A stretch of DNA of 37,614 bases from a virus: positions 1 to 37,614 of the IMG/VR virus record IMGVR_UViG_3300035190_000145; one strand, given 5' to 3'. The position numbers and the translations under genes were made by a program. Under the pieces are notes generated by a model. That model ran no database searches. It was not told where the DNA came from and saw only the letters and a program-made list of their open reading frames with translations. Numbering within the stretch: the stretch's first letter is position 1; each line of letters opens with the position of its first letter. Positions 1-37,614 of the stretch are shown piece after piece.

Positions 1-106
1 ATCCTCCCGTTGTCGATCCTTCATCAGCGAAGCTCAAGGCTGCTGCTAATGGTAAATTATCTAGGTCTATTTCCCATTCATCTGTTCTCGGTGTGTCTGT
101 TTTCAT
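1..106 (-). CDS. partial hypothetical protein, N-terminus only
   Basis: The ATG at 106-104 opens a frame that stays open to the window edge, giving about 35 residues beginning MKTDTPRTDEWEIDLDNLPL. The visible part is acidic, with no membrane segment and no recognised domain. AGGA lies 5 nt upstream (AGGATAATATG), one of the few clear Shine-Dalgarno sequences in the early region. The start lies just after the TAA of the preceding small gene, so it continues the leftward early operon. The function cannot be told from this fragment. Confidence 0.55.
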   Translation of the reverse strand, partial: MKTDTPRTDEWEIDLDNLPLAAALSFADEGSTTGG

Positions 107-107
107 A

Positions 108-245
108 TTATCCTATGGTTGGCATTGTTGCTCGTTCGAGCAAATTTTGGAAATAATCTTCTGTGAGAACGCGCACTTGCGTCCCGTTTGGGTGGTTGTT
201 TTCTGATTGCCAGTTGGTCAGATAATCCTTTGGTCTAGTATCCAA
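108..245 (-). CDS. small hypothetical protein, 45 aa, TTG start
   Basis: This short soluble-looking product contains LTNWQSENNHPNGTQVRVL and ends RATMPTIG. The frame has no ATG near its beginning. The TTG at 245-243 is the best start, giving a 28-nt overlap with the upstream membrane peptide. A CTG overlapping that gene's stop (CTGA at 221-218) is the alternative. Its amino-acid composition looks coding, and it fills the gap between two other small genes on the same strand. No family was recognised. Confidence 0.35.
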   Translation of the reverse strand: MDTRPKDYLTNWQSENNHPNGTQVRVLTEDYFQNLLERATMPTIG

Positions 246-316
246 AAGAGAAGGAGCATGATCGCTAGGTACACGACTAGCTGTGGAAATTCAAAAGGTG
301 GTATTTCAAATTTCAT
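218..316 (-). CDS. single-pass membrane micropeptide, 32 aa
   Basis: The ATG at 316-314 overlaps the TGA of the preceding 46-aa gene (ATGA), a classic translational-coupling junction. The product is 32 residues: a short N-terminus (MKFEIPPFEFPQ), a strongly hydrophobic stretch of about 17 residues (LVVYLAIMLLLFWIL) and a short tail DQRII. It would be an inner-membrane peptide. The role is unknown; early-expressed membrane peptides of phages sometimes alter host physiology or exclude other phages, but nothing here identifies a target. Confidence 0.45.
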   Translation of the reverse strand: MKFEIPPFEFPQLVVYLAIMLLLFWILDQRII

Positions 317-453
317 GGTTGGATGCCGATGAGTTTTAGAATGATGGCGACGAAGCGATTGGGCTGCTCAGCAGCTTGCTTCACGGCAATCGGGCACTGA
401 TAGAGCACGATGACTGGTTTGTGGAATGGTGTGTGGGTGATACGTGTTTTCAT
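313..453 (-). CDS. small hypothetical protein, 46 aa
   Basis: The frame opens with ATG at 453-451, which overlaps the TGA of the upstream 76-aa gene (ATGA), and ends in TGA overlapping the next ATG. Both junctions are 4-nt overlaps, which argues strongly for real coupled translation. The product begins MKTRITHTPFHKPVIVLYQC and is mildly basic with a hydrophobic C-terminal stretch (FVAIILKLIGI). The leader is A-rich (AACAACA) with no Shine-Dalgarno. No family was recognised. Confidence 0.5.
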   Translation of the reverse strand: MKTRITHTPFHKPVIVLYQCPIAVKQAAEQPNRFVAIILKLIGIQP

Positions 454-680
454 TGTTGTTTGGTTGTTAGGGTTATTGCTCTTCTGCTTATGGAGATAGG
501 TTCTGCCACCACGTTTGTGATGTCATGTATGTGATACTTGGCGAGGGAGATTGCGCGTTTCGCGGTGGTTGCCGCTATCAGAAACGGTTCACCGTCTCTT
601 CCTTCGAATGCTACGGCGTGCCAGTGGAGGCGTGACTGCTTGTGATACAGTCCTTGCTTGGGTGGTTTGATAGTTTTCAT
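450..680 (-). CDS. hypothetical protein, 76 aa
   Basis: This small basic protein begins MKTIKPPKQGLYHKQSRLHW. The ATG at 680 is preferred over upstream non-ATG starts because it follows the primase-helicase stop at 729 with a short spacer. The central part (LHWHAVAFEGRDGEPFLIAA followed by TTAKRAI) could form a small alpha/beta fold, with an Ala/Lys-rich helix around residues 40-50. No domain was recognised. It is the first gene after the primase-helicase and starts the chain of tiny overlapping genes at the left edge. Confidence 0.6.
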   Translation of the reverse strand: MKTIKPPKQGLYHKQSRLHWHAVAFEGRDGEPFLIAATTAKRAISLAKYHIHDITNVVAEPISISRRAITLTTKQQ

Positions 681-728
681 ATTGTTTGAAGTGAGGTGAT
701 GATGACTCACCCCAATCAAAGGTCAACA

Positions 729-3002
729 TTATATTTCACTAATTTTCATCACTTGGTCAGCGACCTTGAGAACACACTTGCCCTGGCCCTCGTCGAAAGC
801 CCAGCGGTTCCAGTCGGGCACCTTCCAACTTCCCTTGGAGAGCACCTCGCCGGTGTCGTTGCGTGAGAACGATCCAGTAGGCACGTCAAGCCATTTCGCG
901 GTGTTGCCGCCCTTGGCAGCACACTGCACGATGAGCTTCGATTGGAGCGCGAGGTTGACCACGGCGCCGAGTTCCTTCGGACCGAGCCTGCCGATGTCAT
1001 CGGGGAGCTGGGTCTTGCGTCCGTAGCAGGAATCGCCAGCCTTGCCGGTGGCGAAGGGGAAGCCATCTGCGGCTGCCCTCTCCACTGCCAGGACAAGCCA
1101 TGCCATGCGCTCGGTGGTGTTGGCATTGTTGAAGGGATCTTGATCGGTGCGATCCTCCATGCAGCCATTGGCTCGGACGAGGGTTTTCTCCCCGTCGTAG
1201 AGGCCCATGATGTTGCACTTCGCCACGCCCATGCGCCATACCGCATCTTTGTGAGGCTTGATGCCGAGGGCTTTGCATCGTCGATCGTAGTCGGTGGCGC
1301 GGAACATCCCGAAGTTGATCCGGAAGTAGGAAGGAATGGCGGTGGAGCCGCGGATGCTTTCCTTGAGATCCTCCAGGCTCTTCACCGGCTCACTGGATTT
1401 CCGGAGGTGGTGGTTGATAACGAGAGCGGCGCCGAGTTCTCCGCACACCCGGTGGGCTTCGCGCATCATCTCGGAGATCACCACTGCGGAGTTCTCATCG
1501 CCGTGTGAGACGGAGTTAAGGGTGTCGATCGCCACCATAGCAAGTTCGGGAAGCTCGCGGAGGAGCTTGAGCATCTCTGTCCAGCGTGCGCTGGCGCGGG
1601 TGGAGCCGGTCTTGGGATCGCGCTCGGAGAGAGGGAATGCACCGCCGAGTTTTGTCATCGGCAGCACGATCAGGCGGTCGCCTGCCTTCTGGATGAGGCG
1701 GTGCTTGTCAAGTTCCAAGAGCCGGATGTGCATCTCGGTTTGGCTGTCCTCGCAGAGCACGAGCACCGTGGTGCCGCCCTTTACGATCTTCTGGCCGCAC
1801 CATGAGAGGTCGTCGCCTTCTTCAAATGCCGCCAGCTTCATCGCGAGATCGGCAAGCAGGAACGTCTTGCCGGCGCCGCCCTCAGCCACGAACAGGTGAG
1901 GCTCGCCTTGGATGATGAATGAATCGACCAAAAACTTGTGGACCGGCTTCGGTTCAGTCACCCATCGGTGGGCTGCCCAGTTGCGAAGTCCCATCTCGGC
2001 ATCGCCATGCGGGATGATCGGTTCGTATTTCCGCACCTCGGGCATCGGCCCGCGTGCCGTGACTTCCCGATCGAGGAGTGCCTGCCATTCCTTCCGGATG
2101 CGATCCTCCGGCCAGGGTGGCACCATCTGGGAAGCCACCCATCCGCAAGTTGCTGAGTAGGCTTCTGACTCGCCCATCGATCCGCCACGCATGACGTGGA
2201 GGTAGTGCCCTGCCACCTTACTGAAGGCATCCCAGCGGGTGATCCCATCGACGCCACCTTCGCGGATTTGAGTAGAGAGGAGAGCCGTGCTGTCCTGAGA
2301 GGTGATCGGGGAGAAGCTGATCGATGACTGCCTCGGCTTCACCACCGCCCAGGGGGAGGGATTGGCGGTTGCGAGCTTGGCTGCCAGCTCGGGGATAGTG
2401 AACGAGTCGTCAGAGTAGCTCTCGATCGTCACCGCCTTCGTGTCCCCGCCCTTCATGTGGAGGGTGCCGGGCACGCGGATCGGTTGGGTGCGACGCATGA
2501 ACGATGGATCGGCGCCGAGGAGTTCGGCCAGCCTCACGGCGATCGGCACCACCTCGGAGGCTGGGAGCGGTTGTTCCAGCACGTAGTAGGCATGGAGCTT
2601 CGGTCCCCATTGGTTCTTGCCACCGCTGCCGACGATCATTGATGGATCGCCGATCTCTTCCTTCAGCCATTCGATTGCCTGCCATGCGGGGATCTCATCG
2701 AGATCCAGCACCACCGCAGGGAGGAGCTTCACGTTGGCTTCCTTGGCCTGCCGGTCAGAGAGGATCGCTGGGACGATGAACGTGCCGATGAGGTGTTGGG
2801 AGTAGCGCGCTGCGGTGTGCCCGAGGTATCCTTCGATGTTCTGGCAGATCGGTTCGATCGGTGTGTCCTCGGCGAACACCCCTTCCTTGGTGGTTCCTTT
2901 TTCTCCCACGCCTCGGATCATTAAGTATTCCCCTTCCTGCCATGCGTGGTTGGCAAAGAGGGTGTCGATATAGGTGTTGATGTTTTGTGTATTGATTGTC
3001 AT
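729..3002 (-). CDS. bifunctional primase-helicase (AEP primase + RepA-like ATPase)
   Basis: Predicted replication primase fused to a RecA-fold helicase, 757 aa. N-terminal archaeo-eukaryotic-type primase: acidic pair VVLDLDE (D100, D102), a KLHAYY motif with H137, and RVPGT near residue 176, typical of phage AEP primases. C-terminal RepA/DnaB-like ATPase: Walker A EGGAGKT (374-380), LCEDS (416-420), Walker B-like MVAIDTLN (489-496) and NHHLRK (530-535), a sensor-like motif. It would prime and unwind phage DNA at the replication fork. ATG 3002 is 4 nt after the preceding stop with leader TAACAAA and no Shine-Dalgarno. Size and domain order match primase-helicases of temperate phages. Whether unwinding is 5'-3' cannot be judged. 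Confidence 0.85.
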   Translation of the reverse strand: MTINTQNINTYIDTLFANHAWQEGEYLMIRGVGEKGTTKEGVFAEDTPIEPICQNIEGYLGHTAARYSQHLIGTFIVPAILSDRQAKEANVKLLPAVVLDLDEIPAWQAIEWLKEEIGDPSMIVGSGGKNQWGPKLHAYYVLEQPLPASEVVPIAVRLAELLGADPSFMRRTQPIRVPGTLHMKGGDTKAVTIESYSDDSFTIPELAAKLATANPSPWAVVKPRQSSISFSPITSQDSTALLSTQIREGGVDGITRWDAFSKVAGHYLHVMRGGSMGESEAYSATCGWVASQMVPPWPEDRIRKEWQALLDREVTARGPMPEVRKYEPIIPHGDAEMGLRNWAAHRWVTEPKPVHKFLVDSFIIQGEPHLFVAEGGAGKTFLLADLAMKLAAFEEGDDLSWCGQKIVKGGTTVLVLCEDSQTEMHIRLLELDKHRLIQKAGDRLIVLPMTKLGGAFPLSERDPKTGSTRASARWTEMLKLLRELPELAMVAIDTLNSVSHGDENSAVVISEMMREAHRVCGELGAALVINHHLRKSSEPVKSLEDLKESIRGSTAIPSYFRINFGMFRATDYDRRCKALGIKPHKDAVWRMGVAKCNIMGLYDGEKTLVRANGCMEDRTDQDPFNNANTTERMAWLVLAVERAAADGFPFATGKAGDSCYGRKTQLPDDIGRLGPKELGAVVNLALQSKLIVQCAAKGGNTAKWLDVPTGSFSRNDTGEVLSKGSWKVPDWNRWAFDEGQGKCVLKVADQVMKISEI

Positions 3003-3006
3003 TTTG

Positions 3007-3207
3007 TTAGAAAGGTTCGTCTGGTGGTTCGTAGTTGGCGAGGATAAGTTCCTTCGCCACGTTCAGCATCCCGATCTTGGCGAGCAAGAGCTGGGCGTGC
3101 GTGTAGACAGGTCTCCCCTTGGGCGTGGCTGCAAGTTCCTTTTTCAGGTAACTGGTTTCCAATGCGAGCCTGGCCAAGACCGGGTTCAAAGGCTGTTTGT
3201 GATCCAT
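3007..3207 (-). CDS. hypothetical protein, 66 aa
   Basis: This small helical protein begins MDHKQPLNPVLARLALETS and ends NYEPPDEPF. The ATG at 3207 is chosen because the longer frame would lie inside the upstream nuclease gene; it still overlaps that gene by 22 nt. The sequence looks like one or two amphipathic helices with an acidic proline-rich tail. It sits between a Cas4-like nuclease and the primase-helicase, so a role in replication or recombination is possible by context only. Confidence 0.6.
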   Translation of the reverse strand: MDHKQPLNPVLARLALETSYLKKELAATPKGRPVYTHAQLLLAKIGMLNVAKELILANYEPPDEPF

Positions 3208-3953
3208 GCTGGAAGCTCTTGCGATGAAGGGGCGATAGATGGCGATGCTGCGAGACCGTGACAGGTCTTCTGGTAGTCGCAGAAACAGCACTTGAAGAAG
3301 GCTGGGTTCTCGGAAAGCCGAGGCATCTCTTCAGGGGATTCGGTCTGGATGATCCGAGTGGCACGATCGGAGAGTGCCTGAGCGTCCTGTGGATTGAACT
3401 CCACAAACTCCGCATAGATCTCGCCGGTGTTGCGGTTCAGGGCAGTGAAGAGCGAGCCGTTCGGCACGTCGAGGTAGGCCATGTAGGTTTGAAGCTGGCC
3501 GTAGTAGACCGGCTTGCTTTCCTTCACGCCCTTCTTGGCAGTTTCCTTCCAGCTCTTGTCATTCAGTCCCTTGTTCTCCCAGATGATCGGGTATGGGAGT
3601 TCGATCGGACCGCTGCGGATCACGCCGTCGCAGTGCCCTGCGAGCTTGCTATCGGCAGCCTTGAATCCAAACTGCCCACCATCGGTGGTCTCGGTATCAA
3701 GAGAGAATCCTGCCTCTTTCAAGTATTGCGCCACGCGTTCCTCGGCATCGTGTCCCATGTCGAAGACGCGGAGGATCTTGCCTGGAAACCGGTCGGCCTT
3801 GTCGGTCGGTGCCTTGTGGTATTCATAGGCCAGCATCCGCGAGCATTCCTCGCCCCACCTGGATGCCCCGAGGTAGACGCGAGGGGTTTGCTTGGCATTG
3901 ATTTCCTGCATCGACTTGTCGAGCAGCGGTTCAATTAGGTGGGTGATGTTCAT
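3186..3953 (-). CDS. PD-(D/E)XK exonuclease, Cas4/RecB-like
   Basis: Predicted 255-aa metal-dependent DNA exonuclease. The nuclease core shows GHCDGVI (D109), then WENKG with E126 and K128 (the ExK pair), and a following QLQTYMAYL helix (Q153). H68 in MGHDAEE fits the upstream helix of this fold. A cysteine at C37 plus C222, C225 and C231 (C-x2-C-x5-C) matches the split four-cysteine Fe-S cluster of Cas4/AddB-type nucleases. The start ATG at 3953 overlaps the previous stop (ATGA). With the Sak4-like ATPase and SSB it probably forms a recombination set: the nuclease resects ends, the annealer uses the single strand. No cas1/cas2 or CRISPR is present, so a phage recombination role is preferred. 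Confidence 0.82.
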   Translation of the reverse strand: MNITHLIEPLLDKSMQEINAKQTPRVYLGASRWGEECSRMLAYEYHKAPTDKADRFPGKILRVFDMGHDAEERVAQYLKEAGFSLDTETTDGGQFGFKAADSKLAGHCDGVIRSGPIELPYPIIWENKGLNDKSWKETAKKGVKESKPVYYGQLQTYMAYLDVPNGSLFTALNRNTGEIYAEFVEFNPQDAQALSDRATRIIQTESPEEMPRLSENPAFFKCCFCDYQKTCHGLAASPSIAPSSQELPAWITNSL

Positions 3954-4228
3954 TGGTCTTTTTCGGTTAATGCAACTTGGTTGCAAATATGAAGGCAGCG
4001 TGCATAGCCAGCGATATCTGTGCTGTTGTCCCGTTTGCGCTGGTGAACCTCGCGGCTCAGCTTCAGGCAGATCATAAACATCGCCACGTCCCGAGCTTCA
4101 AACTCGATGCCCTTCAGCGCGCTCCACATTTTTGCGGTGCGTGCGAAATCCTGATCGGGTGGTCCGTATTGTGCTTGACGATCGCCGGTGGTGAGGCGGA
4201 GGGCTTCTTCTAGGATATCTTCTTCCAT
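3950..4228 (-). CDS. DUF6378-type phage protein, 92 aa
   Basis: The sequence matches the small family seen in many phage replication clusters: LTTGDRQAQYGPPDQDF, then ARTAKMWSAL, DVAMFMICLKLSREV and KRDNSTDIAGYARCL. These blocks (GDR..YG, a Trp helix, K..R, DN..DIAGY) are the family signature. It is probably a small helical protein; its biochemical role is unknown. It starts 3 nt after the DnaA-like gene stop and ends by overlapping the nuclease ATG, so it is embedded in the early operon. Confidence 0.75.
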   Translation of the reverse strand: MEEDILEEALRLTTGDRQAQYGPPDQDFARTAKMWSALKGIEFEARDVAMFMICLKLSREVHQRKRDNSTDIAGYARCLHICNQVALTEKDQ

Positions 4229-4231
4229 GGA

Positions 4232-4555
4232 TTAGTTGAGTCTGAATTTGTCGATGATCGGCACGATCGAGCGGATGCCTTCCTTGGTCTTGGCTGAGTC
4301 CGAGATCGCCTTCACGCCACGGCATACCGAACGGGTGGTCAGCCCAAACCACGATGCAAGTGTGGCTTGAGGGATGCCGTGGAAGCGGTTGAACACGAAG
4401 AAGATCATCGATCTCCAAGCGGAGGCTCGATGGTTCGGACGTTGGATGAACATCTCCTCCCACGTCACACCTTCGGCATGGGAGATGATTTTTTTCATAA
4501 TGGCGACCTGTTCGCTGGTGGGCTTTCGGTCGAAGAGTTGGTTTGTTAGATTCAT
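4232..4555 (-). CDS. DnaA domain IV-like helix-turn-helix protein
   Basis: This 107-aa protein has a C-terminal HTH around residues 62-84 (IPQATLASWFGLTTRSVCRG). It resembles the origin-binding domain IV of DnaA, where a similar helix pair precedes a basic recognition helix. There is no AAA+ domain, so it is not DnaA itself. It could bind the phage origin or act as a regulator. Start choice: ATG 4555; a TTG at 4624 would extend the frame by 23 residues and overlap the helicase by 20 nt. It lies between helicase and nuclease genes, consistent with a replication role. Similarity is by pattern only. Confidence 0.6.
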   Translation of the reverse strand: MNLTNQLFDRKPTSEQVAIMKKIISHAEGVTWEEMFIQRPNHRASAWRSMIFFVFNRFHGIPQATLASWFGLTTRSVCRGVKAISDSAKTKEGIRSIVPIIDKFRLN

Positions 4556-4604
4556 GTCGGATGTATGTTGGCTGTGTCTGATTATTTCGTCAATGGTTTT
4601 TTTC

Positions 4605-6260
4605 TTAGTTAGCGTGCGCTCCAATGCTGGCTTGGATTTTTTTCTCGTTGAACATCCACGTCAGCATGCAAGCCGCCTTGTATCTGTTAGGGATTGAGAA
4701 GCTCATCGGGCTGATGCCGAGGATCTGGCATTGCTTCTCGCTCGCCCTTTCGTTGAGCCACCGCTTGCTTTTCTTGGCTGCCGATTTGTCACCGTGGGTG
4801 CGGAGGAAGTCATCGCCGTTGGCGAGCGCCATGATCTTGTCGTGGGATCGGTTGAGCAGGCGGATGTTGCGCTCGCCCTTTAGCACGCCGTAGGTCCACC
4901 AGATCCCCGCGTAGTTCACGAGGATGGCTGCGGCGGATAATCCGTCAGCGATCACCACCTGGTTCTCCCAGAGGTTCTCCCAGCGGTAGGGTGAAAGCTC
5001 CAGTAGATCGATCTCGGTAAGCACGAAGTCCCCGACGAGCGCGCGCCCATCCCGATCCTCGGTGAGGAATTGGTGAGCGCAGGCTGGGCAGGTCCGGCAA
5101 CCCATTGGGATGATCGTCTCGCACTTCGGGCATTCCTTGGTGGGTGCCTCGCCGGCCTTGGCTTGCCGGGAGTCGATGATCGCATCCACCTCCAGACCGC
5201 CGTGGTTCAGTAGGCTGCTTCCGAGGTCGATGATGATGCAGTCATCCTTGATGAGGCCGGGGTATTGATCCGGCTCGGAGATCGTGCGGAGGCCGCGACC
5301 GATCATCTGGATCATCGTGCCCTTGTGCATGGATGGGCGGTTGAGGATCACGCAGCTCACCGATGGCTCGTCGAAACCCTCGGTTGCCACCGCGCAGTTC
5401 CACACCATCTGGGTTTCACCGCTCCTGAAACGGCGCCAGATCCCCCGCCTCACGGCATCTGGGGTGGTGCCATCCACGCATTCCACCGCCACGCCGGCAG
5501 CCTTGAATGCTTCGGTCATGTGCTTGGCGTGTGCCACGTTGGTGGCAAAGCCGATGGTCTTGCGATCCTTGGCTAGGTCAAACCATTCCTGGATCACCCG
5601 CTCGGTGACAGGCTCGATGTCCATGAGGGCCGCGGCTGCGTCCATGTCAAACTCGGCACCGTGCTTCTTGAGGCCGCTGAGTTGATCCTGCATCCCGAGG
5701 TCGATGACAAAGGTGCGGGGACGGACGAGGAACCCGCTCTGCACCATCTCAGCAAGGGATACGATGTCGGCTATGTTGGAGAACACTGCCCGAAGTCCCT
5801 TGCCATCGCCCCGTTCAGGGGTGGCGGTCACGCCGAGGATGTGGGTGTCTGGGTTGAGTTCTTTCGCCTGATCGATCACCCGGAGGTAGGATGCCGCGGA
5901 TGCGTGGTGAGCTTCGTCGATCACGATGAGATCCACCGGCTTCATCAGTGGGATGCTCGCCTTCGTGCCGAGGGATTGAACCATGGCGAAGGTGTGCCCG
6001 TCCGGCGCCCACCGCTTATGATCTGCGGCGAAGGTGGCGGTGGTGGCATCTGGTGCTACGCGCTGGAACTTGCCGCGGTTCTGCTCCAGGAGTTCGATCC
6101 GGTGCTGAAGCACGAGCGATCGGGGATAGCTGGCAGCGATAGCAGAGAGAGCGATCGTCTTACCAAATCCAACAGTGGCCACACCGATCGTATTGCCGTG
6201 TTGGGTGAGCGCAGTTTTGCAGCGGTCAACGAATACCGTCTGCCGAGGTCTGAGTTGCAT
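4605..6260 (-). CDS. SF2 DEAH-box helicase with zinc ribbon
   Basis: Predicted 551-aa ATP-dependent superfamily 2 helicase of the RadD/XPB-like type. Motif I TVGFGKT (29-35), motif II DEAH (115-118), motif III TATPE (145-149), motif V ATEGFDEP (292-299) and motif VI QMIGRGLR (318-325) are all intact. After the second RecA lobe comes a zinc ribbon with C377, C380, C388, C391 and C394. The C-terminal ~150 residues are an extra domain also seen in phage relatives. ATG 6260 lies 5 nt after the methyltransferase stop; the longer frame would run into that gene. It likely remodels replication or recombination intermediates. Confidence 0.88.
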   Translation of the reverse strand: MQLRPRQTVFVDRCKTALTQHGNTIGVATVGFGKTIALSAIAASYPRSLVLQHRIELLEQNRGKFQRVAPDATTATFAADHKRWAPDGHTFAMVQSLGTKASIPLMKPVDLIVIDEAHHASAASYLRVIDQAKELNPDTHILGVTATPERGDGKGLRAVFSNIADIVSLAEMVQSGFLVRPRTFVIDLGMQDQLSGLKKHGAEFDMDAAAALMDIEPVTERVIQEWFDLAKDRKTIGFATNVAHAKHMTEAFKAAGVAVECVDGTTPDAVRRGIWRRFRSGETQMVWNCAVATEGFDEPSVSCVILNRPSMHKGTMIQMIGRGLRTISEPDQYPGLIKDDCIIIDLGSSLLNHGGLEVDAIIDSRQAKAGEAPTKECPKCETIIPMGCRTCPACAHQFLTEDRDGRALVGDFVLTEIDLLELSPYRWENLWENQVVIADGLSAAAILVNYAGIWWTYGVLKGERNIRLLNRSHDKIMALANGDDFLRTHGDKSAAKKSKRWLNERASEKQCQILGISPMSFSIPNRYKAACMLTWMFNEKKIQASIGAHAN

Positions 6261-6265
6261 TTCGT

Positions 6266-7312
6266 TTATTGGTTGAGGATTTGATTCAACAGGACACGAA
6301 ATGCTCGCTCTGCGGTAGCTGGAACAACTCCATTCCCAAGCAGTCGTAACTCGTCGGTTCGATTGTCCGAGGTGACATACAGCTCGGCATAGTCCATCCA
6401 ATCGGGATACCCATCAGAGTCTCCACCCAGCGAGGGTTGAGCTTGGCAGATCCCGTTTTCGGTCCGTTCGGTGTCTCTCTCATCCCTTCGATTTGCTCCA
6501 CCTTGCGGCTGAAGTCCGAGCTGCCCGCGATACTTCCCGTTGCTCCCTGAGCTTGTCCCATGGGTGTGGGCCATGCTTTCATCTGATCGTTCAGATTCTT
6601 GCTCCGATCCGGATTGTTGAACCGCTCCGCATTCCACTCCGCTGAACGGAAGTCCCTGCTTTGTGGAGTTGCCCACGACTCTTGGCGGTTCCCATTCGTG
6701 CTGTGGTTGACCGGGTCGTGAGGGCCATGCTTCTGAGCCTCCTCCTGAAGACACCTGCCTCCAGTCCCCGGTTTCCTCGATACTCCTGACATTGCTCTTG
6801 CAGTGGGCCGAGATGAAGACCCGCTTCCGCTGATGAGGCGCGCCAACTTCACTCGCAGAGAATATTCCCCACGTCGAGTTGTAACCAAGTCTTTCCAAGT
6901 CTTCGATAACCTCTCTGAGTCCGAGGCTGATGTGTCCTTCGACGTTCTCAAAGAAGCAGACTCTGGGTCGCATAGCAGCAATTCCATCTGCGATCCAAGG
7001 CCAGAGGTGTCGGGGATCTTCCTTTCCGAGTCTCTTTCCGGCTGCGCTAAATGGCTGACAGGGGTAACCTCCAGAGAGGATGTCCACTCGGTCACGAAAG
7101 TCTGCCCATGGGAAGGTTTTAAGATTCGTCCAGATAGGTGCTGCGTCCAAGAGTCCCGCTTCCATTTTTGAGACCAAGTTCGCGCAAGCGAAGGCTTCGA
7201 TCTCACTAAAAGCGATTGTTCGCAGATTTGGGATTGCTCGTCCAAGTCCGAGATCAATACCTCCGTATCCGGCACATAGGCTGACGTGTGTAATTGTTTT
7301 GGTAGTATCCAC
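6266..7312 (-). CDS. C5 cytosine DNA methyltransferase
   Basis: Predicted 348-aa DNA (cytosine-5) methyltransferase. Motif I SLCAGYGGIDLG (11-22) binds SAM. Motif IV GGYPCQPFS carries the catalytic C85. Motif VI is FENVEG (121-126), motif VIII QRKRVF (161-166) and motif X LGNGVVP near the C-terminus. The target-recognition part between VIII and X is polar and low in hydrophobics, so the target sequence cannot be predicted. A GTG at 7312 is preferred because the core begins soon after and the upstream stretch holds a hairpin; an ATG at 7393 would add 27 residues. It probably protects phage DNA from host restriction. The same DNA carries a second open frame with methyltransferase-like motifs. 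Confidence 0.88.
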   Translation of the reverse strand: MDTTKTITHVSLCAGYGGIDLGLGRAIPNLRTIAFSEIEAFACANLVSKMEAGLLDAAPIWTNLKTFPWADFRDRVDILSGGYPCQPFSAAGKRLGKEDPRHLWPWIADGIAAMRPRVCFFENVEGHISLGLREVIEDLERLGYNSTWGIFSASEVGAPHQRKRVFISAHCKSNVRSIEETGDWRQVSSGGGSEAWPSRPGQPQHEWEPPRVVGNSTKQGLPFSGVECGAVQQSGSEQESERSDESMAHTHGTSSGSNGKYRGQLGLQPQGGANRRDERDTERTENGICQAQPSLGGDSDGYPDWMDYAELYVTSDNRTDELRLLGNGVVPATAERAFRVLLNQILNQ

Positions 7313-7314
7313 AT
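6286..7314 (-). other. overlapping same-strand open frame inside the methyltransferase gene
   Basis: An ATG at 7314, overlapping the GTG start (ATGTG), opens a second frame offset by one base and uninterrupted for 342 codons, ending 20 nt before the methyltransferase stop. Its translation has WATP (214-217), KAWPTP (246-251) and LNPRWVETLMGIPIGWT (292-308). These resemble a tail segment I know from many phage methyltransferase proteins. The leader ACAAATA suits the A-rich starts used elsewhere. Long chance frames are common in this DNA, so it may be a shadow, or a relic of a frame switch in the recognition region. Confidence 0.3.
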
Positions 7315-7370
7315 TATTTGTATGAGAAAGTCTGTCAGCGGCGTGTTTCACAAGGTAACAATGCACCTGT

Positions 7371-7387
7371 GTTGGGATCTCCCCAAC
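7371..7387. promoter_or_regulatory. small hairpin upstream of the methyltransferase
   Basis: GTTGGG (7371-7376) and CCCAAC (7382-7387) form a 6-bp stem with a 5-nt loop in the stretch between the 62-aa gene and the methyltransferase. No T-run follows, so it is not an obvious terminator. It may influence expression and is one reason for favouring the GTG start at 7312. Confidence 0.3.
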
Positions 7388-7414
7388 CACCATACACCAC
7401 TGACAGACAAATTT

Positions 7415-7603
7415 TTATAGGGATGAGACGAACTTGCAGTCAAGATAATCTTTCAATGCTTTTCGCGCTCTCCCTCCGACTGGCTCAGACGTGCTGGCCA
7501 ACCGAAGGATTGTTTTGATGGCATCCGCTTTGCATGGTGTTGTGCTGTTTAGTATTTGCAAAGCGGCCCATAGCTCGATCACGATCAGGGCTTGTTGAGC
7601 CAT
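7415..7603 (-). CDS. hypothetical protein, 62 aa
   Basis: This small helical protein begins MAQQALIVIELWAALQILNS; its second half is basic (AIKTILRLAST, RARKALKDYLDCKF). The ATG at 7603 overlaps the SSB-like gene by 19 nt. No domain was recognised. The amphipathic pattern suggests a helical bundle or partner protein. Its position between SSB and methyltransferase places it in the early operon. Confidence 0.55.
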   Translation of the reverse strand: MAQQALIVIELWAALQILNSTTPCKADAIKTILRLASTSEPVGGRARKALKDYLDCKFVSSL

Positions 7604-8163
7604 GATGGCGCTCCTGATGCTGGAGCTGCTGCGGCTTGCCCTGCGAATGCAGTGGCACGACTAGCTGGCTGATTGCCGCTGATGAGTTCGGTCCAGCCTT
7701 TGTAGCCGGAGCCGGAGTTCGGGTTCGGGGTGAGCCACTCACCGACTTTGTTCTTGTCAGCGTAGCCATCCGTTCCCTTCTCCACCTTCACGCGGATGCC
7801 GAGCTTGCCGCCATTGATGTCACGAATGACATCCTGAATGGTGGTGCCTGGTGCGTTGTATCGGGTGTAGCTGGACTCATCGGCAGGCTTGAATAAACCG
7901 CCTGCTTCGCAGATGCGAGTGAGTGCGAGCAGTCCCATCTTGCGACCGCCATCGCTGGCGTTAGGGCAGAATGGGTCCATGATCATGTCGAAGATCTTGC
8001 GGCCTGCAAATTCTCCGTCAGTAACGGTGACTTCGATGTCGAGGTATTGGGCACCTGATGACTTGGAGTTCTTGATAGAGCGCACCGTGAGGATTGCTTT
8101 GCAAAGAGTTCCTTGTGGGATGAGCGCGATTGCGTCTTGCTGTGATGATGTAGGGCTGAACAT
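7585..8163 (-). CDS. single-stranded DNA-binding-like protein (DUF669 type)
   Basis: This 192-aa protein has an OB-fold-like N-terminal half: LCKAILTVRSIKNSKSSG, YLDIEVTVTDGEFAGRKIFD, then LTRICEAGGLF and GGKLGIRVKVEKG, in the order seen in phage DUF669/SSB-like proteins. The C-terminal 35 residues are a flexible Ala/Gly/Ser/Pro tail ending PSWLNKP, without the acidic tip of bacterial SSB. It would coat single-stranded phage DNA. It follows directly after the Sak4-like ATPase, the usual partner pairing. The leader is A-rich (AAAAAAATAAATT). Confidence 0.72.
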   Translation of the reverse strand: MFSPTSSQQDAIALIPQGTLCKAILTVRSIKNSKSSGAQYLDIEVTVTDGEFAGRKIFDMIMDPFCPNASDGGRKMGLLALTRICEAGGLFKPADESSYTRYNAPGTTIQDVIRDINGGKLGIRVKVEKGTDGYADKNKVGEWLTPNPNSGSGYKGWTELISGNQPASRATAFAGQAAAAPASGAPSWLNKP

Positions 8164-8198
8164 AATTTATTTTTTTCTTTGTTTGGTTGTAATGAGAG

Positions 8199-9065
8199 TT
8201 AGATGGTGGTGGTGAGTGCTGTGTCGAGGCGTTTCCCGGTGTGGATCTTGTTGATCAGAGCGCCCAGGTCAGGCGGTTCCAATTCTTCCAAGCGGCCTGA
8301 GCGATCCTTTGCAGGGAAGCCCATTCCGTTATCCTGAGTGCAGTAGAAGCAGCGGCTTTTCTTGCCATCGGTGACGATGGGTTTGCCGTTAGTGTCATGC
8401 ACGTAATCGAGGGTGAGCACTTGGTCGAAGATGCCGGCGATCTCGCGGGCAGCCTTTGATCCCTCGATTTGTGGTACGTATGAGACGCGCTTCAGATCAT
8501 CTTCCATGCGGTCGAGGATGCCGACCACGACGATCGATTTCGGCGAGTGCTGGAGGTGCGTGAGCCACTTGATCATCTCGCGACCGAGCAAGCCGTAGGC
8601 GCCCAGGGTGTCAGCCTTACCGGTCTTCTGAGAGAAGGCTTCCGGCTGCGTGAGTCCCCAAGAGAAGCACCACCTAGAGGCGACTGTGATGGAGTCGATA
8701 TAGATGGTTGAATACTTGTCCAGTTCCTTCGCGCCACCGAGGAGGTTGGAGATCTGTTCAAACATCGTTGCGGAGTATGCACCAGTGGAATCTGCTGGAT
8801 CGGCACCACCTACGAAGAGAGCGAGAGCACGGGTCATTTCCCATGGATGGGCGCCCACGTCGGTGGCGAGCTTGCGGATGTCAACCACGTCTCCCGACCA
8901 GTCCTGGAGAGCGAGCGTGCCGCCTTCAAGGTCGAGGAACAGGGTGGACTTCGGATCGAGTGTGCGAGCTTGCGTGGTCTTGCCGACTCCGCTCTGCCCG
9001 AACATTGCGATGTTTACTTTTGGACGAGCTTTGAGGCGCTCGTCAGCCTTGATTATACCTTTCAT
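8199..9065 (-). CDS. Sak4-like RecA-fold recombination ATPase (AAA_24)
   Basis: This 288-aa single-domain ATPase has Walker A MFGQSGVGKTT (21-31), a FLDLEGG segment (43-49) and Walker B-like IYIDSIT (121-127), then a GLLGREMIKWL helix. It fits the AAA_24 / Sak4 group of phage single-strand annealing ATPases, which are smaller than RecA and work with a phage SSB. A Cys-containing RCFYCTQDNGMGF segment lies near the C-terminus. It sits directly upstream of the SSB-like gene. The start ATG at 9065 has leader AACAGAAAGAACAAAC, without Shine-Dalgarno. A packaging role is unlikely given the neighbours. Confidence 0.78.
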   Translation of the reverse strand: MKGIIKADERLKARPKVNIAMFGQSGVGKTTQARTLDPKSTLFLDLEGGTLALQDWSGDVVDIRKLATDVGAHPWEMTRALALFVGGADPADSTGAYSATMFEQISNLLGGAKELDKYSTIYIDSITVASRWCFSWGLTQPEAFSQKTGKADTLGAYGLLGREMIKWLTHLQHSPKSIVVVGILDRMEDDLKRVSYVPQIEGSKAAREIAGIFDQVLTLDYVHDTNGKPIVTDGKKSRCFYCTQDNGMGFPAKDRSGRLEELEPPDLGALINKIHTGKRLDTALTTTI

Positions 9066-9086
9066 GTTTGTTCTTTCTGTTTTGGT

Positions 9087-9500
9087 TTAGTCCTTGTTCT
9101 CGACCACCTTGATCGAGAATGGGGAAAGTTTAACTTGCCGGGCGAGGATGATCTCACTGAGCATCGGATGATTTGTGGCTTCCAGCTTTTTGAAGTTCTC
9201 TTCTGGGATGGAAAGCTCTGCCTTGATCACGGTGTGTGCGTCAGGGAGTTTGGCAGCGACCGCTTTGAGCTTGTCGTTGTCCCACTTCACCGTCTTGCGG
9301 ATCGTGCCTTGGATCTCCACGCCATCGACGTTGAGTTTGTAGTCGCCGTATTCGGCGTTCTTGATGAGCAGTCGCTCCTGCATGGCTGGCCATGCGATGT
9401 GTGCAAGAGCCGCATCGATGTCTTCGATCTCGCTCTTGATGTTAGAGATGCGAGCAGCAAGAGCCTTGCGCTGCGCGATGAGTTCTTCTGTGTGTGTCAT
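9087..9500 (-). CDS. coiled-coil phage protein, 137 aa
   Basis: The N-terminal ~35 residues (MTHTEELIAQRKALAARISN, then IKSEIEDIDAAL) have the heptad pattern of a coiled coil. The rest is mixed alpha/beta with YKLNVDGVEIQGTIRK and a basic, lysine-rich middle. ATG 9500 is chosen because longer frames overlap the HTH gene; it lies 7 nt after that gene's stop (leader AAACAGA). Placed just ahead of the Sak4-like ATPase, it is probably a recombination or replication accessory. No family was confidently recognised. Confidence 0.6.
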   Translation of the reverse strand: MTHTEELIAQRKALAARISNIKSEIEDIDAALAHIAWPAMQERLLIKNAEYGDYKLNVDGVEIQGTIRKTVKWDNDKLKAVAAKLPDAHTVIKAELSIPEENFKKLEATNHPMLSEIILARQVKLSPFSIKVVENKD

Positions 9501-9507
9501 TCTGTTT

Positions 9508-9744
9508 TTATTGGTTGATGTATTTGTTGATGTCGATTGGTTTGCCGATGGACGCACCAAGCGCACCCAGTTGAACCAAGCGGCGAGTGGGGATACATCC
9601 TCGGGTGATCCAACTATCGATCGTCTTGATAGAGATCTGCTGGTCATGCTTTGTTAGAAGTCTCCAGAGTTGGGTGGTTCCCCCGAAGTGAGACACTAGC
9701 CTTTTGGCGTCCATTGGTTTGCTGTCTGATGTTGTGTTGTTCAT
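9508..9744 (-). CDS. Cro-like helix-turn-helix regulator, 78 aa
   Basis: First gene of the leftward early operon, divergent from the integrase. The core (LVSHFGGTTQLWRLLTKHDQ, then ISIKTIDSWITRGCIPTRRL) has the helix-turn-helix layout of small Cro/YdaS-type proteins, with the recognition helix around KTIDSWITRG (40-49). The ATG at 9744 is chosen; the longer frame has no Shine-Dalgarno and would extend into the control region. It may repress or switch the divergent promoters between 9745 and 9901. No separate large CI-type repressor is visible in the window, so the lysogeny repressor may be this protein or lie outside. Confidence 0.65.
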   Translation of the reverse strand: MNNTTSDSKPMDAKRLVSHFGGTTQLWRLLTKHDQQISIKTIDSWITRGCIPTRRLVQLGALGASIGKPIDINKYINQ

Positions 9745-9834
9745 CGGTGTGCGACCAACATGCAGAGAACCCATATCCTCGTCAAATCTTTTTTCTGCTT
9801 TTTTTTGGGGACTTTAAGAAGCGACAAAAATATA

Positions 9835-9863
9835 TTGACGACTCCTGTGTTTTGCAGGATATT
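9835..9863 (+). promoter_or_regulatory. putative sigma70 promoter for the integrase
   Basis: TTGACG (9835-9840), a 17-nt spacer, then GATATT (9858-9863) form a plausible -35/-10 pair 38 nt before the integrase ATG. An AGGA 9 nt before the ATG serves as ribosome binding site. The -10 box overlaps the beginning of the inverted repeat at 9863-9880. This is a pattern match only. Confidence 0.5.
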
Positions 9864-9880
9864 GTCGTTGTCATACGACA
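9863..9880. promoter_or_regulatory. putative operator, inverted repeat TGTCG-N8-CGACA
   Basis: TGTCG (9863-9867) and CGACA (9876-9880) form a symmetric site that starts at the -10 box of the integrase promoter. A further CGACA lies at 9822-9826. Its spacing suits a dimeric HTH protein such as the divergent 78-aa regulator. The same half-site recurs at 37549-37570. Confidence 0.4.
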
Positions 9881-9901
9881 CAAACCAACAGGAAAACAAA
9901 A

Positions 9902-10951
9902 ATGGCAAGACATACAACAGGACCACGGCTCGGGAAGTCCCCAGCTGGCTACTATGAAATACGCTGGACTGAAGAAGGACGGAGCCGCCGCCTTTCAACG
10001 GGGTCAACAGACATGGCTGAGGCGCAGCAATTCTTCGCGGGTTGGCTCCACGAAAAAGCCCGCGATCCCAAGAGACCGCCCTCCGTCAAGGTGATCCTCC
10101 AGAGCTACATGAAGGAGCACATCAAAGATCCTGAAACTCGCGACTACAAGATCTGCGAGCGGATGATCAGGATCTTCGGCGACACGCCGGTCGATGCCCT
10201 CACCGCCGATCGGATCGCCACCTACTGCACCGAGAGGGGAGTGAGCGGTCCCACCCAGCGGAGAGAGCTTTCCACATTGATCGCCGCCCTGAACCACGCT
10301 CGCAAGCAGCGCCGGATCGATCCCTCCCTCATCCCAGCGATCGGCCTTCCTGACGCTGGGGCACCCAAGACCAGCTCGTTCTCAGAGGAGCAGCTTGAAC
10401 TCATCCTGCGATTGAGCGCACCGAAGGCTGGAGATCGAGCATCCCGCATCCACCGGTTCGTGTGGATCGCTGCCGAGACTGCCAGCCGGCGTGCCGCAGT
10501 GGAGACGCTGGAGTGGCGCCAGGTGGATCTGAAGGCTGGGGTGATTCGGTTTGCCGATGAACAGAACGGCAAGGTCAGGAAGCGCAAGCGCAGGGTCACG
10601 GTGCCGATCTCCTCCCGACTCATGGAGAAGCTCGTCCAGTGGAAAACTGAGGCGGTCGGCGAGCTGGTGCTCGACAACTCCAACAACATCTACCGCTACT
10701 GGATACCGCTCATCGCTGAGGCGGCTCGGGTGAGCGGTGACACGTCGATCCTCGACCTCACGCCGCACGATCTCAGGCGCACCTGGGCGACGCTGGCAGC
10801 CAAGGCTGGGGTGAGCATGTGGGACATTGCAGGCATCCTCGGTGACAGCCTGCCGGTGGTGATCAAGCACTATGCTCACCACTCTCCTGACTACCTCCGG
10901 AAGGCGATCAACTTCAGGAGCAGTATCGGGGCGGAAAGCCCCATCGGGTGA
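9902..10951 (+). CDS. int: tyrosine-family phage integrase
   Basis: 349-aa site-specific recombinase, the only complete plus-strand gene. The N-terminus (MARHTTGPRLGKSPAGYYEIRW) is an arm-binding-like strand region, followed by a SAM-like core-binding domain (about 60-145) and the catalytic domain. Visible catalytic residues: R196 (TASRR), H289 and R292 (HDLRR) and nucleophile Y324 (KHYAHHSP). The second box histidine, usually LGH, reads LGD (D315), a variation seen in some integrases. It would insert and excise the phage genome at att. ATG 9902 has AGGA upstream. It converges on the lysis genes. The attachment site is not proven. Confidence 0.92.
   Translation: MARHTTGPRLGKSPAGYYEIRWTEEGRSRRLSTGSTDMAEAQQFFAGWLHEKARDPKRPPSVKVILQSYMKEHIKDPETRDYKICERMIRIFGDTPVDALTADRIATYCTERGVSGPTQRRELSTLIAALNHARKQRRIDPSLIPAIGLPDAGAPKTSSFSEEQLELILRLSAPKAGDRASRIHRFVWIAAETASRRAAVETLEWRQVDLKAGVIRFADEQNGKVRKRKRRVTVPISSRLMEKLVQWKTEAVGELVLDNSNNIYRYWIPLIAEAARVSGDTSILDLTPHDLRRTWATLAAKAGVSMWDIAGILGDSLPVVIKHYAHHSPDYLRKAINFRSSIGAESPIG
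10928..10942 (+). terminator. weak hairpin at the end of int
   Basis: GGGGC (10928-10932), loop GGAAA, GCCCC (10938-10942) form a short GC stem inside the last codons of the integrase, followed shortly by TTATTT. It could terminate int transcription but lacks a proper T-run. Confidence 0.25.
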
Positions 10952-10983
10952 TTATTTACGCACGACATTGACCGACACGCATT

Positions 10984-11066
10984 ACCCACATCCCTTGATT
11001 TAACTCGCTTTCTAGCTGTCTGACGATCAGACAAATAGCGTAGACAATGCGATCAGGGGTGTGGGT
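10984..11066. repeat. large nested imperfect palindrome between int and lysis genes
   Basis: The centre is a perfect inverted repeat TGTCTGA-CGA-TCAGACA (11017-11033). Outer arms with the same centre are ACCCACATCCCTTGAT (10984-10999) and ATCAGGGGTGTGGGT (11052-11066), matching with one mismatch and one gap. CGCT/AGCG lie between them. It sits in the only non-coding space between convergent genes. Candidate roles are a bidirectional terminator, an integrase/excisionase recognition region including attP, or a cruciform signal. Confidence 0.6.
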
Positions 11067-11115
11067 TTTCAATGACTTAGCCACCCTACGGGGCGGAATC
11101 AGGGCGGCCAGTGGT

Positions 11116-11283
11116 TTATTTCCTCAGCGCCTTGTAGATGAGGATGGTCGTGTACGTTATGGTGGCTACTAAGCCTATCAATCGAAGAACAGGTTCTACT
11201 GATTCAAAAAGAGATACGGTGAATGCTGTGAGATTCAGCGATGACACGCCGATGATTTTGAAGATTGATGAGTGATCGTTCAT
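11116..11283 (-). CDS. small membrane protein of the lysis cassette, 55 aa
   Basis: This product has two hydrophobic segments, about residues 8-24 (IFKIIGVSSLNLTAFTVSLF) and 30-50 (VLRLIGLVATITYTTILIY), joined by an acidic turn and ending in KALRK. The ATG at 11283 is 5 nt after the endolysin stop; an upstream TTG would overlap the endolysin. Being the last gene after holin and endolysin, it may be a second holin, antiholin or spanin-like helper. It lacks a lipobox, so it is not a typical Rz1. Confidence 0.55.
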   Translation of the reverse strand: MNDHSSIFKIIGVSSLNLTAFTVSLFESVEPVLRLIGLVATITYTTILIYKALRK

Positions 11284-11288
11284 ATATT

Positions 11289-11852
11289 TCAAGGTTGACA
11301 AGCCTCGAAGTGCATGGCGTCACGTCCCCAGAATGCTCCGGCTGACACCCATCCTTCTTTGGCAAAGGCTTCAATTACTTCGAAAGGCATACTGGCCTCC
11401 TGCGGCCAGCTTGTTTTGTTGCCGTTGGGATCTGGATCGAGGTCGATCGCTACTCCCCAGGCATGCTTGGAAAAACGAGAACCGCCGCGCATCTTCCTGA
11501 AATTGTAGATGCCGCTGTATTTCTTGAGGATGTCTTTCTGTGGGCTATTGGCAATCGCCTTCAGGACTCGGGATAGGCTTTCCGCGCATCGGTCATTAGC
11601 TCTTGCGTGGCGAACCGGCTTGCCTTCGTAGAGGGTTCCGGGAGGGAGGTCGAAGCGAACCAGATTGGTTTCATCTCCAGTCCTGCCGTAGAAGTTTGTC
11701 ATGCTCACGTCATCGCTCTTCGGCCATGGGCTTGGCGATGGCATGAGGGAAACGAGGTATTGCTTGCAGGCGAGATGGCTCTTCGGACCCCATTCGCCAT
11801 CAGGCGTGGTGCCGATCTTCTTTTGAATTTTCTGTATCTCTTCCCTGGTCAT
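11289..11852 (-). CDS. endolysin, M15-family peptidoglycan peptidase
   Basis: 187-aa zinc peptidase expected to cleave peptide cross-links of peptidoglycan. Zinc motif SKHAWGVAID supplies H130 and D137; the third ligand is H181 in GRDAMHFE. The N-terminal part (IQKIQKKIGTTPDGEWGPKS) resembles a short peptidoglycan-binding repeat. There is no signal peptide, so export depends on the preceding holin. ATG 11852 is 11 nt downstream of the holin stop. This L-Ala-D-Glu / D-Ala-D-Ala type fold is common in phages of Gram-negative hosts; exact bond specificity cannot be read from sequence. Confidence 0.88.
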   Translation of the reverse strand: MTREEIQKIQKKIGTTPDGEWGPKSHLACKQYLVSLMPSPSPWPKSDDVSMTNFYGRTGDETNLVRFDLPPGTLYEGKPVRHARANDRCAESLSRVLKAIANSPQKDILKKYSGIYNFRKMRGGSRFSKHAWGVAIDLDPDPNGNKTSWPQEASMPFEVIEAFAKEGWVSAGAFWGRDAMHFEACQP

Positions 11853-11863
11853 TGGCTGGGAAG

Positions 11864-12028
11864 TTAGTCCTTCTTGAACACGTTGATTGCGCCAATGACG
11901 GATACCCCGGCAGCGATGATAGCGGCTGCCTGATCGGGCTTAATGCCTACACCGCAGGCGATCGCGATCTGGATTAGGCCGCGCCAAGTGGACTCTTGTT
12001 TGAGACGGTCGAGGATGAGTTTCTTCAT
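11864..12028 (-). CDS. holin, 54 aa
   Basis: This short membrane protein begins MKKLILDRLKQESTWRGL, then has two hydrophobic stretches (LIQIAIACGVGI and AAAIIAAGVSVIGAINVF) separated by KPDQ, and ends FKKD. The layout and the charged ends match small phage holins with the EST/W-rich N-terminus. The ATG at 12028 is used; an in-frame TTG at 12067 lacks support. It would form holes that release the endolysin. Upstream lies a TACACT element at 12044-12049. Confidence 0.78.
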   Translation of the reverse strand: MKKLILDRLKQESTWRGLIQIAIACGVGIKPDQAAAIIAAGVSVIGAINVFKKD

Positions 12029-12043
12029 AACGGGGGGTAGGTT

Positions 12044-12049
12044 AGTGTA
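12044..12049 (-). promoter_or_regulatory. possible -10 box TACACT before the holin
   Basis: Read on the minus strand, TACACTAACC resembles the TACACTGACC block of the two strong late promoters, but no good -35 box sits at 17 nt. It could be a weak or activator-dependent lysis promoter. Its distance to the ATG (15 nt) would give a very short leader. Confidence 0.25.
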
Positions 12050-12072
12050 TGTCTGACCAGCATACAAGCATA

Positions 12073-15000
12073 TTAGTAGTATTTGGTGGTCTTCATTGGC
12101 CCTTTTTTCTTGGTTTGGATTGGCCCTGCCACGCCACTGACCACGGCTTCCCGAGTCAGGGGGTGGCGGAATGCCTGCACCAGCCCTGCTGAGAGCGGTC
12201 CTGCCGGCATGCCAGCAAACACCGCGTTCATGGCCGGTGTGGCAAGCGTGTTGTAGGCGGTGCGTACCAGCTTCCGTTCGGTGGTGTTGGTATTACCGCT
12301 GTTGCGGTCGCCGTAGAGTTTGACGACCGACTGGAACAGCTCGGACATACCGCCCACTGCTGGGCCGAGCACCACAGTGGCAGGCTCACGCTGGTAACGG
12401 GCGCCGGAGATGATGTTGAAAAGGGTGTCGTAAGGACCGAGGATACCCGTGCGGGATGCTGCACCCAGGGCGCGAGCCATGTTGATCTCGCCTTGGGTTT
12501 TTTCCTTGTCCCGTTTGTTGCGCTCCAGATCCACGAAGAGGGTTTCGCGGAGGACCTGGATGCCATACTGAAGACCGTAGATGGCAGCGATAGCTTTAGC
12601 TGCGTCTATCGCCACTTGGCTGCGCTCGCGAGCCGAGAGCTTCTCAATGGCGCCATCGATCTCCACGGTGCCTCGGTAGGCGTCCTTGAGCCGTCGCGCT
12701 TGGCGAAGGGTGAACTTCTGGTGGAAGTCATAGAGGAACGACTGGAGCTGGTAGAACAATCCGGCTACCGGGTTGTTTGCCTTCTGGCCGCGAGTGCCAC
12801 GGGTCGGGTTGAGTGCAGCACCCGTTTTGTGGAACATAGCAAGTGCTTTGCGGTAGAGGTCGGCACCAGGCTCGTCGCCAAGGATGAGCTTGTTCTGATC
12901 GGATGCTTTGTCGAGCTTGGTGATGAAGTCATTCACCACGTCGATGTCCTTCGTGCTCATGCCCAGCTCGTTCAGCTCGCGCTTGGCAAGGGTGGACATT
13001 GAGCCGCCTGCCTTGGCGAGTTTCACTTGCGATGCGATGAAGCTCTTGCCGATCTTCGTGGCCGCATCGAAGGTGAGGTTCGTCCATCCGGAGAGACCGG
13101 TGAGACGGTGAAAGTTTGTCACCAACCCACCGCCCTTGCCGCGACCACCGAAGGAATCTCCGAGTGCTTGGCTGGACATCAGCCCGTCGAAGGAGTCGGC
13201 GACCAGTCCAAGCTCGCGGTTCAGAATGCGGATCTCATCCGGTCCTGCTTTCCGCAGGGCGCGGACAATCCCCTTGGCGATCTGGGCGTAGGCTCTCCCG
13301 GTGTCGATGATGCTGCCGGTTCTGGCACCGATCATCGCAGGCTCACCGAGGGATGCCACGGTGGCGTGGGAAAGGTAGGCAAGCTGGGTGTAGGTGTGGA
13401 GGTGGCCGACGAGCTTCCTCACTGTGTCATTGTTTGAACCGTTGAGGTTCAGATAATCCTTCACGAGCTGGGCGGCGATCGGGATCATGTCTTGATTGCC
13501 CTCGGCCTCCAGCTCAGCGCGGAGTTTCTTCCACTTGCCAACCGGATCGATCTTGTTGCCGTAGGATTTGTCTGCCAGCACCCGCGCCTTGGTGGCAGCC
13601 CGCACGGTAGCGAGGGCCTCCGCGGTGTCCATGGCGGCGATGTTGCGGTGGTAGAATTTACCGAGCAGCTCGTCGGCCTCGGGTCCGAACTCCCGCTTCT
13701 TCAGGAACGATGGCTGACCACCGCCCTCTGCCGCTGTGATGTCATTGCCGTCCGAGGAGATGCCGGTGTCATCCGAGGTGATAGCGTAGAGATATTTCTC
13801 GGCAGCGACCTGAGCATCCATCTTCTCCAGGTCGCGGATCTTATCCTTGATGCTGGCGGTATTCTTGCCCTCGGCTTCTTTGAGTGCCTGTTGCTCACGG
13901 AGATCGGAGATCTCGCGTGCCCATTTCCTCATGTAGGCGCGCTTGGCTTTCTCCACGAACTCCTTCGGATTGGAGAGAACCTTCTCGGTATTGATTGAGC
14001 GGCTGAGCGAACGTTCGCCGGCATCGCCAACGTCCACGCCTGCTTCCCGAAGGTAGGCAAGGCGCTCGCGGCGGCGCTTGATGAAGTAGTCCACCGCCTC
14101 CTTGAGCTTCGGCTCCTGAGCCAGCTCGGCATCGCGCGATGGGTTAACCACATGATCTGATACCCGCTCCAGCCATGCTGCGCGAGCTGCGTCGCCCATG
14201 CCTTCCTTCTTGAAATATGCTTCCAGATCCGTATCAAATTTGATGCGCTCATTGGTCATCTGGCGCACATCGCGCTCGGACAATCCATCCACGCCTTCAA
14301 AGTTCACGCCGTCCTGGCTGGCCCTCACGCCGATGATGTCGGCGAAGAATTTGTTTGCTGCCGTGCTGTTCTTGCCGGTGAGCTTGCCATCGGCGAGCGC
14401 CTGCATCTTGCCACCGATGCCGTTGAAGTAAGTGTTGCGGAAGAGCGAAAGACCGCGCTGGATGTGGCGTAGGGTGCTGCCAGTCTTCACACCTTCGGAG
14501 ATCTCGGTGAAGTGCTCCTTGAGAGAATCGACGTAGTTGCCCCACGGGGTGTTCTCGCCAGCCATCGCCACTTCCTCGGCGAACAGCATGTCAGTGACGA
14601 GCCGCTCGAAATTCTTTTTGAGGTAGTTCTTCTGCTCGGGGAACTTGGCGGTGAGCGCGTTGATGACATCAGCCTCGCTCGTGGGCTTACCGGCGGCGAT
14701 CAATTCTTGAACGACCTTCGGCATCTCTACCTTGAACTGGCGATCCTTGCCCTTGCCGATGATGCGTGCCTCATCCAGCTCGGCATACATCCGAACGGTG
14801 GCAGGCTTCTGCTCAGCCTTCGGCAGCTTCTTAATCTCGGCCAGCACGGTCTTTGCCTGCGCCTTGTAGTCAGCCCGGTCAGCCACCTCCTGCTTCGCAG
14901 CATCGAGGGCTTTGCGGTAGGACTGGGGTGGCGTGGCGCTCATGCGGTCAGGGCCAGTGGCCTTGCCGTTCTTGATTCCCCTCCGCAGCATGGCAGCCGC

Positions 15001-18000
15001 GATCATCTCAGGATCTTTAGCAGCCTGGCCGGTGAGGGTCTTGTATGCGCGACGAGCAATCTGGAGTAGCTTCTGCCAGAACGTGCGTCCTTCCGGGGTG
15101 CGGTCGAGGATGGAGCGGAGGGCTTTGACCAGCCGCTCCTCTGCCTTGATGGAAGGGGATGCGTCAGAGTAGAGCCTCTCCACCGTGTCGTCGATCTTGG
15201 CGCGGGTGGTTTCATCGAGAGATCCGTATAGCTTGTAGAAGTTGGCGCGTTCTTTCTCGTCGCGGAACACGACGTGCCCCACCTCTTCATTGAGGGCGGA
15301 GCGCACACCTTCCGGTCCGAGCTTCGCGGCGTTCAGCTCGATCGTGTTGCCTTTGATCCTTGCTTCCCAGTTTGCCTTCGGCTCGTTCACCACCTTCACA
15401 TTATCGGGGCGCTTGCCACCGAAGAAATCATCAGCCGCTTTCTCCACGCCAACGGTATCAGCCGTGCGGGCGGGGGCGTCGGTCTTGGAAAATGGATTAT
15501 TGTCCATTGGATCGAAGTCATCGACTTCTGTATCGGAAGTCTCCTCAAAGAGCTTTCCTTGAGCTTTGTCCTGAGCTTTTGCAGCTTCCTCTTTGGCGTT
15601 GCGCTCTGCTACAATCTCAGCTCCGTCTTGCGTGTTCTCAGAGGCAAGAGCGAATCCGCCATCATCGTCAAACAACTGGCGCGAATCTTGGTTGCGTATA
15701 TCCATCTGCGACACCGGCCGATTCGGAGCGCTTTCTTTTGCAAGGGCTTCCTCTTTTGCAATCGCTTCGGCCTCTAGCTTCGCCATGTAGGCATCGTATT
15801 CGTCTTCGTAGGCGCGGCTCTTGCCTTGTGCGATGTCTTCAATCTCGCTCCTCAGCTCACTCCACAAAGTGCCAGCGTCCTTGTCTGGAGAAATCGTATC
15901 TGGTCCGCTTGCCGAGTAATCGTCGTGCTTGGCGTAGATCGAACGGAGAATATCCTTTGCCGCCTCGCGTCCCTCGGGGGTGCCGGGCATAGCATCGATG
16001 TCGGAGATCTTGATGAAGCCGTCGTATTCACCACCCTTTCTATTCTCTGCGAGGAAATTGATCTCTTTCGAGGAGAGCGTGATCTTCTTCCTCTGCTTGC
16101 CAAGGATCAATGCCAGCAGTGGAGGCGGGCTTTTGATCCTGTCATTTCCAATACTATTCAGCCCTGGGAAGTTCTCGATATTATCCCAGACCGCGCTGCG
16201 AATTTTCGATGCGGCTTTTGACAATCCCTTATACACGCGAGGGATTTCAAACTTGACGTCGGCTCGTTCCTGCTTCTTCTGAGATTGCGTGTCCTGCAAT
16301 TTCGCAAGCTGCTTCTCGGCCTTCGTGATCGTCTGCTTCGATGCACTATTCTTCTTCAGATCGGTGATCTTCTGGCGCTGAGCCATGATCTGATTGCCGA
16401 TGTCTTTGATCTCCACTGCAAGTTTTTTCGCACGAGTGGTAGCGGATAACTGGCGAGGAGCTGGTGCTTCGGGTGCAGCCGGTTGATTGGTCTCCGCGGC
16501 GATCTTCGTATTCAGGTCGCCCAGATACTTGTTCGGAGCAACGGCTTCGTATTTCTCGGTGTTGAGTTTCGGTGCCTGCTCTTTCGGGATCTCCGCCACG
16601 GCTTTGCCGGTGGTCTTGTCAACCACAATCACAGTGTTCTCGTTGCTGAAGAAGCTCTCAGGCTCTTCAGTCTTGGGAGGTAAAGTTCCCGCATTCTCCA
16701 GTGCGACCGGAGCGATGCCTGTTTCTTCAGGTCCGAGAGTGAGCTTGCGGCTAACTGGAGCGGCAGAGGCTTCGGCGGGTAAGGCGGGTTCGTTATTCAG
16801 TATTCTGCTGGCGGCGCGGGCGTTGGCGATGGCATCTGCGGCTGCGATGCTTGCGCGCTGCGACGGGACTTCTGGGCTGCCAACCGGAAGAGGAAGCCGT
16901 TGATATTTCCCAGCGTCCCTGGCTGCGGTGATGGCTGCAATGTTTTCGAGATCTCCTGAGAGCTTGTTGATAACGGCGGTTCTAGTTTCATCGGATAGGG
17001 ATGGGTTATTCTGGGCGCGGTCTATTGCCTGCTTGATCTGGTCTTCAGCAAGGAGGATTTGTTCATCGGTGATTGAGCGAAGCTGAGGAGCAAACTCCGG
17101 GGTGTCGTGCACCGGAATGCTTTTCTGCCCCTTCTGTTTCTTGAGTGAGACGCCAAGCTCGGCGATGTCAAGAAGATCATCGGTGTTATTGTCGATCGTG
17201 CTGAAGACTGACTGGAGGGATTCGTTCTCGGTTTCACCGAAGAAGCGGGTTGCCGTGGCGCGATCCTGCTGACGATCGAACGTCGGCTGCACACCGAGAT
17301 CCGCGAGGGAGCGATCGGTGCCATAGTTGAACGGAAGCTCGACAAGAGCGCCGTCAGGGCGAAGAAGGGCTGGGCGTCCTTCGTCATCGACGAGCTTGCC
17401 TGCCTGGCCTTCCCATTCGATGTCGCTGTCGATGAGGTCGGTGATGGTTGGATCTGGTTTTCGAGCCGGTGTGATGTCGATCGTTCCGCCCGAGTCCGAT
17501 GTGATCGCAGGGATGTTTGCTGCCGCGGCTCGCACGTCATTCGGCGTGACGGTGGCGCCTGCTCCCGATGGCACGAGAGCCATGGGATCAATGCCGAAAC
17601 GAGCCGCCATATCTCCTGCCAATCTGGTTCTTCCAGTGGCGACGGGAGGCGCGGTGGGTGCGGTTGGTGTAAGAGGTCCACGCTGTGGGATAGGAGATGG
17701 TGCTGCAACTGGCGCCGGAGCGGCTGCTTCGATCGGAGCTGGGATCATTGCTCCCTGCCCCAGGGCGCGACCGAGACGATTGGGATCACTGAAGAACGCA
17801 CCGGCTGCGGCGTTCAAGGCGATCTGGCGAGCGTCCATTGGCTGACCGCTTGCAAGAGCTTGTCCCACGTCCAACGCGCCACCGATGCCAACCTCAGATC
17901 CCACATTGATCCGGCTGTTGATGATCGCTGCACGCTCGACTGCATTGCTGGCACGACCAAGAGGGGTGAGCGCCGTGCGGATGTTTCCTGGGGAGAACTT

Positions 18001-18501
18001 GCCGGTGATGAGGGCTGGGGCGATCTGACCAGAAAAACTGGAAATTGGATTGACTTCCATGTCGCGAGCGATAGCTGCCTGCCGCTCCTCGGTGATGGGA
18101 TCGATCGCCTCTTGGATCTTCTGTCCACCAAAAGCACCGCCGATGCCGCCGATGATACTGCCGCCAATGGTCCCGATACCAACGGTAATCGGGTTGAGTC
18201 CCATTGCTCCAAGTCCTGCTCCTGTTGCAGCACCGCTGGCCGCACCAGCTAACGCGCCACCCACGCCGGCGCCGAGGTTTTCTCGTGCGCCACGGAGGAA
18301 TGATCCAGCCATGGAGGGATCGTTAGCCGCGGCCTCAAGCTCAGCTTTTTGTCTCGCCGCTCCCATGCCAAGAGGCGTGAGCGGTTGCTGCTCCTCAGCT
18401 CTGAGTTTCTTTATCTCAGTCGCAAAAACCTGAGCGTCTTCGGTGTTGCCTTGTGCGTCAGCGGCAAGGAATGCTTTCTCAAGTTCTTGAAGTGTTGGCA
18501 T
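12073..18501 (-). CDS. giant internal virion / ejection protein (T7 gp16-like, polyvalent)
   Basis: 2142-aa protein, the largest gene here. N-terminal helix (MPTLQELEKAFLAADAQGNT), then a glycine-zipper membrane-prone stretch (GAGVGGALAGAASGAATGAG, residues ~75-125). A long low-complexity Ala/Pro/Glu middle follows, then a zincin-like patch with LNEEVGHVVF (E1072, E1073, H1076), long helical coils, and a C-terminal domain (FHKTGAALNPTRG, AGLFYQLQSFLYDFHQKFTL) typical of podovirus large ejection proteins. It lies directly after the lysozyme-bearing protein, the position of T7 gp16. It probably lines the DNA channel through the cell envelope after ejection. Exact homology to gp16 is inferred from position and size, not shown. 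Confidence 0.75.
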   Translation of the reverse strand: MPTLQELEKAFLAADAQGNTEDAQVFATEIKKLRAEEQQPLTPLGMGAARQKAELEAAANDPSMAGSFLRGARENLGAGVGGALAGAASGAATGAGLGAMGLNPITVGIGTIGGSIIGGIGGAFGGQKIQEAIDPITEERQAAIARDMEVNPISSFSGQIAPALITGKFSPGNIRTALTPLGRASNAVERAAIINSRINVGSEVGIGGALDVGQALASGQPMDARQIALNAAAGAFFSDPNRLGRALGQGAMIPAPIEAAAPAPVAAPSPIPQRGPLTPTAPTAPPVATGRTRLAGDMAARFGIDPMALVPSGAGATVTPNDVRAAAANIPAITSDSGGTIDITPARKPDPTITDLIDSDIEWEGQAGKLVDDEGRPALLRPDGALVELPFNYGTDRSLADLGVQPTFDRQQDRATATRFFGETENESLQSVFSTIDNNTDDLLDIAELGVSLKKQKGQKSIPVHDTPEFAPQLRSITDEQILLAEDQIKQAIDRAQNNPSLSDETRTAVINKLSGDLENIAAITAARDAGKYQRLPLPVGSPEVPSQRASIAAADAIANARAASRILNNEPALPAEASAAPVSRKLTLGPEETGIAPVALENAGTLPPKTEEPESFFSNENTVIVVDKTTGKAVAEIPKEQAPKLNTEKYEAVAPNKYLGDLNTKIAAETNQPAAPEAPAPRQLSATTRAKKLAVEIKDIGNQIMAQRQKITDLKKNSASKQTITKAEKQLAKLQDTQSQKKQERADVKFEIPRVYKGLSKAASKIRSAVWDNIENFPGLNSIGNDRIKSPPPLLALILGKQRKKITLSSKEINFLAENRKGGEYDGFIKISDIDAMPGTPEGREAAKDILRSIYAKHDDYSASGPDTISPDKDAGTLWSELRSEIEDIAQGKSRAYEDEYDAYMAKLEAEAIAKEEALAKESAPNRPVSQMDIRNQDSRQLFDDDGGFALASENTQDGAEIVAERNAKEEAAKAQDKAQGKLFEETSDTEVDDFDPMDNNPFSKTDAPARTADTVGVEKAADDFFGGKRPDNVKVVNEPKANWEARIKGNTIELNAAKLGPEGVRSALNEEVGHVVFRDEKERANFYKLYGSLDETTRAKIDDTVERLYSDASPSIKAEERLVKALRSILDRTPEGRTFWQKLLQIARRAYKTLTGQAAKDPEMIAAAMLRRGIKNGKATGPDRMSATPPQSYRKALDAAKQEVADRADYKAQAKTVLAEIKKLPKAEQKPATVRMYAELDEARIIGKGKDRQFKVEMPKVVQELIAAGKPTSEADVINALTAKFPEQKNYLKKNFERLVTDMLFAEEVAMAGENTPWGNYVDSLKEHFTEISEGVKTGSTLRHIQRGLSLFRNTYFNGIGGKMQALADGKLTGKNSTAANKFFADIIGVRASQDGVNFEGVDGLSERDVRQMTNERIKFDTDLEAYFKKEGMGDAARAAWLERVSDHVVNPSRDAELAQEPKLKEAVDYFIKRRRERLAYLREAGVDVGDAGERSLSRSINTEKVLSNPKEFVEKAKRAYMRKWAREISDLREQQALKEAEGKNTASIKDKIRDLEKMDAQVAAEKYLYAITSDDTGISSDGNDITAAEGGGQPSFLKKREFGPEADELLGKFYHRNIAAMDTAEALATVRAATKARVLADKSYGNKIDPVGKWKKLRAELEAEGNQDMIPIAAQLVKDYLNLNGSNNDTVRKLVGHLHTYTQLAYLSHATVASLGEPAMIGARTGSIIDTGRAYAQIAKGIVRALRKAGPDEIRILNRELGLVADSFDGLMSSQALGDSFGGRGKGGGLVTNFHRLTGLSGWTNLTFDAATKIGKSFIASQVKLAKAGGSMSTLAKRELNELGMSTKDIDVVNDFITKLDKASDQNKLILGDEPGADLYRKALAMFHKTGAALNPTRGTRGQKANNPVAGLFYQLQSFLYDFHQKFTLRQARRLKDAYRGTVEIDGAIEKLSARERSQVAIDAAKAIAAIYGLQYGIQVLRETLFVDLERNKRDKEKTQGEINMARALGAASRTGILGPYDTLFNIISGARYQREPATVVLGPAVGGMSELFQSVVKLYGDRNSGNTNTTERKLVRTAYNTLATPAMNAVFAGMPAGPLSAGLVQAFRHPLTREAVVSGVAGPIQTKKKGPMKTTKYY

Positions 18502-18507
18502 GATGAA

Positions 18508-20397
18508 TCACTTATACTTTGACAAACGTGATTCAAGGTCAGCAGAGCCGTCCTGTCCAGCCTGAACTCTTCCGCCCTTCAGTTTTTCGAGCTTTGCTTC
18601 CATCTCTTTGAGACGGTCGAGGTTCCTATTGTAGCCGTCATCGGATAGAGTGACTGGTCCGGATGGAGGAGTGAATGTACCGCTCATCATGCCGCCATTC
18701 ATCAATCCAGCCGGGACATTGACCTGTCCAGTCTTGAGGATGTCGATAGTATCTTTGATCTCAGCTTCCAGCGCGGCGATTTCCTTCTCTTTTCCTTCGC
18801 GAGCTTTTCTTTCCGTGGAGCCTTCTCTGCGCTTGAACTGATCGCTCAGCTTCTCGACTTTTGCAGGCTGCTCAGCGGGGCGCTGAAGCATCGGAGGGAC
18901 TGCTTCCTGGGTTGAACCTGGAGCCACGCCGGTCACGGGCGTGCCGACATTGGGATTGCCTTGCTGAGGCTGAACAGGAGGGAGTCCGAACAGCTCTGGG
19001 ATCGATGCAATCAGAGCAGCGGTTCTCTCTTGATCCACTCCGAACTCTGGGGATGCCTGCAACGGCTCCGTATTCTTCATTGTTGGAAGCGATGGATCTT
19101 TGCCGAATCCGAATCTGAAAGTGTTTTCGGAATTGATCTCTGGCTGATCGGTTCCGAAGTGATGCACGTTGGCCGCGGCCTCTGCTTCGATCGGAGTCAT
19201 ACCAGCGCTCATCGCGTTTGAGAAGCTCTGCGACCATGCTCTGCGGGAGGGCGCAAAAGGATCTTCGGTCGGAGCGCCTTCGTCGTCAACGGGAACACCA
19301 AATACCTTGAAGCTGGCAGCTTGTGCCATCTCATCCACTTTGCGAGCATCGCTGAAGCTGTTTGGAGCGGTCTTTGGAAGACCGAGCATTGAGCCGTCTC
19401 CACGGCGAGTGCTTGATCCGCCATACAGATCACCGATAAGTTTCAACTGAGCATTGCCAGCGGCGATAGCTTCTTCGCTGCGGAGCTTCGGATCACCAAC
19501 TTTGATCGCCTCAGCAGTGGTTCCTGCCACGGTGTTGAACTGAGGATTTGCCGTTCCTGTTGCAGCCTGGGCCACGCGAATAGCATCAGGAGTGGCGTTT
19601 GGATCGTAAAAGATTTGAGCAGCCTTCGCAGTATTGAGCGCGTTGTTAAGCTGCTGAGGATCACCACCACCTCCTGCTACACTGGAGAGGATCGCTGAGC
19701 GGAACATATCAACTTCTGCGGCACGCCTACGTTCAAGGCCAGGCAGCACTTTCCCTTCAGACTTACGGTATTCAAGCATCTTGGCGGTGAGTGCGTCTGG
19801 ATCATTTCCGAACCGCTGAAGCAGGTTCACTCCCTTGCCGGTGTTGTAGTCGAAGGAAATCATAGCATCCCGTTGTGCAGGAGCGAGGTTGATCCCGAAC
19901 TGACTGGCGGCGTTGTTAATGCGATTGGTGCTCGCTTGAAGTTCTTCAGCAAGCCTGCGCTCACCCTCTTCGGTTGTTACTGAGGTTTCGCCGGGTCTCG
20001 CTTTGGTGCCGTAGCCGATGCTTGTCTGGGCACCGTCCGAATAGGCGTTGGGATTGAACCCTTCAAATTCCTTAACGAAGCCGGGAAGTCCAGTCGAAGA
20101 ATAGAGATCAGAAAGAGCCTGATTGCGGGTCTTCCAATTCTTTGTCTGCTCGTTATACACACCCTGCTGAGCGCCTTCGGTTCCAGCCTTCGCGGTATTA
20201 AGTGCGATCTGAGAGCCGAACACCCTTGGTGCATACTCGTTCTCGATGCCCTGCCCGGTGTTCTTGAGCCGAAGTCCCTCGACCGCAAGACGCTGCTGAT
20301 CCGCTGCCGCGCGCGCGCGCGGATCGAAGATCTGACCGATGTCAGAAAATGCGTTAGATAGGTTCTGTCCTAGTGCGGCTGCGGTGTTGCGGTCCAT
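18508..20397 (-). CDS. internal virion protein with GH24-like lysozyme domain
   Basis: 629-aa virion protein carrying a muramidase. Lysozyme domain at residues ~103-235: E112 in FEGF, D121 in AYSD, and TSIGYGT (125-131), with the Ser form (S126) of the threonine site of the T4-lysozyme triad; PAQRDAMISFDYNTGKG and RRAAEVDMF complete the fold. The C-terminal half is Pro/Gln-rich and helical, ending in a coiled coil (LKEMEAKLEKLKGG). It would cut peptidoglycan locally during DNA entry. Its position fits T7 gp15, although in T7 the hydrolase sits in gp16. ATG 20397 lies 20 nt after the preceding stop. Confidence 0.82.
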   Translation of the reverse strand: MDRNTAAALGQNLSNAFSDIGQIFDPRARAAADQQRLAVEGLRLKNTGQGIENEYAPRVFGSQIALNTAKAGTEGAQQGVYNEQTKNWKTRNQALSDLYSSTGLPGFVKEFEGFNPNAYSDGAQTSIGYGTKARPGETSVTTEEGERRLAEELQASTNRINNAASQFGINLAPAQRDAMISFDYNTGKGVNLLQRFGNDPDALTAKMLEYRKSEGKVLPGLERRRAAEVDMFRSAILSSVAGGGGDPQQLNNALNTAKAAQIFYDPNATPDAIRVAQAATGTANPQFNTVAGTTAEAIKVGDPKLRSEEAIAAGNAQLKLIGDLYGGSSTRRGDGSMLGLPKTAPNSFSDARKVDEMAQAASFKVFGVPVDDEGAPTEDPFAPSRRAWSQSFSNAMSAGMTPIEAEAAANVHHFGTDQPEINSENTFRFGFGKDPSLPTMKNTEPLQASPEFGVDQERTAALIASIPELFGLPPVQPQQGNPNVGTPVTGVAPGSTQEAVPPMLQRPAEQPAKVEKLSDQFKRREGSTERKAREGKEKEIAALEAEIKDTIDILKTGQVNVPAGLMNGGMMSGTFTPPSGPVTLSDDGYNRNLDRLKEMEAKLEKLKGGRVQAGQDGSADLESRLSKYK

Positions 20398-20417
20398 GAG
20401 TTTTCTTTGAAATGAGG

Positions 20418-21167
20418 TTATACGGGGATTGCTCTAGGCGGAGCTTTTGCGGTGGCGGCGCCGTAGCCAAGCTGACCAAGACCCTGAAGAGCCTGACCGG
20501 CCAGCATCAGTCCAGATCCCTTGTTTGCTGCGGAATCGGATTCATTCTGATAGAGACGGCTGGATGCCTGAGAGTAGAGATCGTTTGCTTGGATCGGACG
20601 GTTGAGGGCTGACATCTGGCGGTTGACGAGGGAGATGCCTTCACCGGACTGGCGGAGGCGATCGATGCCAAGCTCGCGAGCGCGACCAAGTGCCATGAGT
20701 GCTGCCTGTGCCCGTGCCTGCTGATCACCGAAATCCTGAGCGTAGCTGAGCTGGGTGTTGAGTGCGTTGCGGTATGATTTGGTGTCGGAGCTTGGTGCTG
20801 CGTCCTCGACTGAAACCGTTCCAGTAGCCTGCGATGCGTCTCCACCCGTGCTGCCGGCGTAAGCCTGGTTGCCAGCGGCCTGAAGCGCCTGTGCAAACTG
20901 ATTGGTTTGATTGTTGGTATCAGCTTCTACGTTATCGCGCGTGAACGCATTGAGAGTGTTGTCCTGAAATGATTTTCGAGAGCGGAGAGAATCCTCCTCC
21001 TGTTGTTTCTGCAAAGCCATTTGCTTCTGCATGATCTCGCCTTGGCGGCTCACTTCACGAAGACGAGCTGCCGACATGGCGTTCTGCTGCTGATTAGCAG
21101 CTTTTGCCTGTAATCCGATTCCGCCAACGGTGGCCGCTACTGCGGCAATGCTAACTGGGTCACACAT
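20418..21167 (-). CDS. internal virion protein, T7 gp14-like
   Basis: 249-aa protein beginning MCDPVSIAAVAATVGGIG: the MC..P start plus short hydrophobic helix is characteristic of gp14-type internal virion proteins. The body is Gln/Ala-rich coiled coil (QKQMALQKQQEEDSLRSRKS) and the C-terminus is hydrophobic (GLMLAGQALQGLGQLGYG). It is probably the outer-membrane-piercing part of the ejection apparatus. AAGGA lies upstream of the ATG. Its stop is followed by the lysozyme-bearing gene. Confidence 0.72.
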   Translation of the reverse strand: MCDPVSIAAVAATVGGIGLQAKAANQQQNAMSAARLREVSRQGEIMQKQMALQKQQEEDSLRSRKSFQDNTLNAFTRDNVEADTNNQTNQFAQALQAAGNQAYAGSTGGDASQATGTVSVEDAAPSSDTKSYRNALNTQLSYAQDFGDQQARAQAALMALGRARELGIDRLRQSGEGISLVNRQMSALNRPIQANDLYSQASSRLYQNESDSAANKGSGLMLAGQALQGLGQLGYGAATAKAPPRAIPV

Positions 21168-21169
21168 AA

Positions 21170-21862
21170 TTAAGATCCTTGGTAGTTGGTTACGGCGCTT
21201 GATCCACCAGTGGATGAGCTGCCTGTGTTGCTATTCTTGAACATCGGGCTGAACACCCCGCCGAACTGATTGTTCGTCTTGGCATTCCAATAATCGTTGG
21301 TCGCAAACTTCGCTGCCTGACCGAGCAGTGCTGAGACTGGCTCAAAAGCTGGTCCTGCGTTGAGGGCTGGCACCGATGCGTTGGCTGCCTGCAATCCTGC
21401 GTCCTGAGACTCGGAGGCATACATCTGGCCGACTGCCGACTGGCGTGCTGAGTTGACGAACTGCCGCTGCTGAGATGCGTAGTCTGATGCTTTGCTCTGG
21501 GCGTCGCGATACATGCCGTCGTAGGTGGAGGCGAGATCGCCATACTTACGTGCTGCGGTGGACGATGCCATCTTGCCGGCATTAGCAAGCGATGAGCGAA
21601 GATTGTAGCTCGATTCCTGCTGTGACTTCTCGATCTGCGGTCTTGCGTAATCCAGGTATTTGTTCTGGATGCCACCGTAGTAGTTGTCATCAAACTGGCC
21701 GTAGACGCTATTGATCTTGCCGAGACCCTCCTCCATGCTGGCCCGGCGTGTGGCTGCATCGGCTTCGGCTTTCGCTGCCTGATCCTTCTGCCACTGAAAT
21801 TGCTGCTCAGAAAGTTTCTGAGATCTCTTCTGGGATTTCTTTGCGCTGCTTGAGGTGCACAT
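21170..21862 (-). CDS. second gp14-like internal virion protein
   Basis: 230-aa protein beginning MCTSSSAKKSQKRSQKLSEQ, with Gln/Ala/Ser-rich coiled-coil body and glycine/serine tail. The start ATG at 21862 overlaps the previous stop (TAATG) and has a strong GGGAGG Shine-Dalgarno, so the longer frame to 21886 is rejected. It shares the MC start and composition with the next gene, suggesting a paralogous or complex-partner virion protein of the ejection channel. Absence of a hydrophobic N-terminal helix makes it different from gp14 itself. Confidence 0.65.
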   Translation of the reverse strand: MCTSSSAKKSQKRSQKLSEQQFQWQKDQAAKAEADAATRRASMEEGLGKINSVYGQFDDNYYGGIQNKYLDYARPQIEKSQQESSYNLRSSLANAGKMASSTAARKYGDLASTYDGMYRDAQSKASDYASQQRQFVNSARQSAVGQMYASESQDAGLQAANASVPALNAGPAFEPVSALLGQAAKFATNDYWNAKTNNQFGGVFSPMFKNSNTGSSSTGGSSAVTNYQGS

Positions 21863-22422
21863 TAGAAGTTCCTCCCTTCTGACCATGCGAAAAGATGGAA
21901 GGCTTCACCGTTCCGTCCGTAGTTGGGAGCCACACACTCCTCGGTTGCACCAAGCATATCCAACCACCGATGCGCCACGTCGTGGCCTTCGATGGAGAAA
22001 CATTGCGCGCGGTGTGTTCCTGAATCTTTCAACAGGCGAATGATGGTCTTTTTTGCGAATTTCGTCAACGATAAAGCCACCAATGGCCACCGGTCAGTGG
22101 CATACATCCAGACCTGTGACACGTTGGGGTGCATCATGCTCATCCCGAGCACGGCGATAGGCTCGTCACCGCAGTAGCCGATCCAGCCGATGCCCATTTT
22201 GGTGGCTGCATCGAGGGTCATTTGGGTGATCAGCTCGGTCGCTTCCTCATGGGTCATGTCGTAAAGCGTGGCAAGGATCTCATGTCGATCCTTTTCGCGC
22301 ATATTCTGGGTGATGTAGAGCAGCGGCTCGTATTCCACCGGCCCAAGCCTGAACTCAGGACGGGGGTTCGGTGTAGTCGAAGTGGACAACTGCACTGGAT
22401 ATTCTTGCTGGTGTGGGGTCAT
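21862..22422 (-). CDS. GNAT-fold internal virion protein (DUF2833, T7 gp13-like)
   Basis: 186 aa from ATG 22422. The core EFRLGPVEYEPLLYITQNMR, then MGIGWIGYCGDEPIAVLGMS, SQVWMYATDRWPLVALSLTK, CFSIEGHDVAHRWLDMLGA and GRNGEAFHLFAW match the DUF2833 acetyltransferase-like fold found in T7 gp13. In virions it is structural rather than catalytic as far as known. The start is uncertain: GTG 22395 or GTG 22338 (just past the hub gene stop) are alternatives; the ATG overlaps the hub gene by 68 nt. It is followed by the two gp14-like genes, the T7 order. Confidence 0.72.
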   Translation of the reverse strand: MTPHQQEYPVQLSTSTTPNPRPEFRLGPVEYEPLLYITQNMREKDRHEILATLYDMTHEEATELITQMTLDAATKMGIGWIGYCGDEPIAVLGMSMMHPNVSQVWMYATDRWPLVALSLTKFAKKTIIRLLKDSGTHRAQCFSIEGHDVAHRWLDMLGATEECVAPNYGRNGEAFHLFAWSEGRNF

Positions 22423-24115
22423 TTGAGGTGAACTTGAGTCCGATGTGGGTGCCTGATGCGCCGATCCTGAAGTTGGGAAGGTGGAAGTTGGAAAGCTCAA
22501 CCGAGCCTGCCAGCGCATAGTTATTAGAATTTGGATCAGTGGAATAGGAGATTGTCCAGCTTCCTTCGCATCCAATATCAATGCCCTTAAATTTCTTCTT
22601 GTTGCCAGGACGATCGGCAGATAGCCAGCTCAGCTCCACCTCGGCCAGGCTGTTGTCATAGACGCCACCGCTGACTCCGCCGTAGATGTAGATCTCGTCG
22701 CCGGATCGGCAGAGGAGTTGATTGCCGAACACCGCCCAATCCTCGACCGTGAAGCCGGGTTCATAGGTTGTCCACGCGGAGATCGACGACGCCGGGAAGA
22801 ACGAATAGACGAACACCTTGTCGCCGAGGGCCAGCATGTAGCGGCCTTCGCGGGGTTCCACCACGCCGCAAGCACGCATTGCTTGGGCTTCGGTGAGGCT
22901 GTTCATCTGGTCGATGACAAGCGGATCGACGGCTGTTCCCACGTCAAACACCACTGCTGAGTTGGACGAGTCGCGCGCGCGCAGGGAGCGCACGCCGGTG
23001 TCGGAGAGGAAGAACACGTCCATCTCTCCGAAGTTCATTGCGCTGCGGGGAGCGATCGATCCTACGTTGTCAAGGATCTGTTTCGGAAGGTTGTCGGAAG
23101 GATCGCCTGCCACCACTTGCCAGATCTGGGTGGACCGGCGGGCGAACACCGCAAGGAACCCTTGGTAGGGAGCGGTGGTGACGAGCGTTTCGGCGCCACC
23201 TGTCTGGGAGGAAAGGCTTTCAAACCCAGCAAAGGTATCTTCCTTCTTGCCAACGGAGTTGGTGAAGGTGGTCGTCCAGCGTGTCGGGTTGTTCACGTCG
23301 GAGAAGTAGAGCGTGCCCTGCACGGTGGCATATACCTTGCCACGGAAGGTGCGGGCTGATGTGCCGGTGCCAGATGCCGATGGGGTGACTCGGTAGGGCG
23401 TGCCATTGATGATCACTTCCCATGACTCATTGGCATCGAAGGCCGGGTTATATCCACCAACTAACTCCACGGTGGCGACCTGATGGTGGCTTGCTGTCGC
23501 TTGTTGCGTAATTATCACTGTGGCGTAGTTATCCGATCCGCCTGCTACGTTGCTCACGCTCGCGCTTATCGCGAAAACCACATGAGCCAGTGATGCTGTA
23601 ACCGTGATCTTGTTGGTGGCTGTATCGTAGGTCGCATCCACTGCCGAGTCGGTCGATATCAGCGCGGCGAGTGACTGACCGAGTGTGTCGATGTCAGAGA
23701 TTGCTGGCGCAATCGTATCCCAGTCGGTGATCCGCACGCCGTTGTAGAAGTGATGGACCGTGCCATCGGAAAACTTAGCGACCACGTAGGGCACGCCGTT
23801 GTAGGTATCCACGCTGAGGATCTCGGAGAGATCGGGACTTCCTGGCGCCACGAGCTGCTGGTAGCGGACGGAGGTAGGAATGGTGGGGCTGGCTGCGCTG
23901 CCGAAAACGTAGATACCGTTTTTGGTTGCCCATAATCCCTTGGTCTGATCAGCAGGGAGAGTGGTAAACGGCACAAATGCCTTGCGCTTCTCTACCTCGC
24001 CGCCCCGGTTGATGTGGATGTTCTTGCCAACCGAAAGGCTTCCCTGTGGTGCAGTGATACGGCTGCGGCGAGAATCCAGTCCGCTCTTGAATGCGTTGAC
24101 GAAGACGAATGCCAT
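22355..24115 (-). CDS. tail hub / stabilisation protein (P22 gp10-like, T7 gp12-like)
   Basis: 586-aa beta-rich protein, predicted to form the short tail tube or nozzle. It contains WD-like blades (GLWATKNGIYVFG, DTYNGVPYVVAKFSDGTVHH, RTFRGKVYATVQGTLYFSDV) and an asymmetric C-terminus with beta strands ending FDYTEPPS. This blade pattern and its position right after the head-tail adaptor match the stabilisation/tubular B family. It overlaps the adaptor by 1 nt (TAATG). It probably seals the portal after packaging and forms the distal tail where fibres attach. Confidence 0.75.
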   Translation of the reverse strand: MAFVFVNAFKSGLDSRRSRITAPQGSLSVGKNIHINRGGEVEKRKAFVPFTTLPADQTKGLWATKNGIYVFGSAASPTIPTSVRYQQLVAPGSPDLSEILSVDTYNGVPYVVAKFSDGTVHHFYNGVRITDWDTIAPAISDIDTLGQSLAALISTDSAVDATYDTATNKITVTASLAHVVFAISASVSNVAGGSDNYATVIITQQATASHHQVATVELVGGYNPAFDANESWEVIINGTPYRVTPSASGTGTSARTFRGKVYATVQGTLYFSDVNNPTRWTTTFTNSVGKKEDTFAGFESLSSQTGGAETLVTTAPYQGFLAVFARRSTQIWQVVAGDPSDNLPKQILDNVGSIAPRSAMNFGEMDVFFLSDTGVRSLRARDSSNSAVVFDVGTAVDPLVIDQMNSLTEAQAMRACGVVEPREGRYMLALGDKVFVYSFFPASSISAWTTYEPGFTVEDWAVFGNQLLCRSGDEIYIYGGVSGGVYDNSLAEVELSWLSADRPGNKKKFKGIDIGCEGSWTISYSTDPNSNNYALAGSVELSNFHLPNFRIGASGTHIGLKFTSNDPTPARISSAVVHFDYTEPPS

Positions 24116-24792
24116 TATCGTGGGACTCTGATGGTCCAGTTTTTAGGGCGTGGTTGGAAATCGGATTGACCGTTCACGAACATTCGGTTCTGGGAGTATC
24201 TCCCCTTGAGCCGGTTGTAGTGCGATGTAGCGATCGAGAGCTTGAGCTGAGCGTCGGCTGACTTGGCGCGAGCAAGAAGCTCTGCCGCGGCAGTGAGGAT
24301 CAGGAGGTTGGAGTCAAGCTCACATTTGTCGGTGGATGCCACAAGTGGATCGAGCTGCTTCATCACGCGGAAGCGGATGCGGGTCGGGTCGCTCGGCACC
24401 GGCCAGATCTCAAACTGGTTGTCTTCGGTGAAGTCCCAGCGAAGCGGTGTGGTCTCGGTCTCTCCTTCTTCCGGGTCAGAGGAATTGTAGAGATCGGGAG
24501 TGATGCCGAATTGGAGGGGAAGCCAGTTGTCGTTATCCCTCACCCACACACCGTAGATGCGGCGTGAATCGATGTCGGAATTGAATGTGTAGATGTTCTG
24601 GCCTGCAAGTATTTCCTCCTCGCGGAAGATCTTGAGGTGAGGCCAGTCGAAGTCCTCGTAGTAGGTTTCCTGAATCCGCTTGATCATCTGCCGAATACCC
24701 GGAAGAGCATCAACGCCCATCGCCATATCGGTCGAGTCGCCAATTTCCGCACGAACGGCGGTGACGAGTTCATCTAAAGTGAGGATGGGCAT
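24115..24792 (-). CDS. head-tail adaptor / tail tubular protein A-like
   Basis: 225-aa protein: helical N-terminus (LDELVTAVRAEIGDSTDMA, then IRQMIKRIQETYYEDFDWPH), a beta middle (TFNSDIDSRRIYGVWVRDND), FEIWPVP strand, and a helical C-terminus (ILTAAAELLARAKSADAQLK). This layout is typical of tail tubular A / adaptor proteins that dock under the portal. It lies between a capsid-adjacent gene and the tail hub, the right place for such a connector. ATG 24792; it overlaps the hub start by 1 nt. Confidence 0.7.
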   Translation of the reverse strand: MPILTLDELVTAVRAEIGDSTDMAMGVDALPGIRQMIKRIQETYYEDFDWPHLKIFREEEILAGQNIYTFNSDIDSRRIYGVWVRDNDNWLPLQFGITPDLYNSSDPEEGETETTPLRWDFTEDNQFEIWPVPSDPTRIRFRVMKQLDPLVASTDKCELDSNLLILTAAAELLARAKSADAQLKLSIATSHYNRLKGRYSQNRMFVNGQSDFQPRPKNWTIRVPR

Positions 24793-24804
24793 GATGCTTT
24801 TGGG

Positions 24805-25212
24805 TTAGGCGTCGAGCGGGGTGACGGATTTCTTAGATCCCTTCTTGACAGGAACGGGTTCCTCTTCAGGAGTTTCGACGACATCCTTTTCAACGGGAGT
24901 GATCCCTGCGTAGGGATCAACTTCCTTGAACTCGATGGCATCAAACTCAGTAGGGAGCGTGAGATTGAAGCGATTGGCGCCGAATGCCAGGGCTACGGTT
25001 TCTTCACCGTAGGCGCGGACGAGGCGATCGCATTCCACTTTGGCGGTGACTTCACCACCTTCCCGTTCGATGAGCGTGTTGGGCACGCGAGTGACTGAAT
25101 GGCGACCATGGCCAGCCATGAGCACGATTACTTCTGGAACGGTGACGCCTTCCTTGAGGATGACGGTATCATTGGAGCCGCCGATGGCGACTAGGACTGA
25201 GCAGGTTTGCAT
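24805..25212 (-). CDS. small structural protein downstream of the capsid gene, 135 aa
   Basis: It begins MQTCSVLVAIGGSNDTVILK and is beta-rich up to residue ~60 (VTVPEVIVLMAGHGRHSVTR), with an acidic stretch (DVVETPEEEPVPVKK) and basic C-terminus. ATG 25212 is chosen over the long frame that would enter the capsid gene; the gap to the capsid stop is 67 nt. Its position between capsid and adaptor suggests a capsid decoration or head-completion protein. No family was recognised. Confidence 0.6.
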   Translation of the reverse strand: MQTCSVLVAIGGSNDTVILKEGVTVPEVIVLMAGHGRHSVTRVPNTLIEREGGEVTAKVECDRLVRAYGEETVALAFGANRFNLTLPTEFDAIEFKEVDPYAGITPVEKDVVETPEEEPVPVKKGSKKSVTPLDA

Positions 25213-25279
25213 ATTATTGATGTGATGTGAGAGGAAAGGGAAGGAGGGGATGGCCGAAACCACCCCCTCCAGTGAAGGC

Positions 25280-26344
25280 TTAGGCGATCGAGTAGACGCC
25301 GGAGCTGTTGAGACGTTTTGCGGTGAGACCACCGGTCCATGTCATCGAGCGGTAGAGGGCGTATTTGCTCTCTGGACGCGCTGGTGCGTGAACTTTGTTG
25401 TCTTCACCTTCCATGACGTAGCCGCAGACGGAATCCGTGTCGATCATGTAGCAGCGTTTCGAGTAATCGATAGCGTTGCCCATGATGCCTTGGAGGTCGT
25501 CGAGGGTTGGGTCATAGACGAATGTGCCGATACCAGTCACCGTCACGCTAGGCGAGGCGATGTTCTTGGAACCAGCGACACCGCTCTGCGAGTAAAGCGA
25601 CTTGGTTGCGACCTCTTTTTCGAGGGCATCAAGGAACTTGGAACCGCAAAGGATGAGGTTTGGCTTGCCACCGTAACGGGTGAGCTGACGGACTTCTTGG
25701 CGGAGAGTCTGGGTCAGGTTGTCCGAGCCGGCAGAGATACCGAGGTTGGCGCGGTTTCTCCACCAGGTGTTGGTAACACGGGACAGACCACCGAGCGTGC
25801 CGGTAGTAGGCGTGTCAACAACAAAGGCGAGGATACCTGGGCTTTGCTTGCCGGAGTCCTGAGCACCATCGCGCCAGAACATCTGGTTCATCTTGCGGCT
25901 CCAGCCTTCGCTCATCGAGCTGAGCTTGTGCTCAAGAAGGTTGGTCAGAGCGGTCTGCTCACGTCCAGATACCTTGGTGGTTTTCTCACCGAAGGCGCTG
26001 TCAGCGATGCTGATGCCGTCCTGTTTCAACTCAGTGAAGGTCACGCTGATACCAGCGTGGATTTCAAAGTAATCGTAAGCTGCGCGTTTGACGGCGTTCG
26101 GGTTCTGGAAGGTGACGGTATCGTCGAAGGAGAATCCTTTGAAGAAGTTCGCGTCGCTGTCCAGATAATCGCCGACCACTGGGATCGAGATTTTTCCTTT
26201 GCCACCGGGGAAACTCTTCTGTTTGCCACGGATGGCGGCGAGAAGAGGCTTGTCTTGAATGCTTTGATCGAAAGCGTCGCCCTTGATGTAATAATCCAGA
26301 GCGTAGCTTGCAACCGCATCCATCTGTGCTTGGGTAAGTGCCAT
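25280..26344 (-). CDS. major capsid protein
   Basis: 354-aa protein of the size and layout of podovirus coat proteins. The N-terminal arm (MALTQAQMDAVASYALDYYI) precedes a long-loop region (KQKSFPGGKGKISIPVVGDY) and a helix rich in charged residues (LTNLLEHKLSSMSEGWSRKM), then a core sheet with LGGLSRVTNTWWRNRANLGI and an A-domain-like C-terminus. It follows a scaffold gene by 21 nt and would assemble the icosahedral head with it. It is probably an HK97-fold protein; that fold is inferred, not seen directly. It is the second gene after a strong leaderless promoter. Confidence 0.85.
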   Translation of the reverse strand: MALTQAQMDAVASYALDYYIKGDAFDQSIQDKPLLAAIRGKQKSFPGGKGKISIPVVGDYLDSDANFFKGFSFDDTVTFQNPNAVKRAAYDYFEIHAGISVTFTELKQDGISIADSAFGEKTTKVSGREQTALTNLLEHKLSSMSEGWSRKMNQMFWRDGAQDSGKQSPGILAFVVDTPTTGTLGGLSRVTNTWWRNRANLGISAGSDNLTQTLRQEVRQLTRYGGKPNLILCGSKFLDALEKEVATKSLYSQSGVAGSKNIASPSVTVTGIGTFVYDPTLDDLQGIMGNAIDYSKRCYMIDTDSVCGYVMEGEDNKVHAPARPESKYALYRSMTWTGGLTAKRLNSSGVYSIA

Positions 26345-26365
26345 AATGATTTGGTTCGTTTGGGG

Positions 26366-27412
26366 TTATGAGTTGAGAGCAAGGCTAACCGCATCGTTCA
26401 GGCTCTTAGGCTGAGGCTTTGCGTGACTTGCTGATTGCGTGGAAACAGGCTGCTTCATTGCCACCCGCTTTGGCATCACACTGGAAAGCAATTCAGTCGC
26501 TTCCTTCAAGGCTGCTTCGGCGATTGCCACGGCTTCCTGGGGAGTGCGAGCTGGACGCTCGATGTGTGCGAGTCGGATGTTTTTGAAGACAAGTGCCTTC
26601 TTAGCTTCGTAGTCGGGATCGCGTGCCGCGACCTGCTGTTCCCATGTTTCAACTGCATTAGTGATTTGCTGATGAACATTTCGCTCCGAGATCTGCTTCT
26701 GGTTTTCCAGTGCTTCTTTTTGCTGGTGTTCTTGCATAGCGAGACGAGCGCGGGCCACTGCCAATTCCTTGGCTGCGGTTTCGGTCATATCGCCCTCTTC
26801 AACCATCCGGCTCACATCCTCTGGCAGGGTTTCTCCTGCGAGTATGTTGAGCGGCTCAATGGTCTTGAGCAGCATTTCTCTCGCTCTCAACGGATCATTT
26901 TTCAATGCCGCCATTATCTCAAAGCCTTCATTGACTTCATCGGGGGTGAGACCGGTTTGAGCCATGTAGTCTGAGATAGCGCGGAACTGGGTAGCATCAG
27001 CTTTAAAGGCTTCTGCTTCGGCCTTGTAGGCGTTCTTTTCCCTGATTACCGCTTGAAAGCGTGGGTGCTTGTTGAATGGGAGCTTCTCGTCCTCTTCCGG
27101 CTTTACCTCGTCCTTGCTGTCAGTTTCGTCACTCGACGGCTGATCGGCTGGTTTCTTGGTATCACTGGATTCGGTAGAATCCGATTCTTCTGCCTCCGAG
27201 CTGGACGGTGCTTCGGCCTCGCTCTTCGCCACCACGTCTTTAACGAGGTCGAGAAGGGATGAGGGTTTTGCGTCCTCGTTGTTGACTGCGAGCGTTTCAG
27301 TCGTTTGCTCTGCGCTCTGTTCGATTACTGCGTCCGTCGATTGCTCGATGGTCGCACTGTCAAGGTTTGGTATTTGGTCGGAAGACGAATCCGACGCTTG
27401 GTTGATCGTCAT
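26366..27412 (-). CDS. scaffolding protein
   Basis: 348-aa, very acidic, helix-rich protein: a Glu/Asp/Ser-rich N-terminus (SSEAEESDSTESSDTKKPAD), a helical middle (LAVARARLAMQEHQQKEALE), and a basic C-terminus (MPKRVAMKQPVSTQSASHAK), typical of phage scaffolds that bind coat protein through a basic C-terminal helix. It lies directly upstream of the capsid gene. The ATG at 27412 starts exactly 7 nt after the -10 box of a strong promoter, so the transcript should start at or next to the ATG. Confidence 0.8.
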   Translation of the reverse strand: MTINQASDSSSDQIPNLDSATIEQSTDAVIEQSAEQTTETLAVNNEDAKPSSLLDLVKDVVAKSEAEAPSSSEAEESDSTESSDTKKPADQPSSDETDSKDEVKPEEDEKLPFNKHPRFQAVIREKNAYKAEAEAFKADATQFRAISDYMAQTGLTPDEVNEGFEIMAALKNDPLRAREMLLKTIEPLNILAGETLPEDVSRMVEEGDMTETAAKELAVARARLAMQEHQQKEALENQKQISERNVHQQITNAVETWEQQVAARDPDYEAKKALVFKNIRLAHIERPARTPQEAVAIAEAALKEATELLSSVMPKRVAMKQPVSTQSASHAKPQPKSLNDAVSLALNS

Positions 27413-27415
27413 GCT

Positions 27416-27448
27416 GGTCAGTGTAGGTTGATTACCCTACGCTGTCAA
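27416..27448 (-). promoter_or_regulatory. strong promoter giving a leaderless scaffold transcript
   Basis: On the minus strand, TTGACA (27448-27443), a 17-nt spacer and TACACT (27425-27420) give a near-consensus sigma70 promoter. Only 7 nt separate the -10 box from the ATG at 27412, so the start point falls at the A of ATG. The 17-bp block GGTCAGTGTAGGTTGAT (27416-27432, plus strand) is repeated exactly at 36645-36661. Confidence 0.75.
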
Positions 27449-27482
27449 CATATTCATCAGACAAAAATTCGTCCATGGATTA

Positions 27483-29639
27483 TTACTGCATTGGTATTCC
27501 GCCACCCATCTGAGGGAGGGATGATGGCGGGCCGCTCGGTGGCGGTCCCTGCGGAGGAGCTTTCTGATTATCCGATCCACCCTTGGATTCGATACCTTCC
27601 TGCGGTGGCCCACCCTGCGCTCCGCCCATCATCTTGCTCATCACGTTCTGAGCGATGATGGATGGGAGGCCGGAGGCGATGGCGTCGGTCGGGTCGATCC
27701 GATCGTCGAGGCGGGTAATAAGCTGCTTGACAAGCCAGTCAGGGCGCACGCCTGGGATCTGGAGGAGAAGCGGGGTAATGCGTTCGATATTAGCCACCTC
27801 GGCTGCTTTGTTGGGGCGACCGGAGGAACCGGCTTCGATCTCCAAGAGAAGCTCATCGGCGATCTCCTGATTGGAAAGGGATGGCCACACGGCGCCAGGT
27901 CCGACGATCTTCATCACCGTTTCGGCCGACATTTCAAGAAGATAGATCTGACCGGCTGCGCGGCTCAGTTCGATCATCATGTCGTCGAGATCATCGACGT
28001 TGGATGCGAGCGCCACGGTGCGGTTCTGCTCGGCGATCGAGTCACCGGTGGCAGTGACACCACTGGCAGCCGTGCCGATGCTGGAATCGGATTGTCCAAC
28101 AACCCGAAGGAGATCCTCAAAAAGTGCCGACGTATCGTAGAGAGCGGCGTCGATCGGCGCGTGCTGGATCGGCTGAAGGAGGTTGTTGACGTTGCCGTTG
28201 GGAGGAAGGGCGTTGAGCGTGATCACCGCGTTTGCCGGGCGGTTCTTGAGCTTCTCGATGTCTTCCTCGTCGAGCTGGCCGGCAGCCACGGCGGTGGCAG
28301 GACGGTTCGCCATGCGATGCTGGCGCAATCCCTCGCGCGAGCGGTTGTATTCCTTCTGGATCGGCTTGAGGAGATGCACGTCCGAGCGAGGGAAGATGCT
28401 GTTCTCGTTCTCGGCTTCGTTGAAGATGAGCGGGAAGATCGGCCAAAAGCGTTCAAGCTGGATGGCTGGCTGCTGAGGCTCGACGATGAAATCCTCATAG
28501 CCTTCCGCGATCACGCAGTATTGACCGGCGGGCTTGTCCCATACCACCCAAACCTTCACCCCATCGACCTTGCGCTCCTTGGAGTTTCCGCCGGTGGCAA
28601 CTGAGGCGAGCTTCTCCCTGAGTCCTGGGATGCCGTTCTTGGTGTTGGTATCGTAAGAGGTGGCAGATGAAGCGGTGGAAAGATCCACGCCGTAGATCTC
28701 CTTGATGTCATCCACGGTGAGCACGTATTCCTCGGCGATCCAGCGGGCGCCAATGAAGGTGCGGAGGTGCCGGCAGGCAGGATCGATGATGATCGAGGTG
28801 GACGATGGGAAGTCGAAGACCAGTCCCTCGCGCACGAGCTGTTGTTCGCGCTGCTGATAGTCCTGGAGCTGAAGGCGAAGCTGTTCCAGTTCTGGATTAC
28901 CCTCCTCCAGCTTGTCATCCACCTTGTCGGCGGTGAGGCGCTCGATGATGCTGATCTGCTCGGTGAGACCGTTGATGCGCTCCACGTCCTCGGGAGTGCG
29001 CTCCATGATGCGCTGGAAGCCGATCTTCACGTAACCCACGCCAGTTGTGCACACGCGGCGCACGAGGGCTTTCATCTGGGTCTTGAAGGGCGGAATCTGC
29101 TGGTTCAGGGTGTAATCGTAGAGAATGCCGAGTGTGTCGCTGACCTTCTGAAGCATCTGCTTCCGGCTCACGCCCTGGGACACGTCATCGATGAGAGAGA
29201 GAACTTGCGGAGGAAGTGGCATGCCGCTCTGCATGGATATTTCCATGGCCTGCTGGATGCCGGTGAGCTGATCCACCGTGCCGTCCCATACCTTGAACTC
29301 CATGGTCTTGCGGCGACGAACGATCACCTTCGGGTTCTTGGCGTAGAGCGCTGCCACGCGCTGATTGATGTGACGCTGGATGATGTTGGCGGTGTATTTG
29401 TCGTCATCCTCCTGGCCTTCCCACTGTGCGCCGGTGACGAAGCCTTGGTCTTCCTTCATGCGATCGAAGTCAGGCTTCCAATGAGCCTTCGCTTCTTGAA
29501 TTTTGCCTTGCCATTTCTTGACCAATGCCGAACGGCTTGGATCGATTTCTGGCTTCTCGCGCACCATGCCGCTCTTGACCGCCATTTCGGTGGTGCTCAT
29601 TTCGGTGGTGTCAGGTGTGGATGAAAATTCTTCGATCAT
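27483..29639 (-). CDS. portal protein, P22-like
   Basis: 718-aa protein close in length to P22 gp1 (725 aa). The N-terminal part has a wing-like region (YTANIIQRHINQRVAALYAK, NPKVIVRRR), a long helical stem region, a beta-rich crown and a Pro/Gly-rich C-terminus (GPPPSGPPSSLPQMGGGIPM). Twelve copies would form the DNA channel at one head vertex. ATG 29639 is used; an in-frame TTG at 29684 would overlap terminase. Gene order terL-portal-scaffold-capsid is standard for this group. Confidence 0.83.
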   Translation of the reverse strand: MIEEFSSTPDTTEMSTTEMAVKSGMVREKPEIDPSRSALVKKWQGKIQEAKAHWKPDFDRMKEDQGFVTGAQWEGQEDDDKYTANIIQRHINQRVAALYAKNPKVIVRRRKTMEFKVWDGTVDQLTGIQQAMEISMQSGMPLPPQVLSLIDDVSQGVSRKQMLQKVSDTLGILYDYTLNQQIPPFKTQMKALVRRVCTTGVGYVKIGFQRIMERTPEDVERINGLTEQISIIERLTADKVDDKLEEGNPELEQLRLQLQDYQQREQQLVREGLVFDFPSSTSIIIDPACRHLRTFIGARWIAEEYVLTVDDIKEIYGVDLSTASSATSYDTNTKNGIPGLREKLASVATGGNSKERKVDGVKVWVVWDKPAGQYCVIAEGYEDFIVEPQQPAIQLERFWPIFPLIFNEAENENSIFPRSDVHLLKPIQKEYNRSREGLRQHRMANRPATAVAAGQLDEEDIEKLKNRPANAVITLNALPPNGNVNNLLQPIQHAPIDAALYDTSALFEDLLRVVGQSDSSIGTAASGVTATGDSIAEQNRTVALASNVDDLDDMMIELSRAAGQIYLLEMSAETVMKIVGPGAVWPSLSNQEIADELLLEIEAGSSGRPNKAAEVANIERITPLLLQIPGVRPDWLVKQLITRLDDRIDPTDAIASGLPSIIAQNVMSKMMGGAQGGPPQEGIESKGGSDNQKAPPQGPPPSGPPSSLPQMGGGIPMQ

Positions 29640-29670
29640 GGCTTGTCTGGTGGTGATTGTATGTTGAATA

Positions 29671-31260
29671 TCAGAATCCAGCAACCGTTTTCGCTTGCGC
29701 TTTGTAGCGAGCTTCGATGTTGGAGCGGTGCTTAACCCACGCGAGGCTTCCCACGGTGGGTTCAGCCTTCTTGCGAACCGGGCTGGTGGCGGTGGTCATG
29801 CGACCGAGACCGAGGCCGATGTAGGCTAGGGTATCCACAAAGTCATCGTGCTTTCCTGATGGGAAAGTAAGCATCTGGTGGCGAGCGGCTTCCCACCACG
29901 GAGCGAATCCGGGGAAGCGAACCTTGCCCATGGCCAATCGACCACGGATCGCCTGCGCGCGGGTCTGCTTGTCCTTCACTGGAACCACCTCATCGATGGC
30001 GCAATAGACCTGTTCTTCCTGCATCCGCTTGCGAAGGAACGGGCCGATCGACTTGGAGATATGGCCGCGCTCCGCCCACCAGATCAGGGGCTTGTGGCGC
30101 GCCATCATTTCGAGCATGGCATCGACCACGTTGTCGGTTTCCTCCCTGCGCCACCACACATCCGGCAGAATCCAGATGTTGTCATCCTCGTCCACGCCGG
30201 CTGCCATGAGCACGGTGGGATCTCGATCCTGGGCGGTGGATACGGCGTGGTCGGAGGCGCAATAGATGCGGAGGTTGCGGGGTAGATCGCCGGGCTGGTA
30301 GGTGGCGAGCCACTCGCGCTTGAAGAAATCACCCTCCTCGGGAGCTGGGCGCCCTTGGTAGAGGGCTGCAAAGCCGCGAGGGTTCATCCTGCGCTGCGAT
30401 ACAAGAAACTCCTTGGTGACGCGCTCGCCCCAGAGCGGCTCATCCTTCTCCCTCCCCATGATGTCGCCTTCCTCGGCGAGGGCGGTGAAGTGGATGATCT
30501 TCCACTGCTTCGCCTCATCGGCGTTGTAGTATTGATTGTTAGGATCGGTCAGGCGACCGACAAGATCGTCCTCGTGCCAGCGGGTCATAATGATCACCAC
30601 TCGCCCCATGCCGCCCATGAGTCGGGTCATAGCCACGTCGGTGAACCATCCCCAGAGCTTGTTTCGCATGGTGGTGGAATCGGCGTCTTCACGGTCCTTC
30701 ACTGGATCGTCGATGAGGAGACAATCGGCCCCCCTACCCGTGAGGGCACCGCCGGCACCGACGAACACGCCGATACCACCCTGCTCCGTCTGGATACGAT
30801 CCGAGGATGCACCACCCTTGCGGAGCTGGCAGTTGGGAAAGATCTGCTGATAGGTGGGGCTCTGCATGTATTGTCTCACCTCGCGACCGAAATCCTCCGC
30901 CATGGTGGAGGAATAGGATGCCACGATCATCTGACGGTAGGGATCGCGTCCCATGAACCATGCTGGGAATGCCTTCGATGCGAGCTGTGATTTCCCGTGC
31001 CTCGGTGGCACCGTGATGATGAGGCGCGGGATCTCTCCACGCTCCACCGCTTCCAGTGCCGCAGCGAACACCTCGTGGTGTCTGGCGATGGCGTAGCGTG
31101 AGCGATCGGTGTTATCCGGATCTTCCGGATCAGGCATCATCATCCTCACGAAATCCAACAAGTTCTCCTGCGCCTTCCTCGCGGTCAGCAGCCGTTTCGC
31201 TGCCTTGAGCTGAAGCTCAGCTTCCTCAAGCGGCGTGAGTTCTTGTTTCTTGCGTGCCAT
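29671..31260 (-). CDS. terL: terminase large subunit
   Basis: 529-aa packaging motor. ATPase: Walker A VPPRHGKSQ (84-92), Walker B LLIDDP (181-186), and a following VVIIMTRWHEDD motif with the coupling segment. RNase H-like nuclease domain: D337 in CASDHA, an AERGH segment (E397) and HDDFVDT (471-477), the three acidic sites. It would cut concatemeric DNA and drive it into the head through the portal. ATG 31260; no Shine-Dalgarno is visible. It is separated from terS by several kilobases of fibre genes. Confidence 0.92.
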   Translation of the reverse strand: MARKKQELTPLEEAELQLKAAKRLLTARKAQENLLDFVRMMMPDPEDPDNTDRSRYAIARHHEVFAAALEAVERGEIPRLIITVPPRHGKSQLASKAFPAWFMGRDPYRQMIVASYSSTMAEDFGREVRQYMQSPTYQQIFPNCQLRKGGASSDRIQTEQGGIGVFVGAGGALTGRGADCLLIDDPVKDREDADSTTMRNKLWGWFTDVAMTRLMGGMGRVVIIMTRWHEDDLVGRLTDPNNQYYNADEAKQWKIIHFTALAEEGDIMGREKDEPLWGERVTKEFLVSQRRMNPRGFAALYQGRPAPEEGDFFKREWLATYQPGDLPRNLRIYCASDHAVSTAQDRDPTVLMAAGVDEDDNIWILPDVWWRREETDNVVDAMLEMMARHKPLIWWAERGHISKSIGPFLRKRMQEEQVYCAIDEVVPVKDKQTRAQAIRGRLAMGKVRFPGFAPWWEAARHQMLTFPSGKHDDFVDTLAYIGLGLGRMTTATSPVRKKAEPTVGSLAWVKHRSNIEARYKAQAKTVAGF

Positions 31261-31408
31261 TACAGGATTGTTGGCTAGGTTGCCTTGATGTCATCAATGT
31301 CATCAGGCAGCGGCGTGGCGGTCACGTCGCGGCCGTGGTGATTTGACCATCGTCGATGGCCCTGGTGGTGACTCGTTTAATGCTCATGGCTATTACTTGT
31401 GTGGCTTT
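31261..31408. other. intergenic stretch between fibre and large terminase
   Basis: 148 bp without a convincing gene. A 21-codon minus-strand frame (ATG 31387 to TGA 31322) is present but too short to support. In another frame, an open segment reading SHHQGHRRWSNHHGRDVT and continuing to an acidic end lacks any start codon, which may be the remnant of a lost small gene. Confidence 0.3.
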
Positions 31409-32989
31409 TTATTCGTATGATATATTGACTGATCCAGCGTCGAATGTGGGTGTTCCTAGAATTGTCGTGATGCGTAATTTATCAAGCTTATCAGAAAGAG
31501 TTTTTTGACCAGCCGATGATTCAACGTAATCAGTTATGATATTTCCAGATGAAACCCATGAATTGCCAGATACATTGCAAATGGTGATAATGCCTGACAT
31601 AAATTCGTCGTTTTGATTTATTCGGCAGATCACGAATCCCGCAACGGAATTTGTTGTTCCTCCGTAATCTCCGGCTCTTGAAAGATACCCAGTGGTTTCT
31701 ATTCCACCAGCATCTCCAATTTGAATGAGCAATGGACTGTTGGTATTAGTGCTGACTCCATTCAGGATTACAGTAATTCGTTTTACCCATGATGGAATGC
31801 CGGTGAAGTCAATCGACGTTCCACTTGTCGTGGCTTGTGCTGTGCCGAGCGTGAATGGCTGAGCCAGCTTGTCGGTGGTAATTGCTGCGGTGGCAATCTT
31901 TGATGAGGTGACTGCACTTGTTGCGAGTTTTGCTGAAGAAACCGCATTGTCGGCAATCTTGACCGTATCCACGGCTCCATCGGCGATCTTCGCTGCGGTT
32001 ATGGAGAGGTCGCTGATTTTTGCCGTGGTGATCGCGTTATCCTGGATCTTCGTAGTGGAAATCGTGTTGCTGGCAATCTTATCACCGATGACTGAAAGAG
32101 ATACTAGCTTTGAAGTGGAGATTGAATCGTCGGCAACCTTGTCGGATGTGACGGCATACTGAGCGAGCTTTGCGTTGGTGACAGATGCGTTGTTGATCTT
32201 TGCTGTGGATACTGCGCCATCGACAAGCTTTACAGAAGAAATTGACGCATCCGCAATCTTTGCTTCAGTCACAGCCAGAGCCGCGATCTTTATCGTGGTG
32301 ACAGCGTTGGTATCGAGCTTCGATGTGGAAATGGCTCCATCCGCCACTGTGACGATGTTGGTATTGGAAGGCACACCGATGCTGATCTCAATTACGGCAG
32401 CGTTGGCTGGGGCTGGCGTGATAATCAGGGTGGAGTTGTCGAGTGAGTAGGAGCTTTTTTGCTGATAGACACCGTCGATGTAAAGCTGCGTGTTATCCTT
32501 GGATGCCGGTATCTGCGTGAGAGTGAACGCCGTGGTGGCGCCGTTGCCGGTGAAGGTGTTGGTGTAGAGAACTCCAACCACCGGAGGGGCTGCAATGAGC
32601 GCCCAGTTGGCTAGGTCGTTAGCAAACACGCTCGATGACGTGTGGGCGATGATGCAGAGATAGGTGCCCTGTGTGCCGGGAGGATTGGATACGAAATCAC
32701 CCACTGCAATCGGAATGCCGATCGCCCATGTGATCGGGTTGGTGCCGCCCAAGGCAATAAGATCCACCACGTCAGCGGAAAGGGATTCAGTGCTCACCAC
32801 GCCGTTGCGGAGCTTGCCATCATCGCGTTGGACTTCAGACAACCGATCCTTGATCTGGTTGATGCTGTCGGAGGCACGGGCGAACTCGCCGTCAAGCTCG
32901 GAGCCTGGCAAGCCAGTGGAGCTGATCGGCTGCTGGGCCAACGTGGAGAATGATGTCTGTGGGGTAAATGCTGGAGGAACTGCGCTCAT
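31409..32989 (-). CDS. tail fibre protein with decapeptide repeats
   Basis: 526-aa fibre. The N-terminus (residues 1-80, SINQIKDRLSEVQRDDGKLR coiled coil) likely attaches to the tail; a beta domain follows with TNTFTGNGATTAFTLTQIP and YIDGVYQQKSSYSL, common in fibres. Then come 16 contiguous 10-residue repeats (about 216-375, consensus like ADxAVxTxKI). The C-terminus matches the widespread fibre module TSIDFTGIPSWVKRITVILN ... FDAGSVNISYE. The repeats would build a triple-stranded shaft and the end module contacts the receptor or caps the fibre. ATG 32989. Confidence 0.8.
   Translation of the reverse strand: MSAVPPAFTPQTSFSTLAQQPISSTGLPGSELDGEFARASDSINQIKDRLSEVQRDDGKLRNGVVSTESLSADVVDLIALGGTNPITWAIGIPIAVGDFVSNPPGTQGTYLCIIAHTSSSVFANDLANWALIAAPPVVGVLYTNTFTGNGATTAFTLTQIPASKDNTQLYIDGVYQQKSSYSLDNSTLIITPAPANAAVIEISIGVPSNTNIVTVADGAISTSKLDTNAVTTIKIAALAVTEAKIADASISSVKLVDGAVSTAKINNASVTNAKLAQYAVTSDKVADDSISTSKLVSLSVIGDKIASNTISTTKIQDNAITTAKISDLSITAAKIADGAVDTVKIADNAVSSAKLATSAVTSSKIATAAITTDKLAQPFTLGTAQATTSGTSIDFTGIPSWVKRITVILNGVSTNTNSPLLIQIGDAGGIETTGYLSRAGDYGGTTNSVAGFVICRINQNDEFMSGIITICNVSGNSWVSSGNIITDYVESSAGQKTLSDKLDKLRITTILGTPTFDAGSVNISYE
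31865..32344 (-). repeat. sixteen 30-bp coding repeats in the fibre shaft
   Basis: Each unit encodes ten residues with hydrophobic/small residues at fixed positions and a Lys-Ile/Leu/Val at the end (for example ADGAVDTVKI, ADNAVSSAKL). Diversity at the DNA level means it is an old repeat, not a fresh expansion. Confidence 0.75.
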
Positions 32990-33011
32990 TTATCTGCTTG
33001 GTTATTGATGG

Positions 33012-33494
33012 TTAAAGGATGACGGAATGCTCGCCGCGCTCCGGATAGTCGCTGAAGAAATACTGGCCGAGATCCTTCACGGCGCCGTGATACATGCCTG
33101 CGAAGCGGAAGCCTGCGGTCAGCATGATGTCGTGGAAGATCTCGTTGGCTTCGTCGTAGCCGAGTGGATAGTCAGCCACCCGGAGGAACTGGAAGGCGGT
33201 GTCATGGAAGCAAGATGCTAGGCGCGTGGCGACTGGATCTGGCGTGCCCACCCAGCCGATCAATGGCACCCACCACTTGGGTGAGCTTCCGTTCCAGCGG
33301 TAGCCGGCGCTGATCGTGTAGCGGTTGCCGATGATCCTCACCCATTCCTTGCGCTCGCAGTCACGCAGCGACAACCGCTTCGTGTTGGTCATGTAGGGAA
33401 GCGAGAGCGTGATGTTCTTGATCAACTCAAAGCGATAATTGCCGCCCTTGAGCTGGCGGTAATGGATGCCTTCGGTGAAGTCAGGGAGAGTCAT
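33012..33494 (-). CDS. DUF1353 phage protein, 160 aa
   Basis: The family signature is clear: a beta N-terminal part, YRWNGSSPKWWVPLIGWV, then ATRLASCFHDTAFQ and GYDEANEIFHDIM, with the conserved HD pair and DE..D. The start ATG at 33494 (MTLPDFTEGIHYRQLK) is chosen because the longer frame to 33620 lies inside the upstream gene; it begins 7 nt after that gene's stop. These proteins occur in phage tail/fibre regions; the HD residues hint at metal binding, but a biochemical function has not been assigned to my knowledge. Confidence 0.75.
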   Translation of the reverse strand: MTLPDFTEGIHYRQLKGGNYRFELIKNITLSLPYMTNTKRLSLRDCERKEWVRIIGNRYTISAGYRWNGSSPKWWVPLIGWVGTPDPVATRLASCFHDTAFQFLRVADYPLGYDEANEIFHDIMLTAGFRFAGMYHGAVKDLGQYFFSDYPERGEHSVIL

Positions 33495-33501
33495 GGATAG
33501 A

Positions 33502-33822
33502 TTAGGACCAGAATACACTTGGAACATCGGGGTTAAATTCGGGATGAGGGAAAAAGATTTCATCACCAGCATCGTCGATGATGGTTTGGTTTGATGCCCA
33601 GTAGATGAACGGGTCAGCACTGGGAGGAACGGGGATGCCTACAAGGTCGCGGAAGAGAAACCAGTAGTCCTTGCCGTTATGCTCCCCGATTTCGTGCAGG
33701 GCGTATTCGTGGGATGCAAAGGTTGTCTGTATAACGCCATCGACTTCTGTGGTAAATCCATGAGCAACGCCGAATTGTTCAGCGATTGCTTTGGATGGGA
33801 ATTTTAGTAGGTAGTCGATCAT
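33502..33822 (-). CDS. hypothetical protein, 106 aa
   Basis: It begins MIDYLLKFPSKAIAEQFGVA and contains HEYALHEIGEHNGKDYWFLF; mixed alpha/beta and acidic toward the end. The ATG overlaps the fibre gene's TGA (ATGA), so it is translationally coupled to the fibre. Similar-sized proteins next to tail fibres can be fibre chaperones or immunoglobulin-like attachments, but no family was recognised here. Confidence 0.6.
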   Translation of the reverse strand: MIDYLLKFPSKAIAEQFGVAHGFTTEVDGVIQTTFASHEYALHEIGEHNGKDYWFLFRDLVGIPVPPSADPFIYWASNQTIIDDAGDEIFFPHPEFNPDVPSVFWS

Positions 33823-35639
33823 ACTGTGAGTGCTTGAAGTTTTGCGTTGGATAGACGTTTCTTGAATACTTTAATTTGTGAGTATGTTCCGCTAGTTGTA
33901 TTGTTGTTCCAAGATCTACCAATTTTAAAAATAGTTGCCGTCGGCATCGTCCCGCTAGTGTCTTCAGTCCCAAGTGAGCCATTAGCCGCAACTTGAAACG
34001 AGCTAGCTTTCATTGCCGCTGCCAGCTTGTTGTTTTGATTCAGCGTTATACTTTTACCTACCGACGCCTGAGTGCCCGCCCCATCAATCACATAGCAAGT
34101 TGCAGAATTGGGCGAAGGAAATCCTGCGAGTGCAGATTGTTCCGCTGTTTCATTATCAAAACTTAGATAAGAGCCAAAGTTAGCATGGCTCATACCTGAG
34201 GCTTCTGCGAACAAAGTGTGTTCAGATTCGTTGTAAACCAATGTAAAGTCACTACCAGTAATCGAGCAAACATCCGCACTGCGAACTACGGACGCTGAGG
34301 TGGTCGGGATGTAGGAGGTGGGGAAGGAGCCTGCTTCTAGCTGTGCGCCCCATGCCCAGAAGGAATCCACGGAGTTACCAACGTAGGTTCTTGATGTGCC
34401 TGAGACGGGTGAGAATCTGAGTGTCGTGTTTGATGTAGCACCTGCTGTTCCCGTGACAATACAGCGATACCATCCGTTTCCGACTTGCTGAATCGAAGCT
34501 GTGCCGAAAGCACTGGCAACAACCGAACCCGCACCAGTTAAATCAAACATTGCATCAACTGGGAGTGTCACGGGATTCCCCGCCCATATACTAACTCTGG
34601 TTACTTGATTGGGCTTGAAATAACAACTCACCGTGTAAGTAGTGCCACTTGTTACGTTCCCCGTAGCAGGTAAGGCTTGAGCAACCTGATAGGTCGTTGT
34701 CGTTGCTCCAACTGTTAAGAGATCAGCGTCAGTCGCTCCTGATGGTGATGCTGTGTTATTTGCGGTTACGGTTAGGTTTCTTAATTGGTTCCATTCAGAA
34801 GCACCAAAATCATCACTTCGGATTGTCAAATTCGTCCTCGCCTCCTCGATCAGCAATCCCTTGCAAGCGAGCGTGACGGGATCGTGGTCGAAGCGGGCGT
34901 TGTAGACCGCTGCGGTGGTGGTGGGGATGTAGGCGCGGGCGAATTCGTGACGTTCTTTTTGAACGCCACCAATTAGAATACCCTTTGTTATATCACCGGT
35001 GTAGATCGTATCACCAACTAAGGAACTCGAATTTATTTGGATTGCCGCGTTAGAAGTACCCAATGATGTAAATGGAGGTGTTGAAATTCTCCACCATCCA
35101 GAACCTAAATTAACAGCCGTCCATCCAGTATTGTTCGTGAATGTTCCCGCACTAAGATTGAATGTATTGCTTGGATGTCCTGAAGCTCCATTGATAAATA
35201 CAAAATCTCTTCCAGCTCCTTTTAGAATATATGAGCAAACTGTTAAACCATCATTAGATGCTCCGCTTGTAAATACTCGGTGAAGACCTGTTGCTGCGGT
35301 TTCAGCTAAGAACACAGGTGATGCAATAACTGTATCTCCAGTAACCCTAGATAAAGTGACGTTAGTTGGAGCGTTGGTTAATAGTTCTGATGGAAAGAAC
35401 AGGTTCTCACGGGCATACTTAATCTGCCCCAAGTTATTAACGAACGTAGCACCACTTGCCCGTGTGAACGTAGGGGTAGGTCCTTTGCGAGCCGTGAGGG
35501 ACTTGTCGGTGGCGAACTGGAGGTTGAGGGAGAGGCGGTCCGTGCTCGGTAGTCCTACTCCGGAGCTGCCCGCACCAACGCGACCAACGCCTGCGAACTC
35601 CACGCCTTTGATGTCATCGGATTTTGATTTGGATGCCAT
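33819..35639 (-). CDS. tail or head fibre with carbohydrate-binding-like modules
   Basis: 606-aa receptor-binding candidate. The N-terminus (GVEFAGVGRVGAGSSGVGLP, RLSLNLQFATDKSLTARKG) resembles the anchor of phage head-spike/fibre proteins. Two successive lectin-like beta modules each have a GWWR/GWYR strand (NLGSGWWRIST; QQVGNGWYRCIVTG) and a FARAYIPTTT / FPTSYIPTTS end, repeated with changes, then a concanavalin-like C-terminus (ATIFKIGRSWNNNTTSGTY). DNA between about 34980 and 35400 is visibly more AT-rich, suggesting imported receptor-binding segments. ATG 35639 lies 6 nt after the preceding stop. Confidence 0.78.
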   Translation of the reverse strand: MASKSKSDDIKGVEFAGVGRVGAGSSGVGLPSTDRLSLNLQFATDKSLTARKGPTPTFTRASGATFVNNLGQIKYARENLFFPSELLTNAPTNVTLSRVTGDTVIASPVFLAETAATGLHRVFTSGASNDGLTVCSYILKGAGRDFVFINGASGHPSNTFNLSAGTFTNNTGWTAVNLGSGWWRISTPPFTSLGTSNAAIQINSSSLVGDTIYTGDITKGILIGGVQKERHEFARAYIPTTTAAVYNARFDHDPVTLACKGLLIEEARTNLTIRSDDFGASEWNQLRNLTVTANNTASPSGATDADLLTVGATTTTYQVAQALPATGNVTSGTTYTVSCYFKPNQVTRVSIWAGNPVTLPVDAMFDLTGAGSVVASAFGTASIQQVGNGWYRCIVTGTAGATSNTTLRFSPVSGTSRTYVGNSVDSFWAWGAQLEAGSFPTSYIPTTSASVVRSADVCSITGSDFTLVYNESEHTLFAEASGMSHANFGSYLSFDNETAEQSALAGFPSPNSATCYVIDGAGTQASVGKSITLNQNNKLAAAMKASSFQVAANGSLGTEDTSGTMPTATIFKIGRSWNNNTTSGTYSQIKVFKKRLSNAKLQALTV

Positions 35640-35645
35640 GCAGGA

Positions 35646-36641
35646 TTAGCGGCGTTGGATGGAGAGTCGAATGTTCGGGGTGGTTGCCACACCGGCGGTG
35701 GTGTTGGCTGAGGAAGCCGCTGCCGTGATGCCAGGGCTTGGAGTGCCGTTGGCGAGTGCCACGTTCAGGGTGGTATCGTTGGCGAGGAAGGGAGCGCGCT
35801 TGGTGAGAGTGATCGTGGCGCCAGTGCCACCCACTGCGTAGAGAGGGGAGACGCGGTGAGAGTTGTTGAGCGCGTTGCGGATCTTCTCAGCCCACACGTT
35901 CAATGTGTCGCCGGTTCCCACTGCCACGTTGAGCGTCATGGGAGATGAGGCGATGAGTGCCGAGGTGACAGTCACGTCGATCACACCAGAGGTGACGATC
36001 GTGCCGGCATCGTTGCCGCCTGCCAGGACTGCGATCTTCTGAGCGTAGGCTCCGACCGTTTCAACTGCCCATCCGTTTCCGGCTGCACCGGCTGCCGAGG
36101 CAGTGATCGTAACCACCGGTCCAGAGGATGATTCAGTGAGGCCCGTGACGGTGAGTGCCGCGATGGCCGCTGCCACCAACGTAGGCGTGGTGAGCGTGTC
36201 GATCGAGATCTGGTTGGCTCCAGCCACACCCGCCACAAACGTAAAGGTGGTGCGAACATTGGCTGGCGATGTGAAGAAGATCGTATCGCCTGCGACCGGC
36301 AATCCAAACACCGTGAGGGTGGTGGATGCTGCGGTGGCTGCTGGGCCTGCACAAGTGATTGTCTCGACTTGGGCGGTGCCTGCGGCTACCGTTGCTCCCG
36401 ACATGTTGGCTCTCAGCTTGCACGATCCAATCGAGAAGCTGAATGCGCCATCGGCTGCAACTGTTAGGTTTGCACCATCGCCATCCTTCGCGTCGAAGAA
36501 GGTCGTGCCTCCATCAACTGATGCCTGAAGTTTGACGGTGCCGCTGCTGAAAGTTCCAGTGGAGGCAAGGGTGCCATCACCGCCGTGCCAGTCGATCACG
36601 GTGCTGTTGGCGTTGGATGAAATGGTTTCGTTAAGGTTCAC
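35646..36641 (-). CDS. beta-rich structural protein, first gene of a strong promoter
   Basis: 331 aa from a GTG at 36641. Content is Ala/Thr/Val/Gly-rich beta sandwich modules (TLTVFGLPVAGDTIFFTSPA; AAAIAALTVTGLTESSSGPV; GAAGNGWAVETVGAY), a pattern seen in phage decoration and tail proteins. It has almost no Lys/Trp and looks like an outer, stable virion component. The in-frame TTG at 36677 lies within the -35 box, so GTG 36641, 7 nt past the -10 box, must be the start. High expression and position next to fibres suggest a capsid or tail surface protein. Confidence 0.65.
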   Translation of the reverse strand: MNLNETISSNANSTVIDWHGGDGTLASTGTFSSGTVKLQASVDGGTTFFDAKDGDGANLTVAADGAFSFSIGSCKLRANMSGATVAAGTAQVETITCAGPAATAASTTLTVFGLPVAGDTIFFTSPANVRTTFTFVAGVAGANQISIDTLTTPTLVAAAIAALTVTGLTESSSGPVVTITASAAGAAGNGWAVETVGAYAQKIAVLAGGNDAGTIVTSGVIDVTVTSALIASSPMTLNVAVGTGDTLNVWAEKIRNALNNSHRVSPLYAVGGTGATITLTKRAPFLANDTTLNVALANGTPSPGITAAASSANTTAGVATTPNIRLSIQRR

Positions 36642-36644
36642 GGC

Positions 36645-36677
36645 GGTCAGTGTAGGTTGATGAGTGTTGGGTGGCAA
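36645..36677 (-). promoter_or_regulatory. strong promoter giving a leaderless transcript
   Basis: On the minus strand, TTGCCA (36677-36672), a 17-nt spacer and TACACT (36654-36649) precede the GTG at 36641 by 7 nt. The 17-bp block GGTCAGTGTAGGTTGAT (36645-36661) is identical to the one before the scaffold gene, with the same 3-nt distance to the start codon. Confidence 0.75.
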
Positions 36678-36893
36678 GCGAAAATTTTGCAGGGGAAAGT
36701 TTTGAAAAAATAGAAAATTAGTGGAGGGGGGCAGTAAGGAGCGGAGCCGGCGCGAGCGGGGGCGGGCCGGGGGGGGTCGCCGGTGGTGCCTGGCCGGTGG
36801 TCGGTGGTCGATCGATGGCGCCGATCATGCGTCGATCATGCGTCGATAAGGCGTCCTAGCATCCACAATGCCATATCCCGCACGCCCTAACCC
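36678..36893. other. GC-rich non-coding region between terS and the first structural gene
   Basis: 216 bp with no gene. The left part is A-rich (TTTTGAAAAAATAGAAAATTA at about 36700-36720 region); then a run of G/C including eight consecutive G and repeated GGTGGTC; then tandem 11-bp repeats. Located just behind terS, it may hold the packaging initiation (pac/cos) site or the terS terminator. Confidence 0.4.
36822..36854. repeat. three tandem 11-bp repeats
   Basis: CGATCATGCGT (36822-36832), an exact second copy (36833-36843) and a diverged third copy CGATAAGGCGT (36844-36854). Tandem short repeats beside terS are a common form of terminase small-subunit binding site. Confidence 0.6.
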
Positions 36894-37442
36894 TTATGGA
36901 ATGAGGGTTTGCACGCTCTCCGCATCGATCGTCGGGGCGTTAACCGAGCGTATCCGGTCCAAGCTCTCCGCCGCGCGCCTCGTCATCTCCTCGAGATCGG
37001 CCAAGCTGAACTCCGAGAGCGGCTTGTCCTGCCCATCCATGCCGAGCCTTGCCGCCAGCGCCGCAGCCGGAAGCCCATGCCCTGCCGCCTCCAGCACCCA
37101 CCGCGAAGCCTGTACCCGCGCCGCGGCTGGGGCGGTCTCGTCGCGCATGATGTTTCCGAGCGTCCCGAGCGCCACGTTCGCCAATTCGCCGGTGATGTAG
37201 CGAATTTGTTCTTTCTTTATCGCCTCGGAAATTTTCGGGTGTCGCGTCAAATGCCAACCGGTATTCCGCGCGCGGTCTTTGCTGTATCCGGCGATCAATG
37301 CCGCGGCTGTGGCGTTTCCGCCGTTTCGCACATACTCGCGAACGAATGTGGCTTGTGCCTCGTTGAGAGTTGGGTGGTCTTTAGACCGCGGGCCAGCGCC
37401 TCTCTTGAGACCGAGCGTCTCCGTCAAATCCATGTCTTCCAT
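36894..37442 (-). CDS. terS: terminase small subunit
   Basis: 182-aa DNA-recognition subunit of the packaging terminase. The N-terminal helix-turn-helix region (LNEAQATFVREYVRNGGNAT, AAALIAGYSKDRARNTGWHL) followed by HPKISEAIKKEQ matches the small terminase HTH family. The middle is helical (NVALGTLGNIMRDETAPAAA) and would form the oligomer ring. ATG 37442 follows GTGTAGGGTGGGGGT; there is no Shine-Dalgarno. A weak TTGTTT-16-TAGGGT pair sits so close that this transcript may also be near-leaderless. Confidence 0.85.
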   Translation of the reverse strand: MEDMDLTETLGLKRGAGPRSKDHPTLNEAQATFVREYVRNGGNATAAALIAGYSKDRARNTGWHLTRHPKISEAIKKEQIRYITGELANVALGTLGNIMRDETAPAAARVQASRWVLEAAGHGLPAAALAARLGMDGQDKPLSEFSLADLEEMTRRAAESLDRIRSVNAPTIDAESVQTLIP

Positions 37443-37548
37443 ACCCCCACCCTACACCCAACACCTGCAAAAACAAGCCTTTTCCAACACGATAAAAAAA
37501 GACGAAAAAAAGAATGGACAAGTTGGTCATTGTCTGCGATCTTTCGCG

Positions 37549-37571
37549 TGTCGGCCGACAATAACCGACAC
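37549..37571. promoter_or_regulatory. putative operator with three TGTCGG/CCGACA half-sites
   Basis: TGTCGGCCGACA (37549-37560) is a perfect 12-bp palindrome; a third half-site CCGACA follows at 37565-37570, so GTGTCGG/CCGACAC also pair at 37548-37571. It lies between divergent starts, terS on the minus strand and a plus-strand start at 37602. The half-site matches that near the int promoter. Confidence 0.5.
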
Positions 37572-37593
37572 TCTAACAATAATCTAACAATAA
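37572..37593. repeat. two tandem 11-bp AT-rich repeats
   Basis: TCTAACAATAA occurs twice in direct succession (37572-37582, 37583-37593), directly between the operator-like palindrome and the plus-strand ATG. It may be a regulator or leader element. Confidence 0.55.
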
Positions 37594-37601
37594 AAAACAA
37601 T

Positions 37602-37614
37602 ATGACCACCATCA
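37602..37614 (+). CDS. start of a plus-strand gene, partial
   Basis: ATG at 37602 with leader AAAAAACAAT, like other starts in this phage, opens MTTI before the window ends. Only four codons are visible, so this is a guess based on the leader and the divergent layout. Confidence 0.3.

Follow-up and report, generated by a model that had tools for sequence, protein, structure and literature searches.

Sigma-70-type promoters conserved at the start codons of two phage genes predict leaderless mRNAs in a clade without Shine-Dalgarno signals

Two host-type sigma-70 promoters, P1 and P2, whose -10 boxes end 7 nt from a start codon, probably give rise to leaderless mRNAs in a phage clade that lacks Shine-Dalgarno (SD) signals, P1 serving the scaffold-capsid unit and P2 the genes past the small terminase. 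The DNA analysed here (the window) is an IMG/VR virus record of 37,614 bases that encodes a tyrosine integrase. Its minus-strand block holds, in this order, the small terminase, the gene starting at 36641, tail proteins, the tail fibre, the large terminase (TerL), the portal, the gene starting at 27412 and the major capsid protein. The 27412 gene (26366-27412, 348 aa, N-terminus MTINQASDSSSD, predicted leaderless ATG) has no family match and is named scaffold because it lies ahead of the major capsid gene (25280-26344; phrog_9953, E 3.9e-42), which is the second gene of the P1 unit. The gene after the small terminase (35646-36641, predicted leaderless GTG) matches just one PHROG, which has no assigned function, and no Pfam family. 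Of the downstream products named in the first-pass annotation, the scaffold/capsid pair stands, whereas the product of the 36641 gene is only putatively a surface-type protein, and the late timing of both promoters is likewise presumed. Elsewhere in the window, a 2142-aa virion-type protein (12073-18501) has essentially no PHROG counterpart (best match E 0.005), and directly past the small terminase gene CGATCATGCGTCGAT occurs twice (36822 and 36833, within 36822-36847), a pair that is possibly a packaging or replication site.

P1 (27420-27448; minus strand, as are the two genes, the other promoters and the flanking elements given below) consists of a -35 box TTGACA (27448-27443), a 17-nt spacer and a -10 box TACACT (27425-27420), followed by 7 nt and ATG 27412. 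P2 (36649-36677) has the same layout, i.e. TTGCCA (36677-36672), 17 nt, TACACT (36654-36649), 7 nt and GTG 36641, and both are exactly as first described. With spacers inside the usual 16-18 nt they match the sigma-70 consensus (TTGACA/TATAAT) at 10 and 9 of 12 positions, respectively, this consensus being an assumption for the hosts of the contigs. TACACT is a middling -10 box. RNA polymerase with sigma-70 commonly initiates 7-8 nt past the -10 box, preferably at a purine. At both sites position 7 is a C and the first base of the start codon, A or G, occupies position 8, so that leaderless mRNAs, or mRNAs with 1-3 nt before the start, are expected, with predicted 5' ends at A27412 and G36641. 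The earlier expectation that transcription begins at the start codon is thus borne out as far as placement goes: conserved sigma-70-type promoters are positioned for a start at this codon or no more than about 2 nt away. Neither start is preceded by an SD sequence (GACCAGC-ATG and GACCGCC-GTG).

Both promoters are kept in relatives. A related capsid is encoded in 48 viral loci. In relatives at the 94-96% level that have the region, TTGACA-17-TACACT (or TACATT)-7-ATG at the P1 site is retained with an altered spacer, and P1 is kept with spacer changes in L004, L005, L006, L007, L010 and L053. In the 73-76% relatives the sequence at the site differs and the geometry recurs, as TTGACA-16-TACTCT-6-ATG in L014 (TACTCT-6-ATG also in L012) and as TTGACG-17-GACATT-7-ATG in L016, L017 and L046; GACATT and GATGAT, found in the sister clade, are weak -10 boxes. 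P2 reads TTGCAA/TTGCCA-17-TACACT/TACAGT-7-GTG in L056 and L057, and its equivalents lie 6 nt (G004) or 8 nt (G006) from an ATG, with a similar site in G008. At both sites, the hexamers and a distance of 6-8 nt to the start are retained and the remainder diverges. Alignments of the scaffold proteins begin at residue 1 (MTINQASDSSSD, MTDTYESDSSSD, MTPPTASDSSSD) and homologues of the 36641 gene begin at, or at most two residues from, the matching position, and this N-terminal homology shows that the start codons at both sites are correct. The sequence comparison supports P1 and P2 as conserved promoters and favours the leaderless reading. One of the contigs compared, that of L014 (G004, 81,028 bases), appears to hold two different phages and is possibly a chimera: it is related to the window up to about 37 kb, carries a second, mostly minus-strand gene set at about 44-64 kb, and has a stretch near 38.7-40.2 kb that is found again near 74.2-75.8 kb.

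Right after the capsid gene lies a strong, terminator-like hairpin (25243-25270; 12 pairs, weak T tail); nearly all relatives examined have one in this position, with a stem of different sequence. Owing to this conserved hairpin, scaffold and capsid look like a transcription unit of their own. The neighbouring portal gene has a candidate promoter, P3 (29656-29684; TTGCTG-17-TACAAT), with a leader of about 9 nt before ATG 29639. It is weaker than P1 and P2; its -10 box reads TACACT in relatives, and the conservation of its -35 box is not independent as this overlaps the end of terL. An alternative portal start, TTG 29684, was rejected because in relatives it is not in the portal reading frame. 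In one relative an insertion of about 0.5 kb (L004:456-1011) separates the portal-promoter leader from the portal gene, so that the -10 box and leader now front a new ATG.

The absence of SD sequences extends to the whole genome. In the window, L014, L016, L017 and L046 there is no clear SD excess (0-0.18 of genes vs 0.02-0.16 in shuffled sequences), G is depleted before starts, and an A is found at -3 in 52% (window) and 62% (G004) of starts. By comparison, the clade with about 48% capsid identity (L018-L045) is rich in SD signals (0.47-0.69 of genes vs 0.21-0.36 shuffled). In these counts the first ATG of each open reading frame was taken as the start, which blurs weak signals, and the standard anti-SD was assumed. 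Where the window has P1, this clade has a scaffold promoter of the type TTGAAA-17-TAGAAT, and the leader that comes after it includes an SD sequence of the AAAGGAC type. In this sample, leaderless geometry thus coincides with genome-wide SD absence; the correlation covers few independent lineages. We tentatively suggest that the promoter of the capsid unit switched between a leadered form with an SD sequence and a leaderless form within one phage family, as SD signals were lost or gained across the genome; the mode of initiation would then be a host-adaptation trait that shows in where one conserved promoter sits, and a recognition element particular to each lineage may have co-evolved at the late promoters. 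In some members of this marine clade the scaffold promoter overlaps an inverted repeat around the conserved TTGTTGAAAnnTnCGA, e.g. CCCTGTTTGT...ACAAACAGGG in L021 (z -5.4), and among the loci searched L022, L030, L033 and L045 have a second TTGTTGAAAnnTACGA-like copy of the clade's motif elsewhere, without a -10 box.

We propose that P1 would transcribe a short scaffold-capsid unit ended by the hairpin terminator, that P2 would transcribe the genes after the small terminase, and that ribosomes would recognise the 5'-terminal start codon, the SD-free genes of the clade corresponding to a host that presumably initiates translation without SD. Upstream promoters could also transcribe the genes of P1 and P2 with long leaders. 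Leaderless initiation is weak in E. coli, and capsid genes have to be expressed at a very high level; placing the scaffold-capsid unit behind a leaderless promoter would imply that the host's ribosomes handle such mRNAs well. A leaderless GTG works poorly in E. coli (less than 10% of the ATG activity), a point against the leaderless reading at 36641, and well in mycobacteria (PMC4633059). The absence of SD signals may itself be a clue to the host, with Bacteroidota, some Verrucomicrobia and Prochlorococcus among the SD-scarce groups (PMC10783764). Capsid alignment against 84,980 species gave only distant relatives (an alphaproteobacterial MAG, and planctomycete and other MAGs), and a search of 294 planctomycete and 190 alphaproteobacterial genomes settled no host. 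As the sister clade expresses the same unit from a promoter with leader and SD sequence, the two clades offer a natural paired comparison for how phage translation signals adapt to hosts.

It is possible, if rather less likely, that P1 and P2 are real promoters at which a phage or host factor reads a lineage-specific sequence, CAAC[CA]-TACACT-nACC here and CAGACAG in the sister clade, for coordinated late activation. Within a genome the P1 and P2 spacers share words of 7-10 nt that differ by lineage: ATCAACC in the window (shuffle p 0.003), TACAGACAG in G004 and CAGACAGACA in G006/G008, there also at P3. Words common to the window and G004/G006/G008 are only 3-4 nt long, the promoters of these sister lineages having CAGACAG as their different, common spacer word. 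Moreover, both promoters are preceded by conserved blocks, at P1 ACGAATTTTTGTCTGATGAATATG (27449-27472), conserved in relatives, and at P2 the A+T-rich, 42-nt CTAATTTTCTATTTTTTCAAAACTTTCCCCTGCAAAATTTTC (36680-36721), nearly unchanged in L056 and L057 with traces in G004, which is possibly an UP element or activator site. Against such a factor, the P1 and P3 spacers share nothing in the closest, L053-type relatives, ATCAACC occurs nine times on that strand of the window, and CAGACAG is about fivefold over-represented throughout the sister genomes, coding regions included. No sigma factor or late activator was found among the early window proteins scanned with Pfam and PHROGs, and no RNA polymerase was recognised among the window proteins scanned. 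A lineage-specific recognition element is therefore possible. The CAGACAG excess in G004, G006 and G008 (L071-L078) affects both strands (e.g. 21+23 copies in 37 kb vs 4.2 per strand expected) and is not seen in the window; the word may be Chi-like, serve in uptake or be typical of the host. An imperfect palindrome GTAGG...CCTAC over the spacer and -10 box of P1 (27423-27440; z -2.4, and -4.3 in L004-type relatives) was dropped as part of a mechanism, being modest and having no counterpart at P2.

The two promoters drew attention through an identical 17-mer, ATCAACCTACACTGACC on the minus strand (GGTCAGTGTAGGTTGAT at the same coordinates), present in exactly two copies (27416-27432 and 36645-36661), each 3 nt before ATG 27412 or GTG 36641, just as originally noted. 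No further copy exists in the window even when 3 mismatches are allowed (0.08 matches expected from shuffles), and it is the longest exact direct repeat there, which would suit a promoter cassette recently copied by duplication or gene conversion, an explanation that we regard as improbable. The flanks of the two copies in the window are unrelated, which gives no sign of a recent segmental duplication, and the two -35 hexamers are not the same. Each site has its own older, diverged promoter in relatives, and a common functional core accounts for part of the identity. Some exact 17-mer repeat also arises in about 8% of Markov-model trials with the composition of the window, i.e. the repeat taken alone is only mildly unusual and its placement is the striking part. 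Close relatives retain little of it beyond TACACT and a loose nACC discriminator, the scaffold site reading ACCACCATACACTGACC or ATCAGCCTACATTAACC there and the 36641 site AAAGACCTACACTCACC or AAAACCATACAGTCCCC, so that the identical 17-mer is not a conserved element. Its extended identity had been taken as a hint at phage-specific recognition or recent duplication, which finds no support here; absence of the repeats from close relatives had been named as evidence against the whole proposal, and this absence applies to the 17-mer and not to the promoters.

That P1 and P2 are chance look-alikes, their genes being expressed by readthrough from upstream promoters, is most improbable: consensus matches alone are weak evidence, a generic scan of the region finding 10 promoter-like sites vs 9.9 in shuffles, but the hexamers are conserved while the spacers diverge, equivalent geometry occurs in several lineages, and matches of at least 9/12 with a -10 box that precedes the start by 5-8 nt are found at 3 of the 27 listed gene-start positions (a few of which are not true starts) as compared to a mean of 0.059 and a maximum of 2 in 3000 model trials. 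The third of these matches, at TerL (31260), was dropped as a leaderless candidate and is by contrast a likely product of chance, as it is not conserved in relatives.

Conserved promoters for leaderless transcripts thus remain the preferred reading, and such transcripts have precedents in the open-licence papers covered. In the Thermus phage phiYS40 most middle and late mRNAs are made without a leader (PMC3594737), and according to a remark in one phage paper, leaderless transcripts are frequent in phages (PMC5312081). The window resembles phiYS40 in the predicted leaderless mRNAs of putative late genes; phiYS40 has experimental backing and a link to changes in IF2/IF3, whereas the window, from an unrelated phage, offers promoter geometry, with a conserved leaderless layout only at P1 and P2 among its gene starts and about 9 nt of leader at P3. 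Among named phages, Microcystis phage Mae-Yong1326-1 and Rhizobium phage RHph_N65 are nearest (capsid identity 41% and 34%, TerL identity 51% and 49%, respectively). Mae-Yong1326-1 shares the order TerL-portal-scaffold-capsid but its scaffold-position gene is preceded by an SD-like GAGGAA. Flavobacterium resembles the window in lacking SD signals and in the enrichment of A at -3 (PMC6847099), and differs in that its mRNAs are mostly leadered. In mycobacteria, translation requires no more than an mRNA that begins with ATG or GTG (PMC4633059), which matches the ATG and GTG pair of the window, albeit in different organisms. Finally, a TANNNT box about 10-12 nt before a start without SD is a published sign of leaderless (TA-led) bacterial genes (PMC3160421); the first T of TACACT lies 13 nt upstream of the start at P1 and P2 and 12-14 nt in relatives. 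What sets the window apart from TA-led genes is that the arrangement occurs on structural genes of a phage, that the -35 box is complete and that a sister clade is leadered at the same gene. Taken together, P1 and P2 are a well-supported variant of the known leaderless class, to which they contribute the comparison across clades.
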